NCBI RefSeq assembly: GCF_003315205.1
Contig: NZ_QNRR01000020.1
Coordinates: 1-64,000, forward strand
Length of the DNA: 64,000 bases
Origin: Roseimicrobium gellanilyticum
Lineage (GTDB): Bacteria; Verrucomicrobiota; Verrucomicrobiia; Verrucomicrobiales; Verrucomicrobiaceae
Direction: 5' to 3'
Shown here: piece by piece, positions 1 through 64,000 of the stretch
Layout: every line of letters begins with the position of its first letter
Numbering within the stretch: the stretch's first letter is position 1
Program-made: the position numbers and the translations under genes
The notes under the pieces: model-generated
What the model was told of the DNA's origin: nothing
The model's input: the letters and a program-made list of their open reading frames with translations, nothing else
Databases searched by the model: none

Positions 1-285
1 GTCATCGTGCAGACGCACCGTATCGGCGACCTGGCCGTCGCAGCGATGCCTTTCGAGGTGTTTGCTGAGATCGGCCTGGAGCTGAAGCAGCGCAGCCCGA
101 TCCGGCCTCTGATGAACATTTCCATCGCCAACGGCTCGCATGGCTACCTACCTACACCCGCTCAACACAAGCTCGGCGGCTACGAGACATGGATCGGCGT
201 CAACAAGGTACAGATCGACGCCTCGGTGAAGATGGTGGACGCCTTGATCGAGATGCTCGGCGAACTACACAAAGAGAAGCCATAG
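1..285 (+). CDS. C-terminal end of a neutral ceramidase-like / alkaline hydrolase protein (partial)
   Basis: The reading frame is open from the first base of the window, so only the last 94 codons are present. The segment around residues 42-65 (NGSHGYLPTPAQHKLGGYET) resembles the C-terminal part of the neutral/alkaline non-lysosomal ceramidase-like proteins common in Planctomycetes and Verrucomicrobia, where the G-Y-L-P-T-P-x-Q and G-G-Y-E motifs are recurrent. The catalytic N-terminal part lies outside the window, so substrate and localisation cannot be judged. The gene converges on the DUF1501 gene that ends at 379. The family assignment rests on one conserved block. Confidence 0.6.
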   Translation, partial: VIVQTHRIGDLAVAAMPFEVFAEIGLELKQRSPIRPLMNISIANGSHGYLPTPAQHKLGGYETWIGVNKVQIDASVKMVDALIEMLGELHKEKP

Positions 286-378
286 TCCGCTCATGAAAGT
301 CGCAACGAAGATCCGATGCAAAGCTGGGTTCGGCGATGGGCGACGTCTACGCTCATTGCCACAGAATCCATCTTTTTG

Positions 379-1806
379 TTAGAGCAGAATCTGTTTTACC
401 ACATTACCATGAACATCTGTCAGGCGAAAATCACGTCCGGCATAGCGATAGGTGAGGCGTTCGTGGTCAAGTCCGAGGAGATGAAGCATCGTGGCATGCA
501 GATCGTGAACGTGGACCTTGTTCTCTACTGCCTCATAGCCCAGCTCATCAGTGGCCCCGTGACTGTATCCGCCTTTTACGCCGCCTCCAGCCATCCAGAG
601 TGTGAACGCTTTGTGGTTGTGGTCACGTCCATCGCCTCCCTGGGCATGCGGGGTTCTGCCAAACTCGCCAGTGCAGACCACAAGGGTGTCCTTCAACAGT
701 CCACGCTGCTTCAGGTCAGTAAGTAATCCCGCGATGGGTTGGTCCACGGCCGCGGCGTTTGCTTCGTGGCCGGTTGCCAAATTGAAGTGCTGGTCCCAGT
801 TGCCCCCGGCAATTTCAACGAAGCGCACGCCTGCCTCGCTCAAGCGACGAGCAAGAAGGCATTTGCGGCCAAAATCATCCGGGCTGCTGTCGAACCTCGC
901 ACCTCCCCCACCGCCGCCGCCCCGGCGACCACTGCCACCCTCGCTGATGCCATACAGAGCTTTCGTAGTGGCACTCTCCCCCGACAGGTCCAGAACCCCG
1001 GGCATCTGCACCTGCATTTTGAAAGCAAGCTCGAAGGACTCGATGACGCCTTCGACTTCGGGATTCACGACGTCACGGGCGAGAGATTCACGGTTCATCG
1101 CCTGAATCAGATCGAGAGCACGGCGTTGGTCGCCCGCAGGCATCTTTGCAGCGAGATTACGCACTGTGGCATTGGCGATGGGTCGTTGGCCGGAGCCGAT
1201 GCGGGTCGCCTGATGGATGGCTGGTAAGAACGCGCTGCCGTAGTTCTGAGCGCCGCCCACATCGCTGGGTGGTGAGATGGTCACGAAACCCGGGAGATTC
1301 TCATTCTGTGTGCCAAGACCGTACACCGCCCATGCACCGAGTGATGGCCGCACAAATTGCGTGGTGCCCGTGTGCATTTGTAAAAATGCCTGCGGATGCG
1401 CCGGAAAATCCGTCTGCATGGAACGGATGAGGCAGATGTCGTCGGCATGCTGGGCGACATAGGGAAAAAGCTCAGAGATCCACAGACCGCTCTGCCCATG
1501 TTGGGAGAAGTTCCATTTTGAACCAAGCAGCTTGGTCCCTGGGCGCATACCGGGTTGGCCGGTGGATGCGTTCAGCTTTGGCTTGTAGTCAAAAGTGTCG
1601 ACGTGCGATGGGCCGCCGCGCAGGCTGATAAAGATCACACGTTTGGCCCGCCCAGGAAAATGAGTTGCCTTGGCGGTGAGAGGATTGCCAGCGGCGAGAG
1701 CCTCACGCTGAGCGATGCCCGCGAAGGCGAGCCAGCCAAAACCACATGATGCCGTCCTCAGCATGGCACGGCGTGAGAATCTTTGCGGCGCAAATTGGGT
1801 GTGCAT
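379..1806 (-). CDS. DUF1501 domain protein, Tat-exported
   Basis: This 475-aa protein belongs to the DUF1501 family (sulfatase/alkaline-phosphatase fold, function unproven) that accompanies PSCyt/DUF1553 proteins in planctomycetes and verrucomicrobia. The ATG at 1806 is preferred over one 18 codons upstream because it lies after the stop of the preceding gene (1820) and places a twin-arginine motif (SRRAMLR) plus a hydrophobic stretch at residues 10-37. Family-like segments are SLRGGPSHVDTFDYKP, GGNWDQHFN, TGEFGRTPHAQGGDGRDHN and HDLHATMLHLLGLDHERLTY. A glycine run (about residues 300-307) is low complexity. It is the last gene of a three-gene minus-strand operon and probably acts outside the cytoplasm with the cytochrome protein encoded first. 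The substrate is unknown. Confidence 0.85.
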   Translation of the reverse strand: MHTQFAPQRFSRRAMLRTASCGFGWLAFAGIAQREALAAGNPLTAKATHFPGRAKRVIFISLRGGPSHVDTFDYKPKLNASTGQPGMRPGTKLLGSKWNFSQHGQSGLWISELFPYVAQHADDICLIRSMQTDFPAHPQAFLQMHTGTTQFVRPSLGAWAVYGLGTQNENLPGFVTISPPSDVGGAQNYGSAFLPAIHQATRIGSGQRPIANATVRNLAAKMPAGDQRRALDLIQAMNRESLARDVVNPEVEGVIESFELAFKMQVQMPGVLDLSGESATTKALYGISEGGSGRRGGGGGGGARFDSSPDDFGRKCLLARRLSEAGVRFVEIAGGNWDQHFNLATGHEANAAAVDQPIAGLLTDLKQRGLLKDTLVVCTGEFGRTPHAQGGDGRDHNHKAFTLWMAGGGVKGGYSHGATDELGYEAVENKVHVHDLHATMLHLLGLDHERLTYRYAGRDFRLTDVHGNVVKQILL

Positions 1807-1819
1807 GATTCCGGACGAG

Positions 1820-2695
1820 TCAGGGTTGAAATAGCAGGGGTGCGAAATGATACAGGTCATTCATCCATACCTTGGGTTCATGTCCTCCCGCATTGATTCG
1901 GAAAACATGCGGGATGTTCTTTTCGGTGAAGAATGCATCTGCCGCGACCATACCGGCACCCATCATAGAATCACGGTCGCCGACAGAGAGCCACAGGAGG
2001 CGGAGCTTTTCGTTGGGTTCCGTCCAGCGTCTCCCCGCTCCGGAGAAAGCACCGACCCAGGCGAATTTGTCGGAGTTTGCGGTGCCGGTGGAAAGGGCAG
2101 CGCCAGCTCCCATCGAAAGCCCTGCAAGTGCCCGGTTTTCTCTACCGGTAAGTGCCGGGAATTTGGATTCAACGTATGGTAGCAAATCATTCAGCAGCAC
2201 CTCACCGAATGTCATGCTCGCACGCGCCTTTGCATCCCGGCTTTCGGCAGCTTGCTGGCGGCCTGCAACCGAGATGCTCGATGGCATCACGACGAGCATG
2301 GGAACAAGCCTCTTGTCGGCGTAAAGATTGTCGAGGATGGCATCAGCGTGGATGGCCTGTACCCAGTTGTTTTCATCCCCGCTCGCACCGTGAAGAAGGA
2401 AGAGCACCGGGTATTTTTTTCCGGGTGAGAACCCCGGCGGCGCGTAGATCGTCGCCCTGAAGGTGCCTCCCGCGGTCTTTGATTCATATTCAAATGGAAT
2501 GACCTTCCCACGCGCAGCACCCGAGCGGGGTGTGTCAAATCCGGCCGGGGCCTCTGGCTGGTTGGGCTTCAAAACAGGGGTACTGCCACTCTGTTCGGGT
2601 CCGCCGCGTCGCATGCCTCGCGGGGACTGCGCGAAAGCTGAAAGCTGCAGGACACAAAGCAGAGCCGAAATGATGGTGATGGTTTTGTGGCGCAT
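1820..2695 (-). CDS. Secreted alpha/beta-hydrolase esterase (EsrtD/Fes-like)
   Basis: The 291-aa protein has a signal peptide (residues 1-23) followed by a low-complexity Gly/Pro/Arg stretch and an esterase domain of the putative-esterase (enterochelin esterase/feruloyl esterase) family. Visible motifs are the oxyanion block LFLLHGASGDENNW, the nucleophile elbow GLSMGAG (Ser) and a C-terminal GGHEPKVW that would supply the catalytic His. It lies 5 bp downstream of the PSCyt/DUF1553 gene and 13 bp upstream of the DUF1501 gene, so it is almost certainly co-transcribed. An extracytoplasmic ester-cleaving role, for example deacylating a polysaccharide, is inferred from family and context. Confidence 0.8.
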   Translation of the reverse strand: MRHKTITIISALLCVLQLSAFAQSPRGMRRGGPEQSGSTPVLKPNQPEAPAGFDTPRSGAARGKVIPFEYESKTAGGTFRATIYAPPGFSPGKKYPVLFLLHGASGDENNWVQAIHADAILDNLYADKRLVPMLVVMPSSISVAGRQQAAESRDAKARASMTFGEVLLNDLLPYVESKFPALTGRENRALAGLSMGAGAALSTGTANSDKFAWVGAFSGAGRRWTEPNEKLRLLWLSVGDRDSMMGAGMVAADAFFTEKNIPHVFRINAGGHEPKVWMNDLYHFAPLLFQP

Positions 2696-2700
2696 GGCGG

Positions 2701-5316
2701 TCAGTTGAGGAAACGGAATTCAGCGCTGGCAAAGAGGGCCAGGCAAAAGATGCTGAGCGCCTCGTCGGCGGAATTGCCGCTGCCACGCTCACGGTCCAGA
2801 AAGGTTCTCGCGGTTTGCATTTCCTTCATTGAAGGTTGGCGAGACAACGCAAGGGCGTAGGCCTGGATGATTCGCTGGTCAGTACTGGAGGTTGGTCCGG
2901 CGGTTATCCGCTTTGCGAACTTTTCGGCCTGCTCACGCACGAAGTCGTTGTTGAGCAGATAGAGCGCCTGCGCCGGTACATTGGTTTGTTCCCGCGCTCC
3001 CATGACGAGACTGGCGTCCGAGTAGTCAAAAACTGCGAGGGCATCGGGAAGGAGGTCACGGGCAATCGGCAGGTACACGCTGCGATAGTTGGCTGTAGCA
3101 TTGACGAGCGTGTCCTCATTGATGCGGATGAAGCCGCCGGTACTTCCGATCGGGCCATCACCGGCTACGGCAACCTCGGAGCCGACAATCGGGGTAAGCT
3201 GAAGCTGGCCGCTTGCGGCGAGCATCGCATCGCGAATGCACTCGGCATCGAGCCGCTGTTTGTCTCGCCGCCAAAGCAGTTTGTTTTCCGGGTCGGCGGC
3301 GTAGCTCGCAGCATCATGCGTGGATGCAAGCTGATATGTCCGGCTTAGCACGACCTCGCGGATTGTGGCCTTGATGGACCATTGGTTCCTAACGAGCCTC
3401 ACTGCGAGGTGATCGAGAAGCGCCTGATTTGCTGGCGGCGTCCCCTGTGTTCCCAGATTGTCCACACTCTCCACGAGACCGGCGCCTAGTAGCCAGTGCC
3501 AGATACGGTTTGCCATCACACGCGCCGTGAGGGCATGGCGGGGGCTTGCGATCCAATCGGCTAATTCCTTTCTTCCGCTGGTGTTTGGCGGGATGACCGG
3601 TGCTGATACGCTTGTAAGCGCTGCTGGGAATCCACGCGGCACCCGCTCACCCGGCTCGTTCATTTCTCCGCGAATGAAGAGCGGGCTATCGGCGATGGTC
3701 TCGAAACCGCTCGGAGGCCGGATGCCGGAACTGCCTTTGATCTCCACGACTTTTGTGGGACGCATTGCCTCTGTCTTACTGGTGCCCGCAGGCCGGTCCT
3801 GTACACCCATACAAAATGCTTTTGCGTGCCCCTGTTCGTCGAATGAGTTCAACCGGCTTTCAAGGTCCGCCATTTTGCCGAGCGCTATCTGCACCTGAAT
3901 GAAGAACTGTGGACCGCTGCCTCCACCCATAGCACCGCCTTTGCCCCTGCGCGGCGCACCCGCCGAACCGGCTCCCGGACTGCTGCGCTGCGCCATCAGT
4001 CCGTCGTAACGAGCCTTCGCGTCATTGTATTCCTGCTGCAATTGAGCCCGCTCACTCAGTGTGACGCTTGGGATCACTGCTGGCATTCCCGCTTCTTTGG
4101 GTAGCGCGATCAGCCCGCGTTCCTGGTTGTTCTTTGGACCGCTTAAGGTTCCGTAACTTACTTCGGAGGACAGGAAGATACCAGCCATCGCATAATAGTC
4201 CCGCTGCGAGATCGGGTCGAATTTGTGATCGTGGCAACGGGCGCAAGCTACCGTGAGACCGAGGAAGGCCTGCGAGGTCGCATCTATCTGCTCGTCGGCA
4301 AGATCGAGCTCATACTGGCGCGGCGTGAGTTCCCCCAGCCCCTTAGGCCCGACGGCAAGAAAACCGGTAGCGATGAGCTGCTCGGCGCGTCCCCTCGCAT
4401 CTTTTGCGGGAAGAAGGTCGCCTGCGATCTGCTCGCGTATGAACTGGTCGTAGGGCTTGTCCTTGTTGAATGCGGCGATGACGTAATCGCGGTAGCGCCA
4501 TGCGTGCGGGAGGGAAACGTTCAGGTCTTTGCCTGTGGATTCCGCGTAGCGTGCGACATCGAGCCAGTGTCTACCCCAGCGCTCCCCGAACTGACGCGAC
4601 TCAAGAAGAGAATCTACGAGTTCCGCCACGGCATTGGGCGACTTATTGGCGAGGAACTGCTTCGCCATTTCTGGGGAAGGCGGCAAGCCTGCCAGGTCGA
4701 AACATAAGCGCCGAAGCAACGTGAGTTTGTCGGCATCGCCCACGGGCCGCAGTCCCTTCGCTTCGAGGCCTGCGAGAACATAGCGGTCAACGTCTCCTCT
4801 TGGCCAGCTGGCATCCTCGACCAGTGGCACCGGCGGCGGCTGAAGCGGCTGGAACGACCACCATTTCTTGGCTTTGTCAGGACTCCACTCAGTCTGGGTG
4901 ACGGCAACAGGCGCCTTACCGTCTCGCGGGTCGGGAGCTCCCATTTTTACCCATTGCTCAAAGTCAGCTATTACCGCATCCGGGAGCTTGCCCCCATCCT
5001 TTTGCGGCGGCATCGCGGTGTCTTTGTTGGTGTGACGAATTGCCTCGATGAGAAGGCTTTTGTTCAAATCGCCCGGCACCACTGCAGGTCCGTTGTCGCC
5101 GCCGCGCCTGGTGCCCTCCCGCGAGTCGAGCAAAAGCCCGCCACGAATTTTTGCCGAGGTCTCGGAGTGGCATTTGTAGCAGGACTCAATGAGTACGGGG
5201 CGAATCTTCGACTCGAAGAAGGCCGTCTGGTCAGAACGCAAGGTCGATTGTGCCACTGCATGATTGCCCGCTGTAAGCAGGGCTGCGAAAACAAGGAGTC
5301 GGTGGCGAGTTTTCAT
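2701..5316 (-). CDS. Planctomycete-type cytochrome C protein (PSCyt1 + DUF1549 + DUF1553)
   Basis: This 871-aa protein begins with a signal peptide (1-23) and then a PSCyt1 haem-binding motif, C-Y-K-C-H at residues 46-50. A DUF1549/PSCyt2 region (about 175-385) contains a second C-A-R-C-H-D-H motif, and a DUF1553 region (about 590-850) ends the protein. A Gly/Ala/Arg-rich linker containing GAGSAGAPRRGKGGAMGGGS lies near residue 445. This architecture is largely confined to Planctomycetes and Verrucomicrobia and usually sits beside a DUF1501 gene, as here. Redox activity on polysaccharides or their products has been proposed for the family but remains unproven. It heads the operon and is divergent from a two-component system 127 bp away. 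Confidence 0.9.
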   Translation of the reverse strand: MKTRHRLLVFAALLTAGNHAVAQSTLRSDQTAFFESKIRPVLIESCYKCHSETSAKIRGGLLLDSREGTRRGGDNGPAVVPGDLNKSLLIEAIRHTNKDTAMPPQKDGGKLPDAVIADFEQWVKMGAPDPRDGKAPVAVTQTEWSPDKAKKWWSFQPLQPPPVPLVEDASWPRGDVDRYVLAGLEAKGLRPVGDADKLTLLRRLCFDLAGLPPSPEMAKQFLANKSPNAVAELVDSLLESRQFGERWGRHWLDVARYAESTGKDLNVSLPHAWRYRDYVIAAFNKDKPYDQFIREQIAGDLLPAKDARGRAEQLIATGFLAVGPKGLGELTPRQYELDLADEQIDATSQAFLGLTVACARCHDHKFDPISQRDYYAMAGIFLSSEVSYGTLSGPKNNQERGLIALPKEAGMPAVIPSVTLSERAQLQQEYNDAKARYDGLMAQRSSPGAGSAGAPRRGKGGAMGGGSGPQFFIQVQIALGKMADLESRLNSFDEQGHAKAFCMGVQDRPAGTSKTEAMRPTKVVEIKGSSGIRPPSGFETIADSPLFIRGEMNEPGERVPRGFPAALTSVSAPVIPPNTSGRKELADWIASPRHALTARVMANRIWHWLLGAGLVESVDNLGTQGTPPANQALLDHLAVRLVRNQWSIKATIREVVLSRTYQLASTHDAASYAADPENKLLWRRDKQRLDAECIRDAMLAASGQLQLTPIVGSEVAVAGDGPIGSTGGFIRINEDTLVNATANYRSVYLPIARDLLPDALAVFDYSDASLVMGAREQTNVPAQALYLLNNDFVREQAEKFAKRITAGPTSSTDQRIIQAYALALSRQPSMKEMQTARTFLDRERGSGNSADEALSIFCLALFASAEFRFLN

Positions 5317-5443
5317 GGCTATGGCCCCTTTTTAGCCCAGCCAACCTTTTGAGGAGGTTATGCGACCAAAAAAATTCGCGCAGCGGCTGATTTAATGAAA
5401 TCAAAAGGTGCCGTTCCAATTTCTTAGCAGTATCCTGGCAGAC

Positions 5444-6103
5444 ATGCGGCTGCTGATTGTTGAAGATGAACCTGATTTGCTGCGCAGGCTCGCCAAGATT
5501 TTGCGGGTGGAAGGCTACGCGGTCGATTCGGCAGCTGACGGCGCGGAAGGGCTGCAGAAGTCCATGGACAATGATTACGACGTGATCCTTCTGGATGCGA
5601 TGCTACCGGGATTGGATGGCTGGGAAATGCTGGCGCGTCTCAGAAAAGTGAAAACGACACCTGTTCTGATGCTGACGGCGAGGGACGCCAGTGCCGACCG
5701 TGTCCGTGGTCTGGACAGCGGAGCGGATGATTACGTGATGAAGCCGTTCGACCTGCCTGAGTTGCTGGCACGCGTGCGGGCACTTATCAGGCGCGGCTCA
5801 GGTGCTGCCAGTGCACGGCTGGATTTGGGGGAGGTCATTTTGGACACTGCGCAGCGCAGTGTTTGGAAAAATGGGGAGGTCGTACCGCTCCTTCCAAGTG
5901 AGTACGCACTGCTTGAGTACCTCGCACTGCACCGCGGTGAGGTAGTATCCCGAACCGTTCTTTACGACCATCTTTTCGACGAGAACGAGTCGACACTTTC
6001 CAACCTGCTTGATGTGCGGGTCTCCAACCTTCGCCGTAAACTCGGACAGGAGTTTATTTTGACCAGGCGAGGCCATGGCTATGGCATCGGCATTGAACCA
6101 TGA
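5444..6103 (+). CDS. OmpR-family response regulator
   Basis: The 219-aa protein has an N-terminal receiver domain: acidic pair in VEDEP, phospho-acceptor Asp51 in LLDAMLPGLDGWEM, and conserved Lys in MKPFDLPELLARVRALIRR. An OmpR-type winged helix follows, ending with RRGHGYGIGIEP. An upstream start at 5408 is rejected because the family begins directly at MRLLIVEDE. The gene overlaps the histidine-kinase gene by four bases (ATGA), indicating translational coupling. It is divergent from the PSCyt/DUF1553 operon, which is a plausible but untested target. Confidence 0.93.
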   Translation: MRLLIVEDEPDLLRRLAKILRVEGYAVDSAADGAEGLQKSMDNDYDVILLDAMLPGLDGWEMLARLRKVKTTPVLMLTARDASADRVRGLDSGADDYVMKPFDLPELLARVRALIRRGSGAASARLDLGEVILDTAQRSVWKNGEVVPLLPSEYALLEYLALHRGEVVSRTVLYDHLFDENESTLSNLLDVRVSNLRRKLGQEFILTRRGHGYGIGIEP

Positions 6104-7476
6104 AGCGCCTTAGTTCGATACGTGTGCGACTGGTGGGCCTGATCGGCCTGCTGCTTTTTGTCGTGCTGGGGGGCTTTGGCTACATGGCGTGGCACCGCGA
6201 GAGTGTAGCGCGGATTGCCGCAGTGGACCGCGCACTTGAGGAGAGGTTCAACATCCTCATTTCGGGCTTCAGGCCAGAAGCCGGACAAAGAGTGGATGAA
6301 GTAAGCGAACCTCGGCTTTCGCCGCGTGCGCGTGAATTGTTCGCCAATGGTAGTGGTGAGGATTTTTACTACGTGGTGTGGCGCAAGGACGGCAGCATTC
6401 AGGCACGGTCGCAAAACGCCCCAGAGATCTCGCTCCCCGCTCAAACATCAAATCCAAAGGAAATTCGCGAGCGTGGCGTATTCCGTGAGCTCGTCCATTT
6501 TACGCCGACGGGTCGCTGCTTCGTTGTAGGTCGCAATCTTCACAAGGACCTTGATGCAATGCAGGCGGATGCCGGTTCGCTTGCGGTTGCGGGGACAGCG
6601 ATTTTGCTGATTGGATTGGCGCTGGCCTGGTGGATTGCCTCAAGTGTGACAGGGCCACTCCAAGAAGTAAGCCGCACCGCCAAACAAATTGCCGCAGGTG
6701 ACCTTTCCCAGCGCATCAACAAATCAGGGCCGGATGACGAACTTGGTGAGCTTGTGAAAGTCCTCAATGAAACCTTCAGCCGTCTTGAGGCTGCTTTTTC
6801 CAGGCAAAAGCAGTTTACCGCGGATGCCTCTCACGAGCTTCGCACTCCGGTGTCGCTCATCTTGGCGCACGCTCAAGGGGCGCTTCTTCGGGAGCAAACC
6901 CCTGCCGACTACAGGGAGGCACTAACTGACTGCGTTCTTGCCGCGCAACGAATGAAAGCGCTGATTGAATCCTTGCTCGATCTCGCCCGTTTTGATGCCG
7001 ACGTCGAGGAGATGCGCCTGGAGCCATGTGACCTTGCGGTGCTGACTCGTGAATGTACGGAGCAGCTTCGGTTACTTGCCGACAGTAAAACCCTGCGACT
7101 GAATCTAGATCTTCAGGCAGCTCCTTGCCATGGGGATTCGGTTCGCCTGAAGCAGGTCATCAGCAATCTGGTCGTGAACGCCATTCATTTCACACCAGCT
7201 GAAGGAGGGATCACATTGACGACTTCCGGAGAACAGACCGCCCGCTTTTCAATCATCGATACAGGCCCTGGGATCGATGCAGCGCAGCTACCACTGATCT
7301 TCGAGCGCTTCCGAAGGTCCGATGCATCCCGCACCCGTGCAACGGGTGGAACAGGCCTGGGACTTGCCATCTGCAAAGCAATCGTTGAAGCCCATGGAGG
7401 GACCATCGCGGTTGACAGCGAATTACGGCAGGGAACCAAGTTCATCGTGGACGTTCCTCTGCGAGCAAACGCCTGA
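6100..7476 (+). CDS. HAMP-containing sensor histidine kinase
   Basis: This 458-aa kinase has a transmembrane segment at about residues 10-30, a periplasmic sensing region of about 125 residues, and a second membrane segment at about 160-182. A HAMP linker, a HisKA domain with phospho-accepting His245 (ADASHELRTPVSLI) and a HATPase domain (N box NLVVNAIHFT, G1 box DTGPGI, G2 TGGTGLGLAI) follow. It is coupled to the response regulator upstream by an ATGA overlap, so the two form a standard OmpR-type pair. The input signal cannot be told from sequence. The location next to the PSCyt/DUF1553/esterase operon suggests a role in sensing an extracellular substrate or stress. Confidence 0.93.
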   Translation: MKRLSSIRVRLVGLIGLLLFVVLGGFGYMAWHRESVARIAAVDRALEERFNILISGFRPEAGQRVDEVSEPRLSPRARELFANGSGEDFYYVVWRKDGSIQARSQNAPEISLPAQTSNPKEIRERGVFRELVHFTPTGRCFVVGRNLHKDLDAMQADAGSLAVAGTAILLIGLALAWWIASSVTGPLQEVSRTAKQIAAGDLSQRINKSGPDDELGELVKVLNETFSRLEAAFSRQKQFTADASHELRTPVSLILAHAQGALLREQTPADYREALTDCVLAAQRMKALIESLLDLARFDADVEEMRLEPCDLAVLTRECTEQLRLLADSKTLRLNLDLQAAPCHGDSVRLKQVISNLVVNAIHFTPAEGGITLTTSGEQTARFSIIDTGPGIDAAQLPLIFERFRRSDASRTRATGGTGLGLAICKAIVEAHGGTIAVDSELRQGTKFIVDVPLRANA

Positions 7477-8339
7477 ACAATCATCAACTCTCAACTTTGC
7501 ATTCGCGTCCCCGGAAGATCGGCCTGTCAGATGTAGACACCCCCCTCGTGCATTTTGCGCGCACTCAGCGTCTTCCAGATTTTTATCGTGCGCGGAATCA
7601 ACCATCAATTCAAGGCGCTCAGGCGGAGCAGCCATGGCCATGATATTTCTGTTCAGAGACACCCCCCCGCTGAAACCCCTACGGTTAGGGCATCCAACGA
7701 CAAGGAACCTAGCAGAAACAGCTGCCCCAAGAGGGCATACAATCCTCGCCTCAAATGATTATGATGTGGAGGCATGCATGTCTCGCCCGGCCCCGTCGAA
7801 TGATACCGCACGCTGTGCGGGGCCTCTCTGAGGCTCCGCGCGCTCTACCGTCGTTTAGTAACCGCCGTATACCTCGCGGTCATCATAGAAGACTTCGAAT
7901 TGTTCGGAGGTGTTGGGATGCGAATTCCTCTGTTCGGATTCACCTGCCACACGCACGGTCTGTCGAGCTTCAGAGTTGGGCTCGCCAACGAACCGCTGCG
8001 GCAAGCTATTGGGGTAGTTTGCTGTGCTCATAGCCTGAAAAAAACGCTCCATAAAACCGGCTTCTTAGAATCCGAAAGCGGGGAATTCCTGGCGGGAAAT
8101 CATGACACAGGGCCTTGGGAAAAATTTGCAAAACTGAGACATTTTTGCACTTCGAGCACTCCAAAGGCTCGACAGTAGATTCCTGATTATGAGCGTCTTA
8201 AACCACGCCCAATCTGGTACAGATTTTGTTGTGCGGAAAAATGGCGCTCCTCCTGGAGTCCAGCTGACTAGTCGTATTGCGCGGACGGCTGTCAGCTTCC
8301 CCCACCCGCGCCTACTCTACCTAACTCAACGTTCAAGCT
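7477..8339. other. Intergenic region of about 860 bp
   Basis: No recognisable gene lies between the histidine kinase and the first Hsp20 gene apart from one possible short minus-strand ORF listed separately. Several plus-strand reading frames here have no family resemblance and are probably spurious. A CIRCE heat-shock operator upstream of the Hsp20 gene was looked for and not seen. Confidence 0.5.
7855..8031 (-). CDS. Possible small hydrophilic protein, 58 aa
   Basis: A 58-codon frame starting MSTANYPNSLPQRF and ending DDREVYGGY has the Asn/Glu/Gln-rich, cysteine-free composition of a soluble protein. An alternative ATG lies seven codons upstream at 8052. A weak CAGG precedes the chosen start. 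No family is recognised and there is no operon context, so this may be spurious. It is listed because it is the only credible coding candidate in an 860-bp gap. Confidence 0.3.
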   Translation of the reverse strand: MSTANYPNSLPQRFVGEPNSEARQTVRVAGESEQRNSHPNTSEQFEVFYDDREVYGGY

Positions 8340-8783
8340 ATGAATGCTGTTATGCGATGGAATCCAATTCGCGAGATTGAAAGTCTTCAGAATCGAGTCT
8401 TCAACGCACTGGCACCCAGTACCTCCAACGGAACCTCCGAAAGCGAAGGCCAGCCCTGGGCGCCCCTGGTCGACATCGTGGAGGACGCATCGGAATACAT
8501 CATCACCACGGAACTACCGCAGGTGCCCAAAGAGGATGTGAAGATAACCTTGGAAAACGGGCGGCTGACGGTCAGCGGAGAACGCAAACCGAGCGAGGAA
8601 AAGAAGGGCCGCAAAATCCACAGGCTCGAAAGGCCTTACGGAGCGTTCTTCCGGACATTCGCCCTCCCCAATGATGCCGAGCCCACCAAGGTGAACGCTG
8701 TCTTTAGAGAGGGTGTGCTGCAAATCACCGTGCCAAAGCATGAGAAGGCCCTTCCTCGCCAGATCGAAGTGAAGGTCGACTGA
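8340..8783 (+). CDS. Small heat shock protein, Hsp20 family (cytoplasmic, IbpA/HSP16-like)
   Basis: The 147-aa product matches the usual Hsp20 length. The N-terminal segment MNAVMRWNPIREIESLQNRV is typical of bacterial class-A small heat shock proteins. The alpha-crystallin domain (about residues 40-145) contains the VDIVEDASEYIITTELP, ENGRLTVSGERK and FREGVLQITVPK segments. It acts as an ATP-independent holdase that keeps unfolded proteins soluble. It is the first of three Hsp20 genes in a row on the same strand. No signal peptide is present. A second ATG at codon 5 is possible; no strong Shine-Dalgarno distinguishes them. Confidence 0.95.
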   Translation: MNAVMRWNPIREIESLQNRVFNALAPSTSNGTSESEGQPWAPLVDIVEDASEYIITTELPQVPKEDVKITLENGRLTVSGERKPSEEKKGRKIHRLERPYGAFFRTFALPNDAEPTKVNAVFREGVLQITVPKHEKALPRQIEVKVD

Positions 8784-8888
8784 AGCACAAGGGTCGACTG
8801 AAGCACAAGCCGAGCGCCGCTTCCGGCTCGCTACGCAATGGAAGCAGCGACACGCACATGGAGACAAGAATCCCATCTGGCAGTCAAC

Positions 8889-9119
8889 ATGTCCTACCTC
8901 TTCCGACTCATGCCTCCACCGATATTGGGCACCCTGGTGCTGACACTCACCATTCTTCTTTGCCCTGTCCTCGTCGCCATGGTCGTACTGACCTCGCTGT
9001 TACGTGACACTTCGAAAATCGCTCGGACAAAACACGCACCTCGAGGCGCGGCCTCACGAGTGGGGCCACGGGAAACTCGATACGAGACACTTCAACCGAA
9101 CCATCCCATCCGAATCTAA
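8889..9119 (+). CDS. Possible small membrane protein between Hsp20 genes
   Basis: A 76-codon frame starting MSYLFRLMPPPILG contains one long hydrophobic stretch (about residues 10-37, TLVLTLTILLCPVLVAMVVL) and a basic hydrophilic tail. This fits a single-pass or hairpin membrane peptide. An upstream ATG (8838) exists but adds a non-hydrophobic leader. There is no clear ribosome binding site. It lies in the same orientation between two Hsp20 genes, 24 bp before the second, so it could be part of the stress operon. No family is recognised. Confidence 0.4.
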   Translation: MSYLFRLMPPPILGTLVLTLTILLCPVLVAMVVLTSLLRDTSKIARTKHAPRGAASRVGPRETRYETLQPNHPIRI

Positions 9120-9143
9120 CCGCACAAAGAAAGGAACCACGTC

Positions 9144-9587
9144 ATGAAACACAATCGCACAACGGGCAACACTTCGCTCGCCCCCCATGCTCGTCGCAGC
9201 AACTGGAGCAGCAATCCCTGGATCATTCCGGCGATGCTGCCAGCTGACCTGGATTGGAGCGGAAGCGGCAATCATACCGCAACGGGTCCAGAAAACCTGG
9301 GAGCCGACATCCACGAGGATGCCGATCACTACTACGTCTGTATGGAGGTGCCCGGCATCAAAAGGCAGGATCTCGCCATTGAACTCAAAGACCGCATGTT
9401 GACGGTCTCTGGCCAGCGCTTCTGGAAACGAGGCGAAGGAGAAGCCGGGCAACCGTTCAGCCGGACCGTCGCCCTCCCTACAAGCATTGTGTGGGAGAAG
9501 ATCACAGCGCGTCTCGAAGACGGCATGCTCACCATCACGCTCCCGAAAGCCGAGCATATCAAGCCCCGCATCATCCCACTGACCTAA
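9144..9587 (+). CDS. Small heat shock protein, Hsp20 family (second copy)
   Basis: This 147-aa Hsp20 has an alpha-crystallin domain from about residue 48, with ADIHEDADHYYVCMEVPGIK, KDRMLTVSGQRFWKRG and LEDGMLTITLPK. An AAAGGA ribosome binding site lies 9-14 bp upstream of the ATG. It shares length with the first Hsp20 but its sequence is clearly different (Trp-rich N-terminus, no IREIE motif), so it is a divergent paralogue and not a recent duplicate. It is probably co-expressed with the flanking Hsp20 genes under stress. Confidence 0.93.
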   Translation: MKHNRTTGNTSLAPHARRSNWSSNPWIIPAMLPADLDWSGSGNHTATGPENLGADIHEDADHYYVCMEVPGIKRQDLAIELKDRMLTVSGQRFWKRGEGEAGQPFSRTVALPTSIVWEKITARLEDGMLTITLPKAEHIKPRIIPLT

Positions 9588-9641
9588 TCTGAAACCATGA
9601 ACAACCCTTAAGCCTTTGATTGAAGAGAGGAGACAAAAACT

Positions 9642-10598
9642 ATGAACTCAAAAACTTCATCCATATACCGCCGCCACGTCGCGGCCAGAACTCTAGCCTT
9701 GGTTCTTGCCTTCGCCCTCACAACGGTATCAGCATTCGGTGCAGAAAGCTCAAAAGAAGGACCCGGCGGCATTGCCGAACATCTTAAAAAATGGCAGGAA
9801 AAAATATCGGACACCTTCCGGGACGCCGTCAAAGGTCTGGACAAAGCGGGCACCCAGAACAAACCGGCAGGTTCCGTCTCTGCGGATTTCCGGGAACAAA
9901 ACGACAGCTACATGCTCCGCCTGGACCTTCCGCACCGAACCCTCGACAAGGTCGAGGTCAACCTGACAGGAGAAACGCTCCGCGTCACAGCCCCAGAAGA
10001 GGGAGGAACGCAGCGCTACGAGCAAACAATCACCCTCAAAGATGTATCGGCCAATGCGATTCCCGTGGTAGAACGGAAACAAGGGCAGAACATGCTTGTG
10101 GTGACTATCCCCAAAACCCCAGTCAAGGCGGAATTGTCTGCCGCATCATCCAAGGGCTTACTAACACCTCCCTTGTACTTAGCGCGTGATACGGAGATCA
10201 TGCAGCGGATGGAGCAGATGCGCCGAGACATGGACCGCGCTTTCGAGGATTCCTTCAATGCCTTCAAATTTATCCCCACTTACAAGGACATCTTCGACGA
10301 GTACCGCTTCGGATCCACCTACAATGTGGAAGACAAGGGCGACAGTTACGAGGTTCGCATCTTCCTTCCCGACCGAGGCATGGAAAACGTGATTGCCACG
10401 GTTGAAGGCCAGACACTACAAATCGAGGCGAGGAGCGAGAGCAGCCCTGCCGGCCAACAGTCCAATGATGGAGGAGTTCACAGAGCTGCGTACACCCAGC
10501 GCATTACGCTGCCCGGGCCGGTAGACCGCGCGAAGATGAAGGTGGAGAAGAAAGAGCGAATGATGGTGGTGATGCTGCCCAAGGCAACCACCCATTAA
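9642..10598 (+). CDS. Exported protein with two Hsp20/alpha-crystallin domains
   Basis: The 318-aa product starts with a basic segment and a hydrophobic signal sequence (about residues 12-34, ending VSAFGAES). Two separate alpha-crystallin-like domains follow: one at about 85-165 (VSADFREQNDSYMLRLDLPH, LTGETLRVTAPEE, NMLVVTIPKTP) and one at about 220-318 (YNVEDKGDSYEVRIFLPDRG, VEGQTLQIEARSE, MMVVMLPKA). A GAGAGGAG ribosome binding site precedes the ATG. A tandem-domain, exported small heat shock protein is unusual, since bacterial Hsp20s are normally single-domain cytoplasmic proteins. A periplasmic or envelope holdase role is inferred. It is the last gene of the Hsp20 cluster. Confidence 0.88.
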   Translation: MNSKTSSIYRRHVAARTLALVLAFALTTVSAFGAESSKEGPGGIAEHLKKWQEKISDTFRDAVKGLDKAGTQNKPAGSVSADFREQNDSYMLRLDLPHRTLDKVEVNLTGETLRVTAPEEGGTQRYEQTITLKDVSANAIPVVERKQGQNMLVVTIPKTPVKAELSAASSKGLLTPPLYLARDTEIMQRMEQMRRDMDRAFEDSFNAFKFIPTYKDIFDEYRFGSTYNVEDKGDSYEVRIFLPDRGMENVIATVEGQTLQIEARSESSPAGQQSNDGGVHRAAYTQRITLPGPVDRAKMKVEKKERMMVVMLPKATTH

Positions 10599-10620
10599 GA
10601 CTAGTCTGTGCGTCATGAGC

Positions 10621-10654
10621 GGGTGCTGCCTTCCGTGGGTGAAGGGCAGCACCC
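10621..10654 (+). terminator. Hairpin after the Hsp20 cluster
   Basis: The arms GGGTGCTGCCTTC (10621-10633) and GAAGGGCAGCACCC (10641-10654) form a 13-bp stem with one bulged base and a 7-nt loop, 22 bp after the stop of the third Hsp20 gene. The T-tract after it is poor, so it could be a processing or stabilising hairpin instead of a strong intrinsic terminator. Confidence 0.6.
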
Positions 10655-10741
10655 TCATTCCAGAAATCGCCAAATGGAGGCGAACTCATCCATACATCTC
10701 CCATGATGTGTAATCATAGGGCTCACTAAAACTCCGATTTT

Positions 10742-11503
10742 ATGACTTGCGGTTCGAATCATCTTTCGTCTGTCGGCTTATCTCCTACTGAATTGGCAAA
10801 CCTTGCTGCCCACTTGGTTGCTTCCAACATTCTTGCACCTCCTCCGCATCTCGTCGCAGGAGACCGTCGTGAAAGTGATTTTAAAAGAATCATCGATGAA
10901 ACCTTGGCATTTATTGCCCTCTGTGCAGACGCGCTTCACTCGAGAAACGAGTGTGTCCGCCAAGCACCAGAGAGGCAGGCAATCGCCGCCAGTGCCGAAA
11001 AAATCAAGACCAAGGCTTACGAGGCATCCCACAATATGCCGGAACCAACAAGATCCGCCCTGGCCGGCATCGGTGAAGACCGCAATTGGGAGAGCCTGTC
11101 AAATGACGCCAGGTCTGCAGCACGGAAAAAACTGGCCCGGGCACCCATCGGGGAATTCCTACAGGAAGCCAATGTCAGTCAGATGTTGCCTACCGAGAAA
11201 GAGCTCGGAAGCATCGGCGAGAAGCGCTCATGGGCCTCGATTCCGCAGGACGAACGATCCAACTCGATCTTTCGCATCCTCACGAACCACATGGTGGAGC
11301 TTGGAAGCGACCAGATTCCCGCCTTGAGCGATGCCACCATCACCGAGTACGGTGCAGAAGGAGTGCCGGTGGAAATCGCAGAAACCATTCTCTGGCATCT
11401 GAAAGTGTCCAACGACGACCGGCAAGGAGCCCTAAACCTTGAAGCCGCGCAGCTGAGGACCTCCTGGGAAGAAGCCTCCATACAAAGTGACGGACGACGC
11501 TGA
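10742..11503 (+). CDS. Unknown protein with an internal duplication
   Basis: This 253-aa, largely helical soluble protein matches no family I recognise. Its middle contains two related copies of a segment of about 25 residues: LAGIGEDRNWESLSNDARS (about 102-120) and LGSIGEKRSWASIPQDERS (about 158-176). They share the pattern I-G-E-x-R-x-W-x-S-x-x-x-D-x-R. The N-terminal region (about 1-90) is Ala/Leu-rich with one Cys-containing stretch. No signal peptide or membrane segment is visible. It stands alone between the Hsp20 cluster and a lipoprotein amidase in the same orientation. Confidence 0.7.
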   Translation: MTCGSNHLSSVGLSPTELANLAAHLVASNILAPPPHLVAGDRRESDFKRIIDETLAFIALCADALHSRNECVRQAPERQAIAASAEKIKTKAYEASHNMPEPTRSALAGIGEDRNWESLSNDARSAARKKLARAPIGEFLQEANVSQMLPTEKELGSIGEKRSWASIPQDERSNSIFRILTNHMVELGSDQIPALSDATITEYGAEGVPVEIAETILWHLKVSNDDRQGALNLEAAQLRTSWEEASIQSDGRR

Positions 11504-11754
11504 GTGCCGTTCGCGATCTCCAATTTCGAGGATATCGCATACGGCTCTGGAGAATGGCGTGGATGTTTTCTGTGTGCTGTTTGTTCATCTCAAGGTAGGA
11601 GCCTCGGATTCCAATGCCGTAGCGAATTCATAGGCGGAGCGCATTTGTACGGCATCTTTAGTGTCATCACTGAGGATTCTCAACGGGAGCCGGCATCGGA
11701 GAACGAACGCCGGAGCAGTTTCGGAAAATGCAGGTCAGGAATGGTCAGGAACTT

Positions 11755-13062
11755 ATGCTCAGCAATTTTCGCCAACGTAAGCCGACTTTTGTTTTAGCTT
11801 TTGTCGTGGGCCTCCTAAGTGCCTGCACTTCACCGTCCAGGCACCATTGGGGTGATCGAGCCTTCATCCGATACTGGGATCCTCCCGTCGGGGCGGAGGG
11901 CAAGACGCGGGTAGCGGTCAAGGACATCATCGATCTGCGTGGCGAAGTAACCACGGTGGGCTCGGAATACTTTTCAAAATGGGGGCACCCGGCGAAGCAG
12001 GACGCCGATTGCCTGAAATACCTGCGGCAGAAAAACGTTTGTCTTGTGGGCAAAACCAACCTCAACGAATTGGCCCTCGGGACTTCCGGAGTGAATGAAT
12101 ACTTTGGCACTCCCAAAAACAGTTTGGACCAAGGGATTGGCCTGATGCCCGGAGGCTCTTCTAGCGGCTGCGCCGTCGCGGTGGCTGACAACCGGGCAGA
12201 CATTGCAATCGGGACCGACACGGCTGGATCGATTCGAACGCCCGCGGCCTGTTGCGGGGTATGTGGACTTAAAACAACTTTCGGCCTCGTTTCGCTGAAG
12301 GGCGTGTATCCGCTTTCGCCGAAGCACCTCGACACCGTCGGGCCCATGGCCAAGGACATTCCACGCTTGGTCGAAGGCATGGAGCTTCTGAAGCCCGGAT
12401 TTTCCAGCGAGTATGAGAAGGCGGTCGCGACGACGCCGGAGCGTCCTCGCATTGTGGTCGGCCGCTTACGTATACCTGGTACCGATCCCGCCATCGACCG
12501 GGCCGTGGATGACGCGCTAGAGGCTGCGGACTTCGCAGTGGTGCCTTTGAACCCCGACTTCACGGCGGCATGGCTTGAGGCCGAAAGGCACGGACGAATC
12601 CTCGCCATGGCAGATGGATATGCGTCCAACAAACACCTCCTTTCAGAGAAAGGCATTACTCCTACAACGAAGGCCGCCATCCTACTGGGTAGGCTGGAGC
12701 GTGGAAGTAAGATTTATCAAGAGACGTTGAAACGCCGCCCAGCTTGGCAGGCAATGCTCGATCGGACTTTTCAAAAGGTTGACTTCATCGCACTTCCGAC
12801 CTTGAAGCAGCAACCTTACAAGATACCGTGGATTGGTCGCCACGCACTTTTTGAGGCCAAGGCATTGACGCTCCAGAACACGACCGCGGTCAACTACTCC
12901 GGCAATCCCGCGCTCGCTGTTCCCGTTCCCCTCAAGGAAGAGCGGATGCCGGTAACGAGTTTGCAGTTGATTGGTCCTCTGCGAAGTGAAGCTTCTCTTC
13001 TGAACGCGGGACGTATCGTTGTTGAAGGCGCAGCAGCCAAGGCAACTTTTAGTTCGAGGTGA
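11755..13062 (+). CDS. Amidase-signature family lipoprotein
   Basis: The 435-aa protein carries the amidase signature catalytic triad: Lys in VAVKDIIDLRG, the cis-Ser in GGSSSGCAVAV and the nucleophile Ser in DTAGSIRTPA. The chosen ATG (11755, codon 10 of a longer frame) puts a hydrophobic signal with a lipobox (L-L-S-A-C, about residues 18-22) at the N-terminus, so the enzyme is probably a lipoprotein outside the cytoplasm. That location argues against a GatA tRNA-amidotransferase role, and no gatB or gatC is nearby. It probably hydrolyses a small amide, substrate unknown. Confidence 0.88.
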   Translation: MLSNFRQRKPTFVLAFVVGLLSACTSPSRHHWGDRAFIRYWDPPVGAEGKTRVAVKDIIDLRGEVTTVGSEYFSKWGHPAKQDADCLKYLRQKNVCLVGKTNLNELALGTSGVNEYFGTPKNSLDQGIGLMPGGSSSGCAVAVADNRADIAIGTDTAGSIRTPAACCGVCGLKTTFGLVSLKGVYPLSPKHLDTVGPMAKDIPRLVEGMELLKPGFSSEYEKAVATTPERPRIVVGRLRIPGTDPAIDRAVDDALEAADFAVVPLNPDFTAAWLEAERHGRILAMADGYASNKHLLSEKGITPTTKAAILLGRLERGSKIYQETLKRRPAWQAMLDRTFQKVDFIALPTLKQQPYKIPWIGRHALFEAKALTLQNTTAVNYSGNPALAVPVPLKEERMPVTSLQLIGPLRSEASLLNAGRIVVEGAAAKATFSSR

Positions 13063-13549
13063 CTGAGTGAACAAGGCATGCAGCAAACGAGGCAATCCCC
13101 CCCCACTTGAGAGGCCGCTCGCAAGTTTGGATCGCCATCCGAGTCCCGCGGCAGTATGGTGTCGTTCTTGGAGCCGCAAGGTACGAAGCTTGCAGACGCT
13201 TCTACGGGGTATAATGGACATCATAAGGAAGCCTGCGACATCGGAGCATCAAAGGCGGTATGTCAAAAGCGTTCGATCACATCATTTGGTGGGCCAGTGC
13301 AACCTTTACCTTTTCATTCGGGAGTTCAGCGTGTCCAGTCGGCTCTAAAAAAGACATAAATTCCTCATATTAAACGCTTAAAATGGTCAGAGGACAGGCA
13401 ATGAGCGATCCATCTAAAACGACGGAAGGCGTGGCGGAATCAGCGAAGGTTCTGTTCGCGCGTTTACCGTCCAAGTGAATTAGGGCCGGACGTTGGGTCA
13501 CAATCGATAGCAACTAGCGTGAATAGTTGGAACTGAACACACAACCCAC
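13063..13549. other. Intergenic region, nothing recognised
   Basis: This stretch of about 490 bp between the amidase and the RsbRD-type kinase holds only short frames with no family resemblance. No convincing hairpin, RNA or repeat was seen. Confidence 0.5.
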
Positions 13550-14716
13550 GTGGCCGACAGCCGGATCCTACACCCCATGTTTAAACCTCACTATACCGAA
13601 TTCGGCGACCTCCTAGCGAAGAACTCGGACCGCGTGGTGGAAATGTGGATGGAAAAGGTCAAAGCCGATCCGCGCCTGACTGCGGCGGACGCCCTTTCGG
13701 ATCCACAGTTGAAGGACCATGTTCCCAAATTACTCGATTCACTGATCCAGTCACTTCGATATGGCTCGACAGGAAATGGTGACGAGGCGAAGCTGAATGC
13801 AAACAAGCATGGGGAACAGCGGTGGCAGCAACATTACCGCTTAAGAGAACTGCTTTTGGAAATGTTCTGGCTTCGCGCGGTCTTGTTTCGAGAAGCACGT
13901 GAGTTTGCATCCGCTCAAGAAAATCAGCTTTTGATTTATGCCGAGGCATGCGAGGCGATAGACAAGTTTCTCAACGAAGTCGAATCACACTCTGTTGTGC
14001 AATACGTTGAGTCAAACAAAGCGGCCCTGCACAAGGCGAACGAGGAGACGCTCCGGATTATTCGCATCGTATCACACGAGCTGCGCAACATGCTCAATTC
14101 CGTAGGTCTTGCTTCCGGATTACTAGATGTGGGCGATCAGGATTCTATCGAGCACATGCAACGCAGCTTGAGTCTGAATACTGCGCACATGACTGCGATT
14201 CTTGACGATCTGCTTGACCTATCGAACATCCTTTCCGGATCGACCGCAATCAAATCTACACCCTTCGACCTTTCCAGTCTGCTGCAGTTTCTGAGCGTAT
14301 CCTTTGCACGCATGGCTGAGAGCAAAGGTCTTGTTTTCACAATGACGGTAGACCCGTTACTCGGTACAATCTGTAGCGATGAACTCAAAATTCGCCAGAT
14401 CATCGAAAACCTGGTGAATAATGCCGTCAAATATACATTCACAGGACACGTTGTACTGAGATGCGATGCGTTGGGAGATCATGGAATGGCAATTATTGTC
14501 GAGGATACTGGGGTTGGCATCGCAGCGGCGGACCGCGAACTTGTCTTCTCAGAGCATTACCGGGTGAAGCAAGAGTCCCCGCTTCGGGGTTCTGGGCTGG
14601 GGCTGTGGATTGTCGCGAGATTGGTTGACCTGCTGCATGGCTCCATTGAACTGCGATCGGAAGCGGACAAAGGGAGCGTGTTCAAAGTCGTTCTGCCAGG
14701 TTCGGACGCCTCCTAG
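13550..14716 (+). CDS. Soluble histidine kinase with RsbRD-like N-terminal domain
   Basis: The 388-aa protein starts at a GTG, with an in-frame ATG nine codons later at 13577. Residues of about 15-150 resemble the RsbT co-antagonist RsbRD N-terminal domain (LLAKNSDRVVEMWMEKV, RELLLEMFWLR). A HisKA domain with His176 (RIVSHELRNMLNSVG) and a HATPase domain (NLVNNAVKYTF, VEDTGVGIA, GSGLGLWIV) follow. There are no membrane segments, so it should sense a cytoplasmic signal or partner. No response regulator is adjacent, making it an orphan kinase. RsbRD domains are associated with stress signalling in other bacteria; the actual input is unknown. Confidence 0.88.
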   Translation: MADSRILHPMFKPHYTEFGDLLAKNSDRVVEMWMEKVKADPRLTAADALSDPQLKDHVPKLLDSLIQSLRYGSTGNGDEAKLNANKHGEQRWQQHYRLRELLLEMFWLRAVLFREAREFASAQENQLLIYAEACEAIDKFLNEVESHSVVQYVESNKAALHKANEETLRIIRIVSHELRNMLNSVGLASGLLDVGDQDSIEHMQRSLSLNTAHMTAILDDLLDLSNILSGSTAIKSTPFDLSSLLQFLSVSFARMAESKGLVFTMTVDPLLGTICSDELKIRQIIENLVNNAVKYTFTGHVVLRCDALGDHGMAIIVEDTGVGIAAADRELVFSEHYRVKQESPLRGSGLGLWIVARLVDLLHGSIELRSEADKGSVFKVVLPGSDAS

Positions 14717-14789
14717 TTAGCTGTTAGCAGTCCATTGAGACAAATTCCGCCCCCCTCTTCATACTTGCGCTCGAGATTCGCGCGGCGAT

Positions 14790-16031
14790 CTACAGTGCTG
14801 ACTTCTCGTTCGCCAGCAGAGCCTCGGCGAAGGCACGACCCATCAATGCAAATGTCTTGGCGCATCCGAGGTAATGATATCCCGCGTTTGATGCTCCACG
14901 ATTCCAAAGGGCCACTTCGGCTTCAGAAATGAGTTCCCCTTCGAAGTTTTTCATGTATTGGCGTTTCTGCTCCTCGGTCATTGTCCCGTCGGCGTTGGAG
15001 TAATCTTTGTGCTTTGAGTCCAGCAGGCCTCGCATCTGACGGACTTTGGCATGCTTCTTATCAATCGCGTCGAGTTCCTCAGACCAGAAAGGTGCGGTTT
15101 CCACGGCAAAAACGTTACCTTTGAACTCCGGAAGTGATGCCGGTGCTGCCATCGCCTTGCGAAACTCCACCGTATCCATCTCTGCCTTCACGCCTCCCAC
15201 GCCCATCACACCGATGACGAACGGCATGGTCGGAGCATCAAGGTCACGGCGCACATCCCGGATAAAGTGCTTTAGGAGATTGCTATAGAGATCGAAGCGA
15301 CCAGGTTTGCCGCGAGCCGGATAGGTGTGTCCATCAACCATGTCATTCCAGCCTTGCAGCCAGACAAAACCTGCAATTTCGTAGCCTTGAGCCGGATCAT
15401 ACGCCGGGCAGGCCCGCTTGGGGTCAGCCAGCACTTTCTTCACGTGGTCCACCATCAACCGGTAATAGTGCCCGGTATCGCGGCTTTTTTCGGCGAGCCA
15501 CAAGTTCATGTCCTTGGGAACGCCATGTCCAGGCGGGCCATAGTACAGTTTTTTCTGGTAGTCATTGAGCTCGTACACACCCGCCCTCGGCGGACGAAAA
15601 TCTGTATGCAGGCTCTTTCCTCCCCAGGCCGTCTTAATGATCAAAACCGGCTCCGTGTGCGCCGCGTCCATCGTGAGCCCGAAGGTGAACTCCGGCCCGA
15701 TTTTCCCGCCGTCCTCCTGTGGATTTCTCCTTGAACCGTAGCCAGCCATGAGTTTGCCTACACCTTCGCCGTTGTTCTGGCCCACACCCGTGAGATACGA
15801 AATCCACGTTCCTTCACAAACCGCCGGTTTCCCATCCGGGCCCCGCATCATCTTCAGCAGCGGCGCGGTTGCTGGATCATCGCCGATGTAATCAAAGGTC
15901 TCGACTTTGGCGTGCCCCTCCATATTTGACTGCCCAGCGAGGATGTACACTTTCAGCGGCTTCTTTTCCAACGCGACAGCCTCAACGCAAATGAGCGCGG
16001 AAAGCGCCATGATGATGAATGTTGGTTTCAT
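14790..16031 (-). CDS. Secreted SASA-family carbohydrate acetylesterase (sialate O-acetylesterase-like)
   Basis: This 413-aa protein has a signal peptide (1-21) and the GDSL/SASA signature VYILAGQSNMEGHA with the nucleophile Ser, a WLQGWNDMVDG block and a C-terminal G-Y-H-Y-L-G segment likely to supply the catalytic His. Such enzymes remove acetyl groups from sugars. It is the last of six minus-strand genes starting at 23660, lying 6 bp after the sulfatase stop. Together with the sulfatase and enolase-superfamily enzyme it suggests attack on a sulfated, acetylated polysaccharide. It converges on the RsbRD-type kinase, 73 bp away. Confidence 0.87.
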   Translation of the reverse strand: MKPTFIIMALSALICVEAVALEKKPLKVYILAGQSNMEGHAKVETFDYIGDDPATAPLLKMMRGPDGKPAVCEGTWISYLTGVGQNNGEGVGKLMAGYGSRRNPQEDGGKIGPEFTFGLTMDAAHTEPVLIIKTAWGGKSLHTDFRPPRAGVYELNDYQKKLYYGPPGHGVPKDMNLWLAEKSRDTGHYYRLMVDHVKKVLADPKRACPAYDPAQGYEIAGFVWLQGWNDMVDGHTYPARGKPGRFDLYSNLLKHFIRDVRRDLDAPTMPFVIGVMGVGGVKAEMDTVEFRKAMAAPASLPEFKGNVFAVETAPFWSEELDAIDKKHAKVRQMRGLLDSKHKDYSNADGTMTEEQKRQYMKNFEGELISEAEVALWNRGASNAGYHYLGCAKTFALMGRAFAEALLANEKSAL

Positions 16032-16037
16032 GGGTGG

Positions 16038-17570
16038 CTATGGCTTTGGTGCGCTCCGTCCGCTGGACTTGGACAGTTCGAGCACCGCTTTGAGTTCCCT
16101 GGCAATGTCCGGTCGAGTGTCGAAGAGATTGTTCGTTTCGCCGGGATCTGCGGCGAGATTGTACAGTGCAGCAGGCGCATGGTCGGGCCTGTAGTAGGGC
16201 TTGAGCTCAGGGGAGGCGTCGTATCGATTTCCGCCCGATCCGTTGTGATCCATCAGCTTCCAATCGCCGCGTCTGATGGAAAGCGTGCGCGCCCCGCCAC
16301 CGGCTTGCTGAATCAGAAAGGGGCGGATTTGGCCTTCTGCTGTCCCCAACCATGCAGGCAGCATGTTGAAACTGTCTTCCGCGGCCAGGTTCGGAAGGTC
16401 GGCGCCGACTACGGAGGCAACGGTCGCCATCACATCGGTGAGACCGGTAAGCTGCGAGCTCGTCGTACCAGGCTTCACCTTACCGGGCCAGCGGACGATC
16501 AAGGGAACACGATGACCACCCTCCCAAGCGTCGCGCTTCATGCCGCGCCAGGGTCGCGCGCCATCATGACCGTGGTCAGAGCGCATTTGGACCACGCTAG
16601 TGACTTCCGGGCCATTGTCGCTGGTTAAAATGACTACAGTATTCTCCGCAATCCGAAGTCTTTCGAGAGTGGCAAGCAACTCTCCCACAATCCAATCGAG
16701 TTCATGGATGAAGTCGCCATGCGGTCCTGCCTTGGTTGCGCCTTTGAACTGCGGAGCAGGAAACGAAGGAAGATGCACGGCTTGCGTGGAATGGAAGAGA
16801 AAGAATGGCTTGCCGGGTGACTGGCTGACGTGCTTCTCAAGGAACTCGCGGCTCCTCTTCAAGAAGACAAGGTCCACTTCCTCCATCGGGAAATCTGGAG
16901 CGATCAGGCCCGGGCGGCAGTCGTTGGCGTAGGCATGCTTCGGCAAAGACCCTTTGTCGACGAGCCTCGTCGGTGGCACGGGCACCCGGTCATTTTCGAT
17001 GAAGGCATAGAGCCAATCTGTGGTGGGACAGCAAGCTGTGCCGAAAAAGAAATCGAACCCGTGATCCACGGGCCCTCCCTGGATGCGGCGCGAGAAGTCC
17101 ACGCGTCTCACTGCATCGAGACCGCCGGCGTTCACCGGATGTCCCTCGTTATCAAAGAAGGTGAGGCCGACGTGCCACTTGCCTATGCAAGCTGTGCTGT
17201 AGCCTTTGGAGCGCAACATGCCGGGCAGCGTGAGCCTTCCCGTGGCAATGAGCGACGGTCCGCCGACACCGGTGAAAACCGTGCCTCCATTTGGCACACG
17301 AAACGCCATCTGCCCCGTCATCAAGCTGTATCGAGTGGGCGTGCATACCGTGGCCGGACTGTGCGCGTCCGTGAATCGCATCCCTTCGCTCGCAAGCCGA
17401 TCGATGTGAGGCGTGGCCACCTTCGACTGGTCGTTGTAGCAGCGGAGGTCACCGTAACCGAGGTCGTCCGCCAGAATCAGGAGAACGTTGGGAGCGGCCA
17501 CGGGACCAGCGCCATAAGCCGGTACTCGCGATGCAAATACGAGAAGCACCATCAAGAATCTCGCTCTCAT
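16038..17570 (-). CDS. Secreted sulfatase (arylsulfatase family S1)
   Basis: The 510-aa protein has a signal peptide (1-20), the metal-binding [11 protein letters not shown] motif near the N-terminus and the formylglycine motif C76-T-P-T-R within [13 protein letters not shown]. Further family segments are [17 protein letters not shown] and [20 protein letters not shown]. Cys76 would be converted to formylglycine by a maturase that is not encoded in this window. The start codon overlaps the preceding gene's stop by four bases. It likely cleaves sulfate esters from a glycan outside the cytoplasm; the S1 subfamily and substrate cannot be set by eye. Confidence 0.93.
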
Positions 17571-18670
17571 GGCAAGGAGAGGACCGGCGGGCCGAAGACG
17601 TCCGTTTTTGGCGTGATGCCGAGACCTGGCTTCGTGCTCGCGCCCATGTGGCCGTGGAGGCGCTGCGGAGCGCCCTCGGCTGTGCTCACGGTGACATAGC
17701 TGTTGAAGTCCGTGGTGGTGAACAGGAACTCCGCAGGTGTGCTTTGCGCCAGGTGCGCGATGGCGGCTGTGGCGATGTCACCACCCCATGAGTCCTCCAG
17801 CGTCATGGCGATGCCCATGCTGACACAGAGGTCGCGAGCCTGTTTGGTTTTCGTGAGTCCGCCAAGTTTGCTGATCTTCAAGTTCACCACGTCCATCGCA
17901 AGGTCTGCCTTTGCGCGCAACAGGATGCCGAGATCGTCGATGTTTTCGTCGAGCACGAATGGATGTGGAATCTGCCTTCGCACTGCAAGGCACTCTTCGT
18001 AGGTGAGACACGGCTGCTCAATGTAGACGTCCACGTCCTTCACCGCCTTGGCGACACGGATGGCCTCATGTTGGACCCAGCCGGTATTCGCATCCGCCAC
18101 GAGACGGTCCCCGGTTTGGAGCTTCGCGGCAACGGCGCGAATGCGCTCGATGTCCACGTCCGGATCACCTCCGACTTTGAGCTGGAACCGACGGTAGCCT
18201 TCCGCCCGGTAGCCGGCCACTTTCGCCGCCATCTCATCCGGCGATTCCTGTGAAATGGCACGGTAAAGCTGCACCTTGTCGCCGTAGCGTCCGCCAAGCA
18301 GCTCGCATACAGGCAGTCCAGACGCCTGGCCCAGGATGTCCCAGCACGCGATGTCCACTCCGCTCTTCACATAGAGATGCCCCTTGAGAGCGGCGTCCAT
18401 GTGGCGGTTCAGCTTTACGAGCTGACGCGGGTCTTCGCCAATGAGGTGTGGACCGAGTTCACGCAAGCCTGTCCGGACTCCTTCTGCATATGCTGGCAGA
18501 TAAAACGGCCCGAGAGGGCATACTTCGCCATGACCCACAAGGCCGACGTCCGTCTCAATGCGCACGACCGTGCTGTCAAACACAGTCACGGACTTGCCGC
18601 CACTCCACTTGTAGGAGCCCTCACGCAGCGGTAGTTCAACACGGTAGGCAAGAACGCGGGAAATTTTCAT
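17567..18670 (-). CDS. Enolase-superfamily enzyme (mandelate racemase/muconate lactonizing type)
   Basis: This 367-aa protein has the capping domain ([37 protein letters not shown]) and the TIM-barrel motifs of the superfamily: a lysine motif FQLKVGGD (about residue 165), metal ligands in [13 protein letters not shown] and LDENIDD, a second lysine in LKISKLGG, and [17 protein letters not shown]. The paired lysines resemble the MLE/hydroxyproline-dehydratase or betaine-epimerase branch (family memory, not a search). No signal peptide is present, unlike its operon neighbours, so it works on an imported product. It sits 15 bp after the propeller gene and overlaps the sulfatase gene by four bases. 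Confidence 0.85.
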
Positions 18671-18685
18671 GGATACATCAATACA

Positions 18686-20164
18686 TCAAGGCTTTGGAAT
18701 CTCGTTCAGCGTGTAGTAGGCGCGGTCGTGCAAAAGCAACTCACCATCGCTGGATTTGAATTCGGGCAGGAGGAATTCATGCACGTGGCCCTGCATGAGC
18801 CCCCTCACGCGGAGGCGCACACTCCGGCCGTCGGGCGCAACTTCCGCCGAGGCCACCACCGGGCGCGTCTGGTCGACCTCAGGGCTTCCATAGCCCTGGT
18901 GGTAGATGTGCGTATAGGTCTGCAGCGCGTAGCTCTCAGGACGCGCAGCCTGCAGGGGATCAACCGGGCGCGTGAAGCGCACAGTGAAGCCGTCAGGCTG
19001 CGCCCGGATTTCGAGAATCTCAAATGGCGTCCTGCCAGTCCAGTCAATCCGTTGAAGCAGGTTATCTTTCATGCCGCGTACGGGCCAGCCGCGGTTGGTG
19101 CCGCCACTGATGAGCTTGCCATCTGTCGTGAAATGCACCGCCAGGATGCCGGTGCCCAGGCCTTCGCGGAAGGGATAACAGGCTCCCTGCCACACGCCGT
19201 TCACCTTCTCAGTCGTAGCCCGCATCACCATGCTGAGCGTGTAGTCGCCGAGGAATATCTGGTTGTCGAAAGGGCCGAACTTTCCACCCGCACGACACAC
19301 TTCGAATGCGGAAATCGAACGCCCCATTTTTTTGTAGGGAAAGACCACCGCGTATGGCACAAGTTCCGGCACCCGCTTCCGTTCGGTCTCCATGCGCGAG
19401 GGAGAATTGGGCATGACTGGCACCGGGCCCATCTCCGGGGCGAAGGCATACCAGTTGAAGCTGACCGGGTGCCCCATGAATCCCCCGGGCTTGAGGTGCT
19501 TGAGCGAGCACGAGCCGTTCCACGGTCCCTGGCTTTCGACGTAAAACATTTCGCCGTGCTCATTCTCGCCGACTCCGAGGGGACTGCGCAGGCCGCTGCA
19601 GATCGGAACGGTCTTCCCGTCTGGCGAAATCTTCAGCGCCCAGCCCCGGAACAGGGCTTTTGAGTGATAGGACTCCGAGAGACCCAGTGCGACATAGAGA
19701 TTGCCTGCAGCATCGAATTTCGAGCCTAGCGCATATTCGTGGTAATGACCGAAACCCCAGGCGTCGCTCACGGTGTCGTAGCGATCGGCGCGACCGTCTC
19801 CATTGGTGTCGGAGATGCGCGAGATCTCGGTGGCGTGTGTGGCAAAGAACGCACCGTCGCGCCAGGCAAGTCCGAGCACTTCATCGAGCCCGCTGGCAAA
19901 GGTGGTCACCTGCGGACGCGGTTTCTCCTCGGAGATCCCGCTGAAAAGCAGGATCTCACCGCGACGCGTGCCAACCGCAAGCCGGCCATCGGGCAGCGAG
20001 ACAAAGCTCCCGGCCTCCAGATACACTCCGTCGGGCATGGGCACGTTTACAATCCGGTAGAAGGCCTCTTCACGCTCCGCAGTGCCCCAGGTATCCCCGA
20101 AACTCTCCGCTGCGCGGACGCGGAGCATGAACAGGCAAAGCAGGAACAAGACACGCACGATCAT
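18686..20164 (-). CDS. Secreted beta-propeller protein (PVC-type membrane-bound dehydrogenase-like / DUF7133-like)
   Basis: The 492-aa protein has a signal peptide (1-18) and repeated blade-like segments such as GSFVSLPDGRLAVGTRRGEI, ISRISDTNGDGRADRYDTV and SKFDAAGNLYVALGL, typical of the six-bladed propellers seen in PQQ-like dehydrogenases and PVC haem-binding proteins. The D-T-N-G-D-G-R-A-D motif looks like a calcium-binding loop. It overlaps the multihaem cytochrome gene by four bases, so the two are likely to function together, with the propeller as catalytic or binding subunit and the cytochrome as electron acceptor (inference). A CxxCH motif is absent from this subunit. Confidence 0.78.
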   Translation of the reverse strand: MIVRVLFLLCLFMLRVRAAESFGDTWGTAEREEAFYRIVNVPMPDGVYLEAGSFVSLPDGRLAVGTRRGEILLFSGISEEKPRPQVTTFASGLDEVLGLAWRDGAFFATHATEISRISDTNGDGRADRYDTVSDAWGFGHYHEYALGSKFDAAGNLYVALGLSESYHSKALFRGWALKISPDGKTVPICSGLRSPLGVGENEHGEMFYVESQGPWNGSCSLKHLKPGGFMGHPVSFNWYAFAPEMGPVPVMPNSPSRMETERKRVPELVPYAVVFPYKKMGRSISAFEVCRAGGKFGPFDNQIFLGDYTLSMVMRATTEKVNGVWQGACYPFREGLGTGILAVHFTTDGKLISGGTNRGWPVRGMKDNLLQRIDWTGRTPFEILEIRAQPDGFTVRFTRPVDPLQAARPESYALQTYTHIYHQGYGSPEVDQTRPVVASAEVAPDGRSVRLRVRGLMQGHVHEFLLPEFKSSDGELLLHDRAYYTLNEIPKP

Positions 20165-22383
20165 GGCTTGGACGTGAGGTGGTATTCGATTTTCAGCTCC
20201 TCACCGTGAACGGGAAGGATGAGTTCCTTCGCGTCTCCGGCTGCCCGCAAAAGCGGCTCGGCAGGAAGGCGGACGAGTAACTTTGTGCCGACGGCAAAGA
20301 GGTTCCCGGCATGCGGCTCGATTGTCTTCTCGCGGGCCACGCGAAAGTGCAAATCGGAGGGCCGTGCACTCGGGAATCTCAGCGTGCGCTCCAAGAATAC
20401 GCGACCAGCATCGTCGCGGCGCTCGTGGAAGAAGTCCTCCACGATGAAGCCTTCCATCGCATAGCGCAGCGTTGGCCTCTGCTGCGCATCCAGTGAGTAG
20501 CCTTTGAAAACCAACGGCGATGGTCTGGGCGAGGTGTCGGGTTCAGGCCACGCAGTCGCGGGCGTGGGCAGCACGGCGAACGCGGGACCCGGTGGGAATT
20601 GGACGGGGTCTTTCCCGAGCAACCGTGCCTGCCCCGACCCCTGCCCCCGCCAAAGCCCGGACGCTTCGATGAAACCGCCACTCCAGAGGGAAGCCAGCCG
20701 CATCTGAGACGAGTCGAAGGCGAGATTGATGCCTCCAGGATAACCGACGCCTAGTCCCCGCTTGCCAATGCCTGGAAATGCCCGGCGCACGATGACCGCT
20801 TCATCGCGGACCTCAATGACGAGGGCTGCAAGCACGAGCCCTTCAGGTTCGCGCGCCTCGGGACCTTGCGCGAGGTACTGCCAAATGGCATCACGCTGGC
20901 GCCGGGGATCTCCGCCGAGAACGTCTGGCAACGGAGATTTTCCATCCGGCCAGTAACTAGGCATGACGGTGAGCGCGGCGAAGCGCTGAGGATGCGCGAG
21001 GAAATGGTGAAACCAGTTTTCTTCCAGGCGCTCTGCGAGGGTCGTGAGTTCTGGGCCGCGAATCGCCGCGCTGCGGCCTCGGAAGCTATGGCAGGCGATG
21101 CAGTTCAGCCCTTTCACGCCCACAAGATCGCGCCCGATGTTTTGCGGCCTTGCCGAATTCGGAACGCGCTCCACAGGCGCGGGCGGCAGGGTGTCCAGCT
21201 GCTTCATCCACGTGACAAGCGGCTCAGTGTTGACTGCACCAAATTTCGGCATGCGCGTATGCAGCGACGGCCGGGCACTCGCGCCGTTGCACACGACCTG
21301 GCGCAACCACTCTTCCTTCAACTTTGCGCCCACTCCGGTGAGGGGCGGCGGCATCCGGCCCTGCTCACCAAGGCTTTCCTCGCTCCCCGTGAAATAGACG
21401 TTCCGCTCCCTGGTCACGCCACCCAGGTCATCGCGTTGATGGCAGGCGATGCAATTCAACCGCGTGATCGTGACTCGCACCTGCTCAGCGGGGGTCCATG
21501 CTTTATGCTCTTCGGCCAGCGCGCTCCGGAGCGATGCGCGCTGCACGTCACTGAGGGCGTAGAGTGGCCACTTACCAGGCTTCGTAGAGAGACAACCAGC
21601 GTCCGGCCGCAAACTTTCGAGTGCGGGGAGTTCCGGTGTTGTAGCAGTCTCGCCAGTGCGATGGCAGGCGTGACAGTGGTGCTCGGCAAACAGCACGCGA
21701 CCGCGGGCCGCAAGCTTGGCGTCGGGCTGGAAGTCCGCTGCCGGTGCTGCCTGCTCCCGCAACAGGTAGCTCGCCAGATCCATGGCTTCATCGTCCTCAA
21801 GGTGGCAATCTGGCATCCGCCCGCCGGGCCGTACGGCCAGCGGATCCTTCAGAAACGTGGCGAGACTCGCGAGCGTGTATTTGTCCGCCAGCGGCCCAAG
21901 AGGCACGGAGCCGTCGAGGGCTTTTTCTGGGGAATGACAGGCCACGCACCCCACTGAGTGGTAGAGTTTGCGTCCCCGCTCGATGGCGTCGCTTGCAGGT
22001 ATCGTCGAGGGGGCGGGTTTGCCAAGCGTGGCGAGGTAATGCGCCAGCGCCTTCGCCACTTCGTCGCGATTCGCAGCAGACAGGTGTCCGAGCGCGTCCG
22101 GCATCGTCGTGCCGGGCTTCACGCCCGAAGGATCTGCGATGAATTTCTGCAGATGCATGCCTTGCACCCGACCACCGACTTCCGACAAGTCAGGTCCTGA
22201 CTTTGGCGCAAATGCGGCCTGCTTGCTCTTGTGGCAGGCAACGCACCCCAATTCGCTGATGAGCACGGCACCTCTGAGTTTCTCATCATGAGTCCGCTCG
22301 AGCCCTCCGATGACCGGCGGAGGCGCAGCGGCTGCGCAGGTGGCCAGCGTGGAGCCGATGACGATGGCCGCGAAAGACTTCAT
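20161..22383 (-). CDS. Secreted multihaem c-type cytochrome with five CxxCH motifs
   Basis: The 740-aa protein starts at the ATG at 22383, where a short signal peptide (MKSFAAIVIGSTLATCAAAA) begins; a start 57 codons upstream would lie within the preceding gene and lacks a signal. Five haem motifs are visible: C-V-A-C-H twice, C-H-A-C-H, and C-I-A-C-H twice. They are spread over about residues 30-450, arranged as repeated cytochrome-c domains. The C-terminal 200 residues carry no haem motif and look beta-rich. The start overlaps the upstream gene by an ATGA and the stop overlaps the propeller gene by four bases. Extracytoplasmic electron transfer is the natural role; the donor enzyme is inferred to be the propeller. 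Confidence 0.88.
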   Translation of the reverse strand: MKSFAAIVIGSTLATCAAAAPPPVIGGLERTHDEKLRGAVLISELGCVACHKSKQAAFAPKSGPDLSEVGGRVQGMHLQKFIADPSGVKPGTTMPDALGHLSAANRDEVAKALAHYLATLGKPAPSTIPASDAIERGRKLYHSVGCVACHSPEKALDGSVPLGPLADKYTLASLATFLKDPLAVRPGGRMPDCHLEDDEAMDLASYLLREQAAPAADFQPDAKLAARGRVLFAEHHCHACHRTGETATTPELPALESLRPDAGCLSTKPGKWPLYALSDVQRASLRSALAEEHKAWTPAEQVRVTITRLNCIACHQRDDLGGVTRERNVYFTGSEESLGEQGRMPPPLTGVGAKLKEEWLRQVVCNGASARPSLHTRMPKFGAVNTEPLVTWMKQLDTLPPAPVERVPNSARPQNIGRDLVGVKGLNCIACHSFRGRSAAIRGPELTTLAERLEENWFHHFLAHPQRFAALTVMPSYWPDGKSPLPDVLGGDPRRQRDAIWQYLAQGPEAREPEGLVLAALVIEVRDEAVIVRRAFPGIGKRGLGVGYPGGINLAFDSSQMRLASLWSGGFIEASGLWRGQGSGQARLLGKDPVQFPPGPAFAVLPTPATAWPEPDTSPRPSPLVFKGYSLDAQQRPTLRYAMEGFIVEDFFHERRDDAGRVFLERTLRFPSARPSDLHFRVAREKTIEPHAGNLFAVGTKLLVRLPAEPLLRAAGDAKELILPVHGEELKIEYHLTSKP

Positions 22384-23660
22384 GGTGGTGAGATCACGAA
22401 CGCCGGACGCGAGAGCACACCTTTCGCCTGGGCTCCGTAATAATCGGAACGCCAGAAGTTCTTCAAGTCCTCCGCAGTGATGAGTTGCAAGCCTGGAGTG
22501 GCAACAGCGGGATTGCAGAGGATGTAGAGGTCCTCCGCGGCTATGTAGCCACAAACACTGAGGGTGTGACCCGCGAATCCCCCGGGGTATTGGGGGCCGA
22601 TGTATTTGAAATCGACGACCACCGGTCTGCCGGCATCAAGCTCACCTTTCAGGAGTTTGGTTGATTCGGCGAACCCTGAATCATCCGGAGTGAACGTGAC
22701 GAGTTTCCAGCTCTGCCCAATCTTCTTCGATGCCTCCAGCAGGTGCCACCAATCTGTGCCGGTGCCGAGGGGAGACGGGCACAGCTTTTTGAACTCCCAA
22801 CCGCCAATCTCACTGCCCTGAAAGCGCGCGAAGGTGGCACAGGCGGTGGCACCGCAGTTGTTGTAGCCCTGATGGATGTGAGGCATCGGCACGAAGGTAA
22901 ACTCGCCCGGTACGGATTTGCGCCGCCGGTACTCGACAAGCTTCAAAAGATCGGCTCCCTGCTGCGCGGCAGCATTGTCAGACGGCTGGGCCGGATGGCC
23001 GGTCGGGCCGGTGGGAAGGCGTTTGGAGGCCTCTGTCCAACTCACCCTGGCCGCATCCAGTTCTCCGGCCTGAAACTGCATTTCACCCAACAGGACGAGT
23101 CCTGAGGGATTCTTCAGTTCCGCTGCCCGCTCCGCGAGAAGCCGCGCCTGCACAAGGTCCCGAGCGACGCCTTCGCCGGAGAAATAGGCCATCGCAGCGC
23201 TCGCCGCCGCCCTTCCGTGCCCGCGCTGGGCTGCCTTTTTCCACCACTCCAGTGCCCGAGGGATGTCCTGCTCCGTGCCCTGCGCGCCAAAGTAGCACTG
23301 GCCAAGATTGAAGGCAGCTTGCGCGGACTGGGGAGCGGACGCCTTGAAATAGCCAAAGGCAATTTCAGGACTGCGCTTTACCACGCTGCCACGAAGGTAG
23401 GCAAAGCCGACGAAATCCATCGCATCCGGATGGCCGCTGTCTGCTGCGCGATGTGCCCACCTCATGGCCTCCGCCTCATCTTTGGGGACTCCCCTGCCAT
23501 CTCGGAGGCGATGGACCAACTCGAATTGAGCTTGTGGCTCGCCACTTTCAGCGCGGCTGCGGAGTGCTTCCCATTCCGGATGATCCTCGGCCGCTGGTAA
23601 AAGGGAACCACTCATGAGTATCATGCCGTATAGAGGAGTCAGGACAACACACCTCGTCAT
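22380..23660 (-). CDS. Sel1-repeat protein with C39-like cysteine peptidase domain
   Basis: The 426-aa product contains several Sel1/TPR-like repeats (about residues 40-215, e.g. GEPQAQFELVHRLRDGRGVP, AAFNLGQCYFGAQGTEQD). A C39-like peptidase domain follows: Cys in HQGYNNCGATACATFARF, His in GFAGHTLSVCGY and Asp/Asn in LYILCNPAV. The start at 23660 gives a plausible signal peptide (MTRCVVLTPLYGMILM); a frame extends 37 codons upstream. It is the first gene of the six-gene operon and overlaps the cytochrome gene by four bases. A peptidase heading a cytochrome/sulfatase operon is odd; a processing or cross-link role for surface proteins is speculation. Confidence 0.8.
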   Translation of the reverse strand: MTRCVVLTPLYGMILMSGSLLPAAEDHPEWEALRSRAESGEPQAQFELVHRLRDGRGVPKDEAEAMRWAHRAADSGHPDAMDFVGFAYLRGSVVKRSPEIAFGYFKASAPQSAQAAFNLGQCYFGAQGTEQDIPRALEWWKKAAQRGHGRAAASAAMAYFSGEGVARDLVQARLLAERAAELKNPSGLVLLGEMQFQAGELDAARVSWTEASKRLPTGPTGHPAQPSDNAAAQQGADLLKLVEYRRRKSVPGEFTFVPMPHIHQGYNNCGATACATFARFQGSEIGGWEFKKLCPSPLGTGTDWWHLLEASKKIGQSWKLVTFTPDDSGFAESTKLLKGELDAGRPVVVDFKYIGPQYPGGFAGHTLSVCGYIAAEDLYILCNPAVATPGLQLITAEDLKNFWRSDYYGAQAKGVLSRPAFVISPP

Positions 23661-23814
23661 GTTCCAGGCGGTAGTCAGAGGGAAAAAGAAGCACATGGCG
23701 ATAGTCACAATGGCGGAGGTCCATGCCTGAGTCTTGAACGAGATGGCCAATGAACGCATCAAAAGCTGCACAATGGCACACCCGCAAGAAAGCCGGGTGA
23801 GGATCTCCCACGTA
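23661..23814. promoter_or_regulatory. Divergent promoter region of the six-gene operon and the PAS-AraC regulator
   Basis: The 154 bp between the two divergent starts must hold both promoters and is the logical binding site of the AraC-type regulator. A GAGGA ribosome binding site (23799-23803) serves the regulator start at 23815. I could not define -35/-10 boxes with confidence. Confidence 0.45.
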
Positions 23815-24654
23815 ATGTCTCCTCCTCACATGAGAACTACAGCCACGGGGCTCCTCGGCAGCCTTTCAACCAAAGGGAGCCTCGTCGTCGACGCGCGTCT
23901 TGTCGAGCAAATCGCGGATTTCATGCATGACACCGCGTTCTTCATCAAAGATGCCTCCGGGCGCTACCTCGTGGTGAACCAGTCCCTCGTCGAGCGGCAT
24001 GGCTTGGAACACAAATCACAAATGCTAGGCCGCAGACCCTGTGATGTGTGCCCCGGCGAATACGGCCGCATCCCTACGGAGCAGGACGCACATGTACTCC
24101 GCACGGGCCGGCCCATCACAGAGAGGCTGGAACTCTTCTGGCGCCGACCAAATGTCCCCGTATGGGGCCTTACTACCAAGCTGCCAATCCGGGATGGGCG
24201 AGGCCGCGTCACCGGGCTGATCGGCATCTCCAAGGACCTGACGGCACTTGTGAGCCCTGAGGAGGTGCCACGTGCCGTCGCCCAGGCCCTGCGCCACCTT
24301 GAGAGCACTTTTGACCAACCGGTGAGCCCGTCCACGCTGGCAAAACGAGCCGGCATGAGCGCAGGTCGATTCGCCCGCATCATCAAGCGAATCCATGGCG
24401 TCAGCCCCATGCAGTTGATCACCAAGACGCGCATCACCGCAGGCTCACGACTGCTGCTCGAGACGGACTCCTCGATCGCGGAGGTCGCGCTGGCGTGCGG
24501 CTTCGCCGACCATAGTGCCTTCACCCGCTCCTTCCGCGCCGTCACCGGGATGTCTCCTAGCGAACATCGTCGCGTCGCTGGTACAGCTTGGAAACCAGGA
24601 CGTGGCCATGAGGATTTCGATCTGCTTCAAAAAAGACACAGATTATTGTCGTGA
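23815..24654 (+). CDS. PAS-AraC transcriptional regulator
   Basis: This 279-aa regulator has a PAS_4-like sensor domain (about residues 30-145, DFMHDTAFFIKDASGRYLVV, GLIGISKDLTAL) and a C-terminal AraC DNA-binding domain with two helix-turn-helix motifs (PSTLAKRAGMSAGRFARI and IAEVALACGFADHSAFTRSF). The chosen ATG has a GAGGA 11 bp upstream; a TTG-initiated frame starting at 23734 would run into the divergent gene. Within the PAS domain a C-D-V-C motif (Cys76 and Cys79) could bind metal or haem or act as a redox switch. It is divergent from the six-gene cytochrome/sulfatase operon, its probable target. Confidence 0.88.
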   Translation: MSPPHMRTTATGLLGSLSTKGSLVVDARLVEQIADFMHDTAFFIKDASGRYLVVNQSLVERHGLEHKSQMLGRRPCDVCPGEYGRIPTEQDAHVLRTGRPITERLELFWRRPNVPVWGLTTKLPIRDGRGRVTGLIGISKDLTALVSPEEVPRAVAQALRHLESTFDQPVSPSTLAKRAGMSAGRFARIIKRIHGVSPMQLITKTRITAGSRLLLETDSSIAEVALACGFADHSAFTRSFRAVTGMSPSEHRRVAGTAWKPGRGHEDFDLLQKRHRLLS

Positions 24655-26127
24655 TGTAGTTCTGGACAAACGGGATCGTTCTGCTGCGGCGCTGATAACT
24701 TGGCCACATGGAGCCACGCAGAGTAAAGATGGCAATGACGATCTCTTACACTCACTATTACAATTCATTTGCTCTAGTGTTGGCAATGCGGTCAGCGGCT
24801 GTTCCGAGTCCAGTGACCAACTGATGGCTCGAAGGCATTTCGAGGTGGGATTGCAGACTTCTGCGACCAGCTGCTGTGCCTGCTCGTCCGTGATGTTCTT
24901 CGCAAAGCGATACATGCCGGTCTGGCGGCCAAGCGTTTCGCGGAGCGATACGGATTCCAGGGTATTCCCAAGCCAGTGCTCCCAAAGTCCCACCGCTGCC
25001 GGGTAGAGAAAGTCCAGGGCGAGCAGCAATTCGGATGTGTTGGAAAGTTCGAGCATCCAGCCGCGGCGCAGAGTGGGGGCGGTTTTCAAGGCGCGGAAGT
25101 TTCCTGCGTCATCGTAGGTCGCGATGGAGCGTGCATCTTCCGGGGTCTTGAAGGCTTGGAGTCCACCGCGATTCTCGGCGTCGTCCACATGGTGGCAGTG
25201 CCATGAGCCATCATCATTCCGATTCACTTGCACCTGCCCAATGCGGAAGCCTCCTTCCCGCGAAAGCAGGAATTCAAGTGCCTCGCCGTGCTTGAGCAAG
25301 GATGCATTGGAACCAGCAGCAGTCTCCTTCGTTAGCCCATGCCGCGTCTTAAAGTCACTCACCTGATCCAGGACCACATCCGCCATGAGTGCCTCAGTGC
25401 CGATGGCGCTGCTGTAGTACAGCTTCCGTCCGTGAAGGTCGTGGGGATTGTGCCAGAAGACGTCGTTCTGGCTCGCGGCTGCCGTGGGTTCATTCGTGAT
25501 GCCAAGCAACACGGGAATGTCCTGGTAGCTGTGCAGGCCATCCGCGATGAAGAAGGGCACCACGACGACGTTCGGCGCGGTGCTCATCTCATTCCACTTC
25601 GCGACAAACGGCGCTTCTTCCATGTAGGCATCGAGCACCTCCGCAAACCCATATCCGCCTTCGCGAATGAAAGTCACCTGGTCCTTGATGGCCTTGGTAG
25701 AGTTTTCATTCAGGCTGGTGCCATGACCCACGATGACGAGCGCGGTCTGCTCACGCGGTACGCCGGGCGCCACCTCATCCGCACGCTTCAGCAGGAGCTT
25801 GGTCATGCTGGGGTGCACACCGACGGGTGCGCAATAGTAGATATTCGTATCGCCGCGCTTCGTGATCGGGCCTTCAACGCGCAGTTCCCGCGGAATCACC
25901 TCCTGGCAGAAATAGCCCTCGCTGGTGAAATTCGGCACTACGAAGATCTCCTTACTCTTCACCGTGTAGAACACCTCGCGCATGGAGGGCTCTTCCTTCC
26001 AGAAACAGCAAGCCACTTCATCAAACACGCCACGACGGCGGATCTCATCCGCATGCTGATGCGTCGGCGCGCTTGAGTCAGGGTTCAGCGTAGAACCGTG
26101 ACCGACGAGAATTAATGCAGTGGACAA
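24643..26127 (-). CDS. CbiX-type (sirohydrochlorin chelatase-like) protein with DR2241-like C-terminus
   Basis: The 494-aa protein starts at a TTG and contains two tandem CbiX-like chelatase halves, each with the G-H-G metal-binding start motif (ILVGHGSTLNPDSSAPTH at residue 6 and VIVGHGTSLNENS near 140) plus downstream segments such as VVVPFFIADGLHSYQDIP. The C-terminal 250 residues include C-N-P-T-S-K-C-L-R, recalling the DR2241 stabilising domain that can carry an Fe-S centre. CbiX enzymes insert Co or Fe into sirohydrochlorin, but no other tetrapyrrole gene is nearby. The last 60 residues look irregular (NSECKRSSLPSLLCVAPCGQ), possibly a read-through tail. It converges on the PAS-AraC gene with a 12-bp overlap. 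Confidence 0.82.
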   Translation of the reverse strand: MSTALILVGHGSTLNPDSSAPTHQHADEIRRRGVFDEVACCFWKEEPSMREVFYTVKSKEIFVVPNFTSEGYFCQEVIPRELRVEGPITKRGDTNIYYCAPVGVHPSMTKLLLKRADEVAPGVPREQTALVIVGHGTSLNENSTKAIKDQVTFIREGGYGFAEVLDAYMEEAPFVAKWNEMSTAPNVVVVPFFIADGLHSYQDIPVLLGITNEPTAAASQNDVFWHNPHDLHGRKLYYSSAIGTEALMADVVLDQVSDFKTRHGLTKETAAGSNASLLKHGEALEFLLSREGGFRIGQVQVNRNDDGSWHCHHVDDAENRGGLQAFKTPEDARSIATYDDAGNFRALKTAPTLRRGWMLELSNTSELLLALDFLYPAAVGLWEHWLGNTLESVSLRETLGRQTGMYRFAKNITDEQAQQLVAEVCNPTSKCLRAISWSLDSEQPLTALPTLEQMNCNSECKRSSLPSLLCVAPCGQVISAAAERSRLSRTTSRQ

Positions 26128-26185
26128 AATGCGTTGGGGTGAAACTTAGCAAGCCATCACTACCAGTGACCAGGAGTCGGTGCGT

Positions 26186-26722
26186 TCAATTTGGCAAATC
26201 CTTGCTGAACAACTTTCTTACGCGCTCCTCCCGATAGTCAAAAATGAATTTCAGACGTGGCTTCACAAAGGCCGCGTGTGCCAGTTCCCCAAAAGGTTGG
26301 AATGGTAGACGATAGGTGACGCGATCTGACATTTGCACTCCGCCTTCTTTCAACTCCGCAAAATAGTGCTCATGCCGCCAGAGTGCATAAGGCCCCACGC
26401 GCTGTTCATCGATGAAACATCGGTGGTCGACCACATGTGTGATCTCTGTCAGCCATTTCATTGAGAAGCGTGGCAGCGCTTTCACGCAATATTCTATTTC
26501 CAGCCCCTTGTAGATCCTGGCAGGCAGATTTGGACTTACGACCTGCAGCCCTAGCTGCGGCGGCGTAATGAGGCTCAAATTTCTGGGATCAGAGAAGAAG
26601 GACCATGCTTGAGCTAATGTAGACGGAACGAACTGATCACGGATTAGTGTATGGGCAGGCATTGGGATGGGGACTCGTATTTCATCGGCTGGCCAAGTTA
26701 CACGGCATATCTGGTCGAACAT
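26186..26722 (-). CDS. SRPBCC-fold (START/cyclase-like) lipid- or ligand-binding protein
   Basis: The 178-aa product has the SRPBCC start FVPSTLAQAWSFFSDPRNLS and the later strands VTYRLPFQPFGELAHAAFVK, KFIFDYREE typical of the polyketide-cyclase/START superfamily. An internal ATG at 26662 (MPAHTLIRDQF) is where the family normally begins, so the first 20 residues may not be translated. It lies 20 bp downstream of a short-chain dehydrogenase gene and is the last gene of the minus-strand arm of the carotenoid cluster. Binding a hydrophobic intermediate is a reasonable but unproven role. Confidence 0.83.
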   Translation of the reverse strand: MFDQICRVTWPADEIRVPIPMPAHTLIRDQFVPSTLAQAWSFFSDPRNLSLITPPQLGLQVVSPNLPARIYKGLEIEYCVKALPRFSMKWLTEITHVVDHRCFIDEQRVGPYALWRHEHYFAELKEGGVQMSDRVTYRLPFQPFGELAHAAFVKPRLKFIFDYREERVRKLFSKDLPN

Positions 26723-26742
26723 CTTCTAGCGAGAGCGCATGC

Positions 26743-27588
26743 TCACGAAGCTTGGCCATTCGCTGGCAGCTCGAAGTCGACTCCCAGACCTACTTGCTCC
26801 CAGTCACAGAGCTCCCTTTCGAGTTCTGAGTTCTTACGCCGCGCCTTTTGGTTCGCGTACCTGCCTAGGGTCAGGCGCAACGGCGGACTGGCCGAAGCAG
26901 CGACCTCAAGGATGGCTTTGGCAGCCAGGTCTGGATTTCCTGGTTGTCTGCGGTCGGTCGAACGGACCAATCGCGCAAACTTGCCTGAAGTACTGTCGTA
27001 AGCTGGGAGGTGATTCCCGGCCGCTTGCAAACCTCGACCAACGAAGTCAGTACGAAAGGGCCCGGGCCGCACGATTGTCACGCGTACATTGAACGGTGCC
27101 AATTCTAATCGTAAACTCTCGCTGAGAGCCTCGAGTGCGGCCTTCGCGGCCCCGTACGCGCCAAATCCCGGATAGTTCGAAATCGCCGCAGCAGCACTGA
27201 AGTTGAAGATGTGTCCGGACTTCTGCTCACGAAACATGGGCAAGCATGCCCGAATGAGATTGAGGGCTCCGAAAAAATTTACTTCGAAGTTGTCCCTGAT
27301 CTGGAATTCTTCGCACTCCTCCACCGCACCCAGAAGCCCCCTGCCGGCGTTGTTGACGAGTACGTCAAATCGACCTGCAAAACCGATAGCTTCCCTAACG
27401 CTCTCCGGGTCTGTAACGTCCAGTTCCAGAATGCGGCATCGCTCACAGGCTGACCAGGCGAATCCAGCGAGGTCGGACTTGTTCCTTGCTGTCGCAATGA
27501 CAGAATTGCCAGACTCAAGAGCCTTTTTGGCGAGAGCTTGGCCAAGGCCGCTGGAGCAGCCTGTAATGAACCAGGTTTTCAGAGACAT
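26743..27588 (-). CDS. Short-chain dehydrogenase/reductase (SDR)
   Basis: The 281-aa enzyme has the classical SDR nucleotide-binding motif TGCSSGLGQALA, the structural NNAGRG motif and the catalytic Tyr/Lys pair in YGAAKAALE, so NAD(P)(H)-dependent oxidoreduction of an alcohol or carbonyl is expected. The family member resembled is the oxidoreductase type often annotated with substrate unknown. It starts 21 bp downstream of the phytoene-desaturase-like gene and is followed by the SRPBCC gene, so it belongs to the carotenoid cluster transcript. Modification of a carotenoid end group is an inference from location only. Confidence 0.88.
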   Translation of the reverse strand: MSLKTWFITGCSSGLGQALAKKALESGNSVIATARNKSDLAGFAWSACERCRILELDVTDPESVREAIGFAGRFDVLVNNAGRGLLGAVEECEEFQIRDNFEVNFFGALNLIRACLPMFREQKSGHIFNFSAAAAISNYPGFGAYGAAKAALEALSESLRLELAPFNVRVTIVRPGPFRTDFVGRGLQAAGNHLPAYDSTSGKFARLVRSTDRRQPGNPDLAAKAILEVAASASPPLRLTLGRYANQKARRKNSELERELCDWEQVGLGVDFELPANGQAS

Positions 27589-27609
27589 TGTACTGACTGG
27601 TGTTAGGAT

Positions 27610-29094
27610 TCACGCGAGATCCTCCAGAAGGAGTCGTGAGCTGATCCTGGCGGATTCAAATATTACCGGCAGCCCGCTCCCGGGGTGAGTTCCACCTCCT
27701 ACAAGATACATCCCATCAAATTCTTCAAATCGGTTTCTCGGCCGAAGGTGCAACATCTGGGAAAAACTGTGGGCGAGATTGAAGGTCGCACCTCTGTAAA
27801 TGTCCACCTTCTGTTCCCAGTCTTGAGGTGTGATGATCCGTTCAAAGCGGAGCCGTTTCTCAATATCCGGAACCCCAATTTTTGCCAGTTGCTTAAGGGC
27901 AAGCGAGCGGTAGCGCATCTTCTCTTTGTTCCAGTCTACATTAGGATGCTGATGGGTAACGGGTAGAAGGACGTAAAGGGCGCTGTGGCCGCGCGGGGCC
28001 ATGGTGTCATCAGTCGTAGCCGTGTTGGCAACATAGAATGATGGGTCGTCCGAGAGCACGTGCCGCTCCTCAATATCCTGCAGGTTACGCCGGTAATCCT
28101 TGGCCACATAGATGTTGTGGTGCGTGAGATTCTCGAAGCGACCTTCAACTCCTAAATACAACATGAAAGTGGAGCATGAGTACCGCTTACGAGATAAAGT
28201 AGCATCACTCCACTTTCTTCTAAGTTGTGGCGCCACCAGTTTGGACATTGCGTGAGCAAAATCCGCGTTCACCACAACGGCATCAGCGAGTTCCTCGCCA
28301 TGCTTCGTGCGGACGCCTACAGCACGCTTACCTGTGAAGATGATCTGTTCGACTGCAGTATCGAGATGAATCTTCACACCAAGCTCACGGGCGATCCTCG
28401 CCATATTCTCGGTGAGGGCGCTACAACCACCCGTGGGGTGCCAGATCCCGTGTTCGTATTCCAGGAAGGAAAGGATGGAGAACAGGCTTGGGCACTGGAA
28501 GGGCGACATCCCTAGGTACTTGGACTGAAATGTGAATGCCAGTTGAATGCGCGGGTCATGAAAGAAATCCGCAAGCTCCTGATGAAGGGACTTCCAGGGC
28601 TTCAGGAACGGCAGGACAGCGAGAAGACGGGCGCTGAGAAGGCTCGTCCAGCCTTGGAAAGGGGTTTGCAGACACGGGGCGAACTTCTCAAGCTTCACCC
28701 GATTGTGAGCCATGAATTGGCGGAATCTCGGAGCGTCTTCGGGCGACAGACGCGCGATCTCTGAACACATCCGTTCTATGTCTGAGGTAGCGTTAATCTC
28801 ACCTCCGGCTCCAAAAGTGATCCGGTATTGCGGGTCCAGTCTTTGCATCGGCACTTCGGTAAAGAGGTCTTTGCCGACTGCTTGAAAGATCTCCTGCAGA
28901 ACTTGGGGATACAGAAAGAACGTGGGCCCCAAATCGAAGCGATAACCATCACCTTCGATGCATGAAGTGCGCCCTCCCACACGGGGTTGCTTCTCCAAAA
29001 CCGTGACCTCAAGCCCTTCCTTTGCTAATAGCATCGCAGTGGCAAGCCCCCCCGGGCCAGCTCCAATGATCAATACGCGTTTAGGTTTCGCCAT
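27610..29094 (-). CDS. crtN: FAD-dependent C30 carotenoid desaturase (CrtN-like)
   Basis: The 494-aa protein has the FAD-binding motif RVLIIGAGPGGLATAMLLAK at the N-terminus and the C-terminal V-G-G-G-T-H-P-G-S-G-L-P signature of CrtI/CrtN desaturases. The ATG at 29094 is chosen; a frame extends 66 codons upstream into the aldehyde dehydrogenase gene. Given the company (CrtP-, CrtQ-, CrtO- and aldehyde-dehydrogenase-like genes) the likely reaction is stepwise dehydrogenation of a C30 precursor such as dehydrosqualene or squalene. CrtN and CrtP are paralogues; this one is assigned CrtN because its C-terminus lacks the V-N-P-G-G-G-M-P variant of the other copy. Confidence 0.85.
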   Translation of the reverse strand: MAKPKRVLIIGAGPGGLATAMLLAKEGLEVTVLEKQPRVGGRTSCIEGDGYRFDLGPTFFLYPQVLQEIFQAVGKDLFTEVPMQRLDPQYRITFGAGGEINATSDIERMCSEIARLSPEDAPRFRQFMAHNRVKLEKFAPCLQTPFQGWTSLLSARLLAVLPFLKPWKSLHQELADFFHDPRIQLAFTFQSKYLGMSPFQCPSLFSILSFLEYEHGIWHPTGGCSALTENMARIARELGVKIHLDTAVEQIIFTGKRAVGVRTKHGEELADAVVVNADFAHAMSKLVAPQLRRKWSDATLSRKRYSCSTFMLYLGVEGRFENLTHHNIYVAKDYRRNLQDIEERHVLSDDPSFYVANTATTDDTMAPRGHSALYVLLPVTHQHPNVDWNKEKMRYRSLALKQLAKIGVPDIEKRLRFERIITPQDWEQKVDIYRGATFNLAHSFSQMLHLRPRNRFEEFDGMYLVGGGTHPGSGLPVIFESARISSRLLLEDLA

Positions 29095-29165
29095 GCGATT
29101 CTTCCTACGCCACCGGCGGCGAACTGGATACCATCCCGCTAAAGATATTTTTCTGCCCTGGGGTT

Positions 29166-30572
29166 TCAGCGTCCCAACAGAAAGCGTCCGGCCTTTTTCA
29201 ACATCGTCAGCGAGGTCTTCATAGGGGGGTAGCGGAACGCTGAGTCGAAGCGGAATCCGCGGTTCATGACCGCCCGCTGGTGTGAGAAACACTCAAACCC
29301 GTACTTTCCATGGTACATCCCCATCCCGCTTTGTCCGAGCCCTCCGAAGGGAAGACATTTTCCCATCATGTGCAGCAGTGTGTCGTTAACGCAAACACCC
29401 CCCGAGCGGACCTCTCGGAGAACGGCGTCCTGAGTTTCCTTGTCCTCCGTGAACAGGTACATAGCCAAGGGAGTGGGGCGGCTGCGTAGGTACGATATCG
29501 CTTCCGCAATCTCGTCGAAAGTCGCCACGGGAAGGATGGGTCCGAAGATCTCCTCCTGCAAAACAGGATCATTTTCGGAAACATTCGTAAGGATCGTAGG
29601 GGAAATGTACAAGTCACTTGCTTCATGGTGCCCGCCGTAAAAGGTCTCGCCTGAAGCCAGATAGCCAACCAGCCGCTCATGATGCCGCCGGTTGATGATC
29701 CTCGAGTAGTCAGCGCTGCGGCGAGGATCTTCGCCGTAGAATTCCTTGATGCTTCTACTCAGGCTCTCCAGGAATTGTTCTTTCACCCGGCGGTCCACCA
29801 GGACGAAATCCGGGGCGGTACAGGTTTGGCCGGCGTTAAGGAATTTCCCCCAGACTATGCGCCGCGCCGCAATTTCGATGGGAACGTCCGCACAAACAAT
29901 GCAAGGCGACTTGCCGCCCAGCTCAAGAGTTACTGGTATCAATCGATCAGCTGCACAGGCCATCACTTCGCGCCCGCGCTCGGTGCTTCCCGTAAAGAAG
30001 ATCTTTTGGAATGGTTGCTTCAGGCATGCGGCGGCCACAACGCCATCACCTTCTACGACGGCCACATACTCCGGAGGGTAGATGGACGAGACGAGCCTCG
30101 CGATGGCCTCAGAAGTGGCGGGTGACAGCTCTGAAGGCTTCAGCACTGCGCAGTTTCCGGCGGCAATCGCGCTGACCAACGGGGTGAGTATAAGCTGGAG
30201 TGGATAGTTCCATGGCCCCATGATGAGGACCACGCCGTATGGCTCCTGCTGGCAGCTCGACCGTGCAGGCCACGCCAGCACAGGAGTGGGCACCCGTCTG
30301 GGCTTTGCCCAGCGGCCTATATGCTTCATGGCATAGGCTGCCTCGCTTTCCACGAATGCCACCTCGGCGAGGTAGGTCTGCTCCGGAGAACGGCCCAGGT
30401 CCCGATATACGGCTTTTAGAAGGTCGTCCCCGTGCGCGGAGAGTCCCTCAAGCAGTATCGAGAGCATGTTCTGCCGGAAACCGGTCGGACGAGTAACGCC
30501 GGACCGGAAAAAATTTTTCTGGCTCTGAACGATTTTTGTCAGGTCCACGATCAACCGTTGGTGGGATTCCAA
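29166..30572 (-). CDS. Aldehyde dehydrogenase, probable carotenoid aldehyde oxidase
   Basis: The 468-aa protein belongs to the short ALDH class (ALDH3-like): MGPWNYPLQLILTPLVSAIA, FFTGSTERG, catalytic Glu in LELGGKSPCIV and catalytic Cys in NAGQTCTAPD. A C-terminal hydrophobic/basic tail (MLKKAGRFLLGR) could associate with membrane. The frame opens at a TTG; a GTG at 30548 is an alternative. It sits directly upstream of crtN and matches the role of AldH/CrtNc, which oxidises the terminal aldehyde of C30 carotenoids to the acid before glycosylation. Its start is only about 18 bp from the divergent TPR gene start. Confidence 0.85.
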   Translation of the reverse strand: MESHQRLIVDLTKIVQSQKNFFRSGVTRPTGFRQNMLSILLEGLSAHGDDLLKAVYRDLGRSPEQTYLAEVAFVESEAAYAMKHIGRWAKPRRVPTPVLAWPARSSCQQEPYGVVLIMGPWNYPLQLILTPLVSAIAAGNCAVLKPSELSPATSEAIARLVSSIYPPEYVAVVEGDGVVAAACLKQPFQKIFFTGSTERGREVMACAADRLIPVTLELGGKSPCIVCADVPIEIAARRIVWGKFLNAGQTCTAPDFVLVDRRVKEQFLESLSRSIKEFYGEDPRRSADYSRIINRRHHERLVGYLASGETFYGGHHEASDLYISPTILTNVSENDPVLQEEIFGPILPVATFDEIAEAISYLRSRPTPLAMYLFTEDKETQDAVLREVRSGGVCVNDTLLHMMGKCLPFGGLGQSGMGMYHGKYGFECFSHQRAVMNRGFRFDSAFRYPPMKTSLTMLKKAGRFLLGR

Positions 30573-30590
30573 CGTATACGAAAGCGAGTC

Positions 30591-31373
30591 ATGAAAAGGC
30601 GCATCGTTCTACCTCTTTCCGGACTGGCGTTGTTTCTGGTGTTTTCGGGCACTGCGCTGGTGGCATCTGCATCTGAAGTTAACAAGGGAGTGCGAGAGTT
30701 CCGAGAGGCTTACGCGTCATGGAACGCTGATGCTTTCGCACAGGCCGCGGGTACAGTCTCTAAAGCCGCAGCGAGTGACGGTGCTTCCGCCGAAGTGTAC
30801 CACTGGCTTGGGGTGATTCAGTTCCACCAGATGCTTCAAAAGCGGAGTGAGTCGGGAAGCAGTGCGTCGACACCTGCGGTGGTAAAATTCCGCGAAGCGG
30901 CTATCGAGACGCTTACCCGTGCACTTCAAAAGGATGCGAAGGATGCTGAGGCACACGCCATGCTTGGAACGATGATGGGCATGAAGGTGGATGGCATGCT
31001 AAGCGGGCTCCGCTTTGGTCCCTCCATATCGCGGCATCAGGACCAAGCTCTGGCACACGGCACGGACAATCCTAGGGTGCAATACCTCCTCGGCGCCGCA
31101 AAGTATCATACAGCCAAGGACAAGGATGGCTTTGAGTCTGCCCTTAAGTCTTTGCAAACTGCGGAGCGTCTCTTTGAAACCGAGAACAAGGAGCCGGCAG
31201 GCGAAGAAAATGCTCGGTGGGGCTACGATGCATGCCTGGTATTTCTGGGCCGTACCGAGGAAGCGCTCGGGAACCGGGAGAAGGCCGCCGGCTACTTCCG
31301 CAAAGCACTTTCTGTCCGGCCTAACGACGATGGCGCCAAAGAAGGACTGAAACGGACTGCCAGTTCAACCTGA
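30591..31373 (+). CDS. Exported TPR protein in the carotenoid cluster
   Basis: This 260-aa protein begins with a clear signal peptide (residues 1-27, LSGLALFLVFSGTALVASAS) and then TPR-like helices: YHWLGVIQFHQMLQKR, ALQKDAKDAEAHAMLGTMMG, LEALGNREKAAGYFRKALSV. The ATG at 30591 is chosen because a longer frame from 30432 would run across the divergent gene's start. It is the first gene of the plus-strand arm, 10 bp before the crtP-like gene. TPR proteins usually scaffold protein contacts; a role in organising envelope pigment assembly is an inference from context. Confidence 0.82.
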   Translation: MKRRIVLPLSGLALFLVFSGTALVASASEVNKGVREFREAYASWNADAFAQAAGTVSKAAASDGASAEVYHWLGVIQFHQMLQKRSESGSSASTPAVVKFREAAIETLTRALQKDAKDAEAHAMLGTMMGMKVDGMLSGLRFGPSISRHQDQALAHGTDNPRVQYLLGAAKYHTAKDKDGFESALKSLQTAERLFETENKEPAGEENARWGYDACLVFLGRTEEALGNREKAAGYFRKALSVRPNDDGAKEGLKRTASST

Positions 31374-31383
31374 CCCAGGACCT

Positions 31384-32868
31384 ATGCCCCAGAGGAAAGC
31401 AATTGTGATCGGTGCTGGGCTCGGCGGCATTTCTGCGGCCGTATCCCTCAAGCAGGAAGGATATGAAGTAGCCATCTTCGAGAAGAACAGCCAGATCGGC
31501 GGCAAGCTCAACGTGCACAGGGAGCGCGGCTACTCTTTCGATCTTGGGCCTTCCATCCTGACGCTTCCACACATCTTTCGGAGGCTCTTCGAGAGATCGG
31601 GAAAGAATCTGGAGGATTATATACCTATCCGGACAGTGAGGCCTCACTGGAGGAACTTTTTTGAGGACGGCACAGTCGTGGATTTGTATCCGGAGGCGGA
31701 CAAAATGGCAGCGGAGGCGCTAAAGGTCGGCGAACCGTACGAGAACGTGGAGCGATTTTTGAAGTATTCAGCGGACCTCTATGACCTTACGAACGATGGT
31801 TACTTCGAGCAGGGTCTCGACAATTGGCGCGAATTCGGAAAACACTATGGGCTGTGGAAATTTCCTCAGTTCGATCTGTTTCGCAACATGCACAGCGGAG
31901 TTGCGTCGCACTTCGACACCCGCTATTTCAGGGACGTTTTTGATTTTTTCATCAAGTATGTTGGCTCGTCGGCGTTCCGCGCTCCTGCCTTCATGAACTC
32001 GATGGCGACGATCCAGTTTCGCTACGACCTCTGGTATGTAGATGGAGGGCTCTACAACATCGCTGTTGGCCTGGGCCGCCTCATGGAAGAACTGGGAGTA
32101 AAGGTGCATCTGGAGTCCGCTGTAGAGGAAGTGCGCCGTGAGGGAGGCAGGGTTACCGGTATCGTGGTCGGTGGAGAATTCCATGCGGCCGATGTGGTGA
32201 TTTCGAACATGGAAGTCATTCCGGCGTACAAGGAACTTCTCGGTGAAGAAGGGGCCTTCACGCGCAAACTTGAAAAACGCCTGGAGCCAGCTTGTTCAGG
32301 ACTCATCATAGATCTGGGGCTGGACCGTCAATACCCTCAACTGGCTCACCACAATTTCTTCTTCAGTGATGATCAGCGCGAACATTTTCGCACGGTGTTT
32401 GAGAAACGCGAATTACCCCACGACCCCACCCTCTATGTGGTTGCAGCGTCCCGAACGGATGCAACGGTGGCCCCACAAGGATGCGACGCTCTAAAGATCT
32501 TGCCGCACATCCCCTACATCGACGACGAACACCCGCTCAGCCGAGCCGACTACGAAGCCCTCAAGGATCGGGTGCTGGAAAAGCTGGAGCGCATGGGACT
32601 TGAGAATTTGAGGCAACATGTCGTGGTCGAACATGTTTGGACACCGCTCGACATTCGCGAACAGTACAACTCGAATAAAGGTTCCATTTACGGGGTGGTG
32701 AGCGACCGCTGGAAGAATTTGGCATTCAAGGCACCAAAACAGAGCACCAAATATCCCAATCTTTTCTTTGTGGGAGGTTCGGTTAATCCCGGGGGAGGGA
32801 TGCCGATGGTAGTGCTGTGCGGACAGAATGTGGCCAAGAAGGTGGTCGCCTGGCATGCGCAATGTTGA
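31384..32868 (+). CDS. crtP: C30 carotenoid oxygenase (CrtP-like, desaturase paralogue)
   Basis: The 494-aa protein has the N-terminal FAD motif AIVIGAGLGGISAAVSL and the C-terminal block YNSNKGSIYGVVSDRWKN, followed by FFVGGSVNPGGGMPMV. To my knowledge this block is typical of diaponeurosporene/diapolycopene oxygenases (CrtP/CrtNb) and not of desaturases. Such enzymes oxidise the terminal methyl group to an aldehyde. An AGGA ribosome binding site precedes the ATG by 6 bp. The stop overlaps the start of the glycosyltransferase gene. It pairs with the aldehyde dehydrogenase, which would finish the oxidation to the carboxylic acid. Confidence 0.87.
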   Translation: MPQRKAIVIGAGLGGISAAVSLKQEGYEVAIFEKNSQIGGKLNVHRERGYSFDLGPSILTLPHIFRRLFERSGKNLEDYIPIRTVRPHWRNFFEDGTVVDLYPEADKMAAEALKVGEPYENVERFLKYSADLYDLTNDGYFEQGLDNWREFGKHYGLWKFPQFDLFRNMHSGVASHFDTRYFRDVFDFFIKYVGSSAFRAPAFMNSMATIQFRYDLWYVDGGLYNIAVGLGRLMEELGVKVHLESAVEEVRREGGRVTGIVVGGEFHAADVVISNMEVIPAYKELLGEEGAFTRKLEKRLEPACSGLIIDLGLDRQYPQLAHHNFFFSDDQREHFRTVFEKRELPHDPTLYVVAASRTDATVAPQGCDALKILPHIPYIDDEHPLSRADYEALKDRVLEKLERMGLENLRQHVVVEHVWTPLDIREQYNSNKGSIYGVVSDRWKNLAFKAPKQSTKYPNLFFVGGSVNPGGGMPMVVLCGQNVAKKVVAWHAQC

Positions 32869-33908
32869 TACTGCTCGCCATTACTCTGGTGTTGTGGTCA
32901 GCAGGATTTGCTCTCCTGGTAAAGTTGAAGCCTGCCCATCGTCGGAATGGCACTCCCGCTGGAGGCAAAGAACTTAGTGTCAGCATCATTATTCCTGCTC
33001 GGAATGAAGAAGAGAATTTGCCGCGTCTGCTGGCCTCGCTGCAGCACCAGTCACACGCATTGCACGAGATCATCGTGGTAGATGACGAGTCAAGCGACCG
33101 AACCGCAGAAATTGCTGCAGAGTTGGGAGCAAGAGTAGTTAGCTCAGCGCCACTGCCCGAAGGATGGCGAGGCAAACCTTGGGCTTGCCATCAGGGCGCA
33201 GGTGCCTCTAGCGGAAGCCATCTACTCTTCGTTGACGCCGACACCTGGGTTGAAGAGAATGGGCTACAGAGTCTGCTCGATGCCTACCAGGGAGGTGCAT
33301 TGTCGGTGGGACCTTGGCACGCCGTAAGGGAACCTTATGAGGAACTCTCTTTGTTCTTCAATCTTAATATGGTCTTCGGCACAGTACCTCAGGGCTTGTT
33401 CGGACAGGTGCTCCTGTTAGACCGAAAAAGTTACGTGCGTGCAGGAGGCCATGAGATTGTTAAAGGCTTCGTGCTCGAAAACGTCATGCTCGCCCACCAC
33501 CTTCGGCGAGCGGGGGTGGCGGTGCGCAGCATACTGGGAAAGCGTCAGTTTTCTTTTCGAATGTACCCCCGTGGTTTTTCAGAGCTGGTGCTCGGTTGGG
33601 TCAAAGGGTTTGCCTCTGGGGCCAAAAGCACGCCCCGCGGCACACTTGCGATTAGCATCGCTTGGATGACCAGCTTGGCGTTCGTCCCGCTAGGCTGGAT
33701 AATAACGGGAGAGCATGTTTGGGGGGCCACCTATCTTCTGTGCGCGGTGCAGGTCGGCTGGATGGGCCAGACCGTTGGCGGTTTTCGACCACTGGCCTCG
33801 GTCTTTTATCCCGTCCAGCTTCTGTTCTTCTTTGCTGTGTTTGGAATGTCACTGACAACGTTGGGGAGGACTGTCGGTTGGAAGGGGCGCCACTTCAATG
33901 CACGTTGA
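32862..33908 (+). CDS. crtQ: Family-2 glycosyltransferase, CrtQ-like
   Basis: The 348-aa membrane protein has an N-terminal hydrophobic segment (about 1-22), a GT-A domain (SVSIIIPARNEEENLPRLLA, IIVVDDESSDRT, metal-binding D-A-D in LFVDADTWVEENG) and three to four C-terminal hydrophobic segments. The ATG at 32862 overlaps the last codons of crtP; a frame opening at 32817 is rejected. CrtQ esterifies glucose to the carboxyl group of diaponeurosporenoic acid in staphyloxanthin synthesis. Gene order crtP-crtQ-crtO supports that assignment. The sugar used here is unknown. Confidence 0.85.
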   Translation: MLILLAITLVLWSAGFALLVKLKPAHRRNGTPAGGKELSVSIIIPARNEEENLPRLLASLQHQSHALHEIIVVDDESSDRTAEIAAELGARVVSSAPLPEGWRGKPWACHQGAGASSGSHLLFVDADTWVEENGLQSLLDAYQGGALSVGPWHAVREPYEELSLFFNLNMVFGTVPQGLFGQVLLLDRKSYVRAGGHEIVKGFVLENVMLAHHLRRAGVAVRSILGKRQFSFRMYPRGFSELVLGWVKGFASGAKSTPRGTLAISIAWMTSLAFVPLGWIITGEHVWGATYLLCAVQVGWMGQTVGGFRPLASVFYPVQLLFFFAVFGMSLTTLGRTVGWKGRHFNAR

Positions 33909-34389
33909 ACTTTCAATCTTCTGGACCATCTTTTGCAACGTTACAGGATGGGCTGCAATCCAGATCGGATTGGCCTGGATATTCACACGACTCCCTGCGC
34001 GGTGGTTCGCGCCGCCCGGAATTCTTGGGTGGGAACACAATGGGGACGTTTACCAGCGTGCGTTCCGAATCAAAAAGTGGAAAAAGCTTCTTCCAGACGG
34101 GGCTTCGTGGTTCGAAGGCGGTTTCGCAAAAAGAAGGCTGTCCGGCTCGGAACGGGCCTACCTACAACGGTTTTTGCAAGAGACCTGGCGGGGGGAAATG
34201 TGTCACTGGACCGTTCTTGCATGGACGCCATTGTTCTTTACGTGGAATCCACTTTGGGGAGACTGCGTTGTCGTCGCCTATGCCATCGTCTCAAATATTC
34301 CTTGTATTCTTGTTCAACGTTACAATCGTGCGCGCCTTGCGAGGCTCATAAGTTTACGTGAGCGCGCTCATGCGACAGTACCGCGGTAG
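33898..34389 (+). CDS. crtO: CrtO-like carotenoid glycoside acyltransferase
   Basis: The 163-aa membrane protein has two to three hydrophobic segments and the central conserved block I-K-K-W-K-x-x-L-P-D-G-A-S, then KRRLSG, YLQRFLQETWRGEMCHW and SNIPCILVQRYNRARLARL. These match my recollection of the glycosyl-4,4'-diaponeurosporenoate acyltransferase family (CrtO of staphyloxanthin synthesis), which is of similar length. It overlaps crtQ by 11 bp and is the last gene of the plus arm. It would add a fatty acyl chain to the sugar, anchoring the pigment in the membrane. Confidence 0.83.
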   Translation: MHVELSIFWTIFCNVTGWAAIQIGLAWIFTRLPARWFAPPGILGWEHNGDVYQRAFRIKKWKKLLPDGASWFEGGFAKRRLSGSERAYLQRFLQETWRGEMCHWTVLAWTPLFFTWNPLWGDCVVVAYAIVSNIPCILVQRYNRARLARLISLRERAHATVPR

Positions 34390-34392
34390 CGC

Positions 34393-34409
34393 CTTCCTTC
34401 GAAAGGAAG
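34393..34409 (+). terminator. Small hairpin after the crt plus arm
   Basis: The arms CTTCCTT and AAGGAAG form a 7-bp stem with a 3-nt loop, beginning 3 bp after the crtO stop. The T-run that follows is short, so it may be a weak terminator. Confidence 0.4.
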
Positions 34410-34845
34410 ACTTCTATTGGCGTCAACTCGGTTGTCATGTTTTTGCAAACATTTCGTTTGCGTCCTTGAGCCAGCGTTTTTGTGGACTCTAGTTATTCGG
34501 ATCAGAACGATATCTGATTGCCAGTGAAATGCGGACAGCGGGCACCGCGCTTGAGGCCTATGGCACGGAATCATTCCCATTTTTCCGCTCCGGCAGACTA
34601 TTGAAAGCAACGGTGAGCCATCTCAAGCGTGCGTGGATGCCAACCCGTCGTACAAGGGCGTGTACGCTTTCGCCACAGTTACCCTATTGTTGCCTCTATG
34701 GCAAAGCACTCCATGAGCTGCGACCTTCCCTTGGCCGCATGGACCGTTGAAGCTTGAAAGCTCCCCGCTCTACCAAGTCGATACGCCGCTCACCCAGAGC
34801 TAAATCCGAACACCACGCCACCGCACGTGAGGCTCAGAGCCGCAC
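34410..34845. other. Intergenic region, nothing recognised
   Basis: About 435 bp separate the carotenoid cluster from the convergent UbiB-like gene. Only short frames without family resemblance were found, and no RNA gene or repeat was recognised. Confidence 0.5.
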
Positions 34846-36486
34846 CTAACGATCCCTCCAAATAGTCCGGAGCAGACGAGTTCCCAGCAAGCCGCTGAAA
34901 ACAACAAAGAGCACGCCAGGCACCGAATGGCCACCCACCAAAGGAGGCACTTTGTTGCTCAGCATGAGCGAGGCCCCAAGAAACAGCGAGCTACAAATCA
35001 TCCCCATGACCAGCCGGTTCACCACGGGTTCCAATCGCCGATGTTCCAGGTGCACGTCGAATTTCCCCTCCCTCACCTGCTGGAATAGTTCAGAGAGCCC
35101 GCGAGGAAGGTTCTGCGCGAGGTCATTCCATTCGTTCAGCAACCGGTGGAGCTTCTTCACCTTTCGCCGCGGAGAAAGCTGGCGCAGGAAAATATCCTTC
35201 TGATACGGGGCAATGATGGTGCTGATGTTGATCTGCGGACTCAGCAGTTTGGCGGTACCGTCCAGCATCACCAGCACCTTGATGATCTGGGCCAGAGTGC
35301 TGGGCAAGATAAGGCGATAGCGGGAAATGCATCGAGCTATTTCATTGAGCGCATTCCCGAGCTCAAAATGATCGAGAGGCTCGCCTCCATAAAACGAGAT
35401 GAAATCAGCTAGGTCAGCGCTGAAGGCTGCCTCATCGAACCCGGGCGGCGGAGTACACAGCCGGGTAAGGATGCGGGCCAGCAGCCGCGCGTCCAGAGCG
35501 GCCACTGCCAGCAGGATTTCTTCGACGTTCTCTCGCAAGCCTTCGTCGATACGGCCCACCATCCCGCAGTCGACAATGCCGAGCACTCCCCCTTCCATCA
35601 CCAGAATGTTTCCGGGATGCGGATCCGCGTGGTAAAAGCCATCGCGAAAAATCATATCCATCCACAAGGTGGCGCCGCGGCAGGCCAGTTCCTGGCGATC
35701 CACGCCCAGAAGTTCGATCTGCGCGGTGTCCCGGAGATTCGCACCTTGCAGAAGCTCCATCGTGAGTACACGGCTGGTGCTGAACTCGGCGTAGGCCCGC
35801 GGAAATCGCACCGATGCATTGGACGCGAAACTCGTGGCAAATTCCCGCAGGTTTCTCTGCTCCCGTCTGAAATCGAGTTCACGCAACAGTGAACGATGAA
35901 ATTCGCCCACGATCGCGGCAGGCTGATACCGCCTGAGTTCGGCTGACTTCTCTGCAAACTCAGCCAGCCACCGCAGGATGTCGAGATCCGCCAGGATGCG
36001 ATTCTCGATGTCCGGATGCTGCACCTTCACCACTACTTCGGTGCCATTGTGCAGACGGGCTCGATGCACCTGTCCTATCGAGGCAGAGGCCATCGGGGTT
36101 GGAGAGAACTCCGCAAAAACCTCGTCGACAGGTTTTCCCAATTCCGCGCTCACCGTCGCCATGGCGACCTCTGGAGCATCGGGAGGCACATCAGTCTGCA
36201 GCTTCACCAGTTCTTCGGCGATTTCCCAACCGATGACGTCGCCGCGCGTACTCAACATCTGCCCGAGCTTGATGAAGGTGGTTCCCAACTCCGTAACAGC
36301 CAGTCGAATGCGTGCCGGCCGGGGTTGGTCCGTAAGCATCTTCCCATCCCGGTCCGTGAAGTACTTCTTCGGGAGTTCAAATCCGGAATGCGCCAGCCAG
36401 TCGGCCAGACCATACTTCGCCAGGATGCCTGCCACCTCCGCAGCGCGGTGGGCGTGACGCGTAAGCTGCTCTGGAATCAAGCTCAT
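34846..36486 (-). CDS. ABC1/UbiB-family atypical kinase
   Basis: The 546-aa protein has the ABC1 signatures: the K-x-G-Q motif in FIKLGQMLSTRGDVI, ASIGQVHRARL, nucleotide-binding Lys in VVVKVQHPDIE, the catalytic HADPHPGNILV and the metal-binding D-C-G in GIVDCGMVGRID. Two transmembrane helices close the protein (about residues 490-540). The ATG at 36486 is preferred; a frame opens 31 codons upstream without similarity to the family. UbiB/COQ8 proteins support quinone or isoprenoid lipid metabolism, which is interesting beside an isoprenoid pigment cluster, but the gene is in opposite orientation and may be unrelated. Confidence 0.9.
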   Translation of the reverse strand: MSLIPEQLTRHAHRAAEVAGILAKYGLADWLAHSGFELPKKYFTDRDGKMLTDQPRPARIRLAVTELGTTFIKLGQMLSTRGDVIGWEIAEELVKLQTDVPPDAPEVAMATVSAELGKPVDEVFAEFSPTPMASASIGQVHRARLHNGTEVVVKVQHPDIENRILADLDILRWLAEFAEKSAELRRYQPAAIVGEFHRSLLRELDFRREQRNLREFATSFASNASVRFPRAYAEFSTSRVLTMELLQGANLRDTAQIELLGVDRQELACRGATLWMDMIFRDGFYHADPHPGNILVMEGGVLGIVDCGMVGRIDEGLRENVEEILLAVAALDARLLARILTRLCTPPPGFDEAAFSADLADFISFYGGEPLDHFELGNALNEIARCISRYRLILPSTLAQIIKVLVMLDGTAKLLSPQINISTIIAPYQKDIFLRQLSPRRKVKKLHRLLNEWNDLAQNLPRGLSELFQQVREGKFDVHLEHRRLEPVVNRLVMGMICSSLFLGASLMLSNKVPPLVGGHSVPGVLFVVFSGLLGTRLLRTIWRDR

Positions 36487-36666
36487 TCGTGGTAGTACAG
36501 CAGTTGGGCGGCCCAGTCTTGTGCGATGGACATTGGCGAGCCGCAGCCACTCATTACCCATCCTCACCGATAAATCCACCGGTCATCGCCCTGGCCGCGT
36601 GACTGCAGGTTGGCATCGGACGCTCCCCATCCCGGTTGAACAGCCCCTCCCGGGGTCCGGCACTCA

Positions 36667-36885
36667 TCAGCGGCTCAGCATAACAAAGGCGATCACTGCC
36701 CCCACGGCGAACGCGACAGTGGCCGCCAGCAGCTCCCCCTTTCGTGAGCGGCCCTTGAAGACGAACAGCACCACAAGAAGCCCCACTACAGAGACCACGG
36801 CCATGACGAGGGCATTCCCCCACGCGGTGAGCACCAACATCACGGCCACGGCGATAGCTCCCCAAATGTCGGCTCGCTCCTTCAT
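36667..36885 (-). CDS. Small two-helix membrane protein, 72 aa
   Basis: The short protein begins MKERADIWGAIAV and contains two long hydrophobic stretches (about residues 8-46 and 52-70) separated by a basic turn FKGRSRKGE, so both ends may face the same side of the membrane. The composition is that of a true membrane protein rather than a random frame. No named family is recognised. It lies in the same orientation as and upstream of the UbiB-like gene, 180 bp away, so co-transcription is possible. Confidence 0.6.
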   Translation of the reverse strand: MKERADIWGAIAVAVMLVLTAWGNALVMAVVSVVGLLVVLFVFKGRSRKGELLAATVAFAVGAVIAFVMLSR

Positions 36886-37063
36886 AACAATTCAACGTCC
36901 AACACCCAGGACAACTTGAGCAGATATTGCCGACCACTGTGCAAGACTTGTGTTGGCACTCCTCCCGCCAAGTCGGGCTACAGACCCACATCTACCGCAT
37001 CATCTGGTTGTCGAGTTTCCTACGCGACCGTGAAACCCGCGAATCGATGCCGCTGCCGCGCCT

Positions 37064-37321
37064 TCACTTGGCATCGGCCTCGGCAAAGCGCTTCATGAGC
37101 AAGGCGGTTTCCTTGGCAGGGTCTGCCTTGAGCGCCCTGAACAACTCATAGGCCTCCACGAGGTCCACACGCCGCTCGCCCAGCTCAATCCGGGCGACCA
37201 TGCCGTGCTCCCGTCCCAACGCAGTCGCCAAATCACGCTGCGTCATCCCGGCCCTCTCCCGCAAGGCGCGGACATGGTCGCAGAATATCTTGGACAGCGC
37301 ACTGTGGACAGCCTTTTGCAC
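37064..37321 (-). CDS. XRE-family helix-turn-helix regulator
   Basis: The 85-aa protein is essentially one HTH_3 domain: VRALRERAGMTQRDLATALG and an ARIELGERRVDLVEAYELF segment. It opens at a GTG. It is divergent from a gene for a secreted protein, with 86 bp between them containing a repeated 10-mer that could be its operator. Small solitary XRE proteins often repress themselves and a neighbour. It may also mark the edge of the accessory region that continues to the tRNA at 45565. Confidence 0.8.
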   Translation of the reverse strand: MQKAVHSALSKIFCDHVRALRERAGMTQRDLATALGREHGMVARIELGERRVDLVEAYELFRALKADPAKETALLMKRFAEADAK

Positions 37322-37331
37322 GCTGCGATTT

Positions 37332-37368
37332 TGAGAGCAAAAGCACTTGCTTCCAAAATGAGAGCAAA
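37332..37368. promoter_or_regulatory. Direct repeat, possible XRE operator
   Basis: The 10-mer TGAGAGCAAA occurs twice, at 37332-37341 and 37359-37368, 27 bp start to start, inside the 86-bp divergent region between the XRE regulator and the secreted protein gene. Placement and spacing suggest a regulator binding site; no footprint data exist. Confidence 0.35.
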
Positions 37369-37407
37369 TAGATTTACGCTAACCGGTCACCAACACCGGT
37401 CATTCCT

Positions 37408-38262
37408 ATGAAGTCGAAAACCTGTCATTCGGCCCTCGTGTTCTTAAGTGCTCTGGCGCTCGCATTTGCTCCAGTTCATGCCGAGGACTCCGCGCTCCTC
37501 ACCGGGACTTGTCGCAACGTCACCCATGGGCTGGATGGTCTACTGAAACTCTACGTGACCGAGAAGGCGGGTGGAGAAATCGAAGGCTACATGTCCATCA
37601 GCGGCTGGCTCATCGGCAGTGACCCGCTCAAGGGCACCCGGACTGGGAACATCTACAAGTTTACCACGTCCGATCCCCTGTGGGGACTCTCCATTGCCTG
37701 GGAAGGTGTACGTCGGGAGCACCGGCTGTCCGGCGAGTACTACATTGGAGCCAACGCCAAAACAGGAACGGACAAGCAGGTCGGCGAGTGGGAAGTACAG
37801 ATGGAAGACAGCCAGAAGGACGGGGCCATCACGTCCGAGGAATCCTTTCGCAAGCTGTTCAAGCTCCGCCTCGAAGCCGACCTCAACTCCCCCATCAAAC
37901 TCCCGGATGGAATTACAGTCACCGGAGCCCAGGGCCTCTTCCAGTCCATTCACCCCGTGGGCACCGGTGTCAGCGTAAACGTCACCGACGTTTCCATCGT
38001 TTGGAAAGAGGGTGCCTCCAAGACCTCCGCCGAAGGCATCCACCGCTACACCGTGGACTACACGCTGTACTGGCATGGGCTGCTCAAGCCCACCGGACAC
38101 ACCAAGCTTCGCTTGAAGTACAACGCAGCCCTCAACGCCGTGACGGCTCACGACATGCTGGAAACCACCGGCACCACCAACCAGGACGTGAGTGAGATCG
38201 CCTTCGGCATCGGGGTGATTCTTGGAAAGGCCGCCATGGATTCGCTGCTCGAATCGAACTAA
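37408..38262 (+). CDS. Secreted protein of unknown function
   Basis: The 284-aa protein has a standard signal peptide (residues 1-25, ending APVHAED). The mature part is rich in beta-prone segments (GGEIEGYMSISGWLIGSD, YKFTTSDPLWGLSIAW, HRYTVDYTLYWHGLLKPTGH), which suggests a beta-barrel or lipocalin-like domain, but I do not recognise a family. It is divergent from the XRE regulator and followed after 9 bp by a small membrane protein gene. Confidence 0.7.
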   Translation: MKSKTCHSALVFLSALALAFAPVHAEDSALLTGTCRNVTHGLDGLLKLYVTEKAGGEIEGYMSISGWLIGSDPLKGTRTGNIYKFTTSDPLWGLSIAWEGVRREHRLSGEYYIGANAKTGTDKQVGEWEVQMEDSQKDGAITSEESFRKLFKLRLEADLNSPIKLPDGITVTGAQGLFQSIHPVGTGVSVNVTDVSIVWKEGASKTSAEGIHRYTVDYTLYWHGLLKPTGHTKLRLKYNAALNAVTAHDMLETTGTTNQDVSEIAFGIGVILGKAAMDSLLESN

Positions 38263-38271
38263 CCCACTGCC

Positions 38272-38523
38272 ATGTCGGATTCGATGGATGCTCTTCTGGC
38301 TACCCTGGCCGTGGCTTCATTGGCTGGCGTTGCGATCTGGAATACCCGGAGCCGCAGGCCAGCCTGGCTGACCAAAGTCTACCTGGCCGTACTGCTGGCT
38401 TTCGGGGTACTCGGGTACAACGCCAACCGTAGTGACAGGCAAAAAGAGCGGGAGAGAGTCGAGCGCTTACAGGAGCTCAGGGAGGGCCTGAAGTCTCTGT
38501 CTGAGCAGAGGCGTCTGCGGTGA
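38272..38523 (+). CDS. Small membrane protein with coiled-coil tail
   Basis: The 83-aa product has two hydrophobic segments (about residues 5-22 and 33-48) followed by a charged helical tail (DRQKERERVERLQELREGLK) likely to form a coiled coil. It starts 9 bp after the stop of the secreted-protein gene and is probably translated from the same mRNA. Its 3' end overlaps the convergent gene at 38477 by 47 bp. No family is recognised. Confidence 0.6.
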   Translation: MSDSMDALLATLAVASLAGVAIWNTRSRRPAWLTKVYLAVLLAFGVLGYNANRSDRQKERERVERLQELREGLKSLSEQRRLR

Positions 38524-38890
38524 GCATACACGACTCCAGGCGCTCCGGGATGGGACCGGTGGCATGGTGGCGTGTCAACGTGCAACCCTGGCGGCGAAAG
38601 GCCACTTCGTCCTCGACACAGTTTTCACTGAACTTAATCCAGGCGACGAACTCAGTGCAGGCATAGGTCGTCAGGAGACATTTCCCGTGCTGGTCGCGGA
38701 GCGCCCAAACAACATCGTCGTCGTTGTTGCTCATATCCTCCTTCAACAGAGCTTGTAGCGCGCTCTCGCTCAATCCCGAGCATGTTTCGATGAACTCTCT
38801 CGCAATCATATAAAAATGGAGTGCGGTGCGTGACTGGTACACATCCGATGAGTTGCCGCAAAAATCAATGTCCGAACTCTCCGTCGCCAC
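38477..38890 (-). CDS. Hypothetical protein, 137 aa
   Basis: The frame opens at a GTG and encodes an acidic, Cys-containing soluble protein (SRTALHFYMIAREFIETC, DDDVVWALRDQHGKCLLTTY). No known domain is recognised. It follows the last large gene of the island operon by 117 bp in the same orientation and could be its distal member. The last 15 codons overlap the convergent small membrane protein gene, which lowers confidence in one of the two. Confidence 0.45.
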   Translation of the reverse strand: MATESSDIDFCGNSSDVYQSRTALHFYMIAREFIETCSGLSESALQALLKEDMSNNDDDVVWALRDQHGKCLLTTYACTEFVAWIKFSENCVEDEVAFRRQGCTLTRHHATGPIPERLESCMLTADASAQTETSGPP

Positions 38891-39007
38891 AGGCTCTCAA
38901 GTCGATGTGTGGACGGCTGCAAGCGATGTCAAGACTGTCTATAAGCTTTCCCACGCCTGGGTCCGAATCCATCAAGGGTACCTGCTGACGCTGACAATGT
39001 CAGCGTT

Positions 39008-40576
39008 TCACGGAATCTCATCTGTCGGAAACGGGCCAGGCGCTCCCCAGCCATCAGGCATGTCTGTAGGAAGTGGGCGAAGCTTCACCCTTCCATCGGG
39101 CATTTCGATAACGAATCCATTCCTCATGAGACCAGAAATGGCTCTGTCCCGAGTACGGGAAGTCATCTCGTGGAAGGTACGGCTTAGTTCCCGCCTGGTC
39201 ATGGGTCCTTTGTCCCCCAAGCGATCCATAATAGCCATTTCGAGCTGAAAATTGTCAATGCTGTCAATGTCGTAGGTCTCGTCGAAGATGGTTCGACCGT
39301 CGTCATCTGGACCAAGCCGTAACCACTTGAGACAATCATAATGTTCGCGTGCCAACCACCGCCCCAGAATGCATGCGGCATCCATGGCCTCCGAAGAGAC
39401 GATAGCATCAACTCCCGGCACAGAGTTCTCATTCTTGCCTGTGATCGAAAGCAACATCGCCAAGCGAATCACCAGCTCATGAAACCAGGCAAATTGCTGC
39501 GGCCTCAGTGGCGCCAGTTTGGAGGCGTTAGTTGCCAGATCGACGCAAAATCCCGCGGCCAAGGCGTCTGCCTCGGGGGAAAGGCTCCAGACCACGGCGT
39601 CGTGTCCAGATTCCGTACTGTCGACCAGACGACGGCACAGCTTCGCCCACTCCCCGTACACTTCCGCATCGAGCGGAACCAGATACGCAGGAGACGCTCC
39701 CTCCGTAACCACCAGAACCGGTGGGCTCGCAGCTTTCCATGGACTCTGAGGGCCCCAGATGACCCTACGCGCTGCGGTGATCTCCGACCTCCACAACAGG
39801 TGGATCACTCCTCGGCAGGGAATCGGTCCCTTCGCCGGAAGGTCCATGTCCTTCCAACTCATCTGAAGCAGGCGGCTCAGTTCCACAACCTGCTTTCGGC
39901 TGGCGCTATGAAGCTCCTGCATCGGATCAATGCCACCATTGAGAGACACTACTGTCCGCCCCCAACTGTGCTTCAAAGCTTCGAGCAGTTTGTCGGGCAA
40001 CGGGGACCGCTCCATGGCACACGGGGCCAGAGTTAATTGGGTGCGCACTAGTTGCTTGTTCTTGTCGAGGGCAGAGCCGAATAGGAACGAAGACTGTGAA
40101 TCCATGCTCTTGAGCTCATTCATAAAATGAGCGGCACCAAAAGCCTGATGCATCCTCAGCCTGCCACGGAGGTGTCCCAGCCAGGGCTCGGCAAAAAACT
40201 CGATCCAATTATGGCTTGTGGGAGCTTCCCCGCAGACAATCAAGTTGAACGGACAGGATATCCCCAAGTGGGCTCTCCGTAACCGGTGCTTAGCGCCGGC
40301 GATCCCCGCCAGAACGTGCAGCAGGACGACCATGATGGATTCCGGACGCAACTTCCACCGACTCGCCGCATCCACTGTCAGAACCTTGAGAGGTTCCGGC
40401 ACGATGTTCAGGGCCTTGGCGAAGTTATCTGCGGGCGCATTGCGGAGCAGCCAGTGCTCGGCCTCCTGTTTCGTGGGGTCTGAATGCGAGGCCACTGGTT
40501 CCAGAGGGGGCAGCCCGCCGAAAGCCTCCAAACATTGGCCATTACCTTTCGAAAGTTCTTCTAAGAGGCTATCCAT
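39008..40576 (-). CDS. DUF3987-like island protein lacking a Walker A motif
   Basis: The 522-aa protein has a segment (about residues 75-135: VDAASRWKLRPESIMVVLLH, LRRAHLGISCPFNLIVCGEA) that lines up in order with the start of DUF3987/helicase-like primase-associated proteins, but with no G-x-G-K-S/T. The C-terminal half contains the usual hydrophobic helix FHELVIRLAMLLS and an ACILGRWLAREH segment, then a winged-helix-like end (GPMTRRELSRTFHEMTSRTR). It overlaps the upstream 508-aa gene by 8 bp. The family link is from pattern memory. An accessory, non-catalytic role in island replication is my inference. Confidence 0.72.
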   Translation of the reverse strand: MDSLLEELSKGNGQCLEAFGGLPPLEPVASHSDPTKQEAEHWLLRNAPADNFAKALNIVPEPLKVLTVDAASRWKLRPESIMVVLLHVLAGIAGAKHRLRRAHLGISCPFNLIVCGEAPTSHNWIEFFAEPWLGHLRGRLRMHQAFGAAHFMNELKSMDSQSSFLFGSALDKNKQLVRTQLTLAPCAMERSPLPDKLLEALKHSWGRTVVSLNGGIDPMQELHSASRKQVVELSRLLQMSWKDMDLPAKGPIPCRGVIHLLWRSEITAARRVIWGPQSPWKAASPPVLVVTEGASPAYLVPLDAEVYGEWAKLCRRLVDSTESGHDAVVWSLSPEADALAAGFCVDLATNASKLAPLRPQQFAWFHELVIRLAMLLSITGKNENSVPGVDAIVSSEAMDAACILGRWLAREHYDCLKWLRLGPDDDGRTIFDETYDIDSIDNFQLEMAIMDRLGDKGPMTRRELSRTFHEMTSRTRDRAISGLMRNGFVIEMPDGRVKLRPLPTDMPDGWGAPGPFPTDEIP

Positions 40577-42095
40577 TGATTGTACTGTTTAAGGGTTGGG
40601 TGAGACGATGGTTCGTGAGGTCGCCATCGTCCGGAATGTGATACTCTCGCTTTGTCTGGAGATAGACGACCTGCCCGGCGCTCATCAGTCGTTCGAGCCC
40701 CGCGTCAATGTCTGAGCGTCTGCTTTGGAAGATCGAGCGCTGAAGTGTCCGGGCGTTGCAGGGACCTTTTGCTTTGAGGATCGACTGGATCTGCCTGGCG
40801 AATCTGGCTGCGCGCTGAACCTGCACTTGAGCAAATGCTGCTTTGAGAAGCGCCACATGCCTCTCGACGGCGTATGCTGTAGTGGCCTGTACGGCCTTTG
40901 ACAGCCTTCCTTCGTCAATCCCAAGAACGGTGAAGGCCCACGATAGCTTTTGGACCAGAGCTGCAAACGGTCGCATGTAGCGCCGAAGTTCTGGAGGAGT
41001 TGCATCGAGCAGCCTCACCATCTCGGCATCAAGCTCTTCAAGCTGGTGCATGAGGTGCGGACTGTGTTGAACAATGGTTCCTTTTCGGGCAGCCCGATCG
41101 TTGACCAGTCGTTCAAGAATTCCTTTGTAGGTCCCCCACACTGCTTGGGTCCCTCCACTCTGCAGCGGACGCACTTTGCACTCGGACGGCGCCCACAAGA
41201 TTGCTTCTTCAAGAACAGGCTTCTCGGTGCCAGCTCCAGCTTCTCCAAGGATTTCCGCAACCCGCTCAGGAGAGAGACTTGAAAAGAGCGCGATTCTGCC
41301 GCGCACGAGCTTGCCGTTCCCTTGATCCTGATGCAACCGCGGCATGGGAACATCTTTTCCTCCCATCAGCTGAGAGAGATACCTGGCATGGGAACCCCAC
41401 TTCGCTCCATCAGCATCGTTCTGCTCGAAAAGGCGGCCTTCAGGGTCCAGAACAAACGCGTGCTGTTCGACAACATCGGCCATCATACCCGGCAGTTCGT
41501 TGAGAGAACCGGGGCGGAGCACAAACGATGGCAGATGGCGCACTCCGGGCACGCGTTCGCGCAACAGCATCTCGGTATGCTTTCCATCATGGGAAGGCAT
41601 CGGGTCGACCGGCGAGTCCCAGCCCATAGGCAGCGTATCGCCTGCATTCAGATCATTAACCGTCGCCTCTAACATCTGAACGAGACGCGTATGAATCTCC
41701 GTGGGTCGAACCGCCAGCGCTTCGCGCCACGTTTTCAGCGACTCCGGGCCAGACAGATACATGTCGCCCCACACACGGCTCGTCCTGTGCGCAGCATGAC
41801 GCATGAAATCCTGAAGCGAGTGCAGAGGCCGGAAGAGATGTTCCGCAAGGCGCTGCGACCGGTGGGACAGCTCCCCCACACTGATGAGATTTACTCCTTG
41901 CGAAATCCCTGCCCCACCCTTCGTCACCAAGCCCGAGAGAGGTCCTGTAACGTTGGCAAGCACTCCAGCTACACAAAGTGCCACCTCCTCCACCGGCAGC
42001 CCCAGGGTGCAAGACATGCCACAGAGATGGTTACCGAAGGTTTCGATCCATGGTCTCAACTGGGTTTTGTTCGAACAATCAGGTGCTTGGCTCAT
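40569..42095 (-). CDS. Second DUF3987-like island protein lacking a Walker A motif
   Basis: This 508-aa protein (ATG at 42095; a TTG frame opens at 42134) begins with WIETFGNHLCGMSCTLGLPV, EEVALCVAGVLANVTGPLSG, which recalls the N-terminal part of DUF3987 proteins, and ISVGELSHRSQRLAEHLFRP occupies the place of the P-loop. The C-terminal region has a helical bundle (LRRYMRPFAALVQKLSWAF) and a winged-helix-like segment (KGPCNARTLQRSIFQSRRSD). It and the next gene share length and layout but little direct identity, so they look like an old duplication or a heteromeric pair. The gene begins 120 bp after the ATPase stop, beyond a hairpin. Confidence 0.7.
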   Translation of the reverse strand: MSQAPDCSNKTQLRPWIETFGNHLCGMSCTLGLPVEEVALCVAGVLANVTGPLSGLVTKGGAGISQGVNLISVGELSHRSQRLAEHLFRPLHSLQDFMRHAAHRTSRVWGDMYLSGPESLKTWREALAVRPTEIHTRLVQMLEATVNDLNAGDTLPMGWDSPVDPMPSHDGKHTEMLLRERVPGVRHLPSFVLRPGSLNELPGMMADVVEQHAFVLDPEGRLFEQNDADGAKWGSHARYLSQLMGGKDVPMPRLHQDQGNGKLVRGRIALFSSLSPERVAEILGEAGAGTEKPVLEEAILWAPSECKVRPLQSGGTQAVWGTYKGILERLVNDRAARKGTIVQHSPHLMHQLEELDAEMVRLLDATPPELRRYMRPFAALVQKLSWAFTVLGIDEGRLSKAVQATTAYAVERHVALLKAAFAQVQVQRAARFARQIQSILKAKGPCNARTLQRSIFQSRRSDIDAGLERLMSAGQVVYLQTKREYHIPDDGDLTNHRLTQPLNSTING

Positions 42096-42174
42096 TGTAC
42101 GGAAACAGCTGAAGGTGAAAGTCTGTCTTAGCAAAGAGGTATACTAGTGCCCAGACCCAAGAGGCGTTGGTCAG

Positions 42175-42209
42175 TTCAGTTCGCCGCCTTTTAAGGCGGG
42201 CGAACTGAA
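42175..42209 (-). terminator. Strong hairpin inside the island operon
   Basis: The arms TTCAGTTCGCCGCC (42175-42188) and GGCGGGCGAACTGAA (42195-42209) pair over 14 bp with one bulge and a 6-nt loop, in the gap between the ATPase gene (ends 42218) and the next island gene. It is not followed by a long T-run, so partial attenuation or RNA processing is as likely as termination. Confidence 0.5.
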
Positions 42210-42217
42210 ACTGAGCC

Positions 42218-43282
42218 TTAAACACTTGGCTGGGTGATGTCTGGTCGTGTACGCTTAATTGTCTTTCTGTTGTGAGCTCCAGTTTCGACGACCAACTTCC
42301 CGGAGTTGATCGCCGCTTCACGGAGAGGCTTCTCAAATTTTTTCGCCCATCCCTTACTAGCAAGAGCATCAACCAATTCGGTGGCTGACAACCCGCCAGG
42401 AGGGAACAATGCAAGATACTCTTCCATCGTTGGTTTCGTGAGTTGACTACCCCGTCTGCTACGAAGGCGTTTGGGATCGAGATCTTCAGCCAACTTCATG
42501 ATTGGAGGCTCCCATTTGACTACAAAAGGATCGGCGGGGGCGAAGTTGCGCAGGGTGCTTTCCAGCACGAAGGATCCCGGAGCCTCATGTGGAGTGAGGG
42601 TCAGAATCGTGTCGGGATCCCTGGCAAATACACCACTTCCAGAAACGCGGTCCAATACATCACGCGCAGCCTGGTTCCCCTTGGAAAAGTGAGCGCCGAA
42701 GACTACAGCAGCCCCAGTCTCAACGCAGATTTTTTCAAACTGATTCAGCAACTCAGAAATCTCTCCGGCGGCGTTCTCATCACGGCCACCCAGCAGCTTG
42801 TACGTAGGGTCTATGACCATCAGATCAAAGCCGCGCTCCTTCGTAAGGGCCGAAATCTTCGGAAGGATCTTTTCGCCTCCACAGGCATGCCCCCGCAGAT
42901 GCAAAAAGTGGAGTTCCTCAGGCTCAGGAATCTCTGACGCTTTCAGAATCTCCGCCACACGCTGATTAACAAAAACCTCGGCCAATTCAAAATTGACAAA
43001 TAAGACCCTCCCTGGCTCCACACATCTGCCGAGCCAAGGGCGCCCGGACGCCACACATGCAGCAAGGTGCAACAAGCACCATGTCTTGTAAGATTTTGAC
43101 CCTCCCACGAAGGACGCTTTGGTCCCTTTGTGGATGAGGCCTTCCACGATCACTTTCGGCGGCTCTAGTTGCTTTCGAAGTGATTCTTGGTAGCTGACAA
43201 TTGCTGGCAAGTCGGCAAGCACCGTCCCACCGGTCTCCTCGAAGGATCCCATTTTCCAATTCGTCGCCAGTTGTACGTTCAC
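42218..43282 (-). CDS. RepA-like AAA ATPase (hexameric replicative helicase family)
   Basis: The 354-aa protein opens at a GTG that overlaps the previous stop by four bases. It has a Walker A motif (FVGGSKSYKTW), a FVNFELAE segment, a Walker B (LMVIDPTYKLL) and VVFGAHFSKGN, matching the AAA_25/RepA replicative helicase family. The C-terminal 80 residues (MEEYLALFPPGGLSATELVD) look like a winged helix. Next to a primase-like protein it likely forms the replication module of the island: DNA unwinding plus priming. It is not a phage terminase or Cas protein. Confidence 0.85.
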   Translation of the reverse strand: MNVQLATNWKMGSFEETGGTVLADLPAIVSYQESLRKQLEPPKVIVEGLIHKGTKASFVGGSKSYKTWCLLHLAACVASGRPWLGRCVEPGRVLFVNFELAEVFVNQRVAEILKASEIPEPEELHFLHLRGHACGGEKILPKISALTKERGFDLMVIDPTYKLLGGRDENAAGEISELLNQFEKICVETGAAVVFGAHFSKGNQAARDVLDRVSGSGVFARDPDTILTLTPHEAPGSFVLESTLRNFAPADPFVVKWEPPIMKLAEDLDPKRLRSRRGSQLTKPTMEEYLALFPPGGLSATELVDALASKGWAKKFEKPLREAAINSGKLVVETGAHNRKTIKRTRPDITQPSV

Positions 43283-44256
43283 GCTAAGACCTCCCGATTG
43301 AAGTAAAGCACTTGCTGACGAGCGCCGTTATCCCGCGTCCCGTCCGGCATCCGAACCATCTGGCAAGGGACCCATGTTGCAGGATCCGCACCCAAACTAA
43401 CCGCAAACTTCATGAATGGCAGAAGCTGCGCATCGGAGAAACCCTTGCACGGAAACCAGCCATGGAGCGATTTCCCACCACTCGAGACGACCAGCGCCAG
43501 AGGAGCATTTTCGGCAAGCTTCAAGAGTATCGATGCGCAGAGATCTGCTATCGACAATCCCTTTTCGCGGAGAGATTCCAGAAGCGGGCGATCCGCTGAG
43601 TCTTTTCCATTTTGATCCCCCCAGCAAAAATCACATTCGATCACCAGGAACTCACGAGGTCCAATATTATCCAAGCTTCTTGCAGAACTCCGGCCCAATT
43701 TGGTCAGCCCGGTTGTGGCCTTCATTGGTGACGGCACAATGAACTGAAGGTCGTGCAAATCTTGCCCCCAGTCCTGGAGGGACTTAGTCTGAAAGTGCCT
43801 GATGGTATGACCACAGCACATCAACGAGTTGCCCCGGTAAAGCGCTCCCAAGACAGTATCCGTAACTCGAACTTCATCGGCCACCTTCTCGGGAGAGATT
43901 TGGCGAAGGCCATCAAGATTCGACCCCGCCACAGCGATCTTGTGGATGGCTGAATAGTTTCTAACCGGCCATTTCGGTTTCCCGGTCGAACGCGCACTTT
44001 TGTTCCGGGGGAGTGAATTAGTTGATACCCCGCAAGCCCAAGCGGAGTTGATGGCGTCGAAAATCTCCCGATCGGAGACGTCGCGACCACAACTCTGCGA
44101 GCTTCCTGCGATCATACCGTGGGCTTCCACTGGCGTGAAGCCGGCCTCTCGCAGGGAGCAGGCCGCACCATAGATCCACCGATGCACTCCAGCCCCGGCA
44201 AGCGGGCAACGAGACAAGTAGTCCATAGCCCGCTGATGTTTGACGGACGAACTCAT
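43279..44256 (-). CDS. Primase-polymerase-like (AEP) protein with N-terminal PriCT-like domain
   Basis: This 325-aa protein starts with a segment (CPLAGAGVHRWIYGAACSLR, DREIFDAINSAWACG) that resembles the PriCT-type helical domain of mobile-element primases. The C-terminal half has candidate AEP motifs: acidic pair in FLVIECDFCWGD, SSGGKSLHGWF (Ser/His motif) and CQMVRMPDGTRDN. Exact catalytic residues need alignment. It overlaps the HTH gene upstream and the ATPase gene downstream by four bases each, so it is translationally coupled to both. A role in making primers for island replication is expected. Confidence 0.75.
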   Translation of the reverse strand: MSSSVKHQRAMDYLSRCPLAGAGVHRWIYGAACSLREAGFTPVEAHGMIAGSSQSCGRDVSDREIFDAINSAWACGVSTNSLPRNKSARSTGKPKWPVRNYSAIHKIAVAGSNLDGLRQISPEKVADEVRVTDTVLGALYRGNSLMCCGHTIRHFQTKSLQDWGQDLHDLQFIVPSPMKATTGLTKLGRSSARSLDNIGPREFLVIECDFCWGDQNGKDSADRPLLESLREKGLSIADLCASILLKLAENAPLALVVSSGGKSLHGWFPCKGFSDAQLLPFMKFAVSLGADPATWVPCQMVRMPDGTRDNGARQQVLYFNREVLA

Positions 44257-44504
44257 CCGTTCCCCCTCTCTCCTTCGGTGCCTTCGCTGCCGTCCTTGTC
44301 CGGCAGGTTGGAAGCTGCCTCAGCTTCCAAAAACTGCCTAAGCTCCGATGCGTAAATAAACCTCTGCCCCCCAATTTTGAGAACGCGAAGTCCACTGGAC
44401 TCCCACCGCTGAAAGGTCGAGCGCGATGCAATGCCTAGCTGGCGTAGCTTCTTCTCAGGAAGGGGCAGCTCAGTGTTGTTGGCGGGTCTTGGTTCGTCTT
44501 GCAT
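44253..44504 (-). CDS. AlpA/excisionase-like helix-turn-helix protein
   Basis: The 83-aa protein has a MerR-superfamily winged helix of the helix_turn_helix_17 type (LRQLGIASRSTFQRWESSGL, KIGGQRFIYASELRQFLE), typical of excisionase/AlpA regulators in integrative elements. The ATG at 44504 is preferred over a TTG at 44513. It is the first gene of the coupled replication operon and could act as activator or excision factor. Confidence 0.8.
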   Translation of the reverse strand: MQDEPRPANNTELPLPEKKLRQLGIASRSTFQRWESSGLRVLKIGGQRFIYASELRQFLEAEAASNLPDKDGSEGTEGERGNG

Positions 44505-44580
44505 CAGGTGCAAGCACGCTGACCGAGACCGACCAATCAGTAAAACGTGAGGATGTACCCCCTACATCTTGGCGGAGCTG

Positions 44581-45465
44581 CTAACCAAATGGCAGTTGGG
44601 AGAACACTCTGCAAAACGTTCGGCGCTTCTCAAAGCCAAGCTTGTCGTTTCCATCTAAAATCTCGAGTTCCTCCAATCTCTGCCAATTCAACTTGGCGCG
44701 AGACTTGGGCAATTTTTTGGGTAGGGCTATTCCCAAACTCGCTAACTTTGATGCGTAATTGCGGTCTACGCGTGCGCCAGCATACCAGCGGCTAAAAATG
44801 CCATCAAATTTCTTAGTGATGGCAGCCTTGTTCGAGTGAGGATCTATCTCCAGTACCATTAATCGATTGCCTCTGCTATGTGCATCTCTCAATAGCTGCG
44901 CGACCTCAAGCTCTTCAGGGAATTCTTTCCCCTGCAGCTCATGGTCGATTAACTGAAACTGCAGTTTTTCAGTCAGCAGATCGGTCATGTAGGCGCCCAC
45001 GGGAAAGCCCAAGGCATGACTCGATCTGACCATATTGTCCGCGATTCTATTTCTGACTTTGTCGTCAAGTGCAGTCCAAGCCAATTTACCATATCCAAGG
45101 ATGGCATTAACAAGGAACGACACCTCTCCAAAACGCTTGTGAAGACCGGGAAGGCTCCGTCCAGATTCCCGCAACCCGCTGAGACGTTCCTTCTGTCTCG
45201 CCCTGCGGGTCTCCTCGCTATCGGGTCCAGAGGGTGCGCGAAATTCCAAGCGAAGCGTGTCAAACAGCGGATGGCGCCGCGCCGTCTCCCAAATGACTGG
45301 TTCAGGTTTGAAGAGTTTGTGGGAAGACCTCTTCTCTCCGGTGTAGAGCAACGAGGCAGAGCGCGAATTCGGGTTGCTCTTTGCTTCTTTCCACCATGGA
45401 TTCCGCGAGAACGCCTCGACACCATGGTACCATCTCAGCTGCTTTTCATCCCAAGGTAATGACAC
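44581..45465 (-). CDS. Unknown island protein adjacent to the tRNA attachment site
   Basis: The real start is taken as the GTG at 45465, preceded by AGGAG with 8 bp spacing; a longer frame continues back through the tRNA gene, where its first residues are just translated tRNA sequence. The 294-aa product is basic and mostly helical (KLAWTALDDKVRNRIADNMV, LEVAQLLRDAHSRGNRLMVL, WQRLEELEILDGNDKLGFEK). I recognise no family, and the R-H-R-Y set of a tyrosine recombinase and the Ser motif of a serine recombinase are not apparent. Its place beside the attachment site is where an integrase is normally encoded. Confidence 0.7.
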   Translation of the reverse strand: MSLPWDEKQLRWYHGVEAFSRNPWWKEAKSNPNSRSASLLYTGEKRSSHKLFKPEPVIWETARRHPLFDTLRLEFRAPSGPDSEETRRARQKERLSGLRESGRSLPGLHKRFGEVSFLVNAILGYGKLAWTALDDKVRNRIADNMVRSSHALGFPVGAYMTDLLTEKLQFQLIDHELQGKEFPEELEVAQLLRDAHSRGNRLMVLEIDPHSNKAAITKKFDGIFSRWYAGARVDRNYASKLASLGIALPKKLPKSRAKLNWQRLEELEILDGNDKLGFEKRRTFCRVFSQLPFG

Positions 45466-45483
45466 AGCCCAGGCTCCTGTAAA

Positions 45484-45504
45484 AGGGGTTAAACAGGGGT
45501 TAAA
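45484..45504. repeat. Pair of 10-bp direct repeats next to the tRNA
   Basis: AGGGGTTAAA occurs at 45484-45493 and 45495-45504, an 11-bp period, between the tRNA 3' end and the start of the 294-aa gene. Such tandem repeats beside an attachment site can be arm-type binding sites or iterons for an island protein. Confidence 0.55.
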
Positions 45505-45564
45505 GTAACCAAAAGGCGATAGCGCGATAAACCCCGAGTCATAGGACTTAACTCGTTCATTCAG

Positions 45565-45654
45565 TGGCGGACAGGGAGGGATTCGAACCCTCGGTACTAT
45601 TTCTAGCACACACGATTTCCAATCGTGCCCGTTCGACCACTCTGGCACCTGTCC
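45565..45654 (-). tRNA. tRNA-Ser(GGA)
   Basis: Read on the minus strand, a 7-bp acceptor stem (GGACAGG/CCTGTCC), a D arm, the anticodon stem CACGA/TCGTG with anticodon GGA (45618-45620), the long variable arm of class II tRNAs, a T arm GAGGG-TTCGAAT-CCCTC and an encoded CCA end are all visible. The anticodon reads UCC/UCU serine codons. Its 3' end lies at the island side and is the likely attachment site. Confidence 0.96.
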
Positions 45655-45745
45655 GAAATCGATTTAGCGGGCAGCCATATTGGCCGCAGAGGGCGCTGCT
45701 GCAAGTCATATCTGTACTTTGCAGCAAATTCCTGCGCCTGAACGG

Positions 45746-45979
45746 TCAATGACACCCGCAACCGGTGCCGCAACCACCCCCACCACTTCCTGAGGAGGCG
45801 GAGCTGGCGCCGGAGCTCATGCCCATGAGGCCAGCGCCACCGGTGATGACGCGCACGACGGGCTCGCCGGTGTCCGGGTGGCGAGTGAGAGGGGCGTCGT
45901 TCATGCTCTGCTTCACTTCGAAGCGCTTGGGCTTTTCGCCCTCAAGCTGGGGGATGGTCTCGTAGACGTAAGTGGCCAT
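45746..45979 (-). CDS. FmdB-like small regulatory protein
   Basis: The 77-aa product starts MATYVYETIPQLEGEKPKRF and carries PDTGEPVVRVITGG, the pattern of FmdB-family proteins in Verrucomicrobia, but lacks the usual N-terminal zinc-ribbon cysteines. It ends in a Gly/Ser-rich tail with GCGTGCGCH, which could bind metal. The ATG at 45979 fits the family; an upstream ATG (46024) overlaps the FabZ-like gene's stop by four bases. It is the last gene of a small minus-strand cluster. Confidence 0.75.
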   Translation of the reverse strand: MATYVYETIPQLEGEKPKRFEVKQSMNDAPLTRHPDTGEPVVRVITGGAGLMGMSSGASSASSGSGGGGCGTGCGCH

Positions 45980-46020
45980 GGGTGATGAGGGTGGGATTCT
46001 CGCACGGAGGTCGGAGGCCA

Positions 46021-46485
46021 TCAAGCGGTAGGCGCAAGGACAGGCTCCTTGCTGCCGCCGCTCATGGTGACCTGGCCTTCGGCAATGAGGCGGTCCCCCA
46101 CCCTCACGCTTCCGGCGGCCTGCACCAGATTCCCCATGCGGCCCTGGATGGTGGCTTCGATCTGTAGTGTCTCACTGGGTACGGCGGTGCCGAGGATCTT
46201 CACGTTGCGAATGGCGGTGAGGCGCAGGTCCGGCATGGCAGGAATCTGGGAGTCAGACTGCAGAGCAACGCCGGCGACCTGGGCGATGGCTTCCACCATG
46301 ATCACGGCTGGCAGGATGGGTTGGGCGGGGAAATGTCCGCGCAGGAAGTCTTCTGAGCCCTTGAGAAGATAGGTCCCAACGGCGCGTCTGCCGGGCTCCA
46401 GTTCCACGATGGCATCCACAAACCGGAACTCGGGGCCGTGGGGAAGAGAGTCGAGAGGGTTGGGTGCTGTGGGGGGAGGTTCCAT
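46021..46485 (-). CDS. FabZ-like 3-hydroxyacyl-ACP dehydratase
   Basis: This 154-aa hot-dog-fold protein has the FabZ catalytic region: His in GHFPAQPILPAVIMVEAIAQ with the following Glu, and the start GPEFRFVDAIVELEPGRRAV. FabZ dehydrates 3-hydroxyacyl-ACP in fatty acid elongation. The ATG at 46485 gives the usual FabZ length; a frame opens 38 codons further up without similarity. It lies between LolA-like and FmdB-like genes, so it may serve a specialised acyl chain instead of housekeeping synthesis. Confidence 0.87.
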   Translation of the reverse strand: MEPPPTAPNPLDSLPHGPEFRFVDAIVELEPGRRAVGTYLLKGSEDFLRGHFPAQPILPAVIMVEAIAQVAGVALQSDSQIPAMPDLRLTAIRNVKILGTAVPSETLQIEATIQGRMGNLVQAAGSVRVGDRLIAEGQVTMSGGSKEPVLAPTA

Positions 46486-46621
46486 CGGGTTGATGATTCG
46501 TTTCAAGGGTGGAAGTTCCCAGCAGGGTCCGGCATTGCAGCTCGATGCAAAATGAGAAGTGAAAAATGAAAAGTGCAAATTGAGAGGAGCCTGCGTCACT
46601 GGTCTTTGATTGATTCGTTCG

Positions 46622-47362
46622 CTACTCGCCTTGCTTCACCTCGTAACCGGTGGTGTCCACTTTGAAGGTATCCGCGGGGACTGGCTTATTCAGGGCGTAG
46701 CCGCGGATCACGGTGCTCAAGCTCGAGCCGTCGCGCATGTGGAGGGTCATGGAACGGAGGGCGCCGTCCTGGGTGTTTACGGCGAGCTGAAGCTGGCGCA
46801 CGACGAGGGAGGTGCGGCGGTCGCGGAAGGCGAGGTCGAATTCCCACCAAGTGGGATTGGAGGGATCGATGCGCCAGTCCTTAAGCTCGAAGCGCTGCTC
46901 GAACACGGCCAGTGAGGGCGTGTGCATGGCTTCCATCATGGAGGAGAATCCCTGTCCCTTGCCTTCTTTCTCCTTCTCGAGGAGGGCTTCTTTGGTCCAA
47001 GTCTGGGCTTCCTTGTCGGATACATCCACCACCATCATGCCGCCATCTGCACCACGCACGGCGATGAGTGTGGGCGGCTCGCCGATCTGCCAGCGGAACT
47101 TGCCGCCCTCCCTCACGATCCAGAGCTTGCCGGGTTTGCGGAGGGCGCGCTTCACGTTGCGGAGGTTGCGCAGTTGCTCGAAGTCGGCGGTCACGGTCTT
47201 TGCTTTGGAGGAGGCAGTCATCCATTGCTGGAGGGCGGCTTTGGCGTCGGACTCGGAGGGAGTGGCGGCGTGAGTGGCGGGTGCGTGAAATAGAATGGTC
47301 AACACGCCTGCGAGTGCGGCGATGAGGGCTGTGCTTCCGAGTGGCTTCCGGAGAAGGGGCAT
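46622..47362 (-). CDS. LolA-like outer-membrane lipoprotein carrier
   Basis: The 246-aa product has a signal peptide (about residues 1-32, LIAALAGVLTILFHAPATHA) and the LolA features VTADFEQLRNLRNVKRALRK, KPGKLWIVREGGKFRWQIGE and a beta-rich C-terminal part. LolA shuttles lipoproteins or lipids across the periplasm. The ATG at 47362 is chosen, 22 codons inside a longer frame. The pairing with a FabZ-like gene recalls aryl-polyene and lipid-export clusters, where LolA-type and dehydratase genes co-occur, although no ketosynthase is present here. Confidence 0.85.
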   Translation of the reverse strand: MPLLRKPLGSTALIAALAGVLTILFHAPATHAATPSESDAKAALQQWMTASSKAKTVTADFEQLRNLRNVKRALRKPGKLWIVREGGKFRWQIGEPPTLIAVRGADGGMMVVDVSDKEAQTWTKEALLEKEKEGKGQGFSSMMEAMHTPSLAVFEQRFELKDWRIDPSNPTWWEFDLAFRDRRTSLVVRQLQLAVNTQDGALRSMTLHMRDGSSLSTVIRGYALNKPVPADTFKVDTTGYEVKQGE

Positions 47363-48060
47363 GGGGATAAGGAACGCGGATCTTGAGGGGATGGCAAATG
47401 GGGGTTGTGAGATGGACGCGAACGCCATCGAATGAGGTAGATGGCGGGGGGTGCTGCGAAACGTAAAAACTGGCCAAACGAACTATCGTTTTGCAGGCTG
47501 TTGATTTTCAGAGTGAAAGCGGGCGTTTTCTTGATTGGTGGTGGCTATGATGGGTGGAGGGTGCGGTGTGTTGACGCATGATGCGAGCGGATGGTTGGGA
47601 GTCATTTTAGGCCGATATACTTGTTAAACAAGTGTTGAATTTATTGAGGGGTGCGGAGTGGACTGATGGGTTTGCGGCGCTGTCCGACCTGTGTTGGCAG
47701 TTGGCGGGATTTGATGGCCGTGCCGTACGGGGGTGAGGCGGGCTGCATTGGATTCAACGCAGAGACGCGGAGGCGCAGAGGAACTTCGGAGACTGAGGAT
47801 GTTGCGATTTCCAATGCGCGACGATGGTGCTCTTGCCAGGAACTTTCGGACGCTGGGATTCCAATGAAGTTTTTCAGGGTGTCAGGACGGAATCTCTCCG
47901 GTCAAAGCGGTGCTTCGCACGCGCAGTCCAAAGCGCTGCGCGCAAGGTGGTTTGCTTAAGGGCCGCGCCGTGCTGATGTGGATTGTTTCGGTCACGAGAC
48001 GTTCATGGAGGATTTCTCTCAAATATTGGTGCGCTGGCTTGAGTGATGAGTGGACAAAGA
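47363..48060. other. Repeat-rich intergenic region
   Basis: About 700 bp without a supported gene. It contains a G/A-rich dispersed-type repeat (47752-47780, containing AACGCAGAGACGCGGAGGCG) and a second repeat at 47904-47955 that recurs at 54766-54821. Short frames here lack family resemblance. Confidence 0.55.
47904..47955. repeat. Dispersed repeat A, copy 1
   Basis: Starts AAAGCGGTGCTTCGC and ends AAGGTGGTTTGC. A second, similar copy with the same start and end lies at 54766-54821. Both are in intergenic DNA, so this is a dispersed element and not part of a gene. Confidence 0.7.
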
Positions 48061-48092
48061 AAAAGGCGGCTGACCGAAGTCAGCCGCCTTTT
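48061..48092 (-). terminator. Intrinsic terminator of the MFS gene
   Basis: On the minus strand AAAAGGCGGCTGAC and GTCAGCCGCCTTTT form a perfect 14-bp stem around a TTCG tetraloop closed by C-G, ending in a T-run, 19 bp past the stop of the MFS gene at 48112. This is the clearest intrinsic terminator in the window. Confidence 0.93.
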
Positions 48093-48111
48093 AGGACTCA
48101 TGTTGGAAACG

Positions 48112-49812
48112 TCACGCTTCCATAGGCGCATTGACGCCACCGGTAATGCGTTCGGTTTCGATGGAAACTGGCTTGTATCCACCGATGCCCTTGAAGTAGA
48201 GCAGGAGCAGCAGGTAGATCACTGCCATCGCAGCAGGAATGAAGGCGTCTGCACGAAGGGTCTTGCGATCACCTTCAATGTCTGCCTTGAGCACCTTCTG
48301 CTCTTCGGGAGTCAGTTTTGCATAGGCAGCCTGCGGGTCCTTGGTACCTGCTTTAACCAACTCCTCACGGGCAGCGCCCAGCTTCGTTTTGGCTTCGCCC
48401 AGCTTCTTGCCGTCCAGGCCAGTCGCAGGATCCAGAATGAAGCCCATCCAAGCGCTCGGTTTCTCTGCCTTGTATTGCTGATACAGTGCGGCATCGGTAC
48501 TTGCGAGTGACTCACCCGCGAAACGGTCCTTGGCATAGCCGAGTCCGGGCGAGCCGACCAGACCGGCGGACATCATCCCGATGCCGCCCATGATGCTCAT
48601 GGCCACAGCACCCGTACTCGGGAAGCGGTCACCGACCACAGCCAGCATGGTGGGCCAGAAGAAGGTCTTGCCCACACCGTAGATCAGCACCGCGCCAAGA
48701 GCGCCACCAAAGGCAGTCACACCGGCCACCATGTTGAGGCCGAGGCACGCAATCAGTGCGCACACCAGCAGAATGCCGATCGGGGACAGCTTGAGGTTCT
48801 TCTCAATGAAGTGGGCGCAGAAACGAAGGGCAAACATTAGCGCCGAGGTAGCGATGAACAGGTACTTGCCTTCAATCGGCGTAAGGATGTTGCCAGTGAT
48901 GTTCTGGATCCAGCCGTCCGTACCGAGTTCAACAGCACCGACGAGCGCGTGGGTGATGAAGAGCACGAAAAGGAGCCAGGCACCCACGGCCCAACCGCTC
49001 AGTCCGCTGAAGAGCAACCAGGTGGCCACACCGATGGCTACGGAAATCCACATCCAGCTCGAGCTGCTGAAGAAGTCGCTGCCGGTGAAGCCAGCGAGCA
49101 AGGGTCCAAGGCCATCCTTGAAGAAGAGGCCGATGAAAAGGCCAATCACTGCGGCACCCATGATGCCCACGTCCTTGAGCATCTGACCAAGGCCAAGGCC
49201 CTTCTGGGAAGCTTCCGACTTCGGGAACTTCTGGCCCATGAACATGAGCGCATAGATGGCCGTAGGCACGAGGAAGAGAGCCAGCTGGGCCTTCCAGCCC
49301 CAGTGGAACTGCTCACCCAGGAACGCACCGGCGCTGCCGCCGAGCACCATGCCCAGAGGCCAGCTCGCGTGGAGGATGTTGAGATAGTGCGTACGATTGT
49401 TGGGGAACAGCGTTGCCACCAGCGGGTTTGCCACGGCTTCAAGAGTACCGTTCGCCACCGCGAAAAGGAACGTTCCGGTCCAGAGATAAACGAAAGCCGT
49501 CTTGGTCGCCATGCCGTCCATGGCTCCGAATGTCACCACCGCAGAAAGCACGTGGAACAACAGCGCGGCGACCACCAGCTTCCCGTAGCCTATCTTGTCC
49601 ACGATCACACCACCAATGATGATGCCGAAACAAAAGCCCGTGAAACCAGCACCACCAACAAGACCTACCTCAAGGCCGGTGAAACCGAACTTTGCGCGCC
49701 AGACGTCAAAAATCTGCCCTCGAATTGCGAAACCTACCCCTGCCGCCAAGATGGCCATAAAGCCCGCCCAGAGGAGGCGTTTGGCGTTGGGTGCGATGCC
49801 GTCGTTACTCAT
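48112..49812 (-). CDS. MFS transporter (FucP/nucleoside:H+ symporter-like)
   Basis: The 566-aa protein has about twelve hydrophobic segments and MFS motifs such as [21 protein letters not shown] hydrophilic insertion of about 90 residues (around 430-520: [38 protein letters not shown]) separates the last transmembrane helix from the rest. It ends GGYKPVSIE like its neighbour. Uptake of a sugar or small metabolite is expected. It is separated from the second MFS gene by about 150 bp and followed by a strong terminator. Confidence 0.88.
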
Positions 49813-49964
49813 ATTTTATTGTGTTGGTTGGATGGATGGATGCGTGGTTGCTGTCTTGAAGAAACTGGCAAAAACAAACGTGAAGAAGCGCCGACTCCTT
49901 CAGGGCAGCGCGGTTTTATCAGAAAGGAGAGGCCGGACAAGCAAAAACTGCCCCTGCCGTGGCC

Positions 49965-51527
49965 TCAGAAGCCCGGTTCGGCCTCTTCGCCGTGGGAGAT
50001 GGAGACCGGTTTGTACCCGCCCTTGGCCTTAAAGTAGAACCAGAGGAAGATGTAGCACACCAGCATGAAGGTGGGCAGGATGGCGATGGTCACGAACATC
50101 CCGCGCTTGCTCGGGGCCTGCACTTTTTCCAGTTCCGCCTTCTTTTCCGCGCTCAGGGCGGTGACTTTTGCCTGGTCGAGGCTGGGGACATTGCCGAAGG
50201 TGCTGGGTTTTTCGGGACCTTTCACTTCCGCGTAGAGCGCGGCATGCTCCGTTGAGAGGGTCTTTGCGAGGTCGTTGTCCTGCTTGAAGCCGAGGTACGG
50301 CGCGCCGAGCACGCCGAGGAAGAGCACGCCCACGGCGGACACGCCATTCAGCGCGAGCGCTCCGCCCTTGGGAAGTTGCTCGGCGGTGAGGCCCAGGGTG
50401 GTGCTCCAGAGGAAGGTCTTGCCAAAGGCGTACACGGTGGCGGCCGCGACAATCATCCAGCCAGCGGACACAGAGAGGAAGAGCAATCCGCCAATCGCCA
50501 CCAGTGCGCTGACGACGAGCAGGCCGATGGGCGAGAAGCTGTGCACGATGGGCCCGGCGTAGAAGCGCAGCACCGTCATGATGGTGGAGGTGTAAAGGAA
50601 GATGCCGGCGGCAAACATGGCGCCATCCACCCCGGCAGGGCCGCCGAGCTTCAGGAGTTCAGGCATCCAGCCGTCCGTACCCAGCTCCGTGGTGGCCAGC
50701 GGTCCAATGGTGACCAGCACCACGAGGAAGAGCCAATGTCCCAACGATCGGGTGTAAATGCCTGCGAGCAATGCGGCGGCACCGCCGACGGCCAGCACCA
50801 CGCCCCAGTTGATCTCCTCTGTGCGAGACTGGTAGATGGCCATGGTGAACATGGCGAAGAAGATGAAGAAACCGACCGCACCGAAGACCTTGAGCATGTC
50901 GCGGTAGCTCACGCCTGCGGCCACGCGCTCCTGCACGGGGAACTTGCAGGGGAACACGAGGATGGCATACACCACCACCGGGATGAGGCAGGTGGCAAAG
51001 CGGAACTTCCAAGACGTGTCAAAGAAGAGCGTCGTATTCGGGAAGAGCAGGCACACCAGCGCGCCCAGCGCCAATCCCGCCGGCCAGCCTGCGTGCAGGA
51101 TATTCAGCCACTTCGACTTCTGCTTCGCGAAGAGGGTGGCCACCACGGGGTTGATGAACGATTCCACCGAGCCATTCGCCACGGAGACGAGCAGCGTGCT
51201 CCAGTAGAAGTCACGGTACGTGCTGGACTGGAGATGGAAATACAGCGACACCAAATGGCAGATGATCGCGAAGACAGCCACCGTCTTGTACCCGATGCGG
51301 TCGATGATGAGGCTAAAGAAAATGATGCTGAGGGCGAAGGGCCACATGCCCGCGCCATTGATGGCCCCCTTCTGCTGCTCCGAGAGATTCAGCGAATCCT
51401 GCAGCGCTCCCAGCGTATTCGCCCGGATGCCGAAGACAAACGACGTGGCCACCAGCGCGATGAAACACGCCCAAAAGAGCTTCATGTGGGACTTCTCGTC
51501 AGAGAGGGCGGGCGCGGCTTGAGTCAT
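49965..51527 (-). CDS. MFS transporter, paralogue of the adjacent gene
   Basis: The 520-aa protein starts at the ATG at 51527 (a frame opens 19 codons upstream) and has about twelve membrane segments with the SSTYRDFYWSTLLVSVANGS and NTLGALQDSLNLSEQQKG regions. Like its neighbour it carries a hydrophilic segment (LYAEVKGPEKPSTFGN, LSAEKKAELEKVQ) before the last helix and ends [15 protein letters not shown]. The two are clearly paralogues. Neither substrate nor regulation can be inferred. Confidence 0.87.
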   Translation of the reverse strand: MTQAAPALSDEKSHMKLFWACFIALVATSFVFGIRANTLGALQDSLNLSEQQKGAINGAGMWPFALSIIFFSLIIDRIGYKTVAVFAIICHLVSLYFHLQSSTYRDFYWSTLLVSVANGSVESFINPVVATLFAKQKSKWLNILHAGWPAGLALGALVCLLFPNTTLFFDTSWKFRFATCLIPVVVYAILVFPCKFPVQERVAAGVSYRDMLKVFGAVGFFIFFAMFTMAIYQSRTEEINWGVVLAVGGAAALLAGIYTRSLGHWLFLVVLVTIGPLATTELGTDGWMPELLKLGGPAGVDGAMFAAGIFLYTSTIMTVLRFYAGPIVHSFSPIGLLVVSALVAIGGLLFLSVSAGWMIVAAATVYAFGKTFLWSTTLGLTAEQLPKGGALALNGVSAVGVLFLGVLGAPYLGFKQDNDLAKTLSTEHAALYAEVKGPEKPSTFGNVPSLDQAKVTALSAEKKAELEKVQAPSKRGMFVTIAILPTFMLVCYIFLWFYFKAKGGYKPVSISHGEEAEPGF

Positions 51528-51692
51528 GCGGAGTGAAAAAGAAAGAGGTGGCGGTGGTGGAGTCGGATTCCAGCGGATTGCCACTACGGGTGCAATGGGA
51601 AAGTTCTTTGGGGAAAGTGCTGATTATCCAGCCTCTACCACGAAGAGGCCATCGCCGCACGACGATGCAGTGCCAGCGAGTGACGGCTACCA

Positions 51693-51778
51693 ACGTAGCT
51701 CGCGAGTCCCTTCGCGAGATGATATGATCTGGTGCGCTGCCGAGCCTACTGACTCGCGAAGGGACTCGCGAGGTACGT
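51693..51778. repeat. Nested palindromic (REP-like) element
   Basis: The arms 51693-51718 and 51753-51778 are inverted repeats over 26 bp with one mismatch, the core CTCGCGAGTCCCTTCGCGAG being perfectly repeated. Each arm is itself a small palindrome (CTCGCGA/TCGCGAG). The element separates the MFS gene start from the PDH-beta stop and could also terminate transcription of the latter. Confidence 0.85.
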
Positions 51779-52743
51779 TAATACTTCAGCAGCCGCCTCA
51801 ACTCATTCACAATCGCCGGGGACGTCGGACGATGGGCCTTCCACAGATTGGGATGATACGGGATCGGTGTGTCCTTGGAATTCAGACGTTGCGGGGGAGC
51901 ATCCAGCAGGTGAAATCCTTCCGTGGTGACACGCGCAATCACCTCCGCAGTCACTCCGCCCCAGGGGAAGGATTCACCCACACACAGCAGGCGGCCCGTG
52001 CGGGCCACGGAGGCGAGGATGGTATCCGTATCAATCGGCTTCACACTGCGCAGGTCCACCACCTCGATTTGGTAGCCGTCCTTCGCCAGCTCTTCCGCGG
52101 CGCGAATGCTCTCATGCACCATCGCGGAATAAGCGACCACGGTGGCGTGGCGACCAGGGCGGGCGATGCGGGCCTTCCCCAGCGGGAGGGTTTCATCCGG
52201 CAGGGCATCCGCCTTGAGGTGGTAGTAGAGGAACTTGTGCTCGCAGAAGATCACCGGGTCTGTGCAGCCCACGGCGGCAAGCAGCATGTGGTAGGCATCC
52301 TCCACCGTCGCAGGCGTCAGGATGATGAGTCCCGGGTAATGCGCATAGATGCTCTCCATGCTCTGGCTGTGGAAGGGGCCGGAGCCGGCGGTGCCGCCGC
52401 TGGGCAGGCGGATGACGATGGGGCACGGCACATTCGTGCGCCAGAAATGGGTGGCTGCCTGATTGACGATCTGGTTGAAGCCCACGCTGCTGAAGTCCGC
52501 GAACTGCATCTCCACGATGGGCCGTGCGCCTTCAATGGCAGCACCGATGGCCACGCCCACCATGGCATCCTCACTGATGGGGGCATCCAGCACGCGGCCG
52601 GGGAACTCCTCCGCGAGGCGTTTCGTCGCCTTGAACGCGCCGCCGAACTTGCCGATATCCTGCCCGTAGATGAAGACGCGCGGATCCCGGGCCAGGGCAT
52701 CGTGCTGGGCTTCGCGGATGGCGTCGAGGTAGGTCAGGGACAT
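51778..52743 (-). CDS. Pyruvate/2-oxo acid dehydrogenase E1 component, beta subunit
   Basis: This 321-aa protein has the transketolase-type motifs of E1 beta: YLDAIREAQHDALARDPRVF, GQDIGKFGGAFKAT, the thiamine-diphosphate pairing PISEDAMVGVAIGAAI and a C-terminal domain with VVAYSAMVHESIRAAEEL, VDLRSVKPID. The ATG at 52743 is the family start; a frame extends 21 codons upstream. E1 beta normally works with an adjacent E1 alpha, but no alpha, E2 or E3 gene lies beside it here. A role in pyruvate or branched-chain oxidation depends on a partner elsewhere. Confidence 0.92.
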   Translation of the reverse strand: MSLTYLDAIREAQHDALARDPRVFIYGQDIGKFGGAFKATKRLAEEFPGRVLDAPISEDAMVGVAIGAAIEGARPIVEMQFADFSSVGFNQIVNQAATHFWRTNVPCPIVIRLPSGGTAGSGPFHSQSMESIYAHYPGLIILTPATVEDAYHMLLAAVGCTDPVIFCEHKFLYYHLKADALPDETLPLGKARIARPGRHATVVAYSAMVHESIRAAEELAKDGYQIEVVDLRSVKPIDTDTILASVARTGRLLCVGESFPWGGVTAEVIARVTTEGFHLLDAPPQRLNSKDTPIPYHPNLWKAHRPTSPAIVNELRRLLKY

Positions 52744-53027
52744 GGATTCGTGAGGAGAGAGCCAAGAGGTAGCAAGGCCCTTGGCTCTGAGCAAACAAAT
52801 CCGCACATGGCCGCTCTGCCCGGGACAGGGATTGTCCTTCCGCGCCTAAAATCAAGGACACCGGATGACCATCATTGGTGAGGCCACATCGCTGCGCAGG
52901 GAAATGACCATGCCCTCCCGGTCACAGGCAACACGAAGCAAAAGAAAAGGGGCGAATTATTCCAAGACAATCGCGGATGAATCGATGTGCCCGGCAGAGC
53001 CCATTTTCTCCCTGCCATCCGCCCCGT

Positions 53028-54575
53028 ATGAGCCCCAGCGATTCCTCCCAAGTGCCCCACCCCAACCACGAGCCTGCCACGTCCTCCGGGCCTGTGCAGA
53101 AGCCGAAATCGGTGGTCATTCAGAGCTTGTCCCCCACTTCCAGCGTTCCTGAGTCCCAGGACTATGTCCTGCCCCCCTCCTCCAGCGCCCCAGTAGCGCC
53201 TGTGGTCACCCAGGCCATCCCGCTGCCTGCCGCCATTGCATCACAGGGGCATGGGCATGCCCATGCTCATGCTGCTCCCATGCAGTTCCAGCCCGAGCTT
53301 GCGCCTGCTCCGCCGGAGACCTTCGGACACAAGGCGAGAAGATACTGGTATGCTGTGGGTGGCGGCTCGCTGCTGCTCAGCCTCACCATTCACGCGCTGC
53401 TCCTGGTGGGCGCCTACTTTCTGATCACCACCATCGCGAACCCGGAGAAGCCAGTGGATTTCCTTCCCGGCGGCGGAAACAAGGCGGGAGACACGGCCTC
53501 GCATGAGCTTCACAAGATGCTGAAGGAAAAGAAGCGCCGCCCCATGCAGCAGGCCATCCCACGGCAGAAGATTGTGAGCCAGACCGGGCTCGCGGCGATT
53601 CAGCTGCCAGATATTCCCATGGAGAGCATCGACCTGCCAGAGACCAGCTCCATCATGGGCGGAGCGTCGGGCAGCCTGGGCTTCGGGGGCGGCGGAGCAG
53701 GAGGAGGTGGTGGTGGAGGCCAGGGCATCGGCATGTCCAAGGGATTTGCGCCGATGACCTTCTTTGGCCGTGTGGGTGGCGAGGGGCTGCCCGGCGCCTT
53801 CTATGACATGAAGCAGGATCGTGAGCGCAAGGCCCTGCCCTACAGCGGCACCTTCCCCGACTACATCGCCGTGATCAATCATGCGGCCTCACGCCGCTTC
53901 TCGCCCTCCGCGCTGAAGGACTACTACAAGGCGAAGCAGGAGGTGAGCTTCACCTACCTGCTCGTGCCAAACATGGCGGCACAAGAAGGGCCGAAGTGCT
54001 TCAACGTGGAGAAGGAAGTGGAGCCGCGTGGATGGTTCGTGCACTACAGCGGCATGGTGACTCCGCCGAAGGCGGGCACATATCGCTTCGTGGGATTCTT
54101 CGATGACCTGCTCATTGTGTATATCAACAACAGGCCGGTGCTGGATGGCTCCTGGGTGCCGATGGCCGGTGTGGGCGAGGGCAAGTACGACGATGAAATC
54201 CGACAGGAGTTCAAGGGACCGCCCGTGGCGGGAAATCGCACGGCCTACTTCGGCAAGTGGGTGAAGATGAAAGAACCCTTCAAGCTGGACATCGTGGTGG
54301 GTGAGACTCCTGGTGGACGCGTGGGCGGCCTGCTCATGGTGCAGGACAAGGACGGGAAGTACGAGGAGCGCGCGGATGGCACGCCAATCCTTCCCGTCTT
54401 CGCCACGACGCGGCTGGAGATGGATGATATGAAGCGGTTGGAAGAAGACCCCTATGCCAAGGCGGTGCAGGTCGCGAAGGACACACCGGTGTTCGCGGGG
54501 AAAAAGGCGATCTTTGATGATCGTGAGGAAGGCGGCTCCAGACGGGGCATTGGGCTGCTGCCACCAAGGCAATAG
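53028..54575 (+). CDS. Membrane-anchored protein with TonB-like linker and PA14-like domain
   Basis: The 515-aa product begins with a Pro/Ser-rich cytoplasmic region and a His/Ala stretch (GHGHAHAHAAP), then a single transmembrane helix (about residues 110-135, GGSLLLSLTIHALLLVGAYF). A Gly-rich linker (about 215-235) follows, and then a beta-rich region with MVTPPKAGTYRFVGFFDDLL, IVYINNRPVLDGSW resembling a PA14/NPCBM-type fold. No family name is certain. It is on the plus strand, opposite to its neighbours, and stands alone. Function unknown; periplasmic carbohydrate binding is possible. Confidence 0.72.
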   Translation: MSPSDSSQVPHPNHEPATSSGPVQKPKSVVIQSLSPTSSVPESQDYVLPPSSSAPVAPVVTQAIPLPAAIASQGHGHAHAHAAPMQFQPELAPAPPETFGHKARRYWYAVGGGSLLLSLTIHALLLVGAYFLITTIANPEKPVDFLPGGGNKAGDTASHELHKMLKEKKRRPMQQAIPRQKIVSQTGLAAIQLPDIPMESIDLPETSSIMGGASGSLGFGGGGAGGGGGGGQGIGMSKGFAPMTFFGRVGGEGLPGAFYDMKQDRERKALPYSGTFPDYIAVINHAASRRFSPSALKDYYKAKQEVSFTYLLVPNMAAQEGPKCFNVEKEVEPRGWFVHYSGMVTPPKAGTYRFVGFFDDLLIVYINNRPVLDGSWVPMAGVGEGKYDDEIRQEFKGPPVAGNRTAYFGKWVKMKEPFKLDIVVGETPGGRVGGLLMVQDKDGKYEERADGTPILPVFATTRLEMDDMKRLEEDPYAKAVQVAKDTPVFAGKKAIFDDREEGGSRRGIGLLPPRQ

Positions 54576-54888
54576 CACACAGGAAGATGACGGACATCCT
54601 GAAATGGTTCACGCGGCCCTTTGCCCTGCGCGAAGCGACCTATTGAGGACCATGCTGGAGGATTGCTGCTCTGTTCTCTGACTTCACGGCAGCAAGCTGC
54701 CTGCGGAAAGCTGGAGCAAGCTCCAGCACTCCAGGAAGTTCGCTCGATTCGCGACATGGCATACCAAAGCGGTGCTTCGCGCACACACGCGCTCCAAAGG
54801 GCTTCGCGCTAGGTGGTTTGCAAAAGGTGGGGACCCCCATGCATCGTTTGCTTTTGTAGCCTGACGACGTATTCGCCGCCTAAGATGA
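54576..54888. other. Intergenic region with REP-like palindromes
   Basis: About 310 bp without a gene, carrying palindromes GGCAGCAAGCTGCC (54688-54701) and CTGGAGCAAGCTCCAG (54711-54726) and the second copy of dispersed repeat A (54766-54821). Confidence 0.6.
54766..54821. repeat. Dispersed repeat A, copy 2
   Basis: Shares AAAGCGGTGCTTCGC at the start and AGGTGGTTTGC at the end with the copy at 47904-47955, with a diverged middle that again contains TCCAAAG. Confidence 0.7.
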
Positions 54889-56199
54889 TCATCGCGGGAC
54901 CGCAGTCTTCACCGTCTCCGCGCGAATCTTCGCCGCAATCTTGGACAGCCTTTCTACAAGGTCTGAGTAGCCCTCTGACGCATCACGCGTCTCGCCCACA
55001 TCGATATCCAGATCATACAAGGCGGGCGGTTCGGTGAGATGCAGCTTCCACATGCCTTCGCGAATCGACTCCAGCCGACGCTGGTTCAGCCCATAGAGAG
55101 AGTACAACGTTCGCGGTGTGTTTGAGGGCATCCCCTTTCCCAGCCATGCTTGGGACACATCGAGGCCATCGAGCTTGAGATCTGGCGGAAGTGACGCGCC
55201 TGCCAGCCGGGCGAATGTCGGCAGGAGATCGAGCGAAAAGATGATGTCATGACTCACCCGGCCTGCTGGCACATGACCGGGCCACCACAGGATGAACGGA
55301 ACACGGAGACCGCCTTCATGAACCGTGTGTTTTGATCCCTGAAGGCCGGCCGTGGATCCGGGCGTCTTGCGCTCGGGACCGTTGTCGCTCGTGAAAATCA
55401 CCAGCGTATTCTCCGCGAGACCAAGTGCCCGCAGCTTCTCAAGAATCTCGCCGGTGCTCCAGTCGAGCTCCTGCACGGTGTCGCCATACGCACCACGGAA
55501 GGATTGTCCGTTGAATCGTGCCGAAGGTTCGAAGGGAATATGCGGCATGGCATGCCCGAGATAGAGGAAGAAGGGCTTGTCCTTGTTTGTCTCGATGAAC
55601 TTCAGGGCCTCCGCGGTGTAGAGTCCGGTCATTTCCGATGGGATGGCAGGGCGCTTCTCCACCACATCACCACGCAGCACGGGCATGCCACCTTCCTTTT
55701 CGAAGATCACCGTCTCGTGTTTATCCAGGTTGTGCAGCACGCCATAGTAGCTGTCGAATCCCTGGTCCATGGGACGTGAGCCTTTCACAAAGCCGAGGTG
55801 CCACTTCCCAATGCAGCCTGTGACGTAGCCTCGGGTCTTCGCCACTTCGGCGAGTGTGAGCTCTTCCGTCGGCAGACCGTTGGCAGCATCAGGTCGTAAT
55901 ACACCCGTGGCGAGTCCGCTTCGGCCCGGATAACGCCCGGTCATGATCGCTGCGCGTGAGGGCGTGCAGAGGGCCGCTGCCACGGAGAAGTCAATAAAGC
56001 GCGTCCCCTCCGTTGCCATGCGATCCAGCTGCGGCGTGTTGATATCCTTTGCGCCATAACATCCGAGATCACCGTAGCCGAGATCATCCGTGAGGATGAA
56101 GATGATGTTTGGTGGGCGGGATGGGGTCTCCGCTGCGAACGAGCGCGCTGCCGTGCAGACGAGGGTGGCTACCAGAGTGAGGAAAGTGAGTCGCGTCAT
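54889..56199 (-). CDS. Secreted sulfatase (arylsulfatase family S1), second copy
   Basis: The 436-aa enzyme has a signal peptide (1-23), the metal motif [17 protein letters not shown] and the formylglycine motif C78-T-P-S-R (ALCTPSRAAIMTGRYPGRSG), then GKWHLGFVKGSRPMDQGFDS and FTSDNGPERKTPGST. It is a different subfamily from the sulfatase at 16038 (shorter, CTPSR instead of CTPTR). It is 32 bp downstream of an esterase gene, with which it likely forms a two-gene operon. The substrate is a sulfate ester, identity unknown. Confidence 0.92.
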   Translation of the reverse strand: MTRLTFLTLVATLVCTAARSFAAETPSRPPNIIFILTDDLGYGDLGCYGAKDINTPQLDRMATEGTRFIDFSVAAALCTPSRAAIMTGRYPGRSGLATGVLRPDAANGLPTEELTLAEVAKTRGYVTGCIGKWHLGFVKGSRPMDQGFDSYYGVLHNLDKHETVIFEKEGGMPVLRGDVVEKRPAIPSEMTGLYTAEALKFIETNKDKPFFLYLGHAMPHIPFEPSARFNGQSFRGAYGDTVQELDWSTGEILEKLRALGLAENTLVIFTSDNGPERKTPGSTAGLQGSKHTVHEGGLRVPFILWWPGHVPAGRVSHDIIFSLDLLPTFARLAGASLPPDLKLDGLDVSQAWLGKGMPSNTPRTLYSLYGLNQRRLESIREGMWKLHLTEPPALYDLDIDVGETRDASEGYSDLVERLSKIAAKIRAETVKTAVPR

Positions 56200-56231
56200 G
56201 ACTGGATGACAGGGAGGAATACAGACACCGC

Positions 56232-57164
56232 TTACTTCAGATGCTCCTTGAACCACGCATCGACAGCATCCACGCACTGCGCATGCCAGGGCTTTTGCAT
56301 CCAGCAGCCGTGCCTGGCATCCTTTAAGATGACCTGCTTCGTCGGCACACCGAGCTCCTTCAGCTTTGCCATTCCCGGAGCATCACGTTCCGGATTGTCG
56401 AGATCTCCCGTGAGAAAGAGCACAGGACCGGTGGACTTGCTGAAGTGTGTGATGGGTGACGCTTCACGATACAGTTCCGGCGCATCGTCATAGAGTTTAC
56501 CGAGCCATTGAAACGCGTAGCTCTTCTCCTTCGCTCGACGGAGGGCCTCGACGAACTTTTCCATCGTGAGGTCCGTGGGCCCGGCCATGACACAGGAGGC
56601 CTGCACCGCTGCGGAGACATCCCGCAAATCACCGGTGAGGTATTTTTCGTGCGTTGGTGCTGCGGCCATCATGCCGACGAGGTGGCCGCCCGCGCTGCCT
56701 CCCCACGCGCCGATGCGATTGGGATCGATGCCGAAACGCGAGGCATTCGCCCGCACGAAGCGCACCGCGAGATTGCAGTCCTGCACCGCCGCCGGGTACT
56801 TCGCGACGGGGCCGAGGCGGTATTCGATGTTTGCGACGACATAACCTTTCTCCGCAAGGGAGATGGCGAGTGGTCGGAAGCGCTCCTTGTCTCCCTTCAC
56901 CCAGCCACCCCCGTGCACGAGGAGGCATGCAGGGAGCTTGTCTCCGCCAGCTTTGGGGCGGTAGATGTCGAGCTTGAGTTCCTGCTCGGGTGTCTTGCCA
57001 TAGGTGATATCGAGCTCGGCCTGGATGGTGTCCGGCGGGGTGCTGGGGAGTGGTTCGCGTTTGGCAGCCGCGGGTTTCTTGGCGGGAGGCTTGGGGTTTT
57101 GGGCAACGACAAAGCCTGCCGTGAACGCAACGATAACGAATGTGAGGAATGTGGTGCGGAGCAT
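56232..57164 (-). CDS. Secreted alpha/beta-hydrolase esterase/lipase
   Basis: The 310-aa protein has a signal peptide (1-20), a Pro/Lys/Ala-rich linker and an HSL/Aes-type hydrolase domain: oxyanion motif LLVHGGGWVKGDKERF, nucleophile in WGGSAGGHLVGM (Ser), then LFLTGDLDNPERDAPG for the Asp and DARHGCWMQKPWHAQ for the His. The ATG at 57164 is chosen, 24 codons into a longer frame. It is followed by the sulfatase gene and probably deacylates the same secreted substrate. Confidence 0.87.
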   Translation of the reverse strand: MLRTTFLTFVIVAFTAGFVVAQNPKPPAKKPAAAKREPLPSTPPDTIQAELDITYGKTPEQELKLDIYRPKAGGDKLPACLLVHGGGWVKGDKERFRPLAISLAEKGYVVANIEYRLGPVAKYPAAVQDCNLAVRFVRANASRFGIDPNRIGAWGGSAGGHLVGMMAAAPTHEKYLTGDLRDVSAAVQASCVMAGPTDLTMEKFVEALRRAKEKSYAFQWLGKLYDDAPELYREASPITHFSKSTGPVLFLTGDLDNPERDAPGMAKLKELGVPTKQVILKDARHGCWMQKPWHAQCVDAVDAWFKEHLK

Positions 57165-57220
57165 GCAGTTGCCCCACGAACGATCAAGATGAACGGAAAC
57201 TGTCGGCAAGTTTATTTCTT

Positions 57221-57489
57221 TGTCCCGGAGGGACATTGGCCGGTAGCCGGTGGTGGAGGCCTGTAATCAGGCCGGGAACCACCGGATCAGATGAAGAACG
57301 ATGCTCCGTCCCGGAGGGTACGGCGGAAGGGCGTGTCGCTGACGATTACGCGTTACATGGTTTTGGCACACCTTCCGGCGCACCTCCGGCACGCTCCAAT
57401 TCTCACGCGCAAGATCCGGTGGTTTCGGTCGTCGAGACTCCCTTCACCGACCGGCTACCATCCGCGCTCCCTCCGGGAGCAAGCTGCCT
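57221..57489. repeat. Mosaic of palindromes between the esterase and LysR genes
   Basis: Contains the palindrome TGTCCCGGAGGGACA (57221-57235), a partial copy CGTCCCGGAGGG (57307-57318), an inverted pair GGCCTG/CAGGCC around TAAT (57258-57273), CCGGTGGT/ACCACCGG arms, and GCTCCCTCCGGGAGC (57466-57480), then AGCAAGCTGCCT, which also occurs at 54691. No gene is supported in the 374 bp. Confidence 0.65.
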
Positions 57490-57538
57490 CCAGTCACCTC
57501 GCATACCACGGTGATCACATAGGGAACATTTGGGAACA

Positions 57539-58474
57539 CTACAACGCCGTAATCCCCGACAGCGACGCAAAGCTCACCCTCCGCATGATGTCCAGGAAGT
57601 CACGCATGTAAGCGGCGCTGGCGGCGGCTTCCGTCGTGGCAGCGTGAAGAGCGCTTTGCAGCCCCTTCTTTCCAATGGGACGGGCCACGACGTATTCGCG
57701 ATCCAGAAACGGCTGCACGGCCCAGCGGGGCATGGCGGCGATGGCTCGTTTGCTGGCCACGAGTTGCAGGATGGCGACGGTGAGCTCCGTGGTGCGGCGC
57801 TTGGCAGGCTCCACGCGTGCGGGAATCAAGAACTCGCGCAGCACGTCGATGCGATCATCCGGAATGGGATAGGTCACAAGGGTCTCCTTGGCGAAGTCCT
57901 TCGCTGCGAGAAACGGCTTCGCCGTCAGCGGGTGCTCTTTTGCAAGAAGCGCAGACACTTCATAGCGGAACAACGGATGGAACACCGTATCCGTCCGCTT
58001 GATGGCATGCGACACGATCACGAGGTCCGCGCGATCTTCGCCCAGCAGGCCCACCGGATCCGCGTGGAAGCCGGACACGAGATCCATCTCCACCTCCGGC
58101 CAGCGTTCGCGGAAGGCATCCATGGAAGGCATGAGCCAGTCGAAGCACGAATGGCACTCCACGGCGATGCGCAACTGCCCCGCACGTCCATCCGCGATGC
58201 GTGAGAGATCGCGCTCCGCTTCTGCCACACGCATCTCCACTTCGCGTGCAAGTCCGAGCAGGCGCTGGCCACCCGGGGTGAGCCGCAGTGGCATGGTCTT
58301 GCGTTCGAAGAGTGGGATGCCGTACAGGTCTTCCAGCGCCTTCACCTGATGTGAAACAGCAGGCTGTGTGAGGTGCAGACGGGCGGCGGCCTTGGAAAGA
58401 CTGTGTGTCTCCGCAATGGCGGCAAAGGTGCGCAGATGGCGGAGCTCAAGCGGGGGAAGGGCGGAACGGCTCAT
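57539..58474 (-). CDS. LysR-family regulator (MetR-like)
   Basis: The 311-aa protein has the N-terminal LysR winged helix (LRHLRTFAAIAETHSLSKAA, LTQPAVSHQVKALEDLYGIP) and a substrate-binding effector domain (AGQLRIAVECHSCFDWLMPS). The HTSLSKAA/QPAVSHQV pattern and a divergent metE gene match MetR, which activates metE in response to homocysteine. The ATG at 58474 is preferred over one 14 codons upstream. Confidence 0.88.
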   Translation of the reverse strand: MSRSALPPLELRHLRTFAAIAETHSLSKAAARLHLTQPAVSHQVKALEDLYGIPLFERKTMPLRLTPGGQRLLGLAREVEMRVAEAERDLSRIADGRAGQLRIAVECHSCFDWLMPSMDAFRERWPEVEMDLVSGFHADPVGLLGEDRADLVIVSHAIKRTDTVFHPLFRYEVSALLAKEHPLTAKPFLAAKDFAKETLVTYPIPDDRIDVLREFLIPARVEPAKRRTTELTVAILQLVASKRAIAAMPRWAVQPFLDREYVVARPIGKKGLQSALHAATTEAAASAAYMRDFLDIMRRVSFASLSGITAL

Positions 58475-58485
58475 AAGTATGGCGA

Positions 58486-58505
58486 ATGTTGAAGCGCCAA
58501 AACAT
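58486..58505. promoter_or_regulatory. Putative MetR/LysR operator
   Basis: ATGTT (58486-58490) and AACAT (58501-58505) form an inverted repeat separated by 10 bp, in the 72-bp divergent region between the LysR gene and metE. Interrupted palindromes of this type are usual LysR binding sites. Confidence 0.45.
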
Positions 58506-58546
58506 GAATTATGCAACAGGCGGCTCGGGATTCAACTTCGGCAAGC

Positions 58547-60934
58547 ATGACTACGAATGAATCCGCAACCACAACTGCATCCTCCCCTGCCCCGCTCTTC
58601 TCGCATTCGCTGGGCTTTCCCCGCGTCGGAGCCAGACGCGAACTCAAGAAAGCCGTCGAGTCCTTCTGGAAGGGCGCCTCGGATGAAACCGCGCTGCAAA
58701 CTACCGCACGGGAGCTGCGCGCCACGCACTGGAAGCTCCAGTCGGATGCCGGCATCGATTTGATCCCGAGCAATGATTTCAGCCTGTATGACCAGGTGCT
58801 CGACATGTCCTGCCTCGTGGGCAATGTGCCGGAGCGCTTCGGCTGGGATGGCAAGGGCGATGTGAATCTGGAAACCTACTTCGCCATGGCGCGAGGCCGC
58901 TCCGGGGAAAAGAAGGAAAGTGCCTCGCACACACATGATGGTGAGTGCGGCTGCGGCAGCCACGGCGCGACTGCCTGTGAAATGACAAAATGGTTCGACA
59001 CGAACTACCACTACCTCGTGCCCGAGTTCAACGACGGCACCACTTTCCGCCTCGCGAGCCAGAAGCCCTTCGCAGAGTTCCAGGAAGCGCTCGCGCTGGG
59101 TCATCGCACCAAGCCCGTGCTGCTCGGTCCGGTGAGCTATCTTTACCTCGGCAAGGTTCACGGAGGCACAAACCCTTCCTTTGATCGCTTCAAACTGCTT
59201 CCCAAACTTCTCGAAGTGTACGGCGAGGTGCTGCAGAAGCTCGCCGCGCAGGGCGCGAAATGGGTGCAACTCGATGAGCCGATCTTCGCACTGGATCTGG
59301 ATACTACGATCAAGCAGTACTTCACCACGGCGTATGACGTACTGCGTGAAAAAGCCGGTGCACTGAAGCTCATCACGGCATGCTACTTCGGCGCGGCAGG
59401 CGCAAACTTCCTCTCACTCGCCCGTCTCCCCGTGGAAGCCATCCATCTGGATGCCACCCGTGGCGCCAGCGATCTGGAGCACGGGCTCGAAGTGGTGCCC
59501 ACGCGCACCATCGTCTCGCTTGGCGTGGTGGACGGACGCAATGTCTGGAAGAACGACTTCGCCTCCTCGCTGAAAGTCATCGACCAGGTCGTGCAGAAGC
59601 TGGGCCGTGATCGCGTGTGGCTCGCGCCGTCCTGTTCACTGCTGCACTCCCCCGTGAGTCTGCAGCACGAGACGAAGCTTGAGCCGGCCATCAAGAGCTG
59701 GATGTCCTTCGCTGCTGAGAAGCTCGGTGAAGTCTCCACGCTGGCACGCCTCGCGGTATCTGCTGCTCGCGAAACCGATGCAGCGTGGATTGGGAATCAA
59801 TCCGCACTCGCATCCAAGGCCACCGATCCGAGACTGCAGGTGCCCGCCGTGCGTGAACGCGTGGCGGCCCTCACCCCCGGGGACGAGCAACGCGACTCCG
59901 CCTTCGCCAAGCGCCAGGAAGTACAACGGAACCGCCTGAAGCTCCCCGCCTTCCCCACCACCACCATCGGCTCCTTCCCGCAGACCGATGAAGTGCGAAG
60001 CTGGCGTGCCCGCTGGCGCAAGGGCTCACTCACCGACGCAGAATACGAAGCGCTGCTGGGCGAGGAGACCGCGCGTTGCGTGCGTGTGCAGGAGGAGCTC
60101 GATATCGATGTGCTGGTGCATGGTGAGTTCGAGCGCAATGACATGGTGGAATACTTCGGCGAGCAACTCGATGGCTTCACCTTCACACAGAATGGCTGGG
60201 TGCAGAGCTACGGCAGCCGTTGCGTGAAGCCACCGGTGATCTTCGGCGATGTGTCGCGTCCTCATCCCATGACGGTGCGCTGGTTCCAGTATGCACAGAG
60301 CCTCACCTCGCGCCCCATGAAGGGCATGCTCACCGGCCCCATCACGATTCTGAACTGGAGCTTCGTGCGCAATGACCTGTCGCGCCCGGATGTTTGCCGC
60401 CAGATCGCACTCGCCATCCGCGATGAAGTGCGTGACCTCGAAGCCGCCGGCTGCCGTGTGATTCAGATCGATGAAGCTGCACTGCGCGAGTGCCTGCCGC
60501 TTCGCGAGAAGGATCGAGCCTTCTATCTCCAGTGGACCGTGGCATCATTCCGTGTTGCTGCGTCGGTTGTGCGGGATGACACACAGATCCACACGCATAT
60601 GTGCTACAGCAACTTCAATGACATCATTGAAGCCATCGCGGCCATGGATGCGGATGTGATCACCATCGAGACTTCACGCTCCAGCATGGAACTCCTCGAT
60701 GCCTTCGTGCGCTTCCAGTACCCGAATGAAATCGGACCCGGCGTGTACGACATCCACAGCCCCCGTGTCCCGCCCGCAGCGGAAATGCGCGAACTCATGG
60801 ATCGCGCCTCCGCCGTGCTGCCCAAGGACAACCTGTGGGTGAATCCCGACTGCGGCCTCAAGACCCGCGGCTGGCCTGAGGTGAAAGCAGCGCTGGCGAA
60901 TATGGTGAACGTAGCGCACGCGTTGCGCGGCTGA
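58547..60934 (+). CDS. metE: Cobalamin-independent methionine synthase (MetE)
   Basis: The 795-aa enzyme transfers the methyl group of 5-methyltetrahydropteroyl-triglutamate to homocysteine. The N-terminal half starts HSLGFPRVGARRELKKAVES, and the C-terminal catalytic half begins FPTTTIGSFPQTDEVRSWRA. Zinc ligands are visible: His and Cys in IHTHMCYSNFNDI, Glu in the following strand (ITIETSRSS) and Cys in WVNPDCGLKTRG. An insertion at about residues 128-144 (HTHDGECGCGSHGATACEM) is His/Cys-rich. The ATG at 58547 is chosen (a frame opens 12 codons upstream). It is divergent from its probable LysR activator. Confidence 0.95.
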   Translation: MTTNESATTTASSPAPLFSHSLGFPRVGARRELKKAVESFWKGASDETALQTTARELRATHWKLQSDAGIDLIPSNDFSLYDQVLDMSCLVGNVPERFGWDGKGDVNLETYFAMARGRSGEKKESASHTHDGECGCGSHGATACEMTKWFDTNYHYLVPEFNDGTTFRLASQKPFAEFQEALALGHRTKPVLLGPVSYLYLGKVHGGTNPSFDRFKLLPKLLEVYGEVLQKLAAQGAKWVQLDEPIFALDLDTTIKQYFTTAYDVLREKAGALKLITACYFGAAGANFLSLARLPVEAIHLDATRGASDLEHGLEVVPTRTIVSLGVVDGRNVWKNDFASSLKVIDQVVQKLGRDRVWLAPSCSLLHSPVSLQHETKLEPAIKSWMSFAAEKLGEVSTLARLAVSAARETDAAWIGNQSALASKATDPRLQVPAVRERVAALTPGDEQRDSAFAKRQEVQRNRLKLPAFPTTTIGSFPQTDEVRSWRARWRKGSLTDAEYEALLGEETARCVRVQEELDIDVLVHGEFERNDMVEYFGEQLDGFTFTQNGWVQSYGSRCVKPPVIFGDVSRPHPMTVRWFQYAQSLTSRPMKGMLTGPITILNWSFVRNDLSRPDVCRQIALAIRDEVRDLEAAGCRVIQIDEAALRECLPLREKDRAFYLQWTVASFRVAASVVRDDTQIHTHMCYSNFNDIIEAIAAMDADVITIETSRSSMELLDAFVRFQYPNEIGPGVYDIHSPRVPPAAEMRELMDRASAVLPKDNLWVNPDCGLKTRGWPEVKAALANMVNVAHALRG

Positions 60935-60943
60935 TCCAGTGAA

Positions 60944-61182
60944 CGGTGCGACGGTGAGCGGTAGGACGGTGGTATGGCGAGAGACGACAGAGAGCGATCT
61001 AGACCTTGGGAACATGCGAACTTCCCAAAGAGCCCACACCGTCCTACTGTCGCACCGCTTACCGCCGCACCGAAAACACCCCGCCGGGACCAGCGGTCGC
61101 GGCCACAGCATGAACAACAGGATCTTTATTCGCGACGTCGTACGACATCGCCGGAAACTGTTTGTGGCTGCGACCGCTGGTC
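60944..61182. repeat. Two inverted-repeat modules after metE
   Basis: 60944-60971 (starts CGGTGCGACGG, ends GGACGGTG) has an imperfect inverted copy at 61037-61072. 61088-61107 (GACCAGCGGTCGCGGCCACA) is repeated inverted at 61163-61182 with one mismatch. The 410-bp gap between metE and the PagL gene otherwise holds no gene. Confidence 0.7.
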
Positions 61183-61344
61183 GCGACGGGGTGTTGGTAA
61201 TTTCTCAGCTCATGAAGCGATGACCATTCACTGGAGCAAGTGAAGTCCTGGTGAGATGGCCATGTGCTGCATGAAAGATGCCAGATCATCGCAACGCGTG
61301 CATGTCGCGATCCGCGAATCAATCGTTATTCAGGAATTCATTGT

Positions 61345-62013
61345 TTAGAAGAACCAGCTCAATCCCGCCATCGCACCCACGCCATTGAGACCGCGATTGT
61401 TGTTGGAGCTGCCGCCATTGGAGAAGTGCTGCCACTGAGCATAGGTGACCAGGGCGAGTCGCTCGCTAAGCATCCAGCGGACACCGAGAGCACCTTGAAG
61501 TTCCCAGTTCCAGTCTGTTCCCACCAGCCCCTGCTCCGGCGCTTCATCTGCCCAGTCGCCATACGCACCACCGGCGCCGATTTGGATGAAGGGCACCACG
61601 GTGGCGTTGGGTTGCACGAAGTTGTACCGCAGGTTCAGGTCCGCTCCTACGAAGTAGTTGCCGGGACCGTCATAGAAGTAGTCGCCGAACGCACCCACCA
61701 GGAATTCCCAGTTCCCACGGAAGGGACCCGAGCCAGAGGCATCATTCAGCATCCAGCCAAAACGGGCCGAGCCCATGATCCACTCCGTATCTGGACGGCG
61801 CACGGTTCCCTTCGTCCCGACGGACCAGAAGTGGCCGGCACTGAGTTCGACTTCAGTGACACCCTTGCGATAGGGATCAAAAGTCTCCACCCGCTGTTGG
61901 ACTTGCTTGGAGGAATAGGCCGTGGTTCCTGCGCAAACAACCTGCGCTGTCAAGAGTAGCGATGCGGAGCTCAGGGCGAGGAGAAGAGACAGGCGAGTCG
62001 TGTATGGTCTCAT
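61345..62013 (-). CDS. Lipid A 3-O-deacylase (PagL-like outer-membrane protein)
   Basis: The 222-aa protein has a signal peptide (1-28, LSLLLALSSASLLLTAQVVC) and a beta-barrel-like sequence ending in F, as outer-membrane proteins do. The PagL catalytic block Q-H-F-S-N-G-G-S-S-N-N-N-R-G-L-N near the C-terminus contains the His-Ser pair, with a Glu or Asn nearby. It hydrolyses the 3-O acyl chain of lipid A. A frame extends 71 codons upstream but lacks a signal sequence. It indicates an LPS-bearing outer membrane. Confidence 0.82.
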   Translation of the reverse strand: MRPYTTRLSLLLALSSASLLLTAQVVCAGTTAYSSKQVQQRVETFDPYRKGVTEVELSAGHFWSVGTKGTVRRPDTEWIMGSARFGWMLNDASGSGPFRGNWEFLVGAFGDYFYDGPGNYFVGADLNLRYNFVQPNATVVPFIQIGAGGAYGDWADEAPEQGLVGTDWNWELQGALGVRWMLSERLALVTYAQWQHFSNGGSSNNNRGLNGVGAMAGLSWFF

Positions 62014-62256
62014 GCGGGATGCTGGGTTGCTGGAACCGCAGCACACCGCGAGCATGGGGAGCACTTTCATGACCCTGTGACCAAACTGCGCAAGCGTGCT
62101 GATGCCGGTTCGCGCCATCATCCTTCCACAGCTTGTTGGCGAAAGTGTTTCACGCGGCGGGAGTCCCTGATTGGAGTATCGGGGTGCAACCACAGCACAG
62201 CCTTCCATGAAGGCACGAGTCATCACAGCTTCGCCGATTTCACCACCCTTGTGGCA

Positions 62257-62754
62257 TTACCTCGGCACTTCCAGCGGAGCAGCCATCGCTGCGGCGGCAG
62301 CAGGTGGAGGTGGAGTGGTGCCGTTCAGCGTGAGCAATCGCAGGATGGGACCGCGATTCTGCACCAGATCCTCCAGGGTGTAGTGATCCAGCACATCGAG
62401 AAATGCATCCCGTGCCTCATGAAACACGCCCTTCAGCCGGCACGTGGGTGAGATGCGGCACATGTCCGTGGCGGGATTGAAGCATTCCGCGAGATTGAAG
62501 TGAGTTTCCGTCTGGCGAATCACATCTCCCACCCGAATGTCCCCCGGCTTCTTGCCAAGCTGGATGCCACCCGAGCGACCACGTCGATTGCTCAGGAAGC
62601 CCACCTTGCCCAGGTAGTGGACGATTTTTACAAGGTGATGGTGAGAGATGCGGTACGCCTGCGCCAGTTCGCTCAGCGTCACCTTCTGGTTTTCCCGCGC
62701 GGCCGCGTAGATCAGCACCCGGAGCGAGTAGTCAGAAAAGCGGCTGAGTTCCAT
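62257..62754 (-). CDS. Rrf2-family regulator, NsrR-like with three cysteines
   Basis: The 165-aa protein has the Rrf2 winged helix (LSRFSDYSLRVLIYAAAREN, RISHHHLVKIVHYLGKVGFL, RGRSGGIQLGKKP) and the cysteine pattern E-C-F-N-P-A-T-D-M-C-R-I-S-P-T-C, the spacing of the [Fe-S] ligands of NsrR. NsrR senses nitric oxide and represses detoxification genes, but none is adjacent here. The C-terminal tail is Pro/Ala-rich. The ATG at 62754 is chosen over an upstream frame. Confidence 0.88.
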   Translation of the reverse strand: MELSRFSDYSLRVLIYAAARENQKVTLSELAQAYRISHHHLVKIVHYLGKVGFLSNRRGRSGGIQLGKKPGDIRVGDVIRQTETHFNLAECFNPATDMCRISPTCRLKGVFHEARDAFLDVLDHYTLEDLVQNRGPILRLLTLNGTTPPPPAAAAAMAAPLEVPR

Positions 62755-62865
62755 GGTTGAGCATAAGATGGGAGTAGGATGCAGCTTTGAGTCCCATGGA
62801 CTCGCCACGTGCAAACGGGAGGTTGGGCGACTGAAAGCACAGTCCGCGCCAATTCCTTCACCATC

Positions 62866-63480
62866 TCAAACTACCGGCGGAAGCTTTCGCCACCGGGCGC
62901 GCTCCACGGACTTGCTAAGCGCCAGCCACTGCACCTCAAAATCGGTCTTCGGATAGGGAAAGGCACCCTCGGGCCAGTCCAGCCGCTGGAACCGTGCCTG
63001 GCCAGCCATGACCTCCAGCACATGCTCGTAGTAGTGATGATCGTCCGTCTTCACGAGGAACTCACCCCCGTCCCGCAGGACCTTGTGCAGGCCCGCGAGG
63101 AATTCCGGGTCATTCAGCAGGCGGCGGCCATGGTGCTTCTTCTTCGGCCAGGGATCCGGGCACAGCAGGTGGATGCGGCTGGCAAGGTTCGCGGGCAGCA
63201 GCCAGGCCACGGTGTAGGTGGTTTCCAGCCGCAGCACGCGGACATTCTTCAGCCCACGCTGGCGGATTCGCTTGGCTGTCTTCTCCACCCGCCCGAGCAG
63301 GCGCTCCACACCCAGGAAATTCCTCTCCGGATGCAGCGCCGCCATTTCCACCAGGAAGGTGCCGTCCCCGCTGCCGAGGTCCAGTTCCAGCGGACGCTCA
63401 CCATCGGCAAAAATCTCCTGAGGCGTGAGTTCGCGAAAGTAGTCAGTGGGGACGAGGATCGGATCAGCAGAGGTGGACAT
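62866..63480 (-). CDS. trmB: tRNA (guanine(46)-N7)-methyltransferase TrmB
   Basis: The 204-aa enzyme has the SAM-binding motif LELDLGSGDGTFLVEMAALH, then NFLGVERLLGRVEKTAKRI, the RLETTYTV region and the characteristic IHLLCPDPWPKKKHHGRRL. TrmB methylates G46 in the variable loop of tRNA. The ATG at 63480 is the natural start, 24 codons inside a longer frame. A housekeeping gene with no obvious operon partner here. Confidence 0.93.
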   Translation of the reverse strand: MSTSADPILVPTDYFRELTPQEIFADGERPLELDLGSGDGTFLVEMAALHPERNFLGVERLLGRVEKTAKRIRQRGLKNVRVLRLETTYTVAWLLPANLASRIHLLCPDPWPKKKHHGRRLLNDPEFLAGLHKVLRDGGEFLVKTDDHHYYEHVLEVMAGQARFQRLDWPEGAFPYPKTDFEVQWLALSKSVERARWRKLPPVV

Positions 63481-63566
63481 GAAAGAAGCGGAAGCGTGCG
63501 GGGCACGGAGGGAGGCAAAACACAGCGGTAGGGCGCGCGAGGGGGGCGTCAAGAGGTTGATGGTCT

Positions 63567-63701
63567 ATGGTTGATAGTTGATAGCCTGAAATGGGAAGCG
63601 CCTACAGGCGCGTGTCTGTTTCCTCGTCCACAACCTTGGACACCATCGAGTTCCACGCATGCCGCCACACCCACGGTCTCAGGCTATCAACTATCGACCA
63701 T
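63567..63701. repeat. Long-loop inverted repeat upstream of the pilin gene
   Basis: 63567-63589 and 63679-63701 are inverted over 23 bp with one mismatch (arms starting ATGGTTGATAGTTGATAGC and TCAGGCTATCAACTATCG), separated by 89 bp. The 390-bp gap holds no gene. Confidence 0.75.
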
Positions 63702-63871
63702 CCGACTATCAACTCTCTCCAAAACCGCCTCGATTTAACCAACTTCCGTTAAGGAATTCTGGGAGAATCGCGTTCACCCACGAAACTCATGCTCGTTTTC
63801 GTGTTTACACATCTTTAAGGTATCCTTTGTACTGATAGATCCTGCCCCTTTTTGATTCTCTTTCTCCACAC

Positions 63872-64000
63872 ATGAAACTGCCCTCCCTCCGCACCCGATT
63901 CCATCTCCTGTCACAGCAGCGCCGCCGCCCTTCCGGCTTCACCCTGGTCGAGCTCGTGCTGGTGCTCACCATCCTCGCCGTGCTCATGGGTGCCGCGATT
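63872..64000 (+). CDS. Type IV pilin/pseudopilin-like protein, N-terminal part (partial)
   Basis: The frame runs off the window after 43 codons. It has a basic leader and the prepilin peptidase/N-methylation signature G-F-T-L-V-E-L-V-L-V-L-T-I-L-A-V-L (cleavage expected between Gly and Phe, Glu at +5). Such proteins form type II secretion pseudopili or type IV pili; in Verrucomicrobia they are often called PulG/GspG-like or DUF1559-like. The leader is about 22 residues, somewhat long. Confidence 0.85.
   Translation, partial: MKLPSLRTRFHLLSQQRRRPSGFTLVELVLVLTILAVLMGAAI

Follow-up and report, generated by a model that had tools for sequence, protein, structure and literature searches.

The genes behind a tRNA-Ser(GGA) gene of Roseimicrobium gellanilyticum have the appearance of an integrated element with no recombinase, and the question raised by this locus is which enzyme could have inserted them. 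The window analysed is a stretch of 64,000 nucleotides from contig C20 (NZ_QNRR01000020.1), whose coordinates are those of the window; C12 and C17 are other contigs of the same genome (G000). The first-pass annotation had described the interval 38477–45564 as an island and had left three options, namely a novel recombinase, one that lies elsewhere or a decayed element. Our analysis favours the second: we consider it very probable (roughly 0.87) that this block forms the attL end of an island integrated in a tRNA gene and having two ends, with its tyrosine integrase at the far one.

The tRNA-Ser(GGA) gene is intact (45565–45654, minus strand; tRNA call, Rfam 52.1 bits) and would represent the regenerated integration target on the attL side. 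The genes A to G, all on the minus strand, start just behind it, so the block does adjoin the tRNA 3' end as first described. Gene A (44581–45465) encodes a 294-aa protein with the motif WExxRRHP, and is followed by B (44253–44513, 86 aa), whose match to excisionase/MerR-like helix-turn-helix (HTH) proteins of the HTH_17 type is below threshold and which is a candidate recombination directionality factor. C (43279–44256, 325 aa) has no library match and carries what we take to be a primase-like motif, being possibly an AEP-type primase. D (42218–43282, 354 aa) is a RepA-type AAA_25 ATPase/helicase (PF13481, 2e-32; phrog_2597, 1.7e-51; PDB RepA, 3.7e-4). E (40569–42134, 521 aa, or starting from an ATG at 42095) belongs to no library family and weakly resembles (4e-5 over 93 aa) a protein of 523 aa encoded downstream of A and B in genome G442, while F (39008–40576, 522 aa) has a DUF3987 match of 1.1e-5, below threshold, and relatives downstream of A in genomes G450 and G048. 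The 137-aa ORF G (38477–38890) has no family and may not be a gene. Profile searches against the PDB returned no match for C and no useful one for B, and no close relative of D was present in the viral contigs searched. Judged by these matches, D is the sole gene of the block that is firmly a replication-type ATPase. The first description spoke of five overlapping genes of replication type. Overlaps do exist between B and C (4 bp), C and D (4 bp) and E and F (8 bp), but gaps separate A from B (67 bp), D from E (122 bp, or 83 bp with E starting from a TTG) and F from G (117 bp), and the replication-type assignment is firm for D only. Neither Pfam, PHROGs and PADLOC, searched with all seven products, nor NCBIfam, searched with A–F, revealed a recombinase.

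The far end was sought through the tRNA sequence. Exact words of at least 12 bases from the tRNA region revealed no second att-like copy within the window, and an island of 7 kb was rejected because, when a further copy of the tRNA-Ser 3' part was sought in the window, a 13-bp match elsewhere was all that came up; there is no boundary at 38477. The far att copy lies on another contig: a core of 79 bp (45549–45627, minus strand), running from tRNA position 28 in the anticodon stem to 16 bp beyond the tRNA, is identical to C12:194683-194761, where no tRNA gene is called. On the island side of this fragment, 123 bp from it, an ORF of 445 aa starts and reads into the island; its product is a tyrosine recombinase, whose PF00589 match (3.6e-7) passes the cut-off. 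Since a canonical integrase sits beside the far att copy, the recombinase is of a known kind and at the opposite end. The statement that the island has no recognisable recombinase thus falls at the inferred island size, by the very finding that the first-pass annotation had named as contrary to it.

The two ends also share putative arm sites. Behind the tRNA, a tandem repeat TTTAACCC-N3-TTTAACCC (45486–45504, minus strand) forms a putative P'-arm site, and the same repeat lies beside the C12 integrase, at 10166-10184 of L024, a 19.9-kb stretch of C12. Allowing up to 2 mismatches, it occurs once in the window against 0.00 expected (100 shuffles) and once in L024 against 0.01 expected (200 shuffles), and its exact form is found in 6 of 116 loci, every one a copy of the window or C12 place. 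The longest word common to P and P' within an element is 11 bases in G000, 17 in G048, 14 in G442 and 10 in G517, whereas between elements it is 6–10 (10 being G442 P against G048 P') and 10–14 for the close pair G442/G517. In mononucleotide shuffles of P' only, the within-element length was reached by 1, 0, 0 and 9 of 1000, respectively, which makes the G517 case weaker. The sequence thus shows a tRNA-Ser gene at one end and, at the other, a displaced piece of the tRNA 3' part with a tyrosine integrase close by on its island side, the two ends carrying matching tandem repeats; we infer that the 445-aa integrase would recombine the two att sites.

Both ends being on separate contigs, the size of the island depends on how C12 and C20 are connected, and amounts to at least 87.2 kb if they are joined. 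In the relative G001, where the matching sequences lie on a single contig, C12:228953-235266, C20:7666-13074 and C20:18299-34410 correspond to 3774895-3780681, 3784677-3790070 and 3835000-3851103, with order and strand conserved. The end of C12 and the start of C20 were read by eye as pieces of one ceramidase-like gene, and from this apparently split gene and the partial collinearity the C12 end would join the C20 start. However, the end of C17 is 98% like the C20 start, which leaves the repeat at the contig break ambiguous. Order is not fully kept either: a stretch beyond the fragment, C12:184841-194592, has its G001 counterpart at 3797590-3809149, which lies between two collinear blocks. As the sequence beyond the C12 fragment corresponds to the interior of a G001 island, it may not represent the original flank. 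This G001 island, in a tRNA-Leu(CAA) gene, is comparable and on one contig: it spans about 88.8 kb and has a fragment and an integrase of the same family, with one arm word at both ends. The composite island of G000 would then consist of C12:194683-236288, a gap of unstated size and C20:1-45654, at least about 87 kb; positions 1–45548 are the share of the window, with a putative continuation onto C12 up to the att copy at C12:194683.

Comparison of the tRNA-Ser locus with a relative, as proposed by the first-pass annotation, yielded no clean empty site: in G001 the tRNA-Ser is followed by an apparent integrase C-terminal remnant and transposases. Neither an excised circle nor an empty site was seen. 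The left half of the window maps 0.8 Mb away in G001, and the idea that a simple inversion alone accounts for this synteny break at the tRNA was set aside, as the matching stretch sits inside the G001 tRNA-Leu island. As to decay, the two ends described here give no sign of it, but a neighbour does: at C12:158051, 36 kb further left on C12, lies a shortened copy of the integrase gene with 84% DNA identity. This copy suggests that islands occur in tandem, and could be taken to mean that the C12 fragment and integrase terminate a separate, though related, island, the one in the window having lost its own far end; the contig break at a repeat and the part of C12 that is out of order relative to G001 point the same way. 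Against this, the identical arm repeat occurs, among the loci examined, only at the C12 integrase and behind the tRNA-Ser, and the three blocks that straddle the break are collinear in G001, so that we regard an independent island as improbable.

The same layout, likewise split across contigs, is present in three other genomes. The integrase family occurs in four other A-bearing genomes (G048, G442, G517 and G480), three of which have arm repeats like those beside A. In G048 an A homolog lies behind tRNA-Ser(CGA), of which a 61-bp exact fragment on another contig adjoins an integrase 37% identical to that of C12 (7e-101), with matching arms; no fragment partner for the second A locus (C100) was found in the G048 genome. 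In G442 both 25-bp pieces of the N-containing tRNA beside A recur in the integrase-end fragment, and in G442 and G517 the integrase-end arms resemble those beside A, the G517 fragment being cut by the contig end. The two integrase ends of G480 carry tRNA-like fragments other than the Ser fragment beside A (longest common words of 9 and 11 bases). Overall, a tRNA-like 3' fragment lies upstream in 9 of 10 integrase-family loci from 12 genomes: a search matched three of these fragments to a tRNA in their own genome (G000, G048 and the G001 tRNA-Leu), that of G442 was matched through its two pieces, and the other five were read by eye or are cut by a contig end.

Gene A, the one in the place where an integrase would be looked for, was rightly singled out as unusual. 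It has no match in PHROGs, NCBIfam or PADLOC and only a chance-level one in Pfam (E 0.12), as expected from its first description as a protein of no known family, and the same is true of the first seven family members (Pfam E 0.11–0.12). PDB profiles yielded nothing beyond a weak resemblance to the SelB winged helix (E 0.034), and the predicted structures that had been called for are poor (mean pLDDT 46.6 and 47.9; pTM 0.29 and 0.30). With at most 6 (or 5) best candidates scored per genome, the family is present in at least 8 of 386 genomes of the host's order and at least 1 of 387 across the phylum, that one being G000; A was not found in the plasmids searched, nor in viral contigs by conserved-word scans. 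On these sequence comparisons, A is the founder of a new uncharacterised family, so far in one verrucomicrobial order. Ten loci were compared (one each in G000, G442, G450, G480, G517 and G556, whose two rows are one gene, and two each in G048 and G717). In nine of them A lies directly behind a tRNA and co-oriented with it, called by ARAGORN in six and by eye in G442 (which has Ns), G480 and G517; in the last two only the tRNA 3' part is left, at the contig start. The exception is G717:C307, and the A of G480 has an internal stop. An excisionase-like B comes next after A in six loci, and the genes that follow vary, with a P4-family primase in G450 and family-less proteins of 344–354 aa in G048, G442 and G517.

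The position of A, nearly constant over tRNA genes for Ser (GGA and CGA), Phe and Tyr, would fit a protein that is a new site-specific recombinase in its own right or is indispensable to integration as a subunit, with the C12 integrase then assigned to a different island superimposed on this one; likewise, in three of eight A-bearing genomes (G450, G556 and G717) the integrase family was not found at E 1e-8. These three are, however, drafts of 73–95% completeness, and in four genomes similar arm repeats link the A end to a tyrosine integrase end. G001 has the integrase family and no A. Moreover, no Tyr or Ser is invariant at any position of the 7-member alignment, where beyond position 66 only L, W, L and F are, the aligned members being 17–24% identical to A and misalignment being possible. 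Lacking both a family match and an invariant catalytic Tyr or Ser, A was rejected as a recombinase or a known defence protein, and a novel recombinase, the first of the original options, appears very improbable, the more so as the integrase family is present in G048, G442, G517 and G480. Rather less remote, though still unlikely, is that A is a plasmid-type replication initiator, binding near attP and starting replication of the excised circle: it precedes the helicase and candidate primase genes, and the repeats of 11-bp period beside it could be iterons. Yet such repeats occur at both att arms, the integrase side included, as expected of integrase arm sites, and A and B stay constant while the downstream genes change (G450, G048, G442 and G517).

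A regulatory role for A is suggested by a resemblance to FseA, a DUF6499-DUF2285 protein whose DUF6499 carries AWEFLRRN and which activates rdfS, and with it excision, in ICEMlSymR7A (PMC10359603). The WExxRR.P motif of the A family resembles AWEFLRRN, and A likewise lies upstream of an HTH gene. The likeness was first noticed through this motif. In hhalign the A family matches DUF6499 with E 0.001 (probability 21%, 19 columns), a value weaker than it appears, as this single target was picked after seeing A. PF20109 matches one of ten A members (E 0.027); the best of three matches in G048 falls on the motif (E 0.36, below cut-off), 6 of 14 control genomes also match at E 1, and G000 and G001 have no match at E 1. 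Unlike FseA, A belongs to another phylum, is located at attL and has no detected DUF2285 (hhalign E 0.7 against 0.44 for the reversed control). In alphaproteobacterial plasmids, an annotated HTH gene lies within 150 bp after the DUF2285 gene in 4 of 8 loci (one of the eight being unannotated). By analogy, A may control B and so excision, which we propose with low confidence. More broadly, A could be an island control family at attL beside the P' arm that switches on the excisionase B, an FseA-like regulator whose origin, or acquisition by transfer, lay outside proteobacteria, in which case A–B and the opposite-end integrase would form a portable module with varied tRNA targets and replication modules; this we hold tentatively, the odds being somewhat against it.

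Returning to the two-ended island, attP of the excised circle would lie between A and the integrase, the two genes pointing away from each other, with B as the directionality factor and C-D-E-F replicating the circle. In this reading A is not the recombinase, and its most likely role, regulating or assisting excision next to B, is offered as a possibility rated below even chances.

The closest known elements are the Islander tDNA islands with tyrosine integrases, whose definition asks for both ends on one replicon, 2–200 kb apart (PMC4383910). Like these, the G000 island has an intact tRNA gene at one end, a downstream 3' fragment at the other that is oriented alike (79-bp identity; its direction and place are those under the putative C12–C20 join) and a tyrosine integrase ORF between them; its core begins at the anticodon stem, and tandem arrays at one tRNA are known for Islanders. 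Unlike these, it has the conserved non-integrase gene A next to the tRNA, in the family frequently accompanied by an excisionase-like gene; its integrase occupies the fragment end, and tRNA and fragment are on separate contigs. GInts, islands whose recombination needs several genes and which are reported from one verrucomicrobial genome, have three consecutive tyrosine recombinase genes (ginABC) and flanking repeats of 10–11 nt (PMC5385486), whereas the G000 island has a single integrase and its repeat is a 79-bp tRNA sequence. Large cargo, a start at a tRNA and a tyrosine recombinase are shared with tycheposons as described second-hand in PMC10872708, where the accessible description does not mention A and B. 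RepA-type and DUF3987 ATPases with primases are reported in integrated elements, Verrucomicrobia among the hosts (PMC5862659); the G000 island has a RepA-type ATPase (D) and a sub-threshold DUF3987 match (F), but its C has no detectable primase-family match and its genes are separate, not fused. Relaxase and type IV secretion genes were absent from 20 Pfam-scanned island proteins (10 from the window, 10 from C12).

The element is thus of a known kind, a tRNA-gene island with a tyrosine integrase, and what is new is the A family at its tRNA-proximal end; among the titles listed by searches of an open-access library, none concerned such an arrangement. A 19.6-kb cargo block (14770–34337, plus strand) is 96–98% identical to a stretch within the G001 tRNA-Leu island, and being common to islands in different tRNA genes of two genomes it indicates recent exchange. 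The arrangement suggests a solution for seemingly "integrase-less" tRNA islands: with the integrase at the far end, a scan confined to tRNA-adjacent DNA misses it. The A family, B, tandem arms of 11-bp period and an integrase with its tRNA fragment together provide a recognisable signature for large cargo islands in Verrucomicrobiota.

The tRNA-Ser(GGA) gene (45565-45654, minus strand) is followed on its 3' side and on the same strand by genes encoding the proteins A (294 aa), B (86), C (325), D (354), E (521), F (522) and G (137). The first-pass annotation had described here five replication-type genes coupled by overlaps, a description which stands in part: overlaps join B-C-D and E-F, whereas gaps separate A-B, D-E and F-G; likewise, D is a RepA/AAA_25-type ATPase and F shows a sub-threshold match to DUF3987, whereas E has no family and C is a possible primase by a single motif (SGGKSLHGW at residue 259). 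B resembles excisionase-type HTH proteins below threshold (HTH_17, 0.024; TIGR01764, 0.04). Family searches gave no family for A, C, E and G, and this bears out the earlier statement that the 294-aa protein belongs to no recognised family. The G+C content is 0.52-0.54 at 42-45 kb of the window and 0.58-0.64 at 48-64 kb.

Among the explanations offered earlier for the missing recombinase, the one placing it elsewhere is well supported: a tyrosine integrase lies on another contig (C12), which carries the island's far end. In a DNA search of the genome with the tRNA region as query, window positions 45549-45627 recur as an exact 79-bp copy at C12:194683-194761, which spans the tRNA from position 28 to 16 bp beyond its end and at which ARAGORN calls no tRNA. 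A 445-aa ORF matching PF00589 (3.6e-7, above the cut-off) begins 123 bp from this copy and points away from it. The tDNA island anatomy described in the Islander paper (PMC4383910), with an intact tDNA, a displaced fragment and a tyrosine integrase in between, is the same as that of the tRNA-Ser and C12 ends.

The pairing of the two ends is further indicated by one tandem repeat with an 11-bp period, present as TTTAACCCCTGTTTAACCC between the tRNA and A in the window and as TTTAACCCCAGTTTAACCC between the fragment and the integrase on C12. Allowing up to two mismatches, a search for the pattern gives one hit in the window (expected, 0.00) and one in the C12 locus L024 (expected, 0.01); exact matches are found in 6 of 116 loci, every one a copy of the window or C12 place. 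We interpret the repeats as putative arm sites for the integrase, P' in the window and P on C12. Three blocks retain their order and orientation in G001, a genome from the same genus that is assembled as a single contig, and this supports placing the end of C12 before the start of contig C20, which holds the window; if the join holds, the island comprises C12:194683-236288 and C20:1-45654 and measures 87.2 kb or more. However, C12:184841-194592, which lies beyond the fragment, has its G001 match at 3797590-3809149, between two of the three ordered blocks, and the regions are therefore not simply collinear. Window positions 1-292 and the end of contig C17 are contig ends with 98% identity, and this repeat, by eye a ceramidase-like gene, probably broke the assembly.

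Genome G001 has an island of about 88.8 kb, bounded by a tRNA-Leu(CAA) near 3771700 and the corresponding fragment at 3860487; just inside the latter it carries an integrase belonging to the same family. The word GGTTTGCATTT occurs there once near the tRNA-Leu and in two copies 11 bp apart close to the integrase, with no further same-strand occurrence in these two stretches. Window positions 14770-34337 are 96-98% identical to G001 3831471-3851030, inside the tRNA-Leu island, whereas long pieces right of tRNA-Ser are 77-92% identical to G001, a difference pointing to a probable recent exchange of this cargo block between islands that occupy different tRNA genes; the island studied here is composite. 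By eye, the cargo includes phytoene-desaturase-like, aldehyde dehydrogenase, glycosyltransferase, sulfatase-like and cytochrome-like ORFs. The G001 island is matched (89%) by the C12 sequence lying beyond the fragment as well, so that the C12 side may be a tandem of older islands. A second integrase copy on C12 (near 158 kb; L044:7959-8486), consisting of a shortened C-terminal part with 84% identical DNA and apparently cut by a transposase-like ORF (by eye), is probably what remains of an older tandem island.

Both islands share a module (L036:8739-13883 on C12; L098:4760-9691 in G001) with a PD-(D/E)XK nuclease, a WGR/ATP-dependent DNA ligase (Pfam in our genome only) and, by eye, sliding-clamp-like ORFs. 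At 37064-38262 the window encodes an 85-aa HTH_31 protein together with one of 284 aa that has no family; a DNA copy of this pair, 75% identical, lies at C11:126163-127366, about 6 kb away from C11:119128, where a further integrase of the family has a tRNA-Thr-like fragment (by eye) next to it. Behind tRNA-Ser in G001 (L025:674-930, minus strand) we note TALEMGNSIDMIRRHYFEAVTHAKGAEWFAI, which looks like the C-terminus of a different type of tyrosine integrase; transposase-like ORFs come next. Within the genus, tRNA-Ser(GGA) is possibly a hot spot for integration.

Single-sequence searches for A detected it in one other genome of 57 (G048, two copies) and, among 387 genomes spread across the phylum, in none beyond the source genome, which a seven-sequence profile again returned alone; a three-sequence profile run on 386 genomes of the order returned 8 with A, the source included. 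In nine of ten loci a tRNA or its 3' part lies directly before A, co-oriented (Ser(GGA) 1, Ser(CGA) 6, three of these assigned by eye, Phe 1, Tyr 1), and the tenth, on contig C307 of G717, has no tRNA within ~1.4 kb upstream. B follows A in six of the ten (source genome, both G048 loci, G442, G450 and G517), the aligned parts being 39-54% identical to window B. The genes beyond it vary: C and D in the window, a P4-family primase in G450 (TIGR01613, 6.5e-36) and 344-354-aa proteins in G048, G442 and G517, that of G048 matching nothing in Pfam or NCBIfam. In G450 a 13-bp direct repeat, CAGCCCCTGAAAT, occurs three times directly past the A stop codon and ahead of B (L071:15900-15945), possibly a regulator site.

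The integrase end was likewise analysed, using a profile of two integrases in 12 chosen genomes, and ten loci were found in six of them. Upstream of nine lies a tRNA-like 3' fragment, the exception being the shortened copy at C12:158051. For three fragments a search identified the matching tRNA in the same genome (source genome, Ser(GGA); G048, Ser(CGA), 61 bp; G001, Leu(CAA)), and that of G442 contains both 25-bp pieces flanking the Ns of the tRNA beside its A; by eye, the other five are Thr-, Phe- and Tyr-like, one of no assigned type and one cut by the contig end (G517). In G048, G442 and, more weakly, G517 the arm repeat at the integrase resembles that at A. Several observations nevertheless count against the two-end reading: the same search found no integrase of this family in G450, G556 and G717; the tRNA fragment beside A in G480 shares only words of 9 and 11 bases with its two integrase ends; no fragment partner was found for the second G048 A locus; and G001 has the integrase family and lacks A.

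The observed parts of the paired-end island are two att-like ends, an integrase, arms, the conserved A and B and a helicase gene. In the mechanism we propose, the integrase would recombine the two ends, B would act as directionality factor, and the primase/helicase genes would copy the circle. As for A, the only lead on function is a motif, WExxRR.P, akin to AWEFLRRN of DUF6499 (PF20109), the N-terminal domain of FseA, which is described in PMC10359603 as activating rdfS in ICEMlSymR7A. Compared with PF20109, A gave nothing over the cut-off, one of ten A members reaching E 0.027; scanning with PF20109 gave no hit in the source genome or G001 and, in G048, three hits, the best on WExxRR.P at E 0.36, but 6 of 14 control genomes likewise gave hits at E 1. 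Using hhalign, A against six plasmid DUF6499 domains reached E 0.001 over 19 columns with 21% probability (controls: reversed 0.78, integrase 0.47), and 0.023 against a single FseA-like protein. DUF2285, the C-terminal HTH domain of FseA, was not found in A (hhalign 0.7 versus 0.44 for the reversed control). In plasmids, an annotated HTH-protein gene follows the DUF2285 gene in four of eight loci (one of the eight being unannotated), as B follows A here. The resemblance of A to DUF6499/FseA is a lead, not membership. What is new is the A family itself, the position of its members behind tRNA genes within one order, and the association of A with B.
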